This document shows, one piece after another, positions 1 to 64,000 of a stretch of DNA of 64,000 bases (position 1 is its first letter; each line of letters begins with the position of its first letter). Origin of the DNA: Chytridium lagenaria (lineage: Eukaryota; Chytridiomycota; Chytridiomycetes; Chytridiales; Chytridiaceae); assembly GCA_025449115.1 (NCBI GenBank), contig JAHLKC010000076.1, forward strand, positions 62,001-126,000, in the 5' to 3' direction. The notes beneath the pieces were generated by a model. It saw only the letters and a program-made list of their open reading frames with translations, made no database searches and was not told the DNA's origin. Both the position numbers and the translations under genes were made by a program.

Positions 1-120
1 AATAATGCATATTAAATAAAGGATTTCTTCTCACTATGTAAATGTCTAGCTCGAATTCGAAATCGAGGTTTTGGGGTGGCAGGTGTTTTATATAAAAAGA
101 TTTTTGTCTAAAACAACAAG

Positions 121-709
121 GGTATCGCTTGCTTGGAGGGGAGGGGTGGGGTTATTGTGGATGATGATATGAGGACAAGTGATCCGTTTGTGTTTGCCGT
201 CGGCGAGGTGGCTGTGCATAAGGGTATGCAGTATGGGCTTGTTGCACCAGGGTATGATATGACAGCTGTGGTTGCAAAGGCTTTGATGAAGGAGGTCAAG
301 GTGCCGAAATTTAAAGGTGCTGATATGTTGACCAAGCTCAAGTTGATGGGGGTGCATGTGGCGAGTTTTGGGGATTATTTTGCAGATGAATTGAAATGCG
401 TTCCTCTGACTTTTCGTGATCCATTCGGTAAGAATTATGTGCTTCTTGTTTTTTTTTCTCTACAGTTTTTTAATTTCTACACTCAACGTCTTTTTCCTTT
501 GTTTATATGAAAATCAAACAGCTGGCATCTACAAGAAATTCTTGTTCAACATTGCCGGCACTAAACTCCTCGGTGGTATTCTCGTCAGTGACACTACCGA
601 CTACAGTAAACTCGTCTCCCTCTCCAAATCCCACAAGCCCCTCACCTCCCCACCACACACCTACCTTCTACCCAAACCACTCTCCACCTCCTCTACCGAC
701 GAAGTATAG
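121..709 (+). pseudogene. nitrite reductase large subunit (NirB-like) fragment
   Basis: The frame matches the end of the FAD/NAD-binding half of assimilatory NAD(P)H nitrite reductase. It contains the TSD..VFAVGEVA FAD-binding signature, then GLVAPGYDM, then GADMLTKLKLMGV. After a 94-bp GT-AG intron (428-521) comes GIYKKFLFN..LLGGILVSD, the usual order in this family. Splicing restores codon phase exactly (g|ct). The frame is open from about 112, and an acceptor-like AG at 119-120 suggests an upstream exon, so the N-terminus may lie left of the window. The frame stops at 709, before any [2Fe-2S]-like or siroheme/4Fe-4S domain, so the catalytic half is missing and ankyrin coding follows at once. 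It is either a truncated relic or a chimera with the ankyrin gene. The family call is strong; the status as a functional gene is doubtful. Confidence 0.72.
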
Positions 710-1709
710 GAAATGACGACCTTTTGGATCTATGCCTCTGCGCTTGCCGTTTCGGTGCCTCCTCGATTCTACCGCTTTTATTGCAACGCCTCCATCAAAC
801 CCCAAACCTCAACTTCATTCCCACAGGCACCACCTGCCTCACCAAATCCGCCTCCCGTGGCCACGCCCTCTCCGTCTCGCTCCTCATGTCCGCTTCCATC
901 TTACCATCAAGCCATCTCCTCGTCATGGCCGCCCGTCGCGGTCACGTAGACGTTGTTGATCTACTCCTGACATCTCGAAATGTGGATCCTAGTGCGTTTG
1001 ATTTAAAGGCGTTAAGAGTTGCTGCTGCGCATGGACAGGATAGAGTTGTGAAAAGGTTGCTTGAGACGGGGAGAGTGGATCCGGAGTCGGCGGATAATGT
1101 GGCATTAAGGAGAGCGAGCGAGTATGGGTTTAAGGAGGTTGTGAGGATGGTGCTGGATACGGGGATGGCGGATCCGGAGGCAGAGGATAATATGCGATAC
1201 GGTGGGCGGCTGTGAATGGGCATTTGGAGGTGAGTTAAAATATTTATTCATTCTTATTCCACCGTGTTAGGTTATTTCTCCTTTTTTTATTTTTTAATAG
1301 TGTTCTGACTTTAAAAATAATATCTAGGTCGTTAAAATGCTAATAGCATCACGAGGAGTCAACCCTGCAGCATGCGGCAACCTCCCCCTCATCTGTGCCG
1401 CCCAATCCGGCCACCGCGCCGTCGTCAAACTCCTCATCGACACTAACCGCGTCAACCCCGCCGCCTGTCGCGGACAAGCTCTTAATCGGTCCGCCAGCAA
1501 CGGCCATCTCCCGTCGTTCTCGATTGTGAAGAGATTATTAGAGACGAGGAGGGTTAATCCTGCGGATGAAGATAATATGGCGATATAATGGGCTGCAGCG
1601 AACATGTGGAGACTGTTAAAGTGCTTCTTCAAGCAGAAATGAAGCGTCAAGAAGAAAAGGGGACTCGTTGTATTGCTGTGTTTAAACCTTATCATAATTT
1701 TTGCGGGAT
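710..1709 (+). pseudogene. ankyrin-repeat protein, 5' part, interrupted by retrotransposon
   Basis: About six degenerate ankyrin repeats are visible, for example A.RRGHVDVVDLLLTS, AAAHGQDRVVKRLLETG, ASEYGFKEVVRMVLDTG and AAQSGHRAVVKLLIDTN. A GT-AG intron (about 1230-1327) joins NGHLE to VVKML. Two one- or two-base frame breaks occur, near 1192 and 1590-1605, each just after a DNMA-type repeat end. The last readable segment (about 1608-1709) continues in frame to the retrotransposon junction. The reading frame resumes after the element at 17796, so this and the 17796-18378 piece were probably one gene. Ankyrin repeats are protein-binding scaffolds; no specific partner is evident. A start codon is not clear: the frame is open from before 703 and could be read from the nitrite-reductase fragment after a frame change. 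Confidence 0.7.
1706..1709. repeat. target-site duplication (left copy, GGAT)
   Basis: GGAT directly precedes the left LTR, and GGAT at 17792-17795 directly follows the right LTR. A 4-5 bp duplication is normal for Ty3/gypsy integrases. It shows that both LTRs belong to one insertion event. Confidence 0.8.
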
Positions 1710-2652
1710 TGTGATCTTCTCTTGACCCATCCCTCCCTACCTAGCTTCGACTAGGGGGTAGGGGAGAAGAGTAAAGGAGTTGCTCCAGCAGAGCAAGTCC
1801 ACAGAGCACCTAAAGGACGGATGTACTCCGCCGTCTAAGTGATGTTAAGTTTGTTGTTTTGGCTGTGTGTGGTAGTTTTTCGCGAGTTCTATTAAATAAA
1901 AGGGAGATGGGAACGGTTTTAGTATCTTTCATTATCGACTTACCTTGCTTCTAAACCAATATCGGCACCAGATCGTCTCCTGGCGATCGGGATGGCTGAA
2001 AGCCTCCTTGCCTTCCTGCTATGGCACCTTTTGGAACGTGAAGATCTCGTTGCCTCACGAGCTGGCACAGGGTAACCTCACTCATCACCTGCCTGCAGCG
2101 TCGATCACCGGCTCGGGGATCATCAGAGGTGGAATGTAGCCGACCAAGCCTAAGCTAAAGGACACTGACAATGAGGAGGACCCTTGGGCTCCCATCGCAG
2201 CCTTCTGCTTCAAACAGCTGGATTGCGGCTTCACCAGGTGGCAGGGGGGTAGAGGGGTGGGCTGCCATCCAAGAAGGAGTGAAGTGAGATCACGGCGAGG
2301 CCACGCGCGTGAGATAGAGGATGGGGGATCAACTCAATATCAATTACTTAATTCAACAGGTACAAATTAAATCAAGAAATCTCTCATATTAAAGTAATAC
2401 ACAAAATACAAATAAATAATAGACACAACATATGCACACACACATAAACGGCACATATGCGCGCCACCTCCTTCAATAAAAACCCTATAAACGTGGGGAA
2501 AAACTATATATAAAAAACCCAAAGGGAAAAGAAGGGAGGATTCAATATGACGCGTAAATATACGCGTCGACGCGGGATATAATGGAACTCAACGGACTTA
2601 GACAAAATGTCCTTATGAGCCATAGGCCATGTGAATAATGTAATTCTTCACA
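1710..2652 (-). repeat. 3' LTR (left)
   Basis: It is 943 bp and is bounded by TG...CA (TGTGATCT...TTCACA as read on the plus strand). It matches 16853-17791 along its whole length, differing only by single-base indels (for example six versus five G near 2245, five versus four T near 1876). On the element's coding strand it is the downstream LTR, because the polypurine tract abuts it at 2653. Confidence 0.95.
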
Positions 2653-2666
2653 TTCTCCCCGTTTTT
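2653..2666 (-). other. polypurine tract (plus-strand primer)
   Basis: On the minus strand AAAAACGGGGAGAA lies immediately upstream of the 3' LTR. A purine run at exactly this place is the standard primer for second-strand synthesis in LTR elements, and it fixes the element's orientation. Confidence 0.75.
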
Positions 2667-2698
2667 AAGAAAAGACAATTACGTGAGAAAAGTCTAAC

Positions 2699-3930
2699 TT
2701 AGCTGTCAGAAGTATAAGAACTATCTGTGAATATATCAAAGCTTGCATTATCGGCAAGTCTATAAGGCCAAGTATTGGCAAGGGTTATATAATTGTTACC
2801 GCCTAGCATCTCTATAGCTAGTGGTACTTCAAAGTTATTATCAGGATAATCATCATCAAGATGATTATCTATATCAGGTTCCAACTGAGGAACGTCATTA
2901 TCAATAGCATTCTGGTTATCAGAATCTATGGGCACAGCCTGCCGTAAAGTACGTTTAGCCTTGCGCTTACGTTTCTTTATGGGGCTAGGAGGAGTATCTT
3001 CAAGGATACCATCATCTGCATCCTCACTACGATAACCATCATTATCTTCAGGCAACGTGTAGGATGTGGGCTTAAGCGCAAGTCTCTTGCGGCCAGTATT
3101 CTTCTCATACACTACTCTGAGAGCATATGCTGTGGGCTGTGTTTTAGCAACACGGTCCCAGTAATCTTTAACTATGGATGGGGGTAAGGCTTCTTCATCC
3201 ATTAGAAGGTTATGCGCGGTTCCATGACCGAGCCATTTAACATAATACTTATACTTTTTGTTATGAGTATCATAAGTATGATAATCCAGTTTCTCAACAT
3301 AGAACTCAGGATCATTATAGTCGGCATCAGCGACTTCTTCATCGAATCGTCGAAACAGTTCGCGATTAACTCCAACAGCTACCTTATTCTTAGGCATGCG
3401 TCTAATAACTTGGAGTTCTTTCCATGCTGCAATCTCAGCAGCAAAGTCATCTGAAGCTACTTCTGCAGATGCAGCATTAGCAGTTTCTGTAGGCGGCAAA
3501 GACTCAAATGGTCGGAGTCTAGCAGCATTAGCAAGTCGTGATAAGAGCTGGCCTCCAGGGAGGAGCTCTACAACTGTGTATCTATTGCTGTCCATAGATT
3601 TACTAAGGACACGCATCGGGCCAGCCCATCTAAATTGGAACTTCTTAGTGGGGGCATTCTTGTTCTCTTTCCCTCGACGTTCAGTCTTCAAGGGAACAGA
3701 GAGCCATACCAGGTCGCCAACATCAAACGAGTGTTTGTTGCGACTGGGTTTATTTTGTTGCGCTCGTCTCTTGCGTTTGAGTTCTGCACGCAGAGTACAG
3801 CTTTTGAATAGGCTAGTCTAGCAGCTAGCTGAGTAACATAATCTTTAGCCTCCAAACGATCATCTTCATCGTTGAGGGATTCTTTGACGAAGTCCTGAAG
3901 GGCTTGTCGAGTATTCATGAGCACACTCAC
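2699..3930 (-). CDS. integrase C-terminus, GPY/F module and chromodomain
   Basis: This is the 3' end of Pol, read as two overlapping minus-strand frames (3688-3930 and 2699-3691) joined by a one-base change at an AAAA run near 3808. The first part has the helical stretch DYVTQLAARLAYSKA, typical of the segment after the integrase core. Then come FDVGDLVWL and a GPY/F module (WAGPMRVL, residues 18-62 of the second frame). A chromodomain follows at residues 127-177 (FYVEKL...YYVKWLG). Of the three methyl-lysine cage positions, F130 and W153 are aromatic but the third is His156. A tail of about 150 residues, acidic and basic, follows. Chromodomains in such elements direct integration to marked chromatin. 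Confidence 0.85.
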
Positions 3931-3944
3931 ATGTGTGTCAGTGT

Positions 3945-6900
3945 CTATATCATCTTCAGGGGAACATAGTCATCCTGATCGTCATTGACTTCAAGTTCAA
4001 TGATTCTCACATGCCGTGCAGGTCCATCGTCAACAAGGGGACGGCCAGCATTGAGGTGTGTAATATCTGGGGAAAGTACCAGAGTGTCGTTGACATATAA
4101 GTTCATGGCGTTGTCAACAAATATGGGGTAACTGTCACGCAAATGAGGGCGTTCAGTCGCACAGCCATTATGAATAATAGATACATAGGCATCTTTTTCT
4201 TTCCCATGCAGGGTCGTTTTCACTTTACGAGTTAACGAATGCATCTGGGAAGATTCATTCCTTCCAAAGGATCTCCATTGGAAAGTGTGTCCCAGTCGCT
4301 TCATCGCGTGGATGTGGACAAGGTAAAATAGATCATAACCATATTTCTTAAGGACGTCAGCTATGAGCAAGTAAGGCTCTCGACCATCAGTCCGAGCAAG
4401 TCCATGAGCAGCTCGCGCTAAGCGGCCGTCAAAGAAGTGTAGCTGTTCAGAGAACATAGCAAGTATTTTAGGAAGAGCCTCTGCAGTGCCTCTAGTGGTG
4501 GAAACAGCTATCAGAGGTTCTTCTCCTGTCTGAGCCCATAATCGTGGGTCAGGATATTCTTCCGCAAACACATCGTCTGTGGGATAACCAAACTTGAGGT
4601 CAGCCGGCGTAAACGCCTCGCGGCCAAACATCATCATGAATGGGGTTTCATTAGTGGTCTGGTGGACCGTTGTTCTGTATGCAAACAACACATAGGGGAG
4701 TATTTCATCCCAATCGTCATGTGTTCTTTGGTTTATATATGCACGTATCATCTGGCATAAGGTTTTGTTTGTTCGTTCCACTAAACCGTTGGCCTGAGGC
4801 CAATACGGCATAGAGAAGGATTGTTTCATTCCTAGTACAGTAGCAACTCTCTTAAAGAGGTCACTAGGAAATGGTTGTCCTTGATCCGAGTGTAAGGTCA
4901 AGGGAATTCCAAAGCGGCAAAAGCATTGCTCAACAACTATTCTAGCAATGGTGTTTGCTTCTAAGTCGGGGACGGCGAAAGCATCAGCCCAACGGGTAAA
5001 GTAGTCTGTGAGGACAACAATGTACTTGTTGCCACGTTGGCTAGTGTTCATAGGACCAACGATATCGATGGCAACACGATCCCAAGGTCTATGACCAAAG
5101 GGTATGGGCCTCACGGCACCTTTTCTAGTCAGGTTATCTTTAGATTGTTGACATGTAGGGCATCGTCGTATATATGCCTCTAAGTCTTTTTGGATAGTAG
5201 GCCACCAAAACCTATCTAGGGTAGTGGCGATAAGTCTGCGAACACCGAGGTGTCCTCCAGCCATCATATCATCATGGACGGCGTCAAACGCAATGTCCTG
5301 AAGTCTTTTGGGGACACATAAAGCGACTCGCACTGGCGATCGTCGCATAAGGTAGTCCTTCACATAGAGTACACGGTAGAGAACTCTACCACGCATCACC
5401 ATATTTTGGGCGTTCATTAGAACACCTTTCCTAAGATCAGGATCCTCAGGAAGGATTCCTTTCTCTAGAAACTTGATGACTTCGGTAAATCTCAAGTCAT
5501 TTCTTTGGGCTTTAATAAAGTCACCAGATATCTGTCCATTAGCCATGAAAGCATTGGGAACAGTATTTGAATTCCTATCATGTGCAGAAGGCCCGGGGTT
5601 GTTTGGGGCTTCACGCGGTGGCTCTTGATCAGGGAAGTCAAGTGCCGGTAATGAGATCATGTTGTCATAATCGTTGTGGTGAGCATCGCTGTGCTCTAAG
5701 ACCAATTCAACCATTTCATGGTCAGTGAGTGACGCCACAAAATGGTGGTTAACATTCCATTTGCAAGGAATTCGTTTATCTACAAAGGCATAGTCTATTC
5801 TCCAAACAGCTTTATAGAACTCTGTTGGATCATGCCAAGTATATCCTGGCGTATGCGGATGGCTATGACGAAATCCATCCTTAAAACCTAAATTAATGAA
5901 TGAGCTAAGCCAGTAGCGTTCATCGTTGCGGAATCCAGAGTATCCATAAAATCTGGATGGTTCTCGAACATCAATTGCTTTGTGAGCAATATTGAAATCG
6001 CCTACAACAATTGTATTTGACTGAGCTTTGAGGCTCTTTACAAAAGTATGTAGTCGTTCCAGGAACTTCATCTTGTATTCCTGTCTGTGATCATGCCTCG
6101 TGCCATTTGGCGCATAGACATTCACTATATTCATACCTAAAAGGCAGAGAGTAAGGCACCGTCCCTCTTCGACAAAGTCGTCGAAGTCAGTGCGCATCAT
6201 ATGAGTCCCACATATCACTGAAAGTACGGGGATATCTTCGCGGACCATGGTCATAACACCATTATGTCCATTTCTTTTATCGTCAGCAAACATCTTCCAT
6301 CCGCGGACGGACTTTAGTTGTTGCCAAAACTTTTCATGACCATCGCCGACCATAGTCTCTTGGAAGCAGGCGATGTCACATTCCATTTCATCCAAATATT
6401 TAGCAAAGAACTCTGCTCTATTGGATTCATCACCTTCAATTCTCTTTGCAAAGTGTTTCTTAACAAGAGCTTGAAGGCTATTCACATTCCAACTTATAAT
6501 CTTCAGCTTGGAAGAGCGGAATGGTGTGTGTATATTATCAATGGGATATAACCTTTTCATTGACTCTGGTGGGAAGTCATGGATCATACGAGAAGGAACA
6601 TCAGGCACAGCCGTCGTTCTCTCAACGCCATATATCTCGCGTAGAGATGGGAGTGAGTCTGCAGTTGTCCTCTTTTCATTGAGGGGTGAGAAGAGCTCAC
6701 GTATCTCAAGTATTTCATAAGCATGAAAACTACTTAGAGATTTTGGACCAGTGTCAGGCACTGGGTAGTTTACAGCATCTGGTGGTATACCAGCATTAAC
6801 TGTTATGACATGGGTAATTTGTCCAGGTATGTGCCTAGGTGCGCGAGAGGAGTTGACCTCAGGATCAGGCACCTGGCAAATCCAGAAACGGGTAGTTCCT

Positions 6901-7346
6901 GTGAACTCCCGTTTTTGATATTCAAATAGTCTGCGTCTCTCGAGAATGTCCTTCAATCGAGATGACTTTATCCTGACGAAGACATTGTCAATGAGCTGTT
7001 CAGGGAAGATAACTTCACTGGAAAGCAATGGTCGATCAGATCCAAACTCCCGTTTTTGAGAAGGAGAAAAGACATGGGCGGGTGGGTGGGTATAATCAAT
7101 GCTAAGCGCAGAAGTTATAGTTTGCAAAAGTTCTTTGTTCTTAACTTTAGCATCTTTTCCGATAAAGACTCGAGGGGCGGTCTCAGGGAAGTCGCCGACC
7201 TCTGAGTCATCATCAGGTATAGGCTTTGGGGGTTTGAAGCTGCGTGAGAGAGCGTCGGCAACGGCCTGGCTCTTGCCGGGAACATGAACCAACTCAATCT
7301 CATGATCCTGTAGAGAGTATGACCATCGGGCAAAGCGGCCTTTCAA
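3945..7346 (-). CDS. pol: Pol 3' part: RNase H end, APE endonuclease, integrase
   Basis: A single open frame of 1,133 codons. Residues 1-35 end RNase H (VADALSR). Residues 36-280 match nothing I recognise. Residues 281-552 form an ExoIII/APE-type endonuclease. Residues about 553-680 are linker. H691, H699, C729 and C732 form the integrase zinc finger, and D761, D821 and E857 the D,D(35)E catalytic triad. Residues 935-1122 are a second unrecognised block. The frame stops at 3945, but a one-base shift at a CCCC run continues it into the next Pol segment. The start given is a frame boundary, not a translation start; the upstream RNase H lies in the overlapping frame 7343-7546. Cytoplasmic particle and nuclear functions are expected. 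Confidence 0.92.
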   Translation of the reverse strand: MKGRFARWSYSLQDHEIELVHVPGKSQAVADALSRSFKPPKPIPDDDSEVGDFPETAPRVFIGKDAKVKNKELLQTITSALSIDYTHPPAHVFSPSQKREFGSDRPLLSSEVIFPEQLIDNVFVRIKSSRLKDILERRRLFEYQKREFTGTTRFWICQVPDPEVNSSRAPRHIPGQITHVITVNAGIPPDAVNYPVPDTGPKSLSSFHAYEILEIRELFSPLNEKRTTADSLPSLREIYGVERTTAVPDVPSRMIHDFPPESMKRLYPIDNIHTPFRSSKLKIISWNVNSLQALVKKHFAKRIEGDESNRAEFFAKYLDEMECDIACFQETMVGDGHEKFWQQLKSVRGWKMFADDKRNGHNGVMTMVREDIPVLSVICGTHMMRTDFDDFVEEGRCLTLCLLGMNIVNVYAPNGTRHDHRQEYKMKFLERLHTFVKSLKAQSNTIVVGDFNIAHKAIDVREPSRFYGYSGFRNDERYWLSSFINLGFKDGFRHSHPHTPGYTWHDPTEFYKAVWRIDYAFVDKRIPCKWNVNHHFVASLTDHEMVELVLEHSDAHHNDYDNMISLPALDFPDQEPPREAPNNPGPSAHDRNSNTVPNAFMANGQISGDFIKAQRNDLRFTEVIKFLEKGILPEDPDLRKGVLMNAQNMVMRGRVLYRVLYVKDYLMRRSPVRVALCVPKRLQDIAFDAVHDDMMAGGHLGVRRLIATTLDRFWWPTIQKDLEAYIRRCPTCQQSKDNLTRKGAVRPIPFGHRPWDRVAIDIVGPMNTSQRGNKYIVVLTDYFTRWADAFAVPDLEANTIARIVVEQCFCRFGIPLTLHSDQGQPFPSDLFKRVATVLGMKQSFSMPYWPQANGLVERTNKTLCQMIRAYINQRTHDDWDEILPYVLFAYRTTVHQTTNETPFMMMFGREAFTPADLKFGYPTDDVFAEEYPDPRLWAQTGEEPLIAVSTTRGTAEALPKILAMFSEQLHFFDGRLARAAHGLARTDGREPYLLIADVLKKYGYDLFYLVHIHAMKRLGHTFQWRSFGRNESSQMHSLTRKVKTTLHGKEKDAYVSIIHNGCATERPHLRDSYPIFVDNAMNLYVNDTLVLSPDITHLNAGRPLVDDGPARHVRIIELEVNDDQDDYVPLKMI
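4647..5309 (-). other. integrase zinc finger and DDE catalytic core
   Basis: Residues 680-900 of the same frame. The zinc-binding H-x7-H-x29-C-x2-C is intact, as is the D,D(35)E core with IDIVGP, HSDQG and NGLVERTNK. It would cut and join element cDNA into host DNA in the nucleus. No damage is visible. Confidence 0.93.
5691..6506 (-). other. ExoIII/APE-type AP endonuclease domain embedded in Pol
   Basis: Residues 281-552 of the 1,133-residue frame. Motifs in order: ISWNVNSL (N287, N289), CFQET (E330), GVMTMV, GRCLTLCLLGMNIVNVYAPN (Y411), VVGDFNIAH (D450, N452), IDVREP, GFRNDERYWL, FRHSHPHTPGYTWHDP, RIDYAFVD (D518), SLTDHEMVEL (D542, H543). These correspond to the metal-binding and catalytic residues of ExoIII/APE1 (Asn, Glu, Tyr, Asp-x-Asn, Asp, Asp-His). 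The GF..ER and RH.HP..PGYTW stretches are typical of cellular repair enzymes (ExoIII, APE1, APE2) rather than of LINE endonucleases. The domain is in frame with integrase and undamaged. The likely activity is AP-site incision or 3' end cleaning on DNA; the role in the element is inference. Confidence 0.9.
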
Positions 7347-8879
7347 ATCACCTCTAGCAAACAGGGGATTAAGGCTGAGTGATCAGTCTCAATGCGGTAT
7401 GGTTTACGCCATGTGTAAGTCTCAAAGAGGTTTGAAGACCACACAACAGCGAGACCCTCGCGGTCAGTGTTAGAGTAGTTCTGCTCAGCATCGTTCAACG
7501 TGCGTGAGGCAAAAGCTACAGGATGGTATATGCCGTCGCGATTCACAAAAGCGCAGCACCAATTGCGTACTTAGAAGCATCGCAAGATATGACGAATTTA
7601 TCATCTGGTAATGGAGTTACTAATAGTACCTCAGATTTGAGAATATCTATTAAGCGTCGAAAGGCTGCTTCACAGGAAGCAGTCCAGTCAAATGAGATCT
7701 CTTTGCGAGTGAGATCATATAATGGTTTTGCGACGTCAGTGAAGTTGGGTACAAACCGTCGAAAATAATTAGTGAAACCAAGGAATCGTTGAATATCCTT
7801 GACTGTTTTTGGTATAGGCCAATCTTCAAGCTTCACAAGCTTATCAGGATCTGCTTTTATCCCGTCTTCAGAGACGATATGACCTAGGAAGGGTAAGACC
7901 TTGAAAAGGAACTGACACTTCTTAGGCTTAAGCTTAAGGTTATACTCATATAATCTATCAAATACAAGCTGAAGATTCTCGAAGTGGGAATCCACATCGG
8001 TTGAAAATATGATAATATCGTCTATGTACACCATACATTTGATCCACTTTATTCCAGCAAGGACTAAGTCCATGCATCTCTGGAAAGTGGGTGGACTATT
8101 TGTGAGGCCAAAGGGCATCACGTTGTACTCATAGAGTCCATCTGGGGTAACAAAGGCGTTTTGTGACGATCCTCTGGGGCTACAGGTATTTGCCAAAAGC
8201 CGAGAGGAGATCAAGGGATGAGAAGAGACACATCCCGGCTAACCGATCAAAGGTCTCATCAATACGTGGTAAAGGATACTTATCCTTTATTGTATCTCAT
8301 TGAGGCGACGAAAGTCGGTGCAGAATCTGTCAGCACCATCCTTCTTTTTCGCGAGACACACGGGAGATGCGTGAGGAGAGCGCGACTTCCTGATGACGCC
8401 AGTCTTAAGCATTTCCTCGACATGGTCGCGGATGATCTTAGCACGCTCTAAACCAACAGGGTAAGGAGCCATGTTGGGAGGACGAGAATATGGTTTTGTT
8501 TCAATGGTATGGTAACCAGGGTCCTTTGTGCCTGTTCTAACGTATTCACGAAAGACATTAGGTTTTTAGGAATTGATAAGAACTGGATGAGTCGCTCACG
8601 CAGTTGCATATCAGTAATGTGCTGAAGATCAAACTTCTTCAAGAGATCCTCAGTGGATATAGGATCCATGTTCTTAAGGTAATCCATGCGATCCTCATTC
8701 GTGGTGTCATGAGGTCTATGACGGGAGGGCTCTTCCAAATCAGGGCCATCGTCAGCTGGAGTTTCTAGAAGAGCTTTTGTGACAAAGTCAGGAAGAGGGG
8801 GAATATCAGGCATGGAGCCGTATCCTTCGTCGACCGGATCTAACTCCTTTTGGAAGTCGGATATTCGTGTCGGGCACAT
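7343..8879 (-). CDS. pol: Pol 5' part: reverse transcriptase and RNase H
   Basis: Read across frames 8448-8879, 8287-8472, 7543-8214 and 7343-7546. RT signatures are [49 protein letters not shown] and the catalytic YIDD, followed by LGHIVS. RNase H has [21 protein letters not shown] and ETDHSAL, and finishes in the next frame with ADALSR. All key acidic residues are present. Frame changes lie near 8570, 8290, 8190 and 7545, mostly beside short homopolymers, and the conserved sequence continues smoothly across each. They therefore look like indel errors or very recent mutations rather than decay. Confidence 0.9.
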
Positions 8880-10039
8880 CCAAGAGGGGGTCTCGAGACT
8901 CCTCTGGTGGAGTTTGCTTTTTCAAGCTTGTGTAAGGTAGAAGTACGTTACTTTGGGGTACTTCCCTTTATCGCTGCTCTTCCTAAGAAGGCGGCGGGTG
9001 TCAGCACGACTGACTTTTCTCTACCATCGTCATCAACAGCACCAATGCCATTAATAAGAAGGTTGAGATGGTTTCCAAAATCTTGGAGTGTTTTAATCCG
9101 CCTATTTGCGGTGACCTCTGTTTTGATATAGAGGCATGCGGCAGGGTCATCCTGATCATCCTCATGAATGGGGATGAAATCAGTGAACTGTTGTTTAGGG
9201 TCGTCATGAACATACCCAAAACACGTTCCTGGTGGTAAAGAGGTCTGGAAAGGTCCTCGATGACCAACCTGTAGAGGAATGGTTCCATGTCTGGTACAAG
9301 ACGACCATTGTCGCAACGTACGGGCCTGCATTCCGTTGGGAAACAGGTCTGCGTGTGAGTATACGGTCCTTTCCGCGTCAAAGTCAGTAAAGTCCTGACG
9401 AGGAAGAACGGTGTAGTTTGCAGAAGGAACGTCTGGCAGCCTATCAAAAACACACCACACGGTTGTCCCGTAATCAGGATCGAACTGAGCCTCCTTAGCG
9501 AGGACAATTCGTATGTAGGGTGACTTACTCTTGTAAGTGAACCCATTTGTTATTACCTTCAAAGGTGTCTCGTAAGCTTTTACCTTTCTACCTTTAAGAG
9601 TAGGGGAATAATAGAAGTAGCGTAGTTTGTGAGAACTAGCTAGAATATCCATGTGGAAGGCTTGCACCGTTGGCATGCCAAGAATCACTGGCCGCGGACA
9701 GTTTTCTACTATATAGAAAGGAAGTTTCTTCCTAACTCCAGGAGTAATTCCAGGAGATACGTTGAGTCTGCATATTCCTAGAATACGCTCGCGTCCACCA
9801 ATTCCATTAGAGAACTTTGGGTAATTAAATGGAGTGATATCAAACTCAACTCCACGTGAATAAAGATCCCGTAAAAGAGATTTGGTTACTAGGTTACCGT
9901 CAGAGCCTGTATCGACCAAAGCGTCACCAATATGAATGCCGCCTAGGCTGCAACAGATCTGAGCTATACAAGGGGTATCACTCTCAATGAGCTCCGAGGG
10001 AATCTCGTCGACGATGACTGGATCGGTTTGACACTCCAT
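8880..10039 (-). CDS. retropepsin-like protease region of Pol
   Basis: The open frame runs from 10039 to 8948. The aspartic protease motif ALVDTGSDG is at residues 40-48 and the second signature VILGMPTVQ at 118-126, as in Ty3/gypsy proteases that dimerise to cleave the polyprotein. After the protease a further 220 residues have no recognised domain. Frame changes at CCCC/AAAA runs lead upstream into Gag (about 10045) and downstream toward RT (about 8940), so Gag, protease and RT were probably one polyprotein. The start at 10039 is the first Met in frame and need not be used. Confidence 0.85.
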
Positions 10040-10104
10040 TTCCCGAGTATTTTACTGGGTGAACATAGTTTCTGGGGAACTTTGATGCTTCCGCAACGCT
10101 CATT

Positions 10105-13100
10105 TCATAAAGGTTTGAAACCTGTGTCATCACCTGAGTGAGTACCTGAGGTTCGTTGTCTGTTTGGCAAACCCTTCGCTAGTGCTGACGTGTGTATTAA
10201 TACCAACGACACCTTTATTGGAGTTTTACTCGTAGAGTCAGAACCAATAGCTTGATGCAAGGCAAGCGACGGGCCCGGGTTGTTAAGGAAAGCCGCAAGA
10301 TTAACCTGAGTGTAATCAGGGAGGGTGGGCAGGGAAATGCTTTTGGCAGCGAGAGTAAGTGCTGACTCGCGAAGAGCATTCGTGATTGCAATAGGTTGAG
10401 AGTTGCGATGGCGACGAATATAGGGGCTCGTAGCAAAAAGAGCCCGTATAAACGGCGCAATAGGAGGGGTAGTCGTAATTGTACGGACTTGGTACAAGGT
10501 GAGAGGTATTGGAACGGGAAGTTCCGAGGTAACCGGCACAAGTTCATGTGTTTGGTTGATAATATCAACATATGCAGCGTCGGTTTTAGAAGAAACAAAC
10601 CAAGCGGTTGAATATTTGTTTTGCTCTCGAAAAAGGATATGCAAATTGGGAGCATACTCCGAATTAAGAGAGGGTTTTTAATGCTTAATTGTGTTAAGTG
10701 CGATAACGCGGATGGACGCGTTGAAGGTTGGGTGATTACGATTGCATCTGTTGGATACGCCAATAAAGCAATAATAAACTTATCTAGTTCATCGTCATCC
10801 GTCGGTATGTAGATATACGGATGCGGTAAGTCTGGAGTGGAATTATCCACAATATTACCAATGTTGATAAAAGGGACAGAAGTAGGGAAAGAAAAACATT
10901 TATTCTTTGGATTCCATACTACGGAGGGCACTGACATAAGATTTTCAATGAAATAACAACCCACGGCATATATGAAGTGAAACGGAACTTCATAAAATGC
11001 CTTCACAACCTCATGAACCTCAGGGATCACGGCTTGTTGAGTTGGGCTATTGAAAATAGAGTCAGTATGGGATGAAGGGTCGGGGATCTTACCTGATGAA
11101 AGCAGGCGAGACAGAACTTCATCTTGGTCTTCAACCTCGGCGAAAGGCCTGCCACTAAAAGGATCGAAAGCAAAAAGCTGGTAATAGTGAGCAGGAAATC
11201 GACGAGAAGAAGAGGGAGTAGCCGGTCCAGCTGAAGTAGAGCTGGTAGCCGGGCGATCACTGGCGGCACCATGAGTATTCATGGTAGCAGGGTTGGAGTT
11301 ACCTCCATCATTAGGGGCGTGACCAACGGGGTATGATGCCTGGTAAGCACCACGTTGGTCACTGTGTCCAGAGCCTTGGCGGCTGCGGTTATAATCAAAA
11401 CTGTTGGAACTACCTTGACGGGAGTGGTTGCCAAAGTCATTGTTGCGGGGAGGGTACCCCTGACGGTAAGGCTGGCGCTGGTATGGTTCTCGAGCGCCAT
11501 TCTTAATCATTTCAATGTCGGCGCGAAGGCTAGTCACGTCAACCTCGGATAACTCGGCATCACCATCAGAGTGGAGGACGGAGTTTAAGGTAGTAACGTA
11601 CGTGTTTAACGTACGATTGACGAGTTCGTCGCTCATGTTGGGGAAAGGCAACGGAAGGTCGGTGTTCTTAGCGATATGAACCATGAGGTTATCGCGAGTA
11701 TTGGGTGTCTTCTTTATTTCACGACGAAGTCGGATAACTTCGCGTTGTCCATCAGAGACTGCTTGAGACAGAGACTCAATTTTCTCTGAAAACGCCTGAA
11801 CAATGGCGGCAGTTTCGGAGGAGGTATCCAAAGATTTCACCAAACGAGGGTGATGAAGTTGCATGTGGTCGACGATGTCGTCGGCACTGACATCTTTGTG
11901 GTCCCATTTACGTCCAGAGGTAAAGGTTTCCTTTTTGACGAGGGACTTCCAACGGTCATCTTGGCATCCTCGGATGAGGATATCTTTAAGCTTTTCGTCT
12001 TGAAGACGGTTAGAGGATGGTAAAGACGTATTAAGGTACGTCAACTTATTAAGAGCTTCAAGTGGGCTCATACGCGAGGTATCCCACTGAAACTGTTCAA
12101 CCTTTGTGGCAAGGTCAGTCACGTCGGTATTAGGTGCAAAGTTACGACGGAGAACCTTTTTAAGTTGCTCCAACGTCGTCTGAGCTCTGGGAACAAGGTG
12201 AGCTACAGAGTCGACGGGAGGCTTCAAGTTGATGGCTGGATTCCATGTAACGCGAAAAGCGTGTTCCAGATCATCAAAAGGACGAGCAAGGTCCGGTTTG
12301 TTAGGGTCATTAACATACTGATCGAGAATGTTCTCAATCTTTGCAATGAAGCGGTAAATGGCCGCCGGTTGAGGGGAGTCCAGAACCACGGTTGCCATAT
12401 CATCTTTGGCGCTCTTGGCGGTCATGCCGTCTTTAATCTTACCAAATCCAACCAAAGAGGCGGAGGAAGAAGAACGGGAAAACCCGCCTGGACCTGCAGC
12501 ACCGGACATATCGACGGGAGCAGCTGTTTGTACTGGACTAAAAGTAGTAGTTACAGTAAGTAGAGACGACGAAGCCGTCGGAATGTTGACTGGAGTCGGA
12601 GCTGTAGTCAAAGGAACGACAAGGATGTCGGGTTCGTTGGGTTCAGCGGGTGGGGCACTTACACGCGGAATCCAAGCAATACTGGAAGACAAAGCTTCTG
12701 GGAAGATATCACGAGCACTCCTCAAGTTGGAGAATACCTGGCGAGATAAATGGGTCTTGGGCGGAAACCAAGAGGATTAAGAGTGATACCGGCAACTGGA
12801 GAGAAGTCCGGTTGGATGGAGGGAGAAAAGAGTGCCGACTGAAAAGCAGTAGCACTTAACTCAGATGTTGACAAGGATTCGTCAAGAGTGTCAGCTGAGG
12901 CAGAAGCCTGGGCTGTGTGGTTTGGTGGAGCGAGAACGGTCGCAACGCGAGGGTTCAAGACAAGCTCCAAATGAAAAGGGGCTTCAAGATGACGTGGGGC
13001 CGTGATAACGGGGCCAGCGTGAAAAGAAGCACGAGATCAGCCCTATTAATAGGGAATCGCGATGAGAGGCAAGGTAATCTAACGATGCAATCTCACGGCG

Positions 13101-13382
13101 ACCTGATCTGGAATAGGTAACAGAAGGGAAGAAAATGTCGCTAATTGAAAAGAGACTAGGATGAAAAAGAACAGATCCTTCCTCAGTTATCGCGATCACA
13201 AGCTGTAAAGTCGTGATTAAAGGCGGGGGAACAGAATGGCTTGCAAAGTTAGCAGCAACAAAAACAAACCACCAGTAAGGCTGTCGGATCACTGGACCAC
13301 GATGGATGGCAGTGATTAATGTAGCTTGGAAGAAGAATGCGTCAGAAGAGCGTTCGAGGGTGAAATGGGGGTAGTTCTCCAT
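10105..13382 (-). CDS. gag: Gag-like polyprotein without zinc knuckle
   Basis: Read across frames 13382-12984, 12970-12722, 12777-10680 and 10644-10105. The proposed start is Met at 13382 (MENYPHFTL); an alternative internal Met lies at 12509 (MSGAAGPGG). A helical capsid-like region follows (ENILDQYVNDPNKPDLARPF, LEQLKKVLRRNFAP, MSPLEALNKLTYLN), then a coiled stretch, then an R/Q/G/N/S-rich disordered segment (QRQPYRQGYPPRNNDF). No CCHC knuckle is present; nucleic-acid binding may rest on the basic glycine-rich segment. A long C-terminal part with Pro/Thr/Ile-rich sequence is unrecognised. Frame changes are near 13000, 12785 and 10680; the last sits at an AAAAACCC run. Confidence 0.75.
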
Positions 13383-13602
13383 ATCTCTTACTTTTCTCAA
13401 CTCTACAGCAAGCGAGAATCGCGAAAATCTTAAAGAAAATCTTCGGTTTTTTGCAGTATTTAACGCGTTTTTGTGTATAATAAAGATCACGTTTTGGGAT
13501 AATAAATGCTCTATCTTTATTCTATGGTACTTCTTTGTTACTTATTTTGACTTATAAGAAAGAGTAAAAGTGAAAAGGTAAACGCGATAAATCGCATTAA
13601 CC

Positions 13603-15520
13603 CTATTCGGTGTCCTTCTCGAGGCTAGTGATAGAATCACTGCCAGCATCACTAGCTTTGGCACTGATGGGAGAAAACTTTGGCGACGTGGAACGCGTCG
13701 AGAGGGGTGATTCGTCAATAACCACAGCTTCGACTCTCATGAGCCTTCTTAACGCAAGCGCATGGGAAGCGACGGCGTTCAATACTTTTGCGACGTTCTT
13801 CGTTACAGGGGTCATTGTTTTCTCTCGAGACGCGACAAGACGAGCCTTGTATTCTGCGAGGCTCACCTTCTGCTTGACTGAAGCTGAAGCGGCGGCCATG
13901 GCATCGGCAGGTGGGAGATGTCGACGAACCAAGCAGTGATGAAGAGGTGGCAACCACTTTGTCTTTGGCTTGTATCGAGACGATGCAGGCGCGTAGTGAG
14001 GTCATCAACGAGCATACCATGGTGACGAACGCCACGAGGAGCACGTAGAGGGAGGGCAAGAGCCTTGCCTTTAACTTGACGAGGGTCAGGAGGTTGGTCA
14101 GATGCATCTGACTCGTCGTCACTAGCATTAACGGAACCACGAGAGGCGGTTGTTGTATCCGTCGTCGTGTCAAAGGTGTTGATGGCTTCATCAGAGGAGG
14201 TCATACGTGTCTTTGTGGGTGTGATGGGATCGCGGCGTTTCTCAGAGCGGCAGCTGGAGGAACCACGAGGCTCAGGAGGTGAGGCGGCATAGCTGGCATG
14301 TACTACCCTGCTTTAAACCAGCCTCAAGGTCGTGTAAGCGATCTGACTGTCCAGAAGTGAAGCCGCAAGCTCTCGACGAATGGAGACAAGAGGCGTCGGA
14401 AAACTTCTTCTCAGGCGCAAGTTCCTTGACAGTTAATGGAGCAAATCCATCAATAGCGCTGATGCGAGCACTGGTCTCCACAATCATCGTACGAATCTTT
14501 ACGGCGGTGTTGTGCAGGTATTGGCGTCGTTGCGTCACCAGTGAGATCACAGAATCCAGTTCTGGCTTCGGTAAGTAGGGTCCCGGTTTAAACGAGACTC
14601 GTTAAGGTTACGTCAACCTCCAGGACCTTCAGTCTATCAGCCATCAAGTGGATGACGGCGATGTTGGATCGACCACTTCCCCAACTCCTTTTCACGTCGA
14701 GTTGAGGCTTGGGAGGTGGTTTGAGGAGGAGGAACGACAGGGAGAGCTGGCGCTCGGCGTTTAAGGATGATAACGCGAGGGTCAAGCTGTCCAGCGTTCC
14801 GTTGGCGGATGGCTTCTTCAAGTTCAGCCCCGGTAAGTTCTTCCAGAATGGACGGATTATCTTCAGGTTGGAGAAGGTAGATCTCCTCATCCTGCGAGGG
14901 CTGTCCAGTCTCTTCCAAAGAATTGCGTCGAACATCACGAGGGACATAGGAAGATTTAATGCCGTCATCGGCGTCGCAGTCCATGGGCTCAAGAGGCCCC
15001 GACGAGAAGGGTTGTCTTACACTCAACAGGGCGACGAGAGGAGGAGGCGACTTGAGAGAGGTCGTTTTCATCATCACTATCGACAATGATGGTCGTTTTG
15101 GCGGCTGCAGCTGCTTTTACGACGTTTTGTTCACTGGCGGGGGTCCAGGAGGAGGAGGAGGTGGGGGAGGCATGCGACCAGCCTCCAGAGCTCTCTGATG
15201 CTGAGCGACGGTCCCACGGGAATCCAGGATCAGAATACCAAGAGACTTGCACTCCTCGTTGGAGAGGTAGCGTTCATCGAGCTCTCCCTTCCTGCGAGGT
15301 CTCTGATTGCGCATGGAACCGATTAAGGTTCTCGTGACAGAAGGGGATCCCCAGCAGAGCGTTCATGGCACGGAATTGAGCCATGATGTTGTTGGAGAGG
15401 TCCTTAATGATGGGAAGGTCGGTGCCTGCCTTCAGCGAGAGGAGGCGCGCGTTTTCAGGGATGCCGGCTCCGTTGAGCCTGGGGCGAGGTTTCTTCTTCT
15501 CCACCCTTCTTTGTTGGCAT
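13603..15520 (-). CDS. ORF0: extra protein upstream of Gag, frame-interrupted
   Basis: From an ATG at 15520 (MPTKKGG) a protein of roughly 640 residues can be followed to the stop at 13603 through about seven frame changes. Visible parts are an N-terminal segment with LSNNIMAQFRAMNALLGIP, a polyproline run PPPPPPPPGPPP, an acidic SUMO-interacting-type motif TTIIVDSDDEND, a Glu-rich segment (ILEELTGAELEEAIRQRN), a Cys pair region (CLHSSRACGF...CQLC), Ser/Asp-rich sequence (VNASDDESDASDQ), and a C-terminal helical part (KARLVASREKTMTPVTKNV). I do not recognise a family. It lies between the leader and Gag, where chromoviruses normally have no gene. The continuity is inferred from composition and spacing and needs a corrected sequence. 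Confidence 0.5.
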
Positions 15521-16852
15521 GGTGTTGAGGGTTTCCAGCTTTCCCGCTGGTGTTCTTCTCAGTGGAGGCGTTGCGAGGGCTCACTGATGAAAGTAACAAT
15601 CATCAAAAGGTGATGTTAATAAAGATGCAAACACAACATAAATGGTTTGAATGATGCGTTGGTGCTTACTCTTTGTGTGAAGACTCCGATGGATGGTTGT
15701 CAAATCTTTTCAACAATTAGACAATTTGTTGTAATAAATGAAATTTCATTTTGAGCTCTTTGCGATGGGAGGCAACTCACGCCAAATGGCGTGAGCTGTT
15801 CCCCATCACCTTGGATTCGTTAATTGTCATTTATATAATTAACGGATCAAACAGGGGTGGCTTTGGAGGATATAGAGCTATAAATCCTCCCAAGCCGTCC
15901 CGAAATTATCCTTGTTTTTCGAAAATATTTTCGAAGTCTTTTAATATTATTAATATATTAATAAAATATCGTCGAAAACAAGGAGTTTTCGACGAGAACT
16001 TTTGTGAATTCTTAACAATTTCTTATAACGAATCCGAAATGCTTTACAGCAACGTTTTAAGGCCTATAATGGCCGAGATCCTGCGGGACCACCTCTAGCT
16101 TCGAGGTTTTGGGCTAGATAGGGTGGTTCCACAGGGTGGTTTTTCAAAATGAAATTAATGTGTGTGATGTTTTGATCAAACATCAACACTAAAAATGCCG
16201 ATCGGCGTCAATATTGACGCTAGAGAGCCCGTTCGACAGCGCAAATGATGTGCGCCGGACGGCGCATCTTTTGATATAAAAAATCGAAAAGAGTTTCTAA
16301 TTAAAAATAAAGTTTCTATTTAAAGTCTATAAAAAGGCATCCTAGAAGGCCGCACTTTTCACAGGATATAGACCAGAGGTCCAGGATGACGACAAAGTCG
16401 TCAAACAAAAAGGTTTTGTTAATAAACAATCGAAAAGGTCGAAAGTTTAAGTAACAGGTTTTCTTCTTTTAAGGATCTGGGCGCTCCAGCGCGCAAATCA
16501 AGAAGGGTTTTTTCACATTATGCTAAGCTTAGGGGGCGAAAGATCGCGGCCTTAGCCAAAGCTGTGAAGGTGGGGAGGCTCTGATGCCCATGCAGTGGCT
16601 AGGGAGGCTACTAGAGGGTCCCGGAAGCAGCATGGTGACACCAAAATGGACAATGGCCATGCAGAGTGTCAGGGGAGTCCCCTAGCACCAATGCAAGGCC
16701 ACCACCAGAGCTCCAGAGACAGCGGGAACGCGTCCACGTTTGTCCAGGGCGGGGGTGCCGATAGGTCATCGAAAAAATCCAAAAGGAAATAACGAAAACC
16801 AAAGAGAAATCAACGAAAACTCACCAGACACCTTTTTAGGTTGGGCCCCCAC
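15521..16852 (-). other. retrotransposon 5' untranslated leader
   Basis: This 1.3-kb stretch between the 5' LTR and ORF0 has no convincing ORF. It is rich in perfect palindromes (15737-15750, 15776-15795, 16197-16206, 16205-16220, 16251-16266). RNA dimerisation, packaging or translation control is possible, but nothing in the sequence proves it. Confidence 0.6.
16839..16852 (-). other. candidate primer-binding site
   Basis: On the minus strand GTGGGGGCCCAACC directly follows the 5' LTR. TGG one base after the LTR fits pairing with a tRNA CCA end, but I cannot assign a tRNA, and self-priming as in Tf1-type elements is an alternative. Confidence 0.35.
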
Positions 16853-17791
16853 TGTGATCTTCTCTTGACCCATCCCTCCCTACCTAGCTTCGACTAGGGG
16901 GTAGGGGAGAAGAGTAAAGGAGTTGCTCCAGCAGAGCAAGTCCACAGAGCACCTAAAGGACGGATGTACTCCGCCGTCTAAGTGATGTTAGTTGTTGTTT
17001 TGGCTGTGTGTGGTAGTTTTCGCGAGTTCTATTAAATAAAAGGGAGATGGGAACGGTTTTAGTATCTTCATTATCGACTTACCTTGCTTCTAAACCAATA
17101 TCGGCACCAGATCGTCTCCTGGCGATCGGGGATGGCTGAAAGCCTCCTTGCCTTCCTGCTATGGCACCTTTTGGAACGTGAAGATCTCGTTGCCTCACGA
17201 GCTGGCACAGGGTAACCTCACTCATCACCTGCCTGCAGCGTCGATCACCGGCTCGGGGATCATCAGAGGTGGAATGTAGCCGACCAAGCCTAAGCTAAAG
17301 GACACTGACAATGAGGAGGACCCTTGGGCTCCCATCGCAGCCTTCTGCTTCAAACAGCTGGATTGCGGCTTCACCAGGTGGCAGGGGGTAGAGGGGTGGG
17401 CTGCCATCCAAGAAGGAGTGAAGGAGATCACGGCGAGGCCACGCGCGTGAGATAGAGGATGGGGGATCAACTCAATATCAATTACTTAATTCAACAGGTA
17501 CAAATTAAATCAAGAAATCTCTCATATTAAAGTAATACACAAAATACAAATAAATAATAGACACAACATATGCACACACACATAAACGGCACATATGCGC
17601 GCCACCTCCTTCAATAAAAACCCTATAAACGTGGGGAAAAACTATATATAAAAAACCCAAAGGGAAAAGAAGGGAGGATTCAATATGACGCGTAAATATA
17701 CGCGTCGACGCGGGATATAATGGAACTCAACGGACTTAGACAAAATGTCCTTATGAGCCATAGGCCATGTGAATAATGTAATTCTTTCACA
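16853..17791 (-). repeat. 5' LTR (right)
   Basis: It is 939 bp with the same TG...CA ends as the left LTR. By position it should hold the element promoter, reading leftward. Relative to the left LTR I count eight single-base indels and no substitutions. Confidence 0.95.
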
Positions 17792-17795
17792 GGAT
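17792..17795. repeat. target-site duplication (right copy, GGAT)
   Basis: Direct repeat of 1706-1709, immediately outside the right LTR. Confidence 0.8.
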
Positions 17796-18378
17796 CATTA
17801 AAACAAAAACGAAAGTTCCGACTGAACCTACCATCCCAGAACCTTCGCTTTTGGATCAACCCATCCCCAGATTTCTTTTCACCTTCTACCCCTTCGAGAC
17901 CCTGCATCGCGTCGTAAAATCCCCCCAAATCCCACCACAACTCTTCTTCGTCGCCTCCTCCCCTCCTCTCGCCGCATCGATCCCTCTGCCGACACCCATT
18001 TCGCCATCCGCGCTACCTCCCTCAACGGCCATATTGACGTGGTCCGCGTCCTGCTCTCAACTAAACTCGTGGATGCTGACGCTGCAGCGCAGCATGCACT
18101 TGTGACGGCGTGTGTGGCGGGACAGGAAAATGTTGTGAAAGTACTATTAGAGGAATTCAAGGCTATGCCGACTGTTGCGGCGCTTTTGTGGCGCGGCGGA
18201 TGCCGGAGCGGTGGGGATTGTGAAGAGGGGACTTGAGAGTGGACGGGTGGATCTAGAAGCGCTTGGCGAGGTTGTTGCGGGCAGGGGAGGTGTGGATGGA
18301 GGGATGGGAAGGATTGGTGGTGGGGCGAGTGGCGAGGCGTGGGGGGAGGTTGTAAGGGCCATGGGAGAGGCGGTTTAA
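17796..18378 (+). pseudogene. ankyrin-repeat protein, 3' part after the retrotransposon
   Basis: Joining 1709 to 17796 (one GGAT copy removed) leaves an uninterrupted codon phase across the target site (NFCGI followed by IKTKTKVPTEP). The protein continues through FYPFETLHRVV and, after a one-base shift near a CCCCCC run, into ankyrin repeats FAIRATSLNGHIDVVRVLLST and ALVTACVAGQENVVKVLLEE. A glycine-rich end follows and stops at 18378. This supports a single ankyrin gene split by the element. A further one-base shift near 18170 separates the last repeat. Confidence 0.65.
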
Positions 18379-18588
18379 AATGTCAAATTTCTTTTTTTAT
18401 TTTCTTTATCACTTTTGTTAAATATTTACTTTGTGTGTTTATGTTTTTTTACGTACGCTTGATGTACTATGTGCTTATTTAACCTCCACCTTTTCCGGGT
18501 TTTGATCGACGTTTTCTCAATTTATTTTTATTATTGCATCTCTCTGCTCTTGATGGCTTTGATTTTTGAATTTTTCCTTACGCATTCG

Positions 18589-19063
18589 TTATATGAACTT
18601 GTTGTTCAGCGTCCTTTTCTTGAATGTCGTGCCGGCGACGCAGAGGGAGATCGCCATCCTTAGCATATCATTGAAATCCTCCTTCTCGGCACGAGGCAAG
18701 GCTAGAGGCTCGATAAAAGGAGATGACTCAGGATTGTCAACATCAATTTTCATCTTCTCTCCAGTACGATCACGTGACTTCATCAATACTTTGCAGTTGT
18801 CGAGGTCGATCAAAAGCGGCAAACATGATTTGCGCAAAAGATGAATGCTTGCTTAACGTAGAACTTTGAACTACTCGAGTTGCTAAGACTTGCGTGAGCG
18901 GCTGGAAGCAGCTTATTCCAAAACCAGCAGATGCGAAGCGATCGCTATTGTTGAAATTGAACAAGCACTCAATGCCGTTCTCTGGACTCGGGTGGGAATC
19001 CACCTTTAAGGTAATCCAAATATTTCGACGATTCCGACCCCCAAGCTTCCCAAGAGTCCTCAT
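18589..19063 (-). pseudogene. unrecognised gene remnant
   Basis: Two overlapping minus-strand frames (19063-18770 and 18837-18589) have protein-like composition, for example IWITLKVDSHPSPENGIECL and PLLIDLDNCKVLMKSRDRTG, and would join by one frame change near 18800. I do not recognise a family. It is flanked by the ankyrin gene and a plus-strand hypothetical gene. It may instead be chance coding in non-genic DNA. Confidence 0.28.
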
Positions 19064-19079
19064 CGGTGCATGACTATGA

Positions 19080-20025
19080 CCTCACAGCCCTTCGCTCCAG
19101 TCAAGGACATTAAACATCTGTGAGACCGTCTCCGCTCTCATCCCCAGGTCTTTGAGATAGAATCATTCTACCGTTCCCATGGCCACTCCTACGATCCCTT
19201 TTCAGGCCCTTCTTTATCCATGGACGACGTTGACAACAACGTCAAAACGTACACATTTGCTTTCTATCAACAGCCATGTCCTGTTCCTCTGATTTCAACA
19301 TGGAAGGAGATGACATTGCGACATGGGGTGAAAGTTGGAAATGCGGGGAAGGTGGTGGTGTCGGGACTACCAGGGATGTCGTCGTTGATTTATCGAGTAT
19401 TGCTGAGGGAAAAAACATTTTTTTTCCATTATAATTTTGCCCCATTCTTCCAAGCGTATATTGCTTCTTGCAATTAAGGCCTGCATATCAATATGATTAT
19501 TTTTTTTGTTTGTTAGCCCACTTGTTTATTTAACGTTGGTAATTTTTCGGCAACAGACCATAGCTCTCTTCTTGTCCCCAACAGCCTCACATCCAGTATC
19601 AACGTCCCAACATTGTAAGTTATCCTCTCCCATCACCAGACTCATCTTCTCCAGCACCGACACAAAACCGCGCCTTCCGTCCCCTTTTCAACGAACCAAC
19701 CAAATCCATGACCCTTCAAATCGCCGTTTGACGCACGCCAAAAAAAAAAAAACGTCGTTACGCACAATCTCTCACGTCATGGATCTGCGTCGTTTGCGGC
19801 ACTCTGAGATGTATCGGGGAGTCCCGAGTATGGGTTTTGGGAACATCATCGGAGACGGTTCAAGACTTAAATGGGTGAAGATGAGGTGCTAAAGGCGGGT
19901 GAGGGTGGGAAGGAAAATGCGGAGAAGGAGCCGTGTGAACGAGATAAGAGGCTATTGCGTGGTGTGTTTATTGATGTTATGATTATGATTTTGGAATCTG
20001 ACTTGGCACAGAATCTATGTAGATG
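19080..20025 (+). CDS. hypothetical protein, fragmented
   Basis: Protein-like plus-strand segments are HPQVFEIESFYRSHGHSYDP, then VKTYTFAFYQQPCPVPLIST and KVGNAGKVVVSGLPGM up to about 19405. After an intron-like stretch (to about 19556) comes SSLLVPNSLTSSINVPT, and near the end EDEVLKAGEGGKENAEKEPC then RLLRGVFIDVMIMILESD, stopping at about 20025. A stop at 19119-19121 and several frame changes prevent a firm model. No family is recognised. Its 3' end lies in the first copy of the 102-bp repeat. Confidence 0.35.
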
Positions 20026-20262
20026 ACTTATTTCGATATGACGGGTTATCGTATTTCTTGCGTGTGTGTTTATTGATGTTATGATTATGATTTTGGAATC
20101 TGACTTTGCACAGAATAAATGTAGATGACTTATTTCGATATGACGGGTTATCGTATTTCTTGCGTGTGTGTTTATTGATGTTATGATTATGATTTTGGAA
20201 TCTGACTTGGCACAGAATAAATGTAGATGACTTATGATATGACGGGTTCTCGTATTTCTTGC
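19962..20262. repeat. three tandem copies of a 102-bp unit
   Basis: Copies begin at 19962, 20064 and 20166 (each starting GTGTGTTTATTGATG) and are almost identical; the third lacks four bases (TTCG). The unit length is 34 codons, so the antisense strand stays open as a chance 34-residue repeat. The unit contains the end of the upstream hypothetical gene. Confidence 0.9.
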
Positions 20263-21205
20263 CTTCCTAAAATAATTATCTTTTATATACCGTCCATTAA
20301 ACAGAGACGACCCCATGTCATCTCCCGCTTTTCGATTTCTCTGTGATCGTAGGAGAGCCTGTGTACTTGTTATCGCATTTAAAACACGTTAACTACATTG
20401 GTTTAAAAAAACACTTCATATCTCAAGTGTTTTATTCATTTGATACTTTTCACTTCATCACCAAGTGGCAGCCCATAGAAGAGCAAACGAAAGGGGTGAT
20501 AACGAAAAAGTTGACATCCTTCATATATAAATTCAAGATACAGACAAAAATCACCGACTTATGATATCTCCAACAACAAACAACAACACAAAACAGCACA
20601 CAGAAGAAAAAAAAAAAACAAAACCATAGATAGATACAAGGAAAAATCAAAACAAAACCGCAGAAAAAAAAAAAGGAAAAGGTACCCAGAACCGAACAAC
20701 GACAAAAAAAGCAAAAAAGGTGGTGGCAAGTCCCCCAAAAACGCCCCCAAACACGAAAAAAAATGCATGTGGTGTGGAAGGGTAAAGGGTTGTGAGAAAA
20801 AAAAAGGTTCCTTTGAACTCGCCAAAAAAAAAAAAAAGGCAGAAAACCGAAAATCGAATAGCATACAAGAAGAGAAACGAGAAAGAAAAAAGAGAATGAG
20901 GGAAAATGCTTGATACAGGAAAAAGAATAAAAAAAAAAAAGAGCATCACGAAAACGAAAACCTTCCCTAAAAAGCAGTTCCCGTCTCATCACAAAAAAAG
21001 CTATCCACAAACAAAACTCCAGTTACTGACACACCAAAGACATTAAACAAGTGTACAATAAAAGCCCCCAAAAAAAACCCCACTCAAAAAAAAAAAAAAA
21101 AAAAAGGACAAAATCTACAAATAATAAACACATTCACCCCTCACACATAGAAAGCCTTCAATCCCCTCTCCCAGCGACAAAGCCACACATAAAAAAAAAA
21201 CCCCT
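20263..21205. other. non-coding, A/T-rich region
   Basis: No gene is seen. The plus strand is full of A-runs of 8-20 bases, especially 20590-21110, so minus-strand ORFs here are Phe-rich artefacts. It probably includes the 3' flank of the minus-strand gene ending at 21206. Confidence 0.7.
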
Positions 21206-22894
21206 TCAATCCCGTCTCCCCGACTCCCCCGGCGACAAAGCCGAAGGCGGATAAGCCACATACGACGCCGAATACTTTCTCGACCCCTGACTCGGCGAAA
21301 CAGGGCTATACCCTCCAAACGCCCCATTCCCCAACGTCGCCGGCGATCCCAACGGATTCCACGTCCTCGGTGACCTCGCACTCCCACTCAAAGCCGCAGC
21401 AGAAAGCGGGGGTTCCGCCAATCCATTCGCCATAGATGTAGGAAGCTCAGGTGGCATCGACGATGATCGATTGCTAGACACAATCGAGGTGGCGATGGAT
21501 TCTCGAAGGCCACCTGATGCCCACCCACGTGTGGTGGTTTCGATTTGAATGTCCATGGGTTTAAGGAGGGATTTGGTGGCGTTGGAGTCTCGTCGACTGT
21601 CAATGGCGCCGTAATCGAGTTTAGGCGAACGCAGGGATTTCATTGTCCCATGAAGATTATCGTGGATGGATTTCAATGAATGAGCGTTTGATTTGGTGCT
21701 AGAGGTCGTGGGGTAGCGTTTCACGGTGTTTGCGCGGAACGGGTTCATGTCTCGTTTGCGTTGTTGTTTTCGGACAAAAACGGCGACACCGGCGACAGCG
21801 AGGGCGAGAACGACGCTGATGGAGACACCGATGGCGATGGGGAGGGTGGAATTGCTTGATGTGGGCGAGGCAGGGTTATTGGAGCTAGAGCCGGGAGCGG
21901 CTAAAGCAGTGGGAGCGTTGGGAACGCCACCGTCACTTGGGGCAAGAGGAGCGACTCCGTTACCGCCCAGAGTCACGGTAGCGCCGGCAGGGGATCCATC
22001 GCCGTTTAAACCGGGACCTGCCGGTTGGACTGTTGCCGGAGAGACTTCGTTATTGTTGTTGACCTAAAAGCGATGGTTGTAAGAAAACGTATCGTTAGCA
22101 GTGTGTCTAGCACATTAAATCGTTCAAGGAAATGTGCGTGATTGATGAGAAAAAGAAAATAACGAACCACACTGTTGCTGGACCCTGGTTTTCGATACCT
22201 CCAGAGTTCATCAACGCCTCAATCGCAGGGCTAAGAGGCAAATTGGCTTTAGACGGTGACGGGTTGGCAATGAGGTACGCCGAGTACTTTGGTCCAAAGG
22301 AATCCACACCGCCGCACTTTTCCCTATCCGCACACCGCACGTTGCAAAGAGCGTCATCCGTTGGAGGACACTGACGAGGTTGTAAACCCAATTAGGGTCT
22401 GTAGCTGCAACACAGGAACAGACAACCTTTGAGGAGTCGGTGGGGTCGACGGTGAGGAAGACAAAGTCGTTGACGGTGCCGCAGACTGTGGCGCAATCCA
22501 ACTAGGAGATTTTTAGAATTAGGTTCGGACATGACAAAAGAAAAAAGGATTCTTTTGACAACGGTCAAGAGGAAAAGGCCAGCTAGCTAAGCTACTACTT
22601 ACACTCTTGAATTCAGATGGTCTGGCCGAAAACTTGCGAACAAGTTTGGGTTCACGAAAGTTGGTATTGGCTCTCCATTTTCCATGGCAAGCTAATGTAA
22701 GAATCAAAAAAGTTTGGGTCAGCTACGCGCACACATGAAAAGATCAATTGGAAAACAGACTATGGTAAAAGGATGGCTGGTGGAAGGATGTCATTTGAAA
22801 ACGTACCTTTGTAATAAGCCTGAATCTCTGCTGAAACACCGTTGGCCAGCAACAATGTCGAAAGCAAGATGAGACGAAGAGGAGAAAGAGTCAT
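21206..22894 (-). CDS. 8-Cys receptor-like membrane protein (family member A)
   Basis: Exons 22894-22807, 22691-22603, 22501 to about 22168, and 22063-21206; the first two introns restore phase exactly. Met at 22894 begins a signal peptide ending GVSA before EIQAYYK. The ectodomain has eight cysteines in a fixed pattern: CHGKW, LDCATVC, VVCSCV, then LCNVRCADREKCG, followed by VDSFGPKYSAYLIANPSP..LPLSPA. A Ser/Asn/Pro-rich stalk leads to one membrane segment (LPIAIGVSISVVLALAVAG), then KQQRKRD and a cytoplasmic tail of about 180 residues rich in Ser/Pro. One base shift is needed near 22385. Related proteins lie at 32673-33294 and about 45954-48091. The predicted place is plasma membrane or cell wall interface. 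The ligand and function are unknown; no named domain is recognised. Confidence 0.8.
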
Positions 22895-24348
22895 TTTGAA
22901 TGTGGAGGAGGTGCGGGATGATGTCAATGTGGAGGATGAGTATGTGTTGACAGGGAGGATTTGGGAGAGGTAAGAAGAAGATGCTGATGATGTCGACATG
23001 GTTAACGCCAGATGGGTTCAAAGAGTCGATACAGAGAAAAGCAACAACACCAAATCAACAATGTTCTCTTGACGTAGTCCCCTTTTTGCTTGAAGATGAC
23101 GAGAAGGAGAGCAAGCTGATGAATTGAATGATCCCTCCTTTCCTATTCTGCAGACCAAAGGATGACGGCAGTGGGTGTATGTGTGTTGAGGGGAGGGGTA
23201 ACAAACAAGGGTAAGGGGGAACTAACAATTTTTTTATTTTCTGTATTTTAGTATTTTAGTTTTTGCCAAAGAAGAGTTTTGTAGTGTGGCGACGTGATAT
23301 CTTTTTGCAACGAGAAAGGGGGTGGTGGGGGGGAATGTGTGTTGGTACAGTTGGAGGCGGCCCAAAGTTGTGAGACGGAAGAGACCTGAGACTTAAGGGG
23401 GGGTGTGTGTGATGGATGTGGTGGATGAGGTTTTGAGTAAACAGTAATTGTAAAAGCTCTTTTATTTGATGAAGTGGCGCACGTAATGTGTTTTCTGGGC
23501 CTCGGCATTCAAGGGAGAGCATTATTTAATTATTGTATTATTATTTATTTATTTTACCATGTATGTATGAGCGCAGTAATTTATTTTATTTTATATTATT
23601 TTGTTATATTGTAATATTTATTGATGATGGAGTGAGTTTTGACATTCTCTTTTATATTTAATAAAGTTGAAAAAGAAAAAGGAGAGATGATTTATTTAGT
23701 ATTCTATCTATCCATCAACCTTCTTATTACATTACATATCATAGGTATTTACATCAATAGCTATTCCAGTAGTTAGTCCTTGGGTAGTCCTTATAGACTA
23801 CACCAATCACATGTATTTACGTAATTTGCCACTTTGTATCACTTTTCATGCATTTCTCTTGGGGTGTAAACACCAAGAGTAGACCAACCTCTTAAAAATT
23901 ATCGGTAGTGCCGCGGAAATGAAAAAATGGGCGAATCGAAGCAAATAAACAGATTTGAGGCGCATACCGCAGCCAATAACGGAGGGGTATTTCAGGTCCG
24001 AATCTGCAGACTTGCAGTGGATAGCAAGGGTACGATTTTACGTCGTACCGGATTTGGCGAATACAAATTAATGATTCGACGGTGAGTGTAGAGAGAGAAA
24101 TAAAGATTCCTCATTGGACTGTGCGACACTACAAAAGAATATTTTTTGTACCACACTTACACAAACTTTTGTGTTTATTTTAATTCGTTTCGTCACACTG
24201 TTACATAAGGGCAACTAAATATGTTTTCTCATTTCGGACGCACATATATTTGAAGAGGAAAGAGCTGAAGAGGAGTTTCTGATGGCGAGTTTATGAATAA
24301 ATAAATGTTGAAAATCAATCAAAAACAAATATCAGTTGCGCAACGTCA

Positions 24349-24407
24349 TGTCACGTGACACTCGACCTTAAAGGTATCAGGTCACGTGACCTCCCGACCT
24401 CGGGAGG
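24349..24407. promoter_or_regulatory. paired CACGTG palindromes and adjoining hairpin
   Basis: TGTCACGTGACA at 24349-24360 and GGTCACGTGACC at 24380-24391 are perfect 12-bp palindromes centred 31 bp apart. They overlap by two bases the perfect inverted repeat CCTCCCGA-CC-TCGGGAGG at 24390-24407. TCACGTGA is the core bound by bHLH factors such as Cbf1/Pho4 in yeasts. No gene start is nearby, so the role is uncertain. Confidence 0.4.
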
Positions 24408-25017
24408 ACTACATTAGTAAATTAGATGTGACCAAAAAAGACAAGCATTTAGCTGCGGGTATTGAATGCCTTGAGTTAGATCGTCGTCAAAGATATTTCA
24501 CCCTCCTTTGCGGTCTCCGACAGACATGGCACGTATAGTTACGATGCATATCCTGTACCGGTCGTTAAATCCTTCAACTTTTCCAGAGACAGAAAATGGG
24601 GATACATCCTTTATTGAGCTGTTAACAAATGCATACATTCTGTTGTCCATGTGTGAGCTATTGTAAGAGTGTGTAAATACTACTGCCGTCCATGTGCATC
24701 AGTGATTGATGCTAGTAATAGTATGGTGTGCCTTCAACACTCTGACCGTTTCTTTGTCCTAACGCAGTTGCCATGCAGGCCAGATCCAAAGCCAAAACAC
24801 ATGAACGCTTTTTAATGACTCTCACCTGTTACGTACTTAGAAGGCACTTATGTAGTCTTGAGGACGTTGTTGGTGCCTATTGTTTGTCTATAATTTTTAT
24901 GCCACCAAACCTCCAGATTTCTCATGCGAGCGTGTAGTTGTGCTTTGGCCCCTTTGCTCATTCATTATTCTTATACGGGGTGCATATGTCAAAAATGGTG
25001 CCATGTTGTCCTATTGG

Positions 25018-25337
25018 TTGTGAGTATACGACTGTACGTTAGTGTCAATTTTCCAATTAAATTGCGACAGTATTCTCCTCGTTGCATCTCCCTCCAAGGA
25101 CATCGTTGATATACCACAAAGAATATCACAAAAAATTAGGACTCGTTAACGATATTTTTAAGCTGGAAATTTCATCTTGTGAGTATACGACTGTATGTTA
25201 GTGTCAATTTTCCAATTAAATTGCGACAGTATTCTCCTCGTTGCATCTCCCTCCAAGGACATCGTTGGATATACCACAACGAATATCACAAAAAATTAGG
25301 ACTCGTTTAACGATATTTTTAAGCTGGAAATTTCATC
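25018..25337. repeat. tandem duplication of about 160 bp
   Basis: Copy 1 at 25018-25176 and copy 2 at 25177-25337 start with TTGTGAGTATACGACTGT and end with GCTGGAAATTTCATC. They differ by a few substitutions and single-base indels. No coding potential is seen. Confidence 0.9.
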
Positions 25338-25715
25338 AGCTCTGCGACGTTACAAGAAGACAGAAATTCATTTGACTTGGTCACCAATACTCAAGAGTTA
25401 TGCTTTGCGGCAAGTTTATCTCCTTTATTAACTGACCCGCTCTGTCAACGTGTCCCTTCACAGGCCTTTCTTTGGTCCAAAAAGGAACTCGCTTCATGTT
25501 GCATACCCGCTGGAAGTGTCCCACCTAACAGTTCTTCGGTTTTCAAGAAGTTGCGTGGTTGATTATTATTTTTCCTTTCTCTTAATAACTACTTTTCTAG
25601 CTCCAACCTCATACTCACCTTCTAAACTACACCTCTGCGGCTGTCTGTCCTACCGTTCACCATTGCACTTAACAGATACCTACTAACATGACGTTTTCAT
25701 TATATTTATGCTTCA

Positions 25716-25745
25716 CTAGGGGGTAGGCCCGCCTTCGGCGAGATT
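25716..25745 (-). terminator. Helitron 3' terminus: hairpin plus CTAG
   Basis: Read on the minus strand: a hairpin with stem CGCC/GGCG and loop GAA, a short spacer of about 10 bases, then CTAG and host T. This is the canonical replication-termination signal of Helitrons. Confidence 0.85.
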
Positions 25746-25980
25746 TTTTTTTGGACGAATTTTGCAAAAGCAATGATGAATTATATTTCAATTTTTCAAT
25801 ATATATATACAGCGATTTGCATACGGCATGGCTAGTAGATGGTTCAAAAGTCCGAATCATCATCCAAAGCTCCTCGGAAGTCTCCAGTAGCTAAAAGGAA
25901 GCAATGGGTGGTGAGATTGATGTAGAGGTTTGTTTCACCAGTCCGGGACGATTTTCCTCTTTTCATTGTCACAGGAACCA

Positions 25981-26823
25981 TCAGAAGATTACCTCTCGTG
26001 GAGTAACCGCAATGGTGTTCTTGGTCAGAGCAGTTGGTTTGACGTAGAAGTTTGAAGTGGTCGCATCATAGACTGGGACTGTTTGGTTAGTTTTGTTTTG
26101 GTTTTGCTTACATGGTATTTGTTGTCCGGTTCGGTTTTTTGAAAATGTAGTCATAGTGATTCCGTAATCACTCATTCTGATTTCTGGTGAGTTCGTTTTT
26201 TCGCAGATTGTTCTGAATATGTCTAAGTGCCCCGTGGTTGGCTGAAGAGCGATCAGGTATCTGTCGCCTTGTCCTCGGTTGAAATCTCCTTTGAGTTCCA
26301 CTTTGAGGGCTGCACCAATTATATAAAAGGTGAGGTCTTTGTTTGATATCATCACATTGTTGTTCGACACGGTGGCAGGAATAGTGGAGGATAGGATGGA
26401 TACGGTTTCAGGATTGGTATTTTGGAGGATCAGGAGTTTTTCTGTAAGGGAGTGAAGTAGGGATACGTTGAGACCAGCGGCGGAGGTTTCAGGTGGAAGG
26501 GGATTTTTGATGATTTTGCGCTTCATCAATTCCACGGTTTCTATTTTCGGTTTTTTGTTTGCTTTGTCTATAGTGCCAACTTCCGTTCTTTTTCGTTTTG
26601 GTTCCAAAGTTTGTTGGGATGTTGAAGATTCCAAGGGGTTATCTGCAGCAGTTGCGTTGGGAGAGTGTGGGTTTTCTGAATCAGGTGTTTGGAGGTTCAT
26701 GGATTTGAGGTCGTTGGGCTGAGGAACGGAAGTTTCACTATCCATTTTATTTTTTTTTGGGTGGAGAATTTCTTCGATGGTTCCCTTTTTTCTTCTTTTA
26801 TGTTCGAAGTTCGTGTCTCCCAT
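25981..26823 (-). CDS. unknown Helitron-borne protein (280 aa)
   Basis: An intact frame from ATG 26823. The N-terminal 115 residues are polar and basic, with nuclear-localisation-like clusters (KRRKKG, PKRKRTEVG, KKPK, MKRKIIK). The C-terminal 165 residues look globular (LNVSLLHSLTEKLLILQ, LTFYIIGAALKVELKGDFNR, RYLIALQPTTGHLDIFRTI, SDYGITMTTFSKN). No family is recognised. It lies downstream of the Rep-helicase gene on the same strand, within the Helitron ends. Some Helitrons carry RPA-like single-strand binding genes at similar places; an analogous role here is only a guess. It could also be a captured host gene fragment. Confidence 0.7.
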   Translation of the reverse strand: MGDTNFEHKRRKKGTIEEILHPKKNKMDSETSVPQPNDLKSMNLQTPDSENPHSPNATAADNPLESSTSQQTLEPKRKRTEVGTIDKANKKPKIETVELMKRKIIKNPLPPETSAAGLNVSLLHSLTEKLLILQNTNPETVSILSSTIPATVSNNNVMISNKDLTFYIIGAALKVELKGDFNRGQGDRYLIALQPTTGHLDIFRTICEKTNSPEIRMSDYGITMTTFSKNRTGQQIPCKQNQNKTNQTVPVYDATTSNFYVKPTALTKNTIAVTPREVIF

Positions 26824-27002
26824 TGTTCCCTTTTTTTATATGTCTTTGTATTCGTTTTGTATATAATTAGTCTCTCTATAATTTTTGTTATCTTCTCAAG
26901 TTTTTCGTAATGGTTTATTTCCTTTGTTCCTATATTCTATTCTCTTTTTTTTATTTTATTTTACATTAAATTGGTTTTAAAGTATGGTCTTTATTTATTG
27001 AC

Positions 27003-30000
27003 TTAGCACTTCAGTATATACAACATTTTTTCGTTCGTTGCAACTTTTCTTCTGATATTGCTAGTTGCTTGGTTTGTTGCTCTTGATAATGCGACATATA
27101 GTTGACCGTGAGTAAAGACAGGTTCGGGTAAGTATATTCCAACAACCGGAATTGTTTGACCTTGTGCTTTATTGACGGTAAGGGCATACGCGAGTTTTAT
27201 CGGAAACTGTTTTCGTCTCAACGTGAAAGGAAGGCCGGATGAAGATGATGATGACATCGGAATTCGTGGAATAAATACACGTTTTCCTTTATGTGATCCG
27301 ATCACAATTTCCGCTTCAATTACGTTTCGATGGAGTTGTTTGCAAATAAGACGTGTGCCATTGCACAACCGCAGCCGGTGGATCAAGATTACGTAATAAT
27401 ATGATAGGGCTGTGTTGTTTCAAGCGAAGTTGGTGGGGCGATATTCCGGAAATCTCTAAAGTATTTAGAAATTCGATTTGGTATAAACCATTTGGATCTT
27501 CAGGCACTGAATCAAAACTGGAGTATATCGTCTCTTCCCCCGGTAGAAGCTCGAGAATTTTGCTGTTTAAATGATTTACGTATTCGTTGCGTGTGGCCAA
27601 AATAGCTCGATCTACTATCCATCTCGGATTGCGATAATGAGAATGAATATCGGAAAAGACAAAGTCTATCAATTCTTGTTCGGCGTCGGATAAAGTGTCA
27701 GGAGTTGCAGAAATTATTATAGAAGGTGGTATTTGAATACGACCTTCTTCATCTCTTTCTTCGTCACCATTTCCGACACGCAAAAGCCATTGACGAAAAG
27801 AAGCATCGTCCGACACTCGCATATTTTGTCGAAGACGAATTATATGAACGTCATGCCATATATATGATCGAGAAAGTGAGCTACTGATAATTTGTTCCCT
27901 TGATCCTTTTGGGATGACTGTAAGAATCTGACGAAAGTCTCCGCACAGAACTATGGTTTTCCCACCAAACATCTTTTCACTGTCTGCCAGATCTCGAAAG
28001 GTTCTATCTACCGTTTCGAAAACATGCTTGTGCATCATAGGCGCTTCATCCCAAATAATAAGTCGGGTTTCGTGTAGCAACTTCGCAGTTTCACTATTTT
28101 TCTTAATGTTGCATGTTGTCGCGGTATCTGTATCGAGGGGAATTTTAAATCTTGAGTGCGATGTGCGACCTCCGATCATATTAATTGCAGCGATGCCCGA
28201 CGATGCTGTGGCAAGTGCAATTTGGTTTCTATTTCGAATCGTCGCGAGAAGACATGAACAAAGAAATGTTTTTCCAGATCCTCCTGGACCATCGATGAAA
28301 AACACTTCTCCCAAGTTTTCTTCAACACTCGTCATTATCGTTTGAAATGCCTCGCGTTGATCATTATGAAGACGTTATATCCATTAAGATGCTCTTCTGG
28401 AATGGCGAGATTCAACTCTTCACGAATAAGTACAGGCAAACCGTCTATAGAAGATATTTGGTCAAGCGTGGGAAGATCAAAATCGTCAATATTTCGATGA
28501 TGTTGTTGAACTATGTTGCTGATATGTTGGAGCACGGCTTGTTGGCGGAGCTGATCATTCATGATTCCTTGATGGAAAAAATCTTCAGACATGGCTTCCC
28601 AGTAGTTATTCCAAAGGTCAATAACTGATGCGGGCTCACAAAACACTAAAAGTATTGCAAATAGCTGTCTGAGCGCATATGGAGACTGGAAAATTACGGC
28701 TTCTTCCATGCAATCTGTAACGTGAGAATCCGCTTCTAACAGATGTAGCTCTTGTGCAGCAGCTTTAAAGGTTGGGAAAGGCACGCCATTGACTGTTCGG
28801 AGAGATTGAAAACTTGTAGGTCCGCGTACATGCAATAAAAGTAAACGTAGAAAATATCGTTCACCCTCAGAAGGATGAACTGTATACATTCGTCCAACAG
28901 CATAATTCCGTTGTCTCCAAACCCACTTTCTTCCTGTGTTTTGCCAAACGAAATGTTCTGGTAATTCTGAGTACGTATAAACGCGAGCAGATTCGTCACG
29001 TTGATTGAGAGTGAAAAATTCGGTCAACATAGTTTTTCGTAGTCTCTCATCGTTTGCAATAGTTTGAAGATCGGCGGACTCATTATAGACAACGTAATTA
29101 GCATTCGGCAAATGCACTTGAAGTCTATACACAACAGGAGATAATTCACCAAGGGTGAAACTAAAAATTCGCCAACATGCTTCCGGTGCGGCAATCCATC
29201 GAGTGTCAACAAACTGTTTAATCTCGTCGGATGAACTAACTTCTACGAAGGCACTATCATGACCTTGATAATATGTTAATGGAAGAACGGCTTAATAACG
29301 AATACCTTTTAAAATATACTTATACAAATACTTAACCGCTTTAATACTGCTGCAAACTTCGACGTTTATATGGCAGTTGAACTTTACGCTAAGATAGGGA
29401 TTGTAAGGAACTACCCATCGATTATCCAAGTTTACTCCATGTTTTCTCACTCTTCGTCCGTCATCTCGTCTACGATATAATGGATATGAGTCCCTTCCTT
29501 GCGTAGTAGCTTCTTGAAATTCACGGGGATACCGTTTCGAACAATGCCCATTTTGCATGCATGCACTATTAGGTCTAAAAGCACCACACGGTCCATGAAC
29601 CATGTGATCGGAAACGACTGCGTATAATTGAGGTTCTTCTTCCCGATCAGGAAATTCTGCGCGAATTACAGCATCGTAATCATCAGCCGTGGAGAATCGA
29701 TGATGTGGAGCAAGAATGATTAACAGGTGCACATGAGGTAATCCTCTTTTCTGAAATTCAACGGAGTAAGCCCATGCTATCACGTCACCAAATATTTTCT
29801 TGGTAACAATCTCGTTTTTGAGCTCCTTCACTTTCCCGTTGAAAACTCGAACCACAACATCAGGTCGATCTTGCGCTGACTGATTCGGTAGTAATTCTCG
29901 ACGAATCTCCCGCCAGTTCGGATTACACGTCATCGTAACAAATAAAGATGGTTTTCCAAACTTCGCAACAATCTTCATGGCATCTTGGTATCGTTGGTGT

Positions 30001-31440
30001 AAATACCGTGGACTACCAACAAATGACGACGGTAATACTGTTCTCCCAACATTTGCGGCATCTGTTTCCCCGTTCTGTACTGCATCTTGAATACCAAAAT
30101 ATAAATCAGATCGAATCGCGTCTTGCTCACGTCGAAGATAATTTAAACGCTCAGATTCTATCTTAACATAATTATCAACCACATATTGCTGCAACAAACG
30201 CCCGCCGCGAAGAATTAATGATGTAGACTCGTCTCGTAACTGAAGCTTGAAACAATAATAATCGCGACTTGTAACTTTTTTGTTTTGACGATTTAAAACA
30301 TTAGGAGACCATCCTTGATCGCCGAAAGGAAAGAATAATGGATATTGCATAGCGTCATATGCACCGGAAAGATCCGATATTCGTTGCAATTGATTATCAA
30401 AAGGCCGCACAACAACTTCACGGTTCATTATACCGGAAGGATTATGTCCTTATGTGAATGTTAGAATTTATACATAGAAAGTTTATATACCATCAGTCCA
30501 TAAGGCGGCAACCTGTGACGCTTGAGGTCTATTATACCGTCGTTGATCAAGATTCGGAATATCAAGGCGTAAAGACAAAGAAAACCCATCCAAATTGGGA
30601 AGTTCTGCCGCGGAACGAAAGACGGAGATATATGGATTCACATCACGTAACAAATTCTGTAATGTCCGAACTTTAACGGGATCCAAGTCTGGGAAAACGT
30701 CCATTCTATGATCGAATTCGTGTTCGGTATCAAAGAAATATAATTGTAAAAACTTTGGGCGTTGATTTCCATCAGGCAGTAATGATCCTATCCTATGATA
30801 AATAGAACCATGCACCCGAAACGTATATACTCCATCCCGACCATTCGCCAATTCTATATCCAATTGTACTCCCAATGACGTAAAACCAAAAAGGGAATTA
30901 TAACTCCGAATGTTGCGACAAAACTCAGTATTATTAGAGAAAAGCTCCAAGAGATACGGAGGAGGAGACGACGATGGTAACGAAATCTTGCCCCCATCAC
31001 AACAAAATAACGGTGACTCCCAAGGAAATCGTCGAGCAAAACAGTATTCACATAAAACAGCAGGCGGAAGCAAATGTTCAACATCTGTAGGTCCCTCGAA
31101 AAAAAAGCAAGCTAACCGAGCACTCCCATGTCGTCTTCTATAACGCTCTCTACGTATACGCCGAATTTCCTGTCGCACATTTTCACTTTGAGCTGCTCGT
31201 TGACGGCGACGTCTATCAGTATTGGATTGCCTACATCCGTATCACTATACATATTCATTGAACTAAAGAACCTCTCAGTCTCTCGCTGCACATCACTCTG
31301 CTGATGTCGTCGACGTCTTCGAGCAAAAGTGTTTGCTTCGCGCCGACTTTGTCGAACCGAATCCGTCTCTTGACTATCAAATCAATACCACTTCCCACGT
31401 CATTCAATACCTTGAATCCATCCACCGTAACCGTTTGCAA
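27003..31440 (-). CDS. Helitron Rep-helicase (RepHel)
   Basis: N-terminal Arg-rich segment (31440-31180). Zinc-binding region CEYCFARRFPWESPLFCC at about 30990. Rep domain at 30428-29292 with FVTMTCNPNW, PHVHLL (HUH pair H232, H234 of that frame) and YLYKY, supplying two tyrosines four residues apart. PIF1-type helicase at 28335-27003 with GPGGSGKT (Walker A), IIWDEAPM (Walker B), GDFRQ, KLAYALTVNKAQGQT and YVALSRA. Two 42-bp introns (30449-30490 and 29293-29334 approx.) restore WTDG|HNPSG and ILKG|HDSAF, the latter matching the usual KGHD motif. One-base frame changes remain near 31215, 28350 and 27350. The protein nicks and unwinds DNA for rolling-circle transposition in the nucleus. Confidence 0.92.
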
Positions 31441-31651
31441 CAAACTACGGAAATATTTATAAATAACCCACTATATGATTCCCCCACCGTCTCAAAACAC
31501 GGATAACAACAATAACATCATCAATTATTAAAATTCTACTTTTTTTTATTTTATTTGTTCACGTGGGAACGACCCAATGAATACGATCCGTTAACCCGCC
31601 AATAAGAATGGTCGGTGAGGACGGACACCATTAGAATTTTATAATATTAGA

Positions 31652-32672
31652 TTTGCACTATTCTACTCGCGCCGACATTGACTGGGATACGGATTCATCC
31701 TGCCTCCCACATGACCGCAGAAATGTGCTGGAAATTCTGTAACATATATCCCTCATCGTCTTTTTATTTGATGCCTTTGCCTCCGTCCCGTTATATGTTT
31801 TCATTCTGTATCAGATTAAAAACGCATACACGCATAAACGTATAGTACTAACACCCCAAGAGATCTCGGCGAAGCCCTACCAGTAATATTATGTCAACGC
31901 GCCTCATCTGTGTAACATGTGCGCCACATGTTTTTTATGAAATATATAATATTTATTAAATATTATTATTATTATTATTTGTGCTGACAGTATTAGTGAG
32001 TGACTGCTGACATGCTCCTCAATTATTCATCAAATATCTACATATGTAAATACACTTTAAAATATTATTATTATTAAAAAGTGGGTGAGTGCCAAACAAC
32101 ACCTAATGCTTAAGGGCATCATGGAAATTTATATAAAGATAATATCATGAATGACGGATGGGATCGATGGATGAAAAAAAATACGGAATTTGTATTCATG
32201 ATGGTTGGCATGGGCGTGTATGAGAATGTGTTCAAGTGTGTGGATGGGTGGGTGATGGTGTCTTTAAAGAAAAACAACAAAGTCTAGGTAAAAAAGTAAA
32301 CCAATCCAAACAAACCAAAATAACAGCTATAAAACGGATTTTGTAATAATCGACCGAGAAAAGGTGGGGGGGTTGAGAGCGACAGGTAGAAGAGGTGACT
32401 AAAAACCGGTACAGAGAACAAAAAAGTAAATACATGAAAAAAAAAAGAGGAAGGGGGTAGACGTGTGGGTAAACCGAGAGATATGATTTGGGGTGATGAT
32501 GCAGAGGGAATAATATGAAAAAGAGAAAACATATATGACAGGGTGAGGGCGACAGCAAAAGAAAAAAGAGCGCCGCATCCACAAGAAACGCCAATGACTT
32601 TGAAAAGAAAAGGGAGGGAAAGGGCGTCCCACGGAAAAGAATGAGAATCGATCAAAAGAGAACGGACCATCA
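31652..32672. other. intergenic, A/T-rich
   Basis: No gene is seen. There are ATT microsatellite stretches near 31960-32075, and purine-rich sequence from 32400 that makes spurious Phe-rich minus-strand ORFs. The right part is the 3' flank of the minus-strand gene ending at 32673. Confidence 0.65.
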
Positions 32673-33294
32673 TCAATACTTCATTCTCTTCCCACCACAG
32701 CTCCCAGAATACTCTCCCTTCTCCACAGCCGCCGGACTCAACTGCTGAATAGGCTTATCAGGGCTCGGGTTATCAATGATGTACGAAGCATAATGTATCC
32801 CAAACTTATCGACCGCTCCACACATTTGTCCATCGGCGCATCGCATGTCAATGCACCCGTTATCGTTCATTCCAGGAATGTTTTCAAGGTCAAACACCCA
32901 ATTCGGGTCTTCTTTGGAAATGCAGTTGCAGCTGGCAAGGGAGACGGTGGAAGGGTTTTGAGCGAAATCGGCGGGTCCGATAAAACACATAGTCGCCAAT
33001 CTTGTTCCCAAAGTATTGGCTGCATCGGATAGCACAGTCAATCTAAAAGAACGATACAAGGTGTTAAGAAAAACCAGGAGGACTCTAATCAAGTGTACTC
33101 ACCACTGTGAATTCTGCGGGTTTGGCGGTAAAGATCTGGACCATGTCGGGGTACTTGAAGCCAGTTTGGAACTCCCAGTTTCCTCTGCAAGCTTTAAAGT
33201 AAGCTTGGATCTCGGCGTTGACGGTGAGAGGCGCCATGGAGAACAAGAGAGCGGGGGCCAAGAGCGCCATAAGCTTTGACGATACTGACAACAT
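32673..33294 (-). CDS. secreted 8-Cys protein (family member B)
   Basis: Exon 1 is 33294-33103 and exon 2 is 33042-32673; the 60-bp intron has GT-AG ends and keeps phase 0. Met at 33294 starts a signal peptide ending LTVNA before EIQAYFKACRGNW; a Met 16 codons upstream is an alternative. Exon 2 opens with IDCAIRC, then after a one-base shift at a TTTT run (about 33000) reads SCNCISKEDPNWVF, CIDMRCADGQMCG, VDKFGIHYASYIIDNPSP and QLSPAA. The eight-cysteine order is that of member A. There is no membrane segment: the protein ends 21 residues after LSPAA with SGSCGGKRMKY, so it should be secreted, unless a downstream exon was missed. Unlike A and C, it has no intron before the CRGNW motif. Function unknown. 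Confidence 0.75.
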
Positions 33295-34238
33295 GTTGAG
33301 AGGAGGGTTTGACTTGATACGGATGAGTGGAAAGGCAGTCAAAGGTCCACCGATGGTCGATACGCTTGATGCACAGAGGGGGTAAGGGCAAACAAAGAAA
33401 TTTTGAATGATGTCGAAACAATAAAACTAGGGCCGCAATTTCTTGGGCTAGGCGTTCTCTTTGAGTGTACACAAGCAAGGGGATGAGGGGGAATTATAAG
33501 GACGCCTCAAAATTTGTTAAATGGGCCGAAGAATGATAAGCCTCGACTTTGTTTAAAAAAAAGGTCTTGATCGACACTAACCCCTTTTTCGTTTCAACCG
33601 TCATTATGAAGCGATTGGTCCCCCCCCCCCCTTTTTTTCGTTTGTATGCATAAAATGATAGAAAAAGGTGGCACTTTACAGTTTTCTTGTTTTTCTCAGC
33701 TTTTCTTTCTAGAGATTAAAAGGAGCCGCGTTTAGGAAAAAGGTTCCTCAACAGTGGACTAATGCAAGTCCCATTTACTATGAGATTACATCATGCTTTT
33801 TGATAAACCGTCAATTCCATGCAGAGTTGAGTGCCAATTTATATGATTAAGTCAAAAAGTTAATTTAAGAAAGGAGAAAAAGCGCGCTTTAGTGAATTTC
33901 TTTCAGAGAGTATGCATCGGTGGGGTGTGCTGAGGATAGTCAGGGAATGCATGGATGGTTCCCTCCAAACACCGAAATAATACTTTCATATCTCCCTCAC
34001 GTCTGCAACTCGTACCCATCGCATTCAGGAGTCCTGAAAGGATATCCATCGCATTCAGAGTCTTAAAAGATCCATGGCATTCACAACGTGCAAGGGAATT
34101 CTTCCACCACACGCTACATCTCTTCCGCGCACATTACTTATCAACTATCAGAAGCAAACCTCATCAAAGTCTTCACCGTGTTTTTGTTTGTCACCCAAAA
34201 AAAAACCGAAAAAGACAATCAACGACCCAACTTCCAAG
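33295..34238. other. intergenic region between divergent genes
   Basis: No gene is seen. It separates the leftward member B gene from the rightward kinase gene and should hold both promoters. It contains an 11-C run followed by T near 33620 and several CT-rich blocks. Confidence 0.6.
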
Positions 34239-37003
34239 ATGATGCGTCGTCTCCATCTATCCCTCCCCCGTTTCATCTCCACAACACCCATCCCCCAAGC
34301 ATTCCACCGTCGACGTCCACCCCCCCACCGCACTCGAGCCAAACGCACCGCCGCGATGGTCGGCGCCGTCCTCCTCACCGCAGCGGGTGGAGGAACGTCG
34401 CTGGTGTTGATGCAAAGCAAAGAACCGATGACGCCGATGGATGCGTTGGGTGTTGCTGTTGCTGGGGTTGGGAGGGCGGTGGTGTCGTTGGGTGTGGGAG
34501 GGGTGGTGGCGATGAAGTATCGGGACTTTTTGGACGGTTTGAGGAGTATCAGAGTGAGGAGTATAAGGTGAGGGTGTGGAAGGGGGTTGGTGGACGTTGA
34601 TTATAATTCCTTTTTTTTTGTTGCTATTTATGTTGCTTTTTGTTGTTTTTTTTGTTTTATTCTCTTTCCCTCTTTTTTTTTGACGGTTTCGCAAAGAGTT
34701 ATTATGTTTTTCAATGTTTGTTTATATTCCCTCCTTTTTTTTTTTCATCTCCATACCCATCCAGCCATGCTCATTTACACCATAAAAAATAGAATAAAGC
34801 ATGGTTATAATCATCTAAATGCCGTGTTTCCCCTTTTTTTCACCCATAAGGCCGCGCGGTCCATAATTCATCAGGAAGCCGCCGAATGGCTTCTCTGGCT
34901 CGCAAGAACCCAAGGAGGGATCTACGTCAAGGTAAACATCTACCACCATATGATAAGACTTGACCAAAGAAAAAAAACATTCAGGCCGCTCAACACATCG
35001 CATCATTAACCTACGTCGTCCCATCCGAGTTCACGACAACATTATCCGTTTTACAGGTACCTTTGTTTCCTTTATTATCGTTAAACGAATCCAGGATCGT
35101 GCACCATTCCGTCCATGGGCTGTCATGAGCAGCGTTTTAAAGCACGAGCTCCAAGTCTCAGACCTCTCCCAAGTCTTTCTCGACATCTCCGAAACCCCCA
35201 TCGCAGCCGCCTCTCTCGCCCAAGTCCACAAAGGTACCCCCTCATCCTTCAACCATTTCTAAAAAAAATAGCCATCACCCGTGACAACGAAGCGGTAGCC
35301 GTAAAAATCCAATACCCCGATGTCGCGCGTCTCTTCACGGTCGACACATCCACAATGCAACTCCTCTCAGACCTTGCCAACCTCTTCTTCCAAGATTTCT
35401 CATTCGGCTGGATCGTGACAGAATTCAAGAGCTCCCTCTCGACGGAATTCGATTTCACCCATGAAGCCCGGAACGCGGCGATGACGCATGAACGGTTCGC
35501 CTCATCGACGTGCGGCGGTGCGATGTCCACAAATACGATGGGATTTGACATCCCGTCGAGTGTTGACGATGGAATACATTGATGGCGTGAAAGTGAATGA
35601 TGGGGTGGGTTACGATCACTTGGGTTGAACCCGAAAGAGGTGGGACGGTTGATGTGTGAGGTGTTTGCGGAGATGGTGTTTTGTCATGGGGTTGTGCATT
35701 GTGATCCGCATCCAGGGAATGTGCTTGTGGTCAAGTCGCCTTTGGGTCATGGATTACCGCAGCTGGTGTGTTGGATCATGGGTTGTATAGGACGTTGGAC
35801 GATCGGTTTAGAGTGTTGTATTGTGATTTGTGGAGGGCGATGGTGTTTAATGATGTGGAGTTGATGAAAAGGGTTGCGGCGGATTTGGGCGTGGAAGGCA
35901 TTTCGGGTGAGCGTCTTTTTGTTTTGGAACGTGTCTTTTTTTCGATTTTCGTGCATCGTCAATTTGATTTTCGTTTGCTTGCGTCCCCTTCTTTCTCCCA
36001 TTGGCCTTGCGTGGTTTACTTTAAAGCCTTATTCAATCTTTGCCCGTTCCTTCTTCGCCATCTCTTCCCCATTGGCCTTGCGTGGCTTTACTTTAGCTCT
36101 ATTCAATCTTTGCCCGTTCCTTCTTCCCCCCTCCCCCCCCACCTCTCCCCCATTGCCTTGCGTGGCTTTACTTTAGCTCTATTCAATCTTGCCCGTTCCT
36201 TTTTTTTTTTGTACTAATGATTAATTACTTTTACCCACCACAAAAACCTATGAAAACACTATAAAAGTCACCTCCCGTTACTCCTCACAGGTCGCCCAGC
36301 AGGCTCCACAACCCCCCTCGGTGGCGAGATCACAAGTCAAGAACGCGACCGCACCGCGCCAGTTTCAAAGACATCACCTTTGCCGACCTGATGACATTTC
36401 TCAAAGACCTCCCTCGCGACATGTTATTCGCGTTTCGCGTCGGCAACCTGATCCGCGGGATACATCGGGAGTTGTTTTTAGATGACATGGTTGTCTCGGA
36501 CATGAGCATGGGGACGACGAGGGAGGAGGCGAGGATGAGGATGTTGAAAAGGATCAAGGAGGATCCTGGTGTTCGGGCAGAGAGTGTCACGAGCGAATGC
36601 GGAGAGGTTGGGATCATGGACGGTATGCTGTGAAAGGACGGTGGGGGGTTGGGATGTATGAGAGGGAGGTGAGGGTGAAGTTGAAGGTGGAGATGATGGA
36701 GCAAGTTGGGAAAGGACGTGGGATGCCGTTTTGGAGAGAAACGGGTTGTGGTGTGGCTGTTCAGGATACGGGGTATAAGGGGGACGGTTTGGAGGCCTTG
36801 GACGATATTGAGGGAGACGAAAGGGTGGTTGGGGATGGGGATGGTGGTGTTTGAGAGTTTGGTGTTGGAGATGAGGTATGTGGCTATGAGGTGGACTTTG
36901 GAGATGGTTGATGGCGTGGAAGGCTTGGAGGGGGGTTTTGTGTGATGGACCGGTGACGCCGGCGATTGCGGAGGTGACGAAAGCAAAGGAGGAGGTGTTG
37001 TGA
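34239..37003 (+). CDS. ABC1/ADCK1-like atypical kinase, mitochondrial
   Basis: Exons about 34239-34567, 34853-34931, 34985-35056, 35095-35233, 35272-35906 and 36291-37003. Met at 34239 opens a basic Ser/Arg-rich leader (MMRRLHLSLPRFIS) that fits mitochondrial import, then a hydrophobic segment (VGAVLLTAAGGGTSLVL). Family motifs: TQGGIYVK..QHIASLTYVVPSE, LQDRAPFRPW, PIAAASLAQVHK (the Ala-rich loop replacing a Gly-rich loop), AVAVKIQYPDV (catalytic Lys), ELDF-like STEFDFTHEARNA, VVHCDPHPGN (catalytic loop) and VLDHGLYR (DFG-equivalent). The C-terminal segment PRDMLFAFRVGNLIRGI is typical of ADCK1/ADCK5 (yeast Mcp2 group). Frame changes near 34550, 35500-35600 and 35765, and in the last exon, look like indels. 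ABC1 proteins act in mitochondrial lipid/coenzyme Q homeostasis; the exact role here is inferred. Confidence 0.87.
35998..36210 (+). repeat. three intronic tandem copies of a pyrimidine-rich unit
   Basis: Within the large intron of the kinase gene a core of about 57 bp (CCATTGGCCTTGCGTGGCTT ... GCCCGTTCCTT) occurs at 35998, 36069 and 36150. Copies 2 and 3 are nearly identical and copy 1 has diverged slightly. This explains why that intron (384 bp) is much longer than its neighbours. Confidence 0.85.
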
Positions 37004-37844
37004 ATGTTGGAGGTGGGTTTTTTCAGAGTATGCAATGAAAGAAGGCCGTGGTGTTGTTGAAGCGATGAAAATACCAATGGTTTTATTACATTAAACAATG
37101 CGTTCTTGAGTTTAACATTTATCTCTACATTTCGTATAAGGTTGCTAACCGTCTTTTTACTCTGCCTCGACTCTACCCTACCCCATTTACTCTATTAATG
37201 TTTCCTTATTACTCGATATCCTTATTTTATGATGAATAAAGAGCAGCGTACATAAGATGAAATTGCAGGTAGAATAGTTACTAACTATTCTACCTATGTA
37301 CGTGTACGCTACTTGGTCGTGATTTTATGTACGCTACTTGGTCGTGATTTTACGAAATTTCGTGTCTGTATACTCGGTACACCTTTCAGACACGTGTATC
37401 CATGGCATTTTCGATGAAATCAGCAAAATCTAATTTTAGCACAAAAAATCATCAACAATTTGAGTTTGTGACCATTACAGGTCTGTCCAGGGACAAGGAC
37501 ACTCGTTCCTTTTTTTCTGCTGTGTGCCTGTGTCGATCAGAGCGATACTTTGATAAAAAGGGGGAGGAGTTGGGGATCACTGCTTAACGAGGACGAACGA
37601 ACGAATTGTGTGCTTTTCCTGTGCCGAGAGGATTATACACTCCACGAAAGACTTGCGGAATCAGCCACTTGCTCCCCTCATCTCCTCTTCAACGGATACT
37701 TTCATCAGTTGATAAGGGCATCAAAGGAACAAGGATAAAGGGTGGAGGAAAAAACACCCCACAAAAAACGTCAATAGGAAGATAAACAGGTCATATGAAA
37801 CAGCAAAACACAACATCAGGGAGGTTCATGATCTCCAGTTTTGA
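37004..37844. other. intergenic region with palindrome and short direct repeats
   Basis: No supported gene; short ORFs at 37402-37738 look random. It contains the 29-bp palindrome and 24-bp direct repeats described separately, and presumably the promoter of the downstream regulator gene. Confidence 0.6.
37267..37352. repeat. 29-bp perfect palindrome followed by 24-bp direct repeat pair
   Basis: AGGTAGAATAGTTA at 37267-37280, one C, then its exact complement at 37282-37295. Immediately after, GTACGCTACTTGGTCGTGAT plus TTTA occurs at 37304-37327 and again at 37329-37352. Beyond lies CGTGTCTG...CAGACACG as a further inverted pair. It could be a protein-binding site, a hairpin in RNA, or the remnant of a small element. 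Confidence 0.7.
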
Positions 37845-40472
37845 ATGGCGACCATACCCCCAAAACCCGCGCAAGAGGTAAAAAAAAAAAAAACACAATA
37901 ACGTTTCAACAAACTCACAATAACAAACCAAGAGCATGCGAAGCCTGCCGTCTCCGAAAACAACGTTGCGACGGCTCCTTCCCGAATGTCAAAAACGCCA
38001 CACCACCCACATCCCCCCACCGTCACCACAACAGGGTTAGAAGGTCACAACGTCCCCGCGCTGTGGCACAAAGTAGCGTCAAGCATCCCACCCCATTCCC
38101 CTCGTAAACGAAAACGCGTGGTGATGACGCCAGAGTTTATGCATAAGAGTTTGGATCCGCTTTTGACGTTTATGGAGGATATTTCGGCTTGTTTTAAAGG
38201 GATGCATCGGGTGGGGTTGTGGGGGTGAGGACTGTGGGATGGATGCGAGAGGGGTGGAGGAGAGTGTTTTGGAAAAGTATGTGGGGAAGAAGGGGAGTAT
38301 CCTTTGGATCCGCTTTGTGAGCAGGAGAGGGATGCGTTTGGACAGGCGACGCCGTTTTTTAGGTATGAGTTGTTTGGTGGTTGTTTGGTATTTCCGTTTT
38401 TTGAATGGTTCCGTTTATGATTGCGGGTATTTTCCACTTTCTGATGCGTTATTCTTGATAAATCTCTTTGATTCCTTTGTTATTGTGTTTTTGTTTTCCG
38501 TTGACTTGAATTGTTGTGCAGATATTCCATGTGCGCCATTTGCTCGCTCCTCGGAAAACCACGCGCCCCATTAAACGTCACACGCACCTTTTACAAAATG
38601 GCTCGCTCTCAACTCCACACTGTTCTCGAAGGGAAGCCAGACGTGGACACTGTTTACGCCATCCTAGCATTAGCTGGATGCAGTATTGGTATGTGTTTAA
38701 AACGCCACTTTTTTCCTTGTTAAAGTTCATATTGATACAGCTGTGGGGGATGTTGAATGCGGGAAATCGTTGGTTGGCCTTGGATTCCGGATGGTGTGTC
38801 TTTTGAATTTGGATCAACTTTCTATTTCGGATCGAGGTGCTGCGACGTTGGAATCGGATATAAAGTTTCGAAAGACCGTGTATCTGTTACGGACGTGCAT
38901 TACGGCGGATTTATGTAGGGGAGGAAATAATACAATGTAGAGGCTGAAAGAGTATTTTTTTTTTTGGTACAGATTGCGCGTTTGCGAGTAACGTTCAACG
39001 GTTTATTAAACGGATTCCTGAGACCCGGATTATGGGGCTTGTGGAACATATTGACCCTTCGGATGATGGGTACCTTTTTGATCTTGTGTTGGAGCTGGTG
39101 TATTCGATTCATGTGTCTGCACGGAAATTGAGGTTGAGTGAACCTTACCTGTTGTTTCCTGCACACGATATATCGCGAATGGCGGATCGGATGTTCCCTC
39201 TTTGCGCCTGGTGATGATGAGAGTGATGATGAGAGGAGGGATGGGAAGGTTGAGAATGAGATGAGACGGTGTGTTGCAAGGCTTTCTGGGTGGATGCAGG
39301 TTTTGCCTAGAGAGATATTGGAGGTGGTGATGAGGCCGGAGAGGTTATTGGATCCTGGATCGCTTTATCATTTGAAGAGGGGAGGTGGGGAGGGGAGGGG
39401 AGGGGTTGGGGAGTTTGATTTTTTTTCGTTGAGGTTTCCGGGTGTGGAGGTTGAGGAGGGGTTTGGGGAGGAGGAGAGGGAGGTGGAGGGAGAGAGGGTT
39501 GGCGTTTTACCGACTGAGGGGGTTGTTGAGGCGAGTGTGGTGAAGGAGAGGAGGAGGAGACGGAGACGAAAGAGGTTGAGGTTGTTTACACCGCCGATGT
39601 TACCTGAACCGAGGAATGTGGAGACGGGGTTGTTGGCGGGGTTTCCGCTCAAATTTTGTTTGAGCGTGTATTTATATCATGCTGGGGTGTGTGTGGCCAT
39701 GTTGCCGCAGATATTGGGCGAGAGGTTTATGGAGGTGTTGGATCCTGAGGCTTTGAGGGGGGGGGGGGGGAAGAATGGAAAGCAAGGGAAGATGGGGGAG
39801 GTGTTTGATTTTATGAATAGGGGGTTTACGGAATCAGCGGCTGCGTCGTTTCCTGCTGATGCTGTGTCAAGGTCTTTTGGATCGTTGTCGAATTCGACAC
39901 CGTCCTTGGATGGCGTGTCACCTCCTTTACCTGTTGATGGTGTGCCTCCGCCTGTGCCTTTCCCTGCACCACCACCATCGTTGACATCAGCGGGGAATGA
40001 TGTGGGGAGGTCGTTTAAGCTCGCGTCACAAGATGTGGATAGGACACGACGGAAAACGCGTCTCAAGCGGAAGAGCATATACGCCAAGCCTGATGGACGT
40101 CATGTTGAGCGGGCAGTTGAAAGCGCGACGTGTATGGCGCGGATGTCGAGGGTGTTGCTTGGGAGTGAACATCATAGGGATCCTGGGGATTTGCATCCTA
40201 TGGTTGGGTATTGTGTGGCGTTGGGGAATCGGACGCTTGCTTATGCGGAGGTGCTTGTGAGGGAGGAGGAGGAGGAGGAGGAGGAAGAACGAGGGGGTGG
40301 TGGTGGTGATGAGGAGGGGGAGGAGGGGGATGAGGATGATGATGAAGGATGGAGGAGTGTGAGGGAGTGGAGACTTGTGAATACAGAGCTTGCGACGCGG
40401 ATGGTGAAGGTGTGGGGGATTATAAAGTCGTATGGAGTTTTTCAGGTGGAGACGCTGATGCAAAAGTGGTGA
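37845..40472 (+). CDS. Zn2Cys6-type transcription factor
   Basis: The likely start is ATG 37845 (MATIPPKPAQE), followed by a short intron. The DNA-binding segment RACEACRLRKQRCDGSFP gives C-x2-C-x6-C; a fourth Cys (ECQKR) appears only after a one-base shift at a CCC run, and the last two are not clear. The middle resembles the fungal_trans domain: YSMCAICSLLGKPRAPLNVT, FYKMARSQLHTVLE, TVYAILALAGCSIG, then after an intron GDVECGKSLVGLGFRMVCLL. After another intron the frame 39138-40472 carries FPLKFCLSVYLYHAGVCVAM and, near the end, acidic runs (EEEEEEEEE, GDEDDDEG) that may be activating regions. Several frame changes occur at about 37990, 38230 and 39205. A nuclear regulator is expected; targets are unknown. 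Confidence 0.7.
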
Positions 40473-41116
40473 TTCTACCTATATAATAGAAATCCTATAT
40501 TGTTGTTAATAATTAAATAAATAATTGAGAATGTGACAATTTAGATAAATGAAATAAATAAATGAAATGAAATAAATAAATAAATAATAAAATAAAATGG
40601 AACCAATGGTAATTCGTATTACATTATAAAATGAGACAGCCAACCAATGAATGATAATCTATAATTTATATTAATAATATATAAAATTTAATCTTTTCTT
40701 TTGAGAGAGAGAGGCGTCGTCATTTTGTGACCAGAATAAAATAAATAATAAAATAAAATATTATTCACTTTGTAATAAGTAATAAGGGTTATACAGGGGG
40801 GGGACTCTATGAAAATACAATAATTATTATTTACCAAAGAGACCTTCTCACACTATTACTCTCTCACACACACACACACCCCTTTTACCTGCCTTGCCGT
40901 CAAGTGGAGAGAGGAGCGTCGTCTCGCAAGAGTCCGTCTTTCTTATTCTATATTCGTTTTTGAATAGGAAAAAAGGGTCGACGTTAGAGGCACTACCTCT
41001 TCACCTCTTTTACCTCAAACTACTCACCCCACCCACACCTACTCTCGTTTACTCACTTTCTTTACATTTTGTAATCTGTGAGACATCCATCACTCCATCC
41101 AAAAAAAAACAACAAA
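40473..41116. other. intergenic, A/T-rich
   Basis: Short AAAT/AATA repeats (40500-40770) and a CA run (40868-40880). No gene is seen. The right end is the promoter region of the gene starting at 41117; C/T-rich sequence with CCATCACTCC near 41090 precedes the ATG. Confidence 0.6.
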
Positions 41117-43866
41117 ATGGCAAGCGACATTAAAGCCGTATTCAAATGTGGGCGGCCCTAGCCAACGAAGGAGGAGGTCCGTCCGCTGCGGTAACAACAC
41201 CCATCCACAACGATCAAGCAATAAAAGACCTGGACCAAGACGACCTTCTGCTGTTGCTGAGGCGTCGCAGGGGCTGGATCCGTTGAATCGTATGGTGTCG
41301 CCTTCGCCTTCGCATGCGGCGTCGGAGCCGGCAGAAATTGCGTATTGGAGAGGTGATGGTGGGTGTTGGCTTTCTTTTGTGGGTTATGGGTGTGTTGTTT
41401 TTCAGGAATGATGGTTGTGGCAGCAAGGAGAGTGGGGAAATGTTGAGGGCTTTATTCTTCCAACACAAGATTTGAGGGATAAGAACATGGGCTGCGTGGA
41501 AATTCAGGATGGCATGGAAAGATCAGACTGCAGTCTGGAGAGTCTAAACTTTTGTTGACTGGAGGAAAGGAGATGGGATATCCTTCCCATATTGGCCCCC
41601 CTTTACTGTCCATCAGAGTCACCAACATGTTAACCTTTCTTCTTTTTACGTATCTCTAGCAAAATCACACTCAAGACAGAGCTCCTACGGCGGTGGCTTT
41701 GGATCTATAGGCTCGGAATCCCTCGGCTGGCAAACACCCCCCGCGACTCTCGTCAAAACTCTTTCACACAATCGAACACTGAAGATTCCGAAGAAGACTT
41801 TAACCACCCAAACTCCTCCATTGACCCCGAAACAACAGATGAATCCACTCCTCGCGCAGGTCCTCCAAAACTCAAACGACTCCAAACATACCCCCCGAAG
41901 GCGTGATCGACTCGATCCCTAGTGACGACCAAATGTCCTCATCCCTCACACAACTCAAGCGGTGCCACCACCTTAAAACGATTATCAACAGGTGACGAGG
42001 ATTCCCCCATTCTCCAAATGACCGAAAAACTCCAACGTTGAACGCCCATGGTACCATCAATGACATTGATGGCGATCAAACCACCGACGAGCTCCATTTC
42101 CTTTTCACCCTCGCCAACAACCTTAGCTGCATGGTCGCTGAAAAGCGACTCCACCATCTCCCATACCCCCTTCCCTGATCCTTCCTCCCCGTCCACCGCA
42201 AAACCCTGCCTCCCTTTCCGACACAAAGCAAGGGTTGATGGCCAAAGTCACGCACGCGACGAATCAAATCCGTGGCGAGCTTTCACGCACTCGGGATCTT
42301 GATAGGCGGATTCAGGAAACCGAGAAACGGTTAAAGGCGCGAGATGAGTACCTCCAAAACACCATCATGGATACGGCGAGACGCGTTCAAGAATTGGAAC
42401 AGTTGACGGCGGATTTGGGGTCGCGGAACGAGGAACTTGAAAGCGAGTTACAGGAATTAAGGAGGGATAAGAATGCGTTGGAGTCCGAGTTGGTTGATCT
42501 TGAGGAGGATCACCTTGCTTTACAGAATGAAATTGTTGCTGGAGAAGTTGTGGGTGTTCTTTCGGGGCCTCCTACTGCGGGTATTGTGAGCAAGGATGCG
42601 GATGCGGAGATGGCGTTGATGGGTGTGGGGGATATGTCCGTTTTGGATCATAATATTCTGGATGATTATGTGTTGTTGTGAGAGATATTGAGACACAGAC
42701 GGATGATGAGCTTTGGTTGCATGCGGCCATGTCCAGCACCATCCAGCGGTGTGGTGAGAGCACGATCGGTATCAAGTTCATCTTCGACCTCGACTTTCTC
42801 CATTGACGGGTACACATCAATGAACGCAACATCATCCTCCCCTCCCCCACCTCTCTCAGCTTCCCCCTCAAAGCAAGAACGCCGTCTCCTCTCTCTCTCC
42901 TCCAAGCTCTCCTATGCAAGTCTCATCGCATCCACCCAATCCGAAACCATCCGTGAACTCGAATCGTTGCTCGCGAAACGTGAAACCGAGGTTGAACGTC
43001 TCACAGCGTCTATTGCGGAACTCGGATTCCGAGCTGAACATTCTGGCGTCATGGGACAAACTCGGGATCGCGCTATTGATGAGCTCACGAAACGTATTCA
43101 AGCTCTTGAAGCCGAACGTTCTGCTTGGCATTTGAATCGTCGGTCCATGTTGGGAACACCACAACCGGAATCACCAAGAGATCGGCCAGCGTCTTTGCAA
43201 TACGCCCGCCGTCTTCCCCATCCGTCTTATCAGCTCCTCCTCTCCATCCACCACCCCAACTCCCGCTCCCAACACCCCCGCCACGGCTGTCCCCATACCC
43301 CAGTCATCCTCGCCCTCCAACCGTCTCACCTCAACCCGTCTCATGGGTCTCGATGAACTCTACACAACCCTCTCCCACCCTCCGACCCCGCGCCTCCATC
43401 ATATCCACAACCTCCCGCTCCTCCTCCACCCCCTCCCTTCACGACCCCTTCCAACCCCCATCCTCCGCTCCCCTCCCAGACCCCCGCTCCTCCTGGTCCA
43501 CCGTCCCAGCCTCCGTCCTTTCCTACCCCCAGCAGCCATCGCACCCTTCATCACCCCAACCTCACTGCCACCAGGCATCTCCATGGGGGGTCGACCTTTA
43601 CGATTCCCAACATCCCCGATCTCGGTGGCGCCTCGATCACCTGTTGCACCGAGACCCAACTCGATGGTCATGTCACCGCCGCCACCGAGGGGTCCTCCTC
43701 CGTCGGCGCCGTTGCCGGCACCACCGGAGACAGCGGCGATCACGAGGTCTGTGTCGTTGAGAGGTGGGAGTCGAGGGGGAAGGGCGGGGATGCGGGGACT
43801 GTGGCGGCGTTGGCGTATTTTCAACAGCAGATGCCTGGATTGATTACGGGGCAGACTTTGCCGTGA
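41117..43866 (+). CDS. coiled-coil protein, unrecognised family
   Basis: The start ATG is at 41117 (MASDIKAVFK). After a one-base shift comes ANEGGGPSAAVTTPIHNDQ. A low-complexity Ser/Pro/Thr region follows from 41660 (SSYGGGFGSIGSESLGWQTP) after an intron. The first coiled coil is 42235-42540 (IRGELSRTRDLDRRIQETEK, LTADLGSRNEELESELQELR), ending DHNILDDYVLL. A second coil is at 42890-43130 (TIRELESLLAKRETEVERLT, DELTKRIQALEAERSAW). Pro/Ser-rich sequence follows, and then TFTIPNIPDLGGAS and AALAYFQQQMPGLITGQTLP to the stop at 43864-43866. At least four frame changes are needed. Two adjacent genes split near 42680 is an alternative. A cytoskeletal or scaffolding role is possible from the coils alone. 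Confidence 0.55.
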
Positions 43867-45953
43867 TGTGAATTTTCTAACACCTTTTCTCCTCCAATTT
43901 AATTTTTTTTTGTTGTTATTTATAATTTGTTTTGCTTTCTTTTTTTTGGGGGTGTTTTTTGTGTTGTTGACGAGTTTGAACGCTTCTTGTTTTTTTTTTT
44001 CGGGTTGGGTGAAAATAGGTGTTTGGATATGGTCGTTGTCTGTTTTTTCGTTTTCACTTTTTTCTTTTTTTCCACCGATTTTCGCGCTTCTTTGTTGTGT
44101 TAATGCTGTTTGGAGGTTTATTTTGGGTGAGCTTGTGTTTTTTTTTCGGTACTTTTTTTTGTCTCGGTTGTTGACGCTTGAGCTTGTATTGTCTGTCATT
44201 CTATTGTTTATGAAATTAGAATTTTTTTTCGTATACCGCCTTTTCTCGCGTTGATTGTTCTTTTGTGATGGATGGTGGAATTTCTAACTTGTAGCAAGAT
44301 TTTAAAAAGGTTTTACTTTTTATGGGGAAATGGGTAACGCTTTACGGGGGCCTTGTTATTCCTTCTTTTTGTTGTCGCTTTTGTGATGGCCGACGTGCCT
44401 TTTTTCTTAATCCTGGAGAAGCCTGAAGGGAAATTTTAGGGTATAGGATGGAAGGGTTTGGGGACAGGTGATGGCTTCAAGACTGGTTTTCGAAACCAGA
44501 CATGAGTAGTAGATTGCGGGATGAATGTGGACATGAAAAATGTAGGTAGCTCACTATGCAGCAGATTAGGGATGAATGTTGACATGAAAAATGTAGGTAG
44601 CTCACTATGCAGCAGATGAGGGATCAATGTATGCAGTAAACATGAAACGGATTTGTTGAGGTGAATCATAAATATGACAATTTGCTTAAAACCCTCAAAA
44701 ACAAACCCAAGACCGCTTTGGTGGCGTATTCATAAAAGTCCAGATTCTGTTAACCAACCCGTATTCAAAAGGATTGTAAAGGAATTGTACTTTTACGTAG
44801 AGTTCAAGTCCCCCAATGGAGTGATGGAAACTGCCAAGATCACGCCGTGAGTAATTACCCCAGCAGCGATAACGATGATTTGAAATGATAGGAGTTGCAA
44901 AGCCAGCGATCAGCACCATTGTAGCGTGGATGGCTGCCGTATGATCAATAGGTTTCTTTGGTTGTTTGGCTTGAAAATCTCTGATTGTCGTTTGACTGCT
45001 CTGATCCTTCTTTCAATATACTCGTTGTTATGGCGCCACCAACTTCACCCGACATATGAACCGCATTGCCTTAACTGTACTGGTCTATGGATGCATCCCG
45101 CAGCATTGGAGCAAACGAGTTGTGTTATTGTTTTAGCAAAAGAAATGTGTACGTTTGAAAGTATTCTAGAATTCAATATAAAATGGTTTGGCAAAGAAAC
45201 ATGGTTGTTAAAGAGCGTGAGACGCGTTCATGGAAGTAAAAAAAGGAGTTGATATTACAAATTAAAATGGCGGGAGGAATGCTGCAGCCAACCTCATACG
45301 TTGGGGATCTTTTAAAGTCATAAAACGACAACACCGCGTCGATACATACATACATCGCGATTTTTCCCTGTCTGTGCGTTTAATGCCCAAATTCCAGTCT
45401 CACTTGAAGGACGGACTTTGGGACTACTTTCGGCGTCTCCATAATAATGGAGGACGAAGGTTCACCGGTCCCCTTTGCTCCGCTGGTTTCTTATTAAGAA
45501 TGTTTGCAGTTCGTGAAAGTTGTGATAGGTTTGATAGTCAAGTCCATCAAAGGCATGTGGTTGGTGTCGATTTTTTTGGGTTTGCTGAAGGGAGCGTGGA
45601 CGCGTTTGTGTCAAAGGCAAAAAAAGAGAGGTATGCATGCATACACTAAACCCACCAAAAGCATAAAGGTATTAGGTATATACCTAGAGATGAATGATAA
45701 ATGATGATGTAACACAGGCCGCACAGCTTGTCACTTGTTCATAAACAACAAATATCTTTTTTTGGCGTAATGTACATATATAGTAATAATGGATGCGGCC
45801 ATGTTTAGAACTGACAAGGAATCGTATTGTATGACGCTGGATCCATTCATTGAGTTTTTGATACTGAGCTTTCTTCAACTCGATAAAAAAATATAATTAT
45901 TCTATACCCAAGGTACCTGCATACCTACCTACCTGCACAGAGGATATACGATA
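43867..45953. other. intergenic region
   Basis: The first 400 bases are very T-rich (3' flank). A 51-bp unit (starting ATGAATGT, containing GTAGGTAGCTCACTATGCAG) is tandemly repeated about twice at 44517-44620. Plus-strand ORFs at 44926-45252 and 45374-45649 lack recognisable features. Perfect palindrome GTATGCATGCATAC lies at 45631-45644. I see no supported gene. Confidence 0.55.
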
Positions 45954-48091
45954 ATGCATCAACCACCAGCACCATCACCACCACCATCTTCATCATCTCA
46001 TCTTCGTCGAAAGCGTAAACACTACAGCCATCTACCCCTTTATCTTCATTGACCGTTGTCTTTTGGACTACACTCTTATCTACATCCATCATCCAAGTAT
46101 CGGCTAAAATCTCTGTAAACTATCAAGGTACCTCCAAACACACCCCACTTTCTTCTTTACCTTCCTTCCTTCCTTACTCTCTCTCTTTAACCCACCAACC
46201 AAAAAACATCCAGGATGCATTGGAAAATGGCGATGGGGCAAAAACGAACTCACCCTTCAACCCGACAAAAAGTTCACGGCCCCCCCCTCCCAAGTCACAG
46301 GTACAACATCCCAATCCCACCCCAAACCCTAATTCTTTTCCAGTGATCGACTGTGCCCCAACGCTGCGGTTCCCGCGACACCACTCTGATATCCCTCCAT
46401 CCCATCTCCTCCACCCTCATCACCTGTCAATGCGTCTACCCATCCCCCACCATCTCCCCCGCAGGATTCGGATCATACATGGACGATGCTTTGTGTCTTC
46501 CTGATGTGTCCAGGGATGCGGGGAAGGGGTATGTGGGGGCGAGGTGTGGGGATGGAGGTGCGTGTGGAGGGAGGGATGAGTTTGGGGTGCATTATGCTGT
46601 TTATCAGGTTATGAGGTATACGGAGGGGCCGGATCCGCCTATTAGTCCGGCCGCGCTTGCTGGAGGGGATGAGGGTGGGAGTGGGAGTGGGGATGGGGGG
46701 AGGGGTGGAGGGGAGGTGGAAAGTAGTGAGGGGGGTGGAAGTGGAGGTGGAGGTGGAGGTGGGGTTGTAAGTAGTGAGGGGAGTGGAAGTGGAGGTGGGG
46801 GTGGAGGTGGAGGTGGGAGTGGTTCAGATGTGACGCCTACTGGGGGTGAGTAATAATGTAGAGGTGGTTGGGGTGACCATTGGGACGGTTGGAGGAGATG
46901 CCGGTGTGGTGACGACAACGATAAGTGTGGGAACATTGCTTGAAGTTGGACGAGCAAAAGTGACGGCCTCCACCCATGTTGGGGAGTTATTCATGACGAC
47001 ACCACCATTGATTCCAGGACAACCTTTTGCATCGAGTGGAGATGAGGGTTTGAATGTGGGTGGGACGGCGACGGCGGATTCGGGCCAGGTTGCGAGAATT
47101 TTTGGGATTGGGGTTGGGATTTTAGTGGGTGTTTTTGGGGATGGCTGGAGTTGGGGTTTGGTTGTGTGTTAGAAGGAAGATGAAGGATGTGCGGGGGAAG
47201 AAGAGGGGAGGAGAAGTTTGAAGGGTTGATGGGGGGTGGTGAGAGGGGTAAGAGTGGTTGGTGGGGAGGAAGGAAGGAGGAATTGGGGAGACTTGAGGAA
47301 GAAGGGAAAGGATGGAAGAGAACCAAAGTAGAAGTTTTGAAACATGGACGAGGACGATCAGGGTCAACGTCATCGATGAAGAAACTTGCGGTGGAAAGTT
47401 TTTCTTCTGGAGCTTCGTCTCGGACGAGTACGGTGGGTCTTGGGACGGGTGGACGACGGTATGATCGGTATGGGAGGACGAGTGTTGCGGGTGGAGGGGT
47501 GAGCGCTATTGGGGGTGGGAAGAGGGATACTTATGTGGAACAACCTCGAACGTCTCTTTTGGTACCTTGGGATTCCCACACGTAGGACGGCCAAGAGCAG
47601 GGTCACAAAGAAGGTACATCCCCCCCTCTTCGTCTATTTTTTTTTCCTAACCTCTTCTCCAGCATTCCTGTTCTCGCTCCACTCGATATCCAACGCGCCC
47701 CTCCCCAAACGTTCCTCCTCGATTCGGTCGACGGCGACAACAACGACACGTCACCCCCATATGATAGGGAAACGGTTTGAATGCACGACAAAGTATGAGC
47801 CAAGACTTGAGGATGAGGTGACGTTGAGAGTTGGGGATGTGGTTGTGGTGGAGAGAATGTATAATGATGGTTGGGCGTTTGGTATGTTCCCCCACCACCT
47901 CCTTCCTTTGTTTTATTTTCTGCTACCTCATCTTTTATTTGTTTTTTTTGTTTTAAAAGCGAAACAGATCCTAACATCACTCTTTTTTTTTTCCCGTTGT
48001 TACAGGTACCAACGAAACTCTAGGATTGAGTGGTGCATTTCCGTTATATTCCGTAACGAACGATGATGCTTTATCCACCGCATCATCATAG
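45954..48091 (+). CDS. 8-Cys membrane protein with cytoplasmic SH3 domain (family member C)
   Basis: The likely start is ATG 45954 with a one-base shift before the signal segment (VFWTTLLSTSIIQVSA, then KISVNYQ). Exon 1 ends at 46127, exon 2 is 46214-46300 (GCIGKWRWGKNELTL), and exon 3 starts at 46344 with VIDCA. After a shift at CCCC it reads QRCGSRDTT, TCQCVYP, ALCLPDVS, ARCGDGGACGG, RDEFGVHYAVYQV and PPISPAALAGG: the eight-cysteine order of members A and B. A Gly/Ser-rich stalk follows (46670-46850), then a membrane segment (IFGIGVGILVGVFG, about 47095) and a basic tail. The last part, across an intron (47882-48005), is an SH3 domain: YEPRLEDEVTLRVGDVVVV, DGWAFG, LSGAFPLYSV. SH3 domains bind PxxP ligands, so signalling from a surface sensor is plausible. 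Linkage of the SH3 exon to the same gene is inferred. Confidence 0.68.
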
Positions 48092-49537
48092 ACTAAAAAA
48101 AGAAATTCCAAACCCCCCTTTTTCCATCCCTCTATTTATTATGATAACCCCCTTCTCTATCCTCATTTGTCATCCATCCCATGCATTTATCCATCCCATT
48201 GTTTTTCAACCATTGAAATATCAAGAAGCGTTTATGCGATTTTTTAGTTGAGGGGGGTGGTTTAGCGTGCAAATCATTTGATGATGGGAAATTGGGGATT
48301 TTTTAAGCAAATACTCCCCGAAGAAAGGCTCATCAACAACAAACGTATGAAAACACTGCCCATTACACCGTGATTTTGAAATCCGTCCTAAAATATATAA
48401 AAAAAACAAAAGCAAACGAAAAGAACATCAGCTCAAAAAAAAAAAACCCCCTTCATTCATCAAGATCACAAAAGAAACTGACGTAAAAAAAAAAATAGAT
48501 CAACCCCCACCCTTTTATTTTCTTTTTTGGGTGTCCTTCACATAGAAATCCCCATTCTTCTGGTATAAACCCCCATTTGCGGGTGCACAATCTTATGCAA
48601 AATGCCCCCCTTTTTGTTTTCCAAAGTCATCCATCATTTCCTTACCATCACTACATGATCAATGACCAACTACCAACTTCAACTCAACGTCCTCCGTCTT
48701 CCCAACACCACCGTTCATCTCCATGCCCACTTTATCGCCTCTATTCTATCTCGGCGTAAAAAAAGAAGAAACCACGTCTTCTCACGCGTAAACGAGGGTG
48801 TTTATTCATGAAAACACGGTTTTTTATCACCATCGATTCTTTTTATATTTACATGGACGGGAGACAGGGGGTTTTGGCGGGGTGTTTTTATTCTATTTGA
48901 AGAGAAAAAACGTTGAGAGGAGGGATGTCATAACGTCGGGGTTCGAACGAGTACCCAGCACGTGACCTGCGATGATGATAGTTTAAGTTGACGGGGACGG
49001 AGGTACGGGTTCTTCCAAAGGTTCATCTACAACGTTGTAAACAAAAGAGAGGAAAAAAAAAAATGGCCTCACGAAAAAAAAATGGCGAAAGGGTATGGAG
49101 GTACAGGTTCCAAAGGCTCAACGTTGTAAAGGAAGAAGAAAAAAGGCGAAAGTGTTTATATGAATATTAATCAAAAAGACGAGGTTGATTTATTGCAAAA
49201 AAAAAGGGAAGGGGTAGAAAAAAAAACATATAATGATAAACCTATCAGCGTAAAAAGCCTTCGAAAGGAAGGGAGATCAATAAAACTTTTTTCTTTTTCT
49301 CCCAAACATGTACGAGCAAGGATGAAGAAAACAGGAAACCGAGACAGGAAGCAAACAAAAAAAAAAAAAAAGGGTGGGTGAAAGCCAAGACACGAGGACA
49401 AAGGGAGAGAGAAAAAATTATAAAATGTTCAATCCCCAAAACCACGGGGAAAAAAAAAAATGAAAAAAAAGAGACGACGTAAACAAAACAAAAAATAAGG
49501 AAAGACAGTAAAGAGAAGAACAAAAAATAAAGTAATT
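48092..49537. other. intergenic region, A-rich
   Basis: 3' flanks of convergent genes (member C ending at 48091 and SFC1 ending at 49538). Many A-runs on the plus strand; ORFs here are Lys- or Phe-rich artefacts. No gene is seen. Confidence 0.65.
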
Positions 49538-50807
49538 TCAAGTTTCATTCTTGTTCACCTCCTTCCCATTCAAGCCAATCTGTTCAGTCTCCGCTACCGA
49601 AATCTTATTCGACAGATCCACCATCCACTTGTACACCCTCTCATACACCATAAACGTGATAGCCTGTCCAGGTGCCACCCTCAACACTCTCGGCGTCAAC
49701 CCCTTGTAGAATGCTCTCCATCCTTCATTCTTGAGAATCCCAGACGTGATGTTGACGAATCGTTTCCAACCAGGTTCGTTAGAGGGATTCTTTTGGATAC
49801 GGGTTTTAATGGTGTCAATGGGGGCGTTGAAGAGGGGGCCGCAGGCACCAGAAATGAAACCCATGACGAGGGTTTGGTACGAGGGGAGGGTGTCGCCGAC
49901 TTCGGGTTGGAGGGCGTGGAGCTCCTTTTTCAGGTATTGGTACACGGTGAAGTTGGCGGCTTGGTTGGTGGCTAGAGGATGGGAGCAAAGGTTAGGTCAA
50001 TGACTGTAAAGTAGGGAAGAGAATAATACGAATATAACAAAAAAAGAGAGAGGAAGGAGGCTTACATTGACGGAGAGCAGTGAGGGCAACGCCCTTGTAA
50101 AGAGACGCTAGACCCTCCTCCTTGATCATAACATAGGCGCAGTGAGGGGCGTTACGGTACTTGGGAACGTCGAGAGGGTCGGTCATAGAGTGTCTTTGTG
50201 CCTGAAGACGGATCTTGATCACGTCCATAGGGGTGACGACAAGCATAGACTCGGTCACACCAGCACCAAGACCAGCTGGTGGATGGAAATGGAAAAAGTG
50301 AGTAAAGGATGGACGAGCGAGGGAAAGTATTCTTTCCATAGAAAATTAATAGGAGGGGTAAAACGACTTACCGATAAAGACTCCACCAGAGTGAGTCTTT
50401 TTAGTGATGGATCAGCCAACAACTCCTTGTAGTATTCAAACGACGAGAATCTGATGGCCATCTTTGGCACGATCCCCGACACGACAGCACCCAACCCCTT
50501 GTAAAGTGAAAAGAAGCCTTCCTTTTTCACAATATCCACACCGACCATGACAAAGTTGGAAGATTTAGGTTTGGTTGCAGCTGCAGAAGCAGCGTTGGCG
50601 GCGGGCATTGGAAAGGGCCTGAGCTGTCTTGACGCGGTTGGCACGTTCACCACGGAGTTGGAGACGGACCTTGATGGTGTCGAGAGGATGGCAGCTGAGG
50701 GCTTCACAGCAGCCTGCAACGCCGCCTGCAAACAGGTGGATGGCGAGGGAGCGTTTAGGCTTTGCGGCGGGGGCAGGTGTTGAGGGTGCGGCGGCGACGG
50801 CGGACAT
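49538..50807 (-). CDS. SFC1: mitochondrial succinate/fumarate carrier
   Basis: Exons 50807-50372, 50275-50066 and 49971-49538, with GT-AG introns that restore IAGLGAG and RQSTNQAANFT. Three mitochondrial carrier repeats carry PLDTIKVRLQ, TPMDVIKIRLQ and PIDTIKTRIQ. The stretches FAGGVAGCCEALSCHPLDTI, GLGAVVSGIVPKMAIRFSSF and GLTPRVLRVAPGQAITFMVY match the yeast Sfc1 (Acr1) subgroup rather than citrate or ADP/ATP carriers. It would exchange cytosolic succinate for mitochondrial fumarate across the inner membrane, supporting growth on two-carbon sources. Length and repeat layout are complete. Two one-base shifts (about 50615 near CCC/TTT and 50392 at AAAAA) interrupt exon 1; in a conserved housekeeping gene these are probably assembly errors. 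Confidence 0.92.
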
Positions 50808-52817
50808 TTCTTTTTTTTTAGGTGATGAAGGGTTTGGGAGAGGCTTTCGCTATTAGGGAGGGAGGTGAGGTGGATAAGCAGATGATCTGATGGTGTGTGT
50901 GAGTAGTGGATCCGTTGATGGATGGTTATACGGATGAAGTGATCAAACGCGTGGGGGATGTGCTGAAGGGAAGGGGTGTGATGGAAGGGGGATGAGTAGA
51001 TGTGATGTGGTGTGTGGGATCAGCCGAGGTTCAAGGTATAAAATAGAATTATTTTTTTTTGAATGGATGGATGGGATGATGATGATGATGATGGGAAAGA
51101 GAAGGAACGGAAAGAAGGTCTTCTGATCAAGAATTGAAAAATAAATAAATAAATATTCAAAAAGAAGAAAGATTTCTTCAAATCAATCTACTTGGAATAT
51201 CTCCTGTTTATGTGCAATAGTCATACAAGACATCTAGCTCACTAATATGACTATAGAGATATTCCCAGATATTGTCCAATGGGAGTAAAGTGTGTGTATG
51301 ACATGACATTTCCATGATATTTCTGTCTTTGTCCAAATGACATCATCATCACCATCGTCATCATCCAGATATTCCATTGCATCCACTACTTTGATCTGAT
51401 TGGTTGAGTAATCTCAATACAGGATGAGTGAGAGAGAGAGAGGATGGGATGATGGGAGTGTTTACTATTGACATGACTTGAGTAGGTAGAGAGAGAGAGT
51501 ATTTTAGTAGTAATAAAAACTCACCTTTGTGTGGGATGATATTTCAACTAGAGAGTAAGATGAAATGGATATGGGATAGGATGGGGGAAATAGATTATAG
51601 TTTAATAAAGGATTCAGAGGCTGAAATGGATAAGAGTGTTCAGAGGATGTTAGAGTTGGGTAGATGGATGGATGGATGGATGCGCTGTGTGGATGGATAC
51701 GCTGTGTGTATGGTGGATGGATGGATGAATGGATGTGATGTGAAGAATGTGCGTATTACAGAGGGTAGGAATGTGTGAGAGCGAGATGGAAGATGACGCC
51801 CTGAATATATGTATGTTCAGAATTATATATCACTTTGTTGTGTCATGCATGGCCTTTGATCTTATTATTAGGGAGGGACTTGTCAGCGCGACTATCACCA
51901 TGTGAAACAAAAAGGAGGGAGAGGGTGGCGTGACCATTCCGTTAACTTCCGAGCCATTATCATCCCCTGTGGTTTCTCCCGTATCATTCCGGTAACAACT
52001 CTTGATCACCTGGAGGCCTCATGTTCTTCACACGAGGGGGGGGTGTGTTTTCGCCCTCAACAATCGTACACGTCATCACCCACCACTGTTACCAACACCA
52101 CCTACCATGCTCACTTACCCCGTTCCTCGTCGCTTGTTCTAACTGCATTCTGAAAACATCAAAAACCTTTATCTGACGGCGGCATCATAGATTATACATG
52201 GGCTAAAATACTCAAGAACTGCATGATTCATCCATTTGGACGCATTGGACAGACACCCCAGCGACTGTAATCCTTACTGTTCTCCCTTTTCTCACAGAAC
52301 GTGATGGCGTCCACAGCCTGCTTCCTTTATTTCCTAGAGCAGCGGCAAGTCAAAGTTTGCATAGACCCACTGGTTTCAGCACGGGTGAAAGGGCCATGAA
52401 GAGTAATTTGAGACCATACAACTTCTGTCCATGATTATTTTAATACGCTGCTCACCAACCCTTTCGAGATTCTTTATTGAGAAAGATTAAAACGATAACA
52501 ACTAGAAATAAACAGTTGGACCATCTTTCTAATAACATACAGACATCGACATTTTGTTTATGTGCTTCTCTATTGCGAAGAATATCTCTACAGGCCACAC
52601 TTTCCGCTGTCGCCACAAACGTCTTAGCAAACCCCAAAATCGTTGCTCGCCATTCAACAGGACCATCTATAATGAGAGAAGGAAGCTCAAGAGCACTTAG
52701 TCTCCACATCACCTTAAGAAAGTTGTTGACAATCCTGACAATCATCTTGACAAACTTGCTCCCAACCACCACCATATCAGCTGCACCCACAGCACCTTCA
52801 CTTCTAGGCATAGCACC
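50808..52817. other. intergenic region with simple repeats
   Basis: It includes the SFC1 promoter side, an ATG/GAT repeat near 51070-51090, GA runs near 51430-51500 and a TGGA-type microsatellite at 51655-51735. Overlapping ORFs of about 120 codons on both strands at 52452-52839 are not supported. The last 90 bases resemble sequence upstream of the second gene copy (54965-55050). Confidence 0.55.
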
Positions 52818-53730
52818 ATGGCAGACTTTCCCGAAATGACAGACGTAAGTTGATCATTCCACATCAAAAGAAACTCACCTAAAACTCAGGCTCACTGGCG
52901 ATCAATGGAAGCAAGATGGATCTCGATGGATCTCACTGACGACGCCGACGAGCTCATCGACACCACCGCATACCTTACAGAGCGCCGAAAGTTCCGGGAG
53001 CAATCCATAGAATGGCTTATAAAGGAAAACCAGAAAAAAGAACTGGAGGAGTTGTCGCGGAACTATGGAACTGAGCGCAAAGTCAGGAAGCTTTAAGAGT
53101 TTGCTTACGGTGTGGAGGCAAAAAAGGGACGAGAAGAAGATGAGCACAGAGGATAAAGGTTCCATACTTAGATTTGCTCCAAAATGTGATGCCATCACTT
53201 CACCTACACAAACAGCTACATCTTCAAACTCCACCGACATGCCAACTCAGACATCACAGTTCCCTCCATCTCCAATCTCCAGGTCCTCTTCAGCAAACGA
53301 CATATGGAACGATGTTACAATCCTCCCATCCTCACCGTCCCCCGTAAAACTTCCTCCAGTATCCGTTCCTCTTCCACTGTCCTCAAAACTCCCATCATCA
53401 GTACCCAAACCATCATCGGCATCCAAACCCCAAAACCCCAAGACCACCCAATCACCATCCCTGTCAAAACCCCAAAAACCCGCTCCAAGTCTCCATCGAA
53501 CGATAAAAGATTCAACGCCCGCTCTCACACCTCTCGTAAAAAAGAACTTAAAAAAAGTCCATCTCCATAACCCAGACATTAAACCCCATTCCCCGTCCTC
53601 CAAAGCAAGTCACCCCACATACAAAACCCCACGTCCCCACATCCATGCAAAGACCTAACACCAATAAACCCTCCCACCCCCGAGAATGTCAAGGTCGAGA
53701 GAGAGGGAAGAGGAGGGGAAGAGGTGGTAG
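52818..53730 (+). pseudogene. tandem copy 1 of an unrecognised gene, damaged
   Basis: Exon 1 is 52818-52844 (MADFPEMTD) and exon 2 starts at 52890 (AHWRSMEARW). It is nearly identical to copy 2 at 55132 over about 650 bp. A single extra T at about 53093 (AAGCTTTAAG versus AAGCTTAAG) creates a stop after KVRKL. Beyond about 53580 the copies diverge, and the segment encoding FVRSFKGSS through VHGSKHA is absent, although the final Arg/Ser-rich end (about 53690-53730) resembles that of copy 2. It therefore appears to be a decayed duplicate; if the extra T is an error, it would be a shorter variant. Function unknown. Confidence 0.65.
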
Positions 53731-55050
53731 AAACCTTTTTAAAGAAAAGTCATGTTGTTGTTGGTGTTGACGGGAAGGTTTAAAAAGGCTACCGGATCAT
53801 TCTTTTCTATGAAAATGGGGTGTTTTAACACTAACACCCCGTACCTCGCACTTCAACACCCATATTATTGCCTTTGCACTTATAGCTGCGCTCCAGTTTT
53901 CCCCCATGTTATTGCGTTTGGCCCCATATTTCCTTAACTCGCACTCAAATCTCCCATATAATTGCCTTTACCCCTCATATCCCCCTTATCTCGAGCTCAA
54001 ATCTCCCCACATTATTGCGTTTACCACCCATATCCCCATACACGAAAAATGTACTGAATCCCAATGATCAATACTATCTAGCGCCTCACTTTCCTCTCAC
54101 ACCCGTTAACTCTGGCCACATTTTTTCACACCTTATTTGTTGCATTCCCGCCGCTTATCTAGTTTGTTTCAGACGAAAAGAACCCCAATTCACAACAAAT
54201 ATTCCTCTTAGTAATTAACAATAAAACCGTTTATTCATAAATATAAAATTGAATTACTTTACAAAAGATTATAGGTTGAGGTTCGGATCGTTCTGAATTA
54301 TGGTGTCATAGATGGGCACGATTAAATCTACTTTTATAATGGCCGTCGTTTTACACTGAATATTGCATAAATCCAAAAAAGTTCTTTTACTTTTTTCCCG
54401 CCGTCTTACCTTCCATCCCCACATTCACACAATGCTCTATCGCTTTTTCTCGAGAAAATCTTTATCCCATTATCGAGTAGTCGCTCTCTTATAGATAAAA
54501 AATCGAAGTTCGCACGGCGCGTAAAAGTCTAAGAATGTTCTTAATGCGGACACTTTCTTTTTTCAGTAACGCGTTTCCCATCGCAACTCTATAGAATTAA
54601 ATTTATTATAAAAAATAGGAATTATGGTAGTGATCATTTAATATATCTATGCAGCCAAAACATGGCCATGCAAAGGCAGAGTCATAAGCTTAAATTTAAT
54701 AGCCATTGTGAGACCACCTCACCCCGTTTGTTTTTTCTGAAGGCAAATAAGCCGACGCCGTGATGGGAATTTCAAAGTTTTGCAAGAAACCACAAAGATT
54801 TTAATGGATACGATCGATCAGGTCAAGAGAGTTAGTTACTCAAATCCTCAACTTGGATCTAATTAAACCCAGTTTCTTCGGCACCTTTAGTTTTCTCATG
54901 TTTTAGCGTTACAACGAAGCGGAGGTAAACTGTGAAGGTGCAAAAAATAGATTTGAAAAACTGACAATTCTGACAATCATCTTGACAAACTTGCTCCCCA
55001 ATTTGACACGTCAACTATCACCCACAGCACCTAGACTAAGGCATAGCATC
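53731..55050. other. intergenic region with degenerate minisatellite
   Basis: At 53846-54038 about four degenerate units of 48-52 bp share TCGCACTCAAATCTCCCATA followed by TTATTGCGTTTACCCCCCAT. The rest is A/T-rich without genes. 54960-55050 repeats the upstream flank of copy 1 (TCTTGACAAACTTGCTCCC and CCCACAGCACCT). Confidence 0.65.
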
Positions 55051-56152
55051 ATGGCATCCAAGTTGGACTTTCCGGAGATGACAGACGTAAGTTGATATAT
55101 TTACGTCAAATGATGTTCATCTGTAATTCAGGCTCACTGGCGATCAATGGAAGCAAGATGGATCTCAATGGATCTCACTGACGACGCCGACGAGCTCATC
55201 GACACTACCGCATACCTTACAAAGTGCCGAAAATTCCGGGAACAATCCATAGACTGGCTGATCAAGGACAACCAGAAAAAAGAACTGAAAGAGTTGTCGC
55301 GGAACTATGGAACTGAGCGCAAAGTCAGGAAGCTTAAGAGTTTGCTTACGGTGTGGAGGCAAAAAAGGGACGAGAAGAAGATGAGCATAGAGGATAAAGG
55401 TTCCATGCTTAGATCTGCTCCAAAATGTGATGCCATCACTTCACCTACACAAACAGCTACATCCTCAAACTCCACCGACATGCCAACTCAGACATCACAG
55501 TTCCCTCCATCTCCAATCTCCAGGTCCTCTTCAGCAAACGACATATGGAACGATGTTACAATCCTCCCATCCTCACCGTCCCCCGTAAAACTTCCTCCAG
55601 TATCCGTTCCTCTTCCACTGTCCTCAAAACTCCCATCATCAGTACCCAAACCATCATCGGCATCCAAACCCCAAAACCCCAAGACCACCCAATCACCATC
55701 CCTGTCAAAACCCCAAAACCGCTCCAAGTCTCCATCGAACGATAAAAGATTCAACGCCCGCTCTCAACCTCTCATAAAAAAGAACTTAAAAAAGTCCATC
55801 TCCATAACCCAGACATTAAACACCATTCCCCGTCCTTTAAACCAAATCATCCCACCCAAAAAACCCCAAGTCTCGACATCCATCCAAAGACCACAACCAT
55901 GAGCCTTCCCAACCCCGTCAGCCCCCAGCTCACTCCAAATTCTTAAAACCCGCGAACCGTCCCTCATCATTCGTCCGCTCATTTAAAGGATCCTCTGCAC
56001 AGGAAAGAGCCGACGCCTTGTCAAGTCTATTCCCGGATCGCGGCCTCTCCAGCATCCCAAAATTTAGAGTGGAGCCGTATAGCGTGCACGGAAGTAAGCA
56101 TGCGATCAGAAAGTCAAGGTCGAGGTCGAGGGATGAGGAGGGGCGGAGGTGA
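55051..56152 (+). CDS. tandem copy 2 of an unrecognised gene
   Basis: Exon 1 is 55051-55086 (MASKLDFPEMTD), intron 55087-55131, then AHWRSMEARW onward. The N-terminal 80 residues are charged and helical (DDADELIDTTAYL, FREQSIDWLIKDNQKKELKE, KVRKLKSLLTVWRQKRDEKK), probably a coiled coil. A Ser/Thr/Pro/Lys-rich middle follows. After a frame change near 55900 the C-terminus reads SSFVRSFKGSSAQERADALS, SSIPKFRVEPYSVHGSKHA, RKSRSRSRDEEGRR and stops at 56150-56152. The helical N-terminus and Arg/Ser tail give no firm family; nuclear location is possible. A damaged copy lies 2.2 kb upstream in the same orientation. Confidence 0.6.
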
Positions 56153-56886
56153 TGAAGTAATTATTATATTAGTTTTTTATTGGAAGTGGCCTCTCTTTTT
56201 TCGTTTGGCTTGATATTGAGGTGCAGTGGGGATTGCTTTAAAAGAATTTTCCGGGGATCTTTATTTATTGTACTATGTTTTACGTCTTGACCCTCACCCC
56301 CTCCCTATCTTCCGTTTCTAACTCACTCAACCCTTCTAATGTCTGCGTGTACACCATATTACTCAAATCCTCCTTACGTTTAAAACCACTGAAACCAAGT
56401 TATCCCCCGTGCTTAACACCCACTTAACTCCATAACGCTTAGATGGGTCCCTTTCTCACTTGTTCATCGCAGTTTTCCCCACCAATTTTTGAAAAAGATC
56501 TTTCACTCTTCCTTCACTTAACGCTTCTCTTTCGTCTTCATACTTTCCTTCCCAGGATTTTAATATTAACGAATTATAAAATAATGCAATAATTAAGGAC
56601 TCTAGCAATTTTGAGGTGTAAGCACATACTCAACATGAGATAAACCAAACCCTCCCAACTACATAAACCTTAAATAGTTACTTGCTGTAGTGGGACTTCA
56701 GGGATCTTAATCGGAAATTGAAGCGCGTAGCGGGTGACAGGTGTCTTGTATCAAGACAGATACGGGCACAGAAAGATAAGCTCGGCCCCATTTTAACTCG
56801 AAGTGAGGATATACAGGAAAGAAGTAATAACTATGGAAATATCCCATAAATGTGTAGTTATTACATTCTAAAATCGGCTTACAAGG
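56153..56886. other. intergenic between convergent genes
   Basis: No ORF or repeat of note. It holds the 3' flanks of copy 2 (rightward) and the Mit_KHE1 gene (leftward). Confidence 0.6.
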
Positions 56887-58097
56887 TTAAGCTTTTGCAT
56901 CGGTGCCCTTCACACCATCTACTTTCACTGTCCCCAATTCCCTAAAGAAGCACTGCGCTCTCACCCTTCTATAAGTTCTTCCCAATTCGGGCAATTTCAT
57001 TTCAGTTTCCAATTCCTCCACCACGGCATCATGCAGATCCCCCGAAACTTCTGGTCGATACACCCATTTTCACCATTTTCCTCAATGCTCTTCGACACTT
57101 CACCCGCTTTTCGTTCAATCAAAGATTGGAATGCAGAGCTCGACGTCCAGGTGACAGATTTAGCATCAAGAAGTCGTTGAAGGGAATTAGCGTTGGAGTT
57201 AGCGCGCCAGTGAGCGTTGACGCGGAAAACGTTGTAGCAAAGAAAAGCGTTGGCTGCGATAACTGCAAATTTAGCGAGGTAAACGTCGGCGGGGAGGATC
57301 AGAGCCCAGAGGAATAGCTTGGAGCGGTGCTTGGCACTGTCTAGTGAGTTTATTAGTGTATGAGCATGAAAAGGTGTTCTTACTGCCAAGATACTCTGCA
57401 AGCTGATCTTTGATCAATCGAACATTGAGGTTACTTGGGTAAATAAACTCGGCCTGGGTAATTAAAGGTCATTACGACTTTTTCTAATGGCAAACTTACG
57501 TGTTCAGCAATCATCGGAACAGTCTTTAAGAAGTACTCATCATCGGCCTTCCTTGTCATAACCTTATTAACCCACTGATACACGACCGCCGCGAGTTTAT
57601 TCCCCTTCCTTTGCTTCCCGCCCTTTAAAGCCCATCTCCCAAATCCTGTCCAAGGGTCTGCAAACATGTCGGAGAACTTGTAACGCCATTTACGGAGAAT
57701 ATAGGCGATAATAATGGCGGTTTTTTTCGAGGGGGTTGCGAGGTGGTGAGACCCTGACGTGAAAGGCAAAACGGGAGGGGTGGATCGTAGGGAGGACGTA
57801 AACTTTGACGGAAGTGGCGTGAAGAGGAGTAGTGGCGAAAGTGTAGGCGGGAGGTTTCTTTGGAGTTGCAGGGAAGGGTGCGGGTGGGGATAAAGGGGAT
57901 AGAGTGGAAGGAGGTGTTGGAGGAGTGGTCGATGAAAGACGGGGGGATGCAGCAGGGATCAGAGGGTGGTGATTCCCTACTGTCCTTTGATTGAATGAAT
58001 TCATCAATCGTATCGATGATGGTGCGGCAGTGTGCATGAACGGCGTCCATGGTGCAGCTGTTGCACTTCCATGCAACGTCCAGATACGTTTATGCAT
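56887..58097 (-). CDS. Mit_KHE1-family mitochondrial K+/H+ exchange-related protein
   Basis: ATG at 58097. The first exon holds a Pro/Ser-rich leader and then RKWRYKFSDMFADPWTGF and VVYQWVNKVMTRKADDEYFL. GT-AG introns lie before AEFIYPSNLNVRLIKDQLAE (about 57455) and before SAKHRSKLFLWALILPAD (about 57345). The pattern of YP.L, a basic HRS.L.LW stretch, two hydrophobic segments (ILPADVYLAKFAVIAANAFL) and VFRVNAHWRA..N..SLQRLLD fits the family of yeast YDL183C (PF10173), implicated in mitochondrial K+/H+ exchange. The C-terminus is read to a stop at 56887-56889 (VKGTDAKA) after a one-base shift near 57040. Frame changes also occur in the leader. It is divergent with the TPR gene over a 230-bp gap. 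Confidence 0.75.
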
Positions 58098-58327
58098 ACT
58101 GAAAAATCAAAAATCAAAAACACGACGATTCCAAGAAAAAATTCAAGTCGCCGAGACTTAAAAAAATTCGCTTCAGAGGTCGGGGAAAGAACAAGTGGTG
58201 AGTTGCGCAGTCAAACGTACCCGCGAGTGAGAGGGGAGAGGGCAATGTGGAAGCTTGAAAACTGCTGCGGACTATGATGGTATCGTTACTGATTACGTTT
58301 GACCTGTTTTCCGGGGGTAGACTGCGA
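58098..58327. promoter_or_regulatory. short divergent promoter region
   Basis: Only 230 bp separate the start codons of the leftward Mit_KHE1 gene and the rightward TPR gene, so both promoters must lie here or overlap the genes. No TATA box is obvious. Confidence 0.5.
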
Positions 58328-61300
58328 ATGGCGGACAATACCGAAGACAACCCATCTTCGGACGATGTTCCCCTCGCTATCCAGGATGAAGAAAACGAGG
58401 ATACTGCCACAGCAGGTTTAGGAGATGAAAATACACTCTCACGGCCTGATGTTACGCCAATGGAAGATGTGGAAACCTCTGCCTTTGCTTCCTTCATTGT
58501 CGAAGAAGCCGAAGAAACAACATCCGCAGCCCGAGACCCTGACGAAAAGACCAAGGCTCGTCCGCAGAGAACCCGTTCGTCTCATCCTCGTCTGCAATGG
58601 ACCACGAGACCCCCTCCAAGTCCATCCCGTCTCTTTTCAATGTAGACACGCCAACCCTAGCCACCTCCGTCGAATCCCAGATGGATATGGATATCACCCC
58701 AATCAATCTATCATCAACTTCCTCCCTCCTTGATACCTCACGCGCATCATCACCCCTACCCAACCCCAATGCGCGCCTCAGCCTCTCCGCAACGCCAAGC
58801 CTCTCCACATCGTTCCCCTTTGGCTCATCCCGACCCCTCTCTTTCCCCATACGCTCCAACAATATCCTCTCCAAAACCTCAACCCCACCTCCCCAGTCGC
58901 TCCATCCGCTCCCCATCTGGAGCTCCATCTCTTGCCCCGCCACACACAGAACTCAATCCAAAAGCATCTTTACCTAACCCCCCAAGTCCGACCATCTCTT
59001 TTACAGCACCAACGGAACCCGCGTCCGACCTTGACGATGAGAGCCACGCAGAAGTAAGTGCGATGCTCGTTCAAGCTGCTACGAACCCTTCGCCTCTGAA
59101 GCGTACATCCTCGCCTTCAAGAGTTTCAACGAGTACTCTAAGGTCGCCATCGCCTGTTCGTGTTGTTCAGGCAATGTCAGATGAACGGCTCGCGAGAGTT
59201 CTGCAGGCGCTTGGGTTAGGGGAGGTGTTTGGACAGGTGGAGGGGCATGATGCTGTTAGGATGGTAATGGTAAGGGTGGAGGAGGTGATTTCCAAAAACG
59301 GCCGAGGGGGCAAGTCCAGAGTTTTTGAGAGGAAGGGTTGCGCAGTTGGAAGCGGAGAAAGTAGCTTTAGAGATGGAGATGGGTTGGTAACTTTTTAGAC
59401 AGTTTTATGATGTTTTCGTATTTTTTTATGACATCCATCCCTTTTGCAGAAAGCCACGCCCATACCCTTGAGAACCAGACCCGCGCGATTCGCCAGGAAC
59501 TCCTGAAGGTCTCCGGATCTGAAGAGGGTCTCCGACAACAAGTTGAAACTTTAAGTAGGTTATGCGTTCCAATTTCCTTTTTTGCCTTCTGTCAGCATGT
59601 TTTATTATAAAAGTTAATCTTTGCATTCTTTTTGCAGCCAAGACACTCGATAGTGAGAGAAGATCTTTGGAGCAAGGAAGGGAGCGGTCGGATGCTCACG
59701 TTAGGGAGATGGCGACGTTGAAGGCAACCATTGATTCTCTGGAGCTTGATAAGAGAAATCTTGCTGCAACGATCGCAAGTAAAATCGAGGAGCAAGATTC
59801 GTATTCTCGTAAGTTTGTTTGGTTGCCAAAAGTCTCAAATTTCTCTGCTTGGCTAATATTTTATCGCTCAATTAGGTGAGATTGCTAGACTCAGGTCTGA
59901 CGTTGATTCAAGCCGCGATGAGATTCGGTCTTTGAATGCCCAGCTTTCCGAGATGCAGACGCGGGAGGTTCAGATTAGACTTGAAAGAGCTACGAGAGAC
60001 CAGGAAAGTGAACAGCTCAAGCAGAACATTGCGTGGCTAAACGAAGAGCTTTCGAGAAAAGCGGAAGAGTTTAAGACTTACAGGAGAGAAAAGGTGGGCT
60101 CATTTCATTATTAAGAAAAACTTGCTAAGGCGTTTTTCTTAACTTTCTCTGTTAGTCTGAGGCTGTGTCAAGGCTTGAATTGCAGCTTGAAAATGCTTTG
60201 CAGGAGAAGCGTACGTTTGAACTTCAGGCCAGTAGTCATCAGGAGAAGGCGAATGTTCTCGAGAAGCGGGTCGCCGAAATGGTCGAGAAACTCAACGAGG
60301 TTTGTATCGTAATAATCCTTAAACATTATTGTGACTGGCTTGCTAAACCAAATGTAATTTTTTTTAGACCGAAAACCGCATTATTTCGTCGGAGCAGTCC
60401 TTTAAGAACGAGATGAATGCCCAAGTCAAGATTTCCTCACTTTACCAAGCTCACACCCATGATCTGGAGCAGCAGGTTAAGGAGCTGCAGAATTTGGTCA
60501 GAGACCTTGAGGATGGGCTTGAGAGGTTGAGTGAGAGTCGTGATGAGGCTGTTACGGCGCTTAAGGAGCAGACTGAGGCCTTTCAGACTGAGATTGAGCA
60601 GAAGGAACTTAAGATTGAGGAGTTGAGCGCACAGGTTAAGTCTATAAATGCCGCCGGAATGAGTGAGATGAGGAAGCTGCCGTTAGGGGTTCGTGGTGGT
60701 TGCTTTTATTTTTATTTTATTTTTAGATTTTTTATACGAGTTCTTACATTGCCTTTATACATAGCTTGAATTACTTAGCCCGGCTGCTCAAGCTGCAAGC
60801 CAGTTCCAGAAATCTGGAAAGACATTCACCGAAATTGTGAGTATTGTTGCTTTGTTAACTCGCTTCTTTGCCTGTTGTCGTCTGTTGTTTAATTTTTGTT
60901 TGTTATCATTTCAGTACGCAGAATATACCAAGCTTCAAGATGAGAACCTTCTTGCCAACCAAGAGATTGTGAGACTTACCGAATGCCTTAATCACATCTT
61001 GGGTGAATTAGCAGAGCGTGTAAGGCTTTTATTAGTACTTTTGAGATGCTTACAATAACATTAGGCCCCGATCCTTCAGCAGTTCAAAGAGGATAAAGAA
61101 GCTATCGAGAATGAGGCTGCAAGACTTTCCAACGATCTTAAGCGTGCACTGGAGGAGAAAGAAGAGATTGCATCTAATTCAAGGGCTTCCCAAGACCAGA
61201 TTCAGTCTCTTGAATCGCGCAATCGCAGTCTCATGCAAGAAACTCATGACCTTAGCCGTCAAATTCATCATCTTATCCTTGAACTTGAAAATCTCCGTGC

Positions 61301-64000
61301 CGGCCCTGGTGGTCTTCGGAGCGGTGCTACCTCTCTTGCCGAACTAGGGGAAGACCCTGCTGAAGGCTCGCAATCGGGATGGTGATATCGCAACGCCTTG
61401 TGATATTTAATAGTATTGCCGAACTTCAAAGCCAGAACCAGCAGCTGAGAGCATCGCTCCGAACTGTGGGTGATGCGCTTGCGAAGGCTAATGCGGATGT
61501 TGAGGAGAAAATTAGAGATAGGCTTGAACGGGAACTTGAGGAGGCTGCCAGCACGATGGAAGGGGTTAGGGAGCAATTGAGACTTGCCAATTTGAAGTGT
61601 GAGTCGTATGTTAGGGAAAGGGATCAGTGGAAGAGAATTGCAGAGAATCGAGGTTTAGGTGGAAGTCCCGCCAAAAATCTTAGTCAACCAACTACGCCTT
61701 CAAGAGGCGGTGATCCGATGATGGATGTTGCTTCCGGAGAATATGAAAGACTTTACCGCGAACTTCAGGTAGGCGATTATAAGATTTTACGTTTTTGCGG
61801 GCTGGAAGGAAGTTAAAGTCCTTTTTTTCAGCGTGACTTTGATAGCTTCCGGAAAGAAACGGGCTTGGATACGAGGACGTTGAAGGAGGCGAACGAGGCT
61901 TTGAGAAATGAAAAGAGTGAGCTTTCGATTCAGGCTGCAAGATTGAATAGCAATCTGGAGAATTTAGATGGTAAAGAATCGTTATCGCAAATTCAACATA
62001 ATCATTTCTCGATTACCTTTAACAATTCGTTCATTTAGAACGTTATCGAAGTCTTTCTCAGAACTTTGACCTCAAAACGAAAGAGAATAACCAACTCCGT
62101 GATCGCATCAACTCGCTTATTAATTCACAGACGTCCCAGGAGACTAAGGCCCAGGAAATGGCGAACTCTCTGGTTGAACTTCGGTCCAATATGGATGCAT
62201 TGAATTCCGAGTGTAGGCAGTTGAGGAGTGAGAGGGAATTGCTCAAGTCAAGCGAGGCGAGAGTGATGGCAGAGAATCAAGGATTGATACAGCAGAGGAA
62301 TATGGCAAATGAACATTTGAAGAGTTTGCAGAGGATGTTTGATGATCTTGAGAGACAAGGACGGGATAATGTGAAGAGAGTTGAGGATAAGTCGGGGAGA
62401 TTGGAGAAGGAAGTGTGAGTGTGATATTTTTTTACACCTCTGCAGGATGTTCATGTTCTAATGTATTTGTTTGCGTTAATTTTTAATTTTTTTTTGGTAA
62501 TTAGGGAGGTTCTAAGGCACCAGCTAAGCGCGTCTCAAGATGAGATAAGGTCAATGTCACTGCGTCGTGAGGCAGACCAGAGGGATTTGCTGCTAAAAGT
62601 TGAGAGTTATGTAAGTTGCAATACCGTTAATTACTTTACTTTTCTTGTTATGCTTTGACAATTGCAGCAGTCCTAACTTTTTTTTTAGACAAAGGATCTT
62701 TCTGTTTCTCAACGTGATTGCGAAGTTGCGCGGATGGAGGAGCGGCTGCTTCAGCAAAAAGTGGAAGATCTTACTTCGCGTCTTGCGTCAGCAGAGCAGA
62801 GGTTGAAGGAGTTTGACGGGCAAGTTGTCGTTGCTGCTTCTACATCGACGATTAGCCCATCTGATCAGATAAAAGAGCTAAAGGCTGAGTTAGCGCAGGC
62901 TAGGTTAGTTATACGTGTTTCTTGATTGTGTTTGCTGATTGCGTTACTATTTATTTATTTAAATATTATATAGATCTGAACTGGACATCGCTAAAGAATC
63001 CTTGCGATTGGAAAAGGAGAGGGTTGAGCAGTATAAGTCCATTGCGAATGCTGCTGAGGAGAAGCTTACTGAGTTTAATGCCACCTATGACCGGTATAGG
63101 GAGGAAACTGATCAGAAGTTAGTTGAAGCCGAGGTAAGAAGTGTAGTATGTTTTGTGTATATTCTGAGAGTTATGGGTGTTAACCTTTGAACAGAGTATG
63201 ATCGCAAGCCTTGAGCGCACCCGAGGTGACCTTGAAGTTCGTTTGAACAGAACCATTCAGGAGATTACGGAGCTTCAGGAGAAGGCAGATCTTGAGCGAA
63301 TGGAGATCTCGAATGAGCGCCATAGACTTAATGACGAAATCGCCAGATTGAAGAACGCTGAGTCTAATGTAATTATTTATTTTCTATAAGTACCTTCAGT
63401 AGGTGCTGATAATTTTTTAGGCTCGTGAGAGTGTGAAGAGTCTCCAGCTTGAGCTGAACAGCCAGGCTAATAGGCTCTTAGAAGCCCGGTCTGACTACGA
63501 ACGTGTCATTATCGCCGAAGCCGAGCGTATTAAGTTGCTTCAATCTTCTGAAAAGGAGGTGATTCATCTTAAGAAGGAATGCCGTGAAGCTAAAGTAGGG
63601 TTCACGATTTGTCAACTACTAACAACAACGTAGGGGCGAGCATCTACTGCTGAGCAGCAACTTTCATCGGCTGAAAGGTCATGGGAGGCCATCCAGCAAA
63701 AGCTAAAGGAGGATTATGCGGCTGTGGAGAGGAGGTACGAGACTAGCTTAGTTTTTAAAATTTTGATCTTTTGATTAGCAACGCAGATTTGGTTGAGCAG
63801 AACAAGATTCTTCATGATCAATTCGAGTCTCTTAATACCCGGCTACAGACTCTTCAAAACCTCCGCTCGTCTTCGAACTCAGCCGACGCAGCGGGGGCTG
63901 AGATTGATGGTATCACAATTTCGTCCGATACAGAGAAGAACCTTGCAGATGTGGTTAGATACCTTCGTCGCGAGAAGGATATTCTTGAGAAAGAACGTGA
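58328..64000 (+). CDS. TPR: nucleoporin TPR / Mlp1-Mlp2 homologue (partial)
   Basis: Starts MADNTEDNPSS; the right end is cut by the window. An N-terminal Ser/Pro-rich disordered region (to about 59110) precedes a helix (ERLARVLQALGLGEVFGQ) and then nearly continuous coiled coil. Signature stretches of the TPR/MLP family are IAWLNEELSRKAEEFKTYRR, SLYQAHTHDLEQQVKELQNL, LSPAAQAASQF, then YAEYTKLQDENLLANQEI and ILGELAERAPILQQFKEDKE. About 18 short introns (some 40-90 bp) interrupt it, for example 59555-59637, 59809-59875 and 60838-60914. The protein forms the nuclear-pore basket and takes part in mRNA export quality control and spindle checkpoint anchoring. Frame changes in exon 1 (about 58595, 58890 and 59340) are probably indels. 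Confidence 0.9.

What the first reader, a model, noticed from the sequence alone, without database searches (positions are those of the whole stretch)
5691..6506. AP endonuclease fused in frame inside an LTR-retrotransposon polyprotein
Seen: one open frame of 1,133 codons runs from the end of RNase H through a complete ExoIII/APE domain into an intact integrase zinc finger and DDE core. All catalytic positions are present (N287, E330, Y411, D450/N452, D518, D542/H543). Known: Ty3/gypsy elements integrate with a DDE integrase and carry no such enzyme; EEP-type endonucleases belong to non-LTR elements or to DNA repair. Inference: the domain resembles cellular repair enzymes (GF..ER, RH.HP..PGYTW) and was probably captured from a host. 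It could trim cDNA ends, remove AP sites or uracil-repair products from cDNA, or open target DNA as a second integration route.
Basis: partly seen in the sequence, partly recalled or inferred. Interest (0 to 1): 0.92.

Follow-up and report, generated by a model that had tools for sequence, protein, structure and literature searches.

The report
Retrotransposons carrying a DNA-repair nuclease
Many Ty3/Gypsy-type jumping elements in this eukaryotic genome carry, between their RNase H and integrase, a preserved enzyme of the kind cells use to cut DNA at missing bases, which suggests that these elements bring their own DNA-repair tool along when they copy themselves.

Summary
Confirmed, and not a one-off. 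An ExoIII/APE1-family (EEP) domain lies in frame between RNase H and integrase of a 16.1-kb LTR element. In the host genome 48 of 84 integrase zinc-finger matches have an EEP domain 280-513 bp upstream; RNase H to zinc-finger gaps are 199-496 bp without it and 1,222-2,545 bp with it. Other copies show RT-RH-EEP-H2C2-rve in one frame. Catalytic residues are nearly invariant; the four pairs with enough changes give dN/dS 0.04-0.10. The domain keeps APE1/ExoA-type residues that three LINE endonucleases of the same genome lack. The main EEP group joins neither those nor the host's APE1, so a recent capture of host APE1 is unlikely. Reverse transcriptases place carriers in two lineages (long-branch warning). 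Most likely it repairs AP sites and blocked 3' ends in element cDNA; that role is inferred. Gypsy elements with captured cellular enzymes are known, so this is a new variant of a known kind.

The parts
5691..6506 (-). ExoIII/APE1-family EEP domain, catalytic residues present
   Evidence: Pfam PF03372; TIGR00633 160.4 bits; PDB sequence matches; residues
3945..7382 (-). open frame: RNase H tail, linker, EEP, H2C2, rve
6507..7265 (-). linker between RNase H and EEP, no Pfam match; 25-37% identical to four relatives' linkers
5136..5315 (-). integrase H2C2 zinc finger
4800..5093 (-). integrase DDE core (rve), D-35-E spacing kept
3152..3298 (-). chromodomain-like stretch, below the Pfam cut-off (14.1 of 25.1 bits)
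7543..8238 (-). reverse transcriptase piece and start of RNase H
7346..7570 (-). middle piece of RNase H in another frame
9671..9946 (-). aspartyl-protease-like stretch, below cut-off (21.9 of 24.3 bits)
10215..12776 (-). long frame at the place of gag; no family match, gag by position only
1710..2652 (-). 3' LTR (943 bp)
16853..17791 (-). 5' LTR (939 bp)
1706..1709 (.). GGAT, one copy of a likely 4-bp target duplication
   Evidence: read
17792..17795 (.). GGAT, other copy of the likely target duplication
   Evidence: read
16839..16851 (-). likely primer binding site next to the 5' LTR (minus strand begins TGGGGGCCC)
   Evidence: read; no tRNA was matched to it

Best explanation
This is a Ty3/Gypsy-type LTR retrotransposon whose Pol protein carries a catalytically intact ExoIII/APE1-family nuclease between RNase H and integrase. 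The arrangement is old, is repeated in many families of this genome and is kept by purifying selection (shown). Most likely the nuclease repairs the element's own cDNA in the virus-like particle or pre-integration complex: it would cut 5' of abasic sites and clear blocked 3' ends, activities established for the APE1/ExoA/Mth212 family (recalled). That would leave 3'-OH ends that RT or a host polymerase can extend, and intact LTR ends for the DDE integrase (inferred). Integration itself stays with the DDE integrase (inferred from its intact core and the short target duplication).
For: Identity: TIGR00633 above cut-off; a profile of six retro EEPs scores H. pylori XthA, B. subtilis ExoA and M. 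mazei ExoIII chains at 158-161 bits, APE1 chains at about 124-134, LINE-1 endonuclease at 50-53 (organisms named). Fixed architecture: 48 of 84 H2C2 matches and single frames. Catalytic positions nearly invariant. dN/dS 0.04-0.10 in four informative pairs, integrase 0.11 in the one pair compared. EEP distances follow integrase (r 0.861) and RT (r 0.853), 0 of 2,000 shuffles as high. Residues equivalent to APE1 E154, R156 and R177 in 10 of 10 retro rows; aromatic at 266 in 8 of 9 and at 280 in 8 of 9 rows with a letter there; three LINE endonucleases of the same genome lack E154, R156, R177 and an aromatic at 280. Integrase spacing intact in the window copy.
Against: No activity was measured. 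No AP-site-specific feature separates repair of cDNA from general 3' trimming. R177 is not universal in cellular enzymes either (host APE1 K, 5j8n M, L059 S), and APE1 Y269, M270 and N226 are not kept in the retro rows. The predicted model is weak around residues 175-190, 218-236 and 255-262, which include part of the supposed pocket. L026 has C at 266 and 280. No DNA glycosylase was seen or looked for in the element.
Confidence: 0.5

Rival explanations
1. The nuclease works in reverse transcription proper: it trims cDNA 3' ends or removes leftover primer RNA, so that integrase gets precise LTR ends; AP-site cleavage is secondary.
For: ExoIII-family enzymes have 3' exonuclease and some RNase H-type activity (recalled); the slot lies between RNase H and integrase.
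Against: The elements keep their own RNase H; other Ty3-type elements of the same genome lack EEP (36 of 84 H2C2 matches).
Confidence: 0.22
2. The nuclease nicks target DNA, giving a LINE-like second route of insertion, or opens target DNA for integrase.
For: Same fold superfamily as LINE endonucleases.
Against: Not LINE-like on the tree (100/99 for the LINE clade) or at diagnostic columns; integrase looks intact; the window copy has full LTRs and a 4-bp duplication.
Confidence: 0.13
3. The fold is kept for binding or tethering (RT, integrase or host repair proteins), not for catalysis.
For: EEP differs faster than integrase and RT (1.53 and 2.22 times).
Against: Metal-site and catalytic residues are nearly invariant although the rest of the domain is 32-49% identical between families.
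Confidence: 0.06
4. The segment is an assembly join, or a LINE fragment nested in an LTR element.
For: Frame breaks upstream in this copy and small gaps between its LTRs.
Against: Same order at 48 places and in uninterrupted frames; not LINE-like; third-position GC of EEP is close to that of integrase or RT in three elements.
Confidence: 0.01

Closest known systems
Ty3/Gypsy LTR retrotransposons, chromodomain-bearing branch
   Same: LTRs, RT nearest to Ty3 among solved structures, RNase H, H2C2, DDE integrase, weak chromodomain match
   Different: an EEP domain plus a linker between RNase H and integrase
KnitGypsy-Dnmt3 of Klebsormidium nitens (PMC5890265, passages seen)
   Same: a cellular DNA-modifying enzyme inside the Pol frame of a Gypsy element, kept under purifying selection (paper gives Ka/Ks below 0.2)
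   Different: a methyltransferase, not a repair nuclease
Gypsy elements with an added RNase H in oomycetes and plants (PMC5348765, passages seen)
   Same: repeated, convergent capture of a nucleic-acid enzyme in Pol by separate Gypsy groups
   Different: the added domain repeats an activity that the element already had
Kuafuorterviruses of animals (PMC11673190, passages seen)
   Same: the paper reports Exo_endo_phos in some members, possibly host-derived
   Different: said to be sporadic; here the domain is fixed in many families. Its position there was not seen
APE1 / bacterial ExoA / archaeal Mth212 (ExoIII family)
   Same: fold, catalytic set and family model
   Different: part of a retroelement polyprotein; several APE1 DNA-contact residues differ
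LINE APE-type endonucleases
   Same: same superfamily, also in retroelements
   Different: separate clade and different diagnostic residues
dUTPase of non-primate lentiviruses (recalled, no call)
   Same: an enzyme guarding cDNA quality between RNase H and integrase in Pol
   Different: acts on the nucleotide pool, not on DNA

Membership tests
Ty3/Gypsy LTR retrotransposon | two LTRs with a short target duplication | tested here: met
   LTRs 939 and 943 bp; GGAT on both sides read, one copy only
Ty3/Gypsy LTR retrotransposon | RT of Ty3 type | tested here: met
   L011 RT: Ty3 chains best in PDB, 184.7 bits; the window's RT piece groups with these carriers
Ty3/Gypsy LTR retrotransposon | order PR-RT-RH-IN | tested here: met
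   RT-RH-EEP-IN in L011 and L012; protease match in the window below cut-off
Chromovirus | C-terminal chromodomain | tested here: inconclusive
   matches in L011 20.7-23.2 bits, L012 18.7, window 14.1, cut-off 25.1
ExoIII/APE1 (xth) nuclease family | family model above cut-off | tested here: met
   TIGR00633 160.4 bits, cut-off 99.05
ExoIII/APE1 (xth) nuclease family | catalytic residue set | tested here: met
ExoIII/APE1 (xth) nuclease family | AP-endonuclease activity | not testable with these tools
   needs an assay
LINE APE-type endonuclease | groups with LINE endonucleases | tested here: not met
   three LINE endonucleases of this genome form a separate clade, 100/99
Recent capture of the host's APE1 | groups with the host's APE1 | tested here: not met
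   main group + host APE1 rejected, p-AU 0.0156
Single origin of EEP-bearing elements | carriers form one RT clade | tested here: not met
   p-AU 5.7e-12 for 13 carriers against 9 non-carriers and Ty3, with a long-branch warning

The most novel reading that the evidence does not exclude
Two separate Ty3/Gypsy lineages of one host installed an AP endonuclease in the same RNase H-integrase slot, by two captures or by exchange of a module, giving retroelements that carry a base-excision-repair step of their own: convergent selection for cDNA repair as part of LTR retrotransposition.
Probability: 0.35. Interest if true: 0.82.

Novelty: new variant of a known kind. Interest (0 to 1): 0.7.

Why it matters
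LTR elements are generally taken to leave repair of gapped or damaged cDNA to the host (established view, recalled). Elements that keep an AP endonuclease next to integrase would mean that lost bases or blocked 3' ends in cDNA limit their spread enough to fix a repair enzyme in Pol, and give a natural system to test that. They also show that an APE-type domain in a retroelement does not by itself mean a LINE; the passages seen in four papers tie the domain to LINEs.

Tried and rejected
Rejected: LINE fragment nested in an LTR element; assembly join; recent capture of host APE1. From the frames I first took the host APE1 for a dead enzyme; the DNA shows GT-AG introns and intact motifs, so I dropped that. 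A weak PD-(D/E)XK match in the linker of L015 (23.3 bits, cut-off 27) did not recur in the four other linkers.

Scans of viral contigs found no relative. The single-sequence scan of prokaryote genomes found none; the profile scan gave 6 bacterial loci of 36 candidate stretches. Of 50,697 phage records 12 match, all under 60% identity. Paper searches and reading timed out; 75, 76, 78, 79, 80, 81 and 88 ran. The term 'exo endo phos' could not match the underscored name; one search mended this. One search opened an unrelated paper through a wrongly guessed identifier.

Left open: the place of the second lineage's EEP (L027, L032): with the main group only 30/76; with APE1 rejected (p-AU 0.0264); four other placements not rejected (0.257-0.36). 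Two captures against an exchange was not decided.

Full report
What is in the window. The finding lies in an LTR retrotransposon on the minus strand, 1710-17791 (16.1 kb). The LTRs (943 and 939 bp) run TGTG...CACA and differ by a handful of 1-2 base gaps and at most two mismatches that depend on gap placement. GGAT stands on both outer sides. The insertion is therefore young. Frame 3945-7382 (1,145 codons) holds the end of RNase H, a linker without family match, an Exo_endo_phos domain, the H2C2 zinc finger and the rve core. The domain at 5691-6506 matches the ExoIII family model at 160.4 bits, cut-off 99.05, and solved ExoIII, ExoA, Mth212 and APE1 chains. RT and most of RNase H of this copy are in other, broken frames. 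A model from 7 sequences (pLDDT 72.2, pTM 0.78) is matched best by Mth0212, APE1 and ExoA, TM about 0.68. Three segments of the model, including 218-236, are below pLDDT 50, so it says little on the pocket.

It is a trait of many elements. The host genome (41.9 Mb, 356 contigs, unnamed) gives 151 matches to the domain, many of them fragments, and the listing is cut. I merged these and the family matches by hand into 77 places, leaving out the host's own APE1 and APE2 genes (C71, C26) and one further weak place (C118). Of 84 H2C2 matches, 48 have an EEP place upstream on the same strand, at 280-513 bp although up to 2 kb was allowed. With EEP the gap from RNase H to H2C2 is 1,222-2,545 bp (30 of 48 have an RNase H match within 5 kb); without it 199-496 bp (26 of 36). 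29 of 77 EEP places have no H2C2 match within 2 kb; I did not examine why. Frames that join domains: L011 RT-RH-EEP-H2C2-rve and a below-cut-off chromodomain, L012 RT-RH-EEP-H2C2-rve, L013 and L023 RT-RH-EEP, L018 EEP-H2C2-rve, L027 RH-EEP-H2C2; L022 EEP-H2C2-rve, L028 EEP end (below cut-off)-H2C2-rve, L029 RT-RH-EEP start. In L015 no EEP match was found in the RT-RH frame; its EEP pieces lie in other frames.

Catalytic state and selection. Across open pieces (several loci are near-copies, L005 and L030 are the same place, and L001, L031, L033 and pieces under 25 bits were left out) the positions equivalent to APE1 residues read: N68 27 of 27, E96 28 of 29, Y171 31 of 31, D210 31 of 31, N212 32 of 32, D283 30 of 30, D308 28 of 28, H309 28 of 28. 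I compared 23 locus pairs. Four give a finite EEP dN/dS with at least ten synonymous changes: window-L005 0.10, window-L006 0.04, L013-L018 0.04, L027-L032 0.10 (the last with dS 2.74, near saturation). Five EEP pairs with at most four synonymous changes give 0.20-0.84 or no value; the other EEP pairs are saturated in dS; one pair gave nothing. Integrase of window-L005 gives 0.11; RNase H of L013-L016 gives 0.60. EEP distances follow integrase (r 0.861, 14 loci, 84 pairs) and RT (r 0.853, 9 loci, 34 pairs), with 0 of 2,000 shuffles as high. So the domain has travelled with its elements for long; its distances are 1.53 times those of integrase and 2.22 times those of RT.

Which nuclease it is. 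A profile of six retro EEPs scores three prokaryote ExoIII-type chains at 158-161 bits (8igi, 5cfe, 5j8n), a chloroplast AP endonuclease at 140.5, APE1 chains at about 124-134, exonuclease III 1ako at 83.5, 6wcd at 78.1 and LINE-1 endonuclease at 50-53. In an alignment of 18 rows, the 10 retro rows all keep E154, R156 and R177 of APE1; 266 is W in 8 of 9 rows with a letter, 280 is W or F in 8 of 9, N174 is kept in 8 of 10. Exceptions are L026 (C at 266 and 280) and the second lineage (A at 174). The three LINE endonucleases of this genome keep none of E154, R156, R177 or an aromatic at 280. Against a simple reading, R177 also varies among cellular enzymes, and N226, T268, Y269 and M270 of APE1 are not kept in the retro rows. 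On balance the residues point to AP-site and 3'-end chemistry rather than LINE-like nicking; this is inference.

Origin. On a tree of 35 rows the 19 retro EEPs are one side of a branch (71/84), 17 of them a supported clade (99/97), and LINE endonucleases a clade of their own (100/99). On a tree of 24 rows without LINE and APE2, the main group (10 rows) is supported (99/97); joining it with host APE1 is rejected (p-AU 0.0156), with four eukaryotic APE1-type rows too (0.0416). The second lineage (L027, L032) cannot be placed: with the main group 30/76, with APE1 rejected (0.0264), four other placements not rejected (0.257-0.36). For RT, 22 of the 31 loci with an RT match were used (three dropped by name, six too short in one frame), plus Ty3: 13 carriers do not form one clade (p-AU 5.7e-12) and need two changes; the program warns of long branches. 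The integrase tree of 28 rows needs three changes, of which supported branches force two. In L027, EEP sits about 50 residues after RNase H and about 90 before H2C2, so both lineages use the same slot. Two captures, or one capture and an exchange, remain possible.

How it probably works. Shown: position, in-frame fusion, catalytic set, repair-type residues, purifying selection, integrase core, LTR pair with a likely duplication. Inferred: that the domain is active, that it acts on element cDNA, and that AP-site cleavage and 3'-end cleaning are what selection keeps.

What is known. Passages of a survey of fungal LTR elements (PMC3248453) and of a chytrid genome paper (PMC9926174) describe Gypsy elements and, in the passages shown, no such domain; PMC9926174, PMC4112212 and PMC5014426 use 'apurinic' endonuclease for LINEs, and PMC10799480 assigns Exo_endo_phos to LINEs. 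PMC4226871 and PMC9141347 mention it only as a search term or for non-LTR elements. Precedents: Dnmt3 in a Gypsy Pol (PMC5890265), added RNase H (PMC5348765), sporadic Exo_endo_phos in kuafuorterviruses (PMC11673190). For these ten papers I saw passages only. Of the seven searches that ran, searches found no paper; one search found 54 (30 listed), 60 (20 listed), 26 and 8. The library holds open-licence papers only and most listed papers were not opened, so an earlier description cannot be excluded. I file this as a new variant of a known kind: a Gypsy element with a captured cellular enzyme.

Noticed in passing
L027, L028, L029, L032, L034: A second, RT-divergent lineage of elements with the EEP domain in the same slot; its integrase matches are weak to the main-lineage model and its RT groups with a non-carrier, L052.
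   Followed up: partly
window 12777-16852: About 4 kb between the 5' LTR and the gag-like frame hold only short overlapping frames; unusually long leader, content not explained.
   Followed up: no
L015 5496-6149 (-): Linker between RNase H and EEP has a below-cut-off PD-(D/E)XK nuclease match (23.3 bits, cut-off 27); not seen in four other linkers.
   Followed up: partly
window 1710-2652 and 16853-17791: LTRs differ by small gaps rather than substitutions, which suggests length errors in the assembly.
   Followed up: partly
L031 about 100-1250 (-): The host's own APE1 gene with several short GT-AG introns, read by eye; V at the APE1 D70 position.
   Followed up: partly
window 19867-20388 (-): A frame with about three near-identical tandem stretches of some 30 residues, seen by eye.
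   Followed up: no
window 610-1215 (+) and 17826-18236 (+): Ankyrin-like repeats by eye on both sides of the element; the element may have landed in or between such genes.
   Followed up: no
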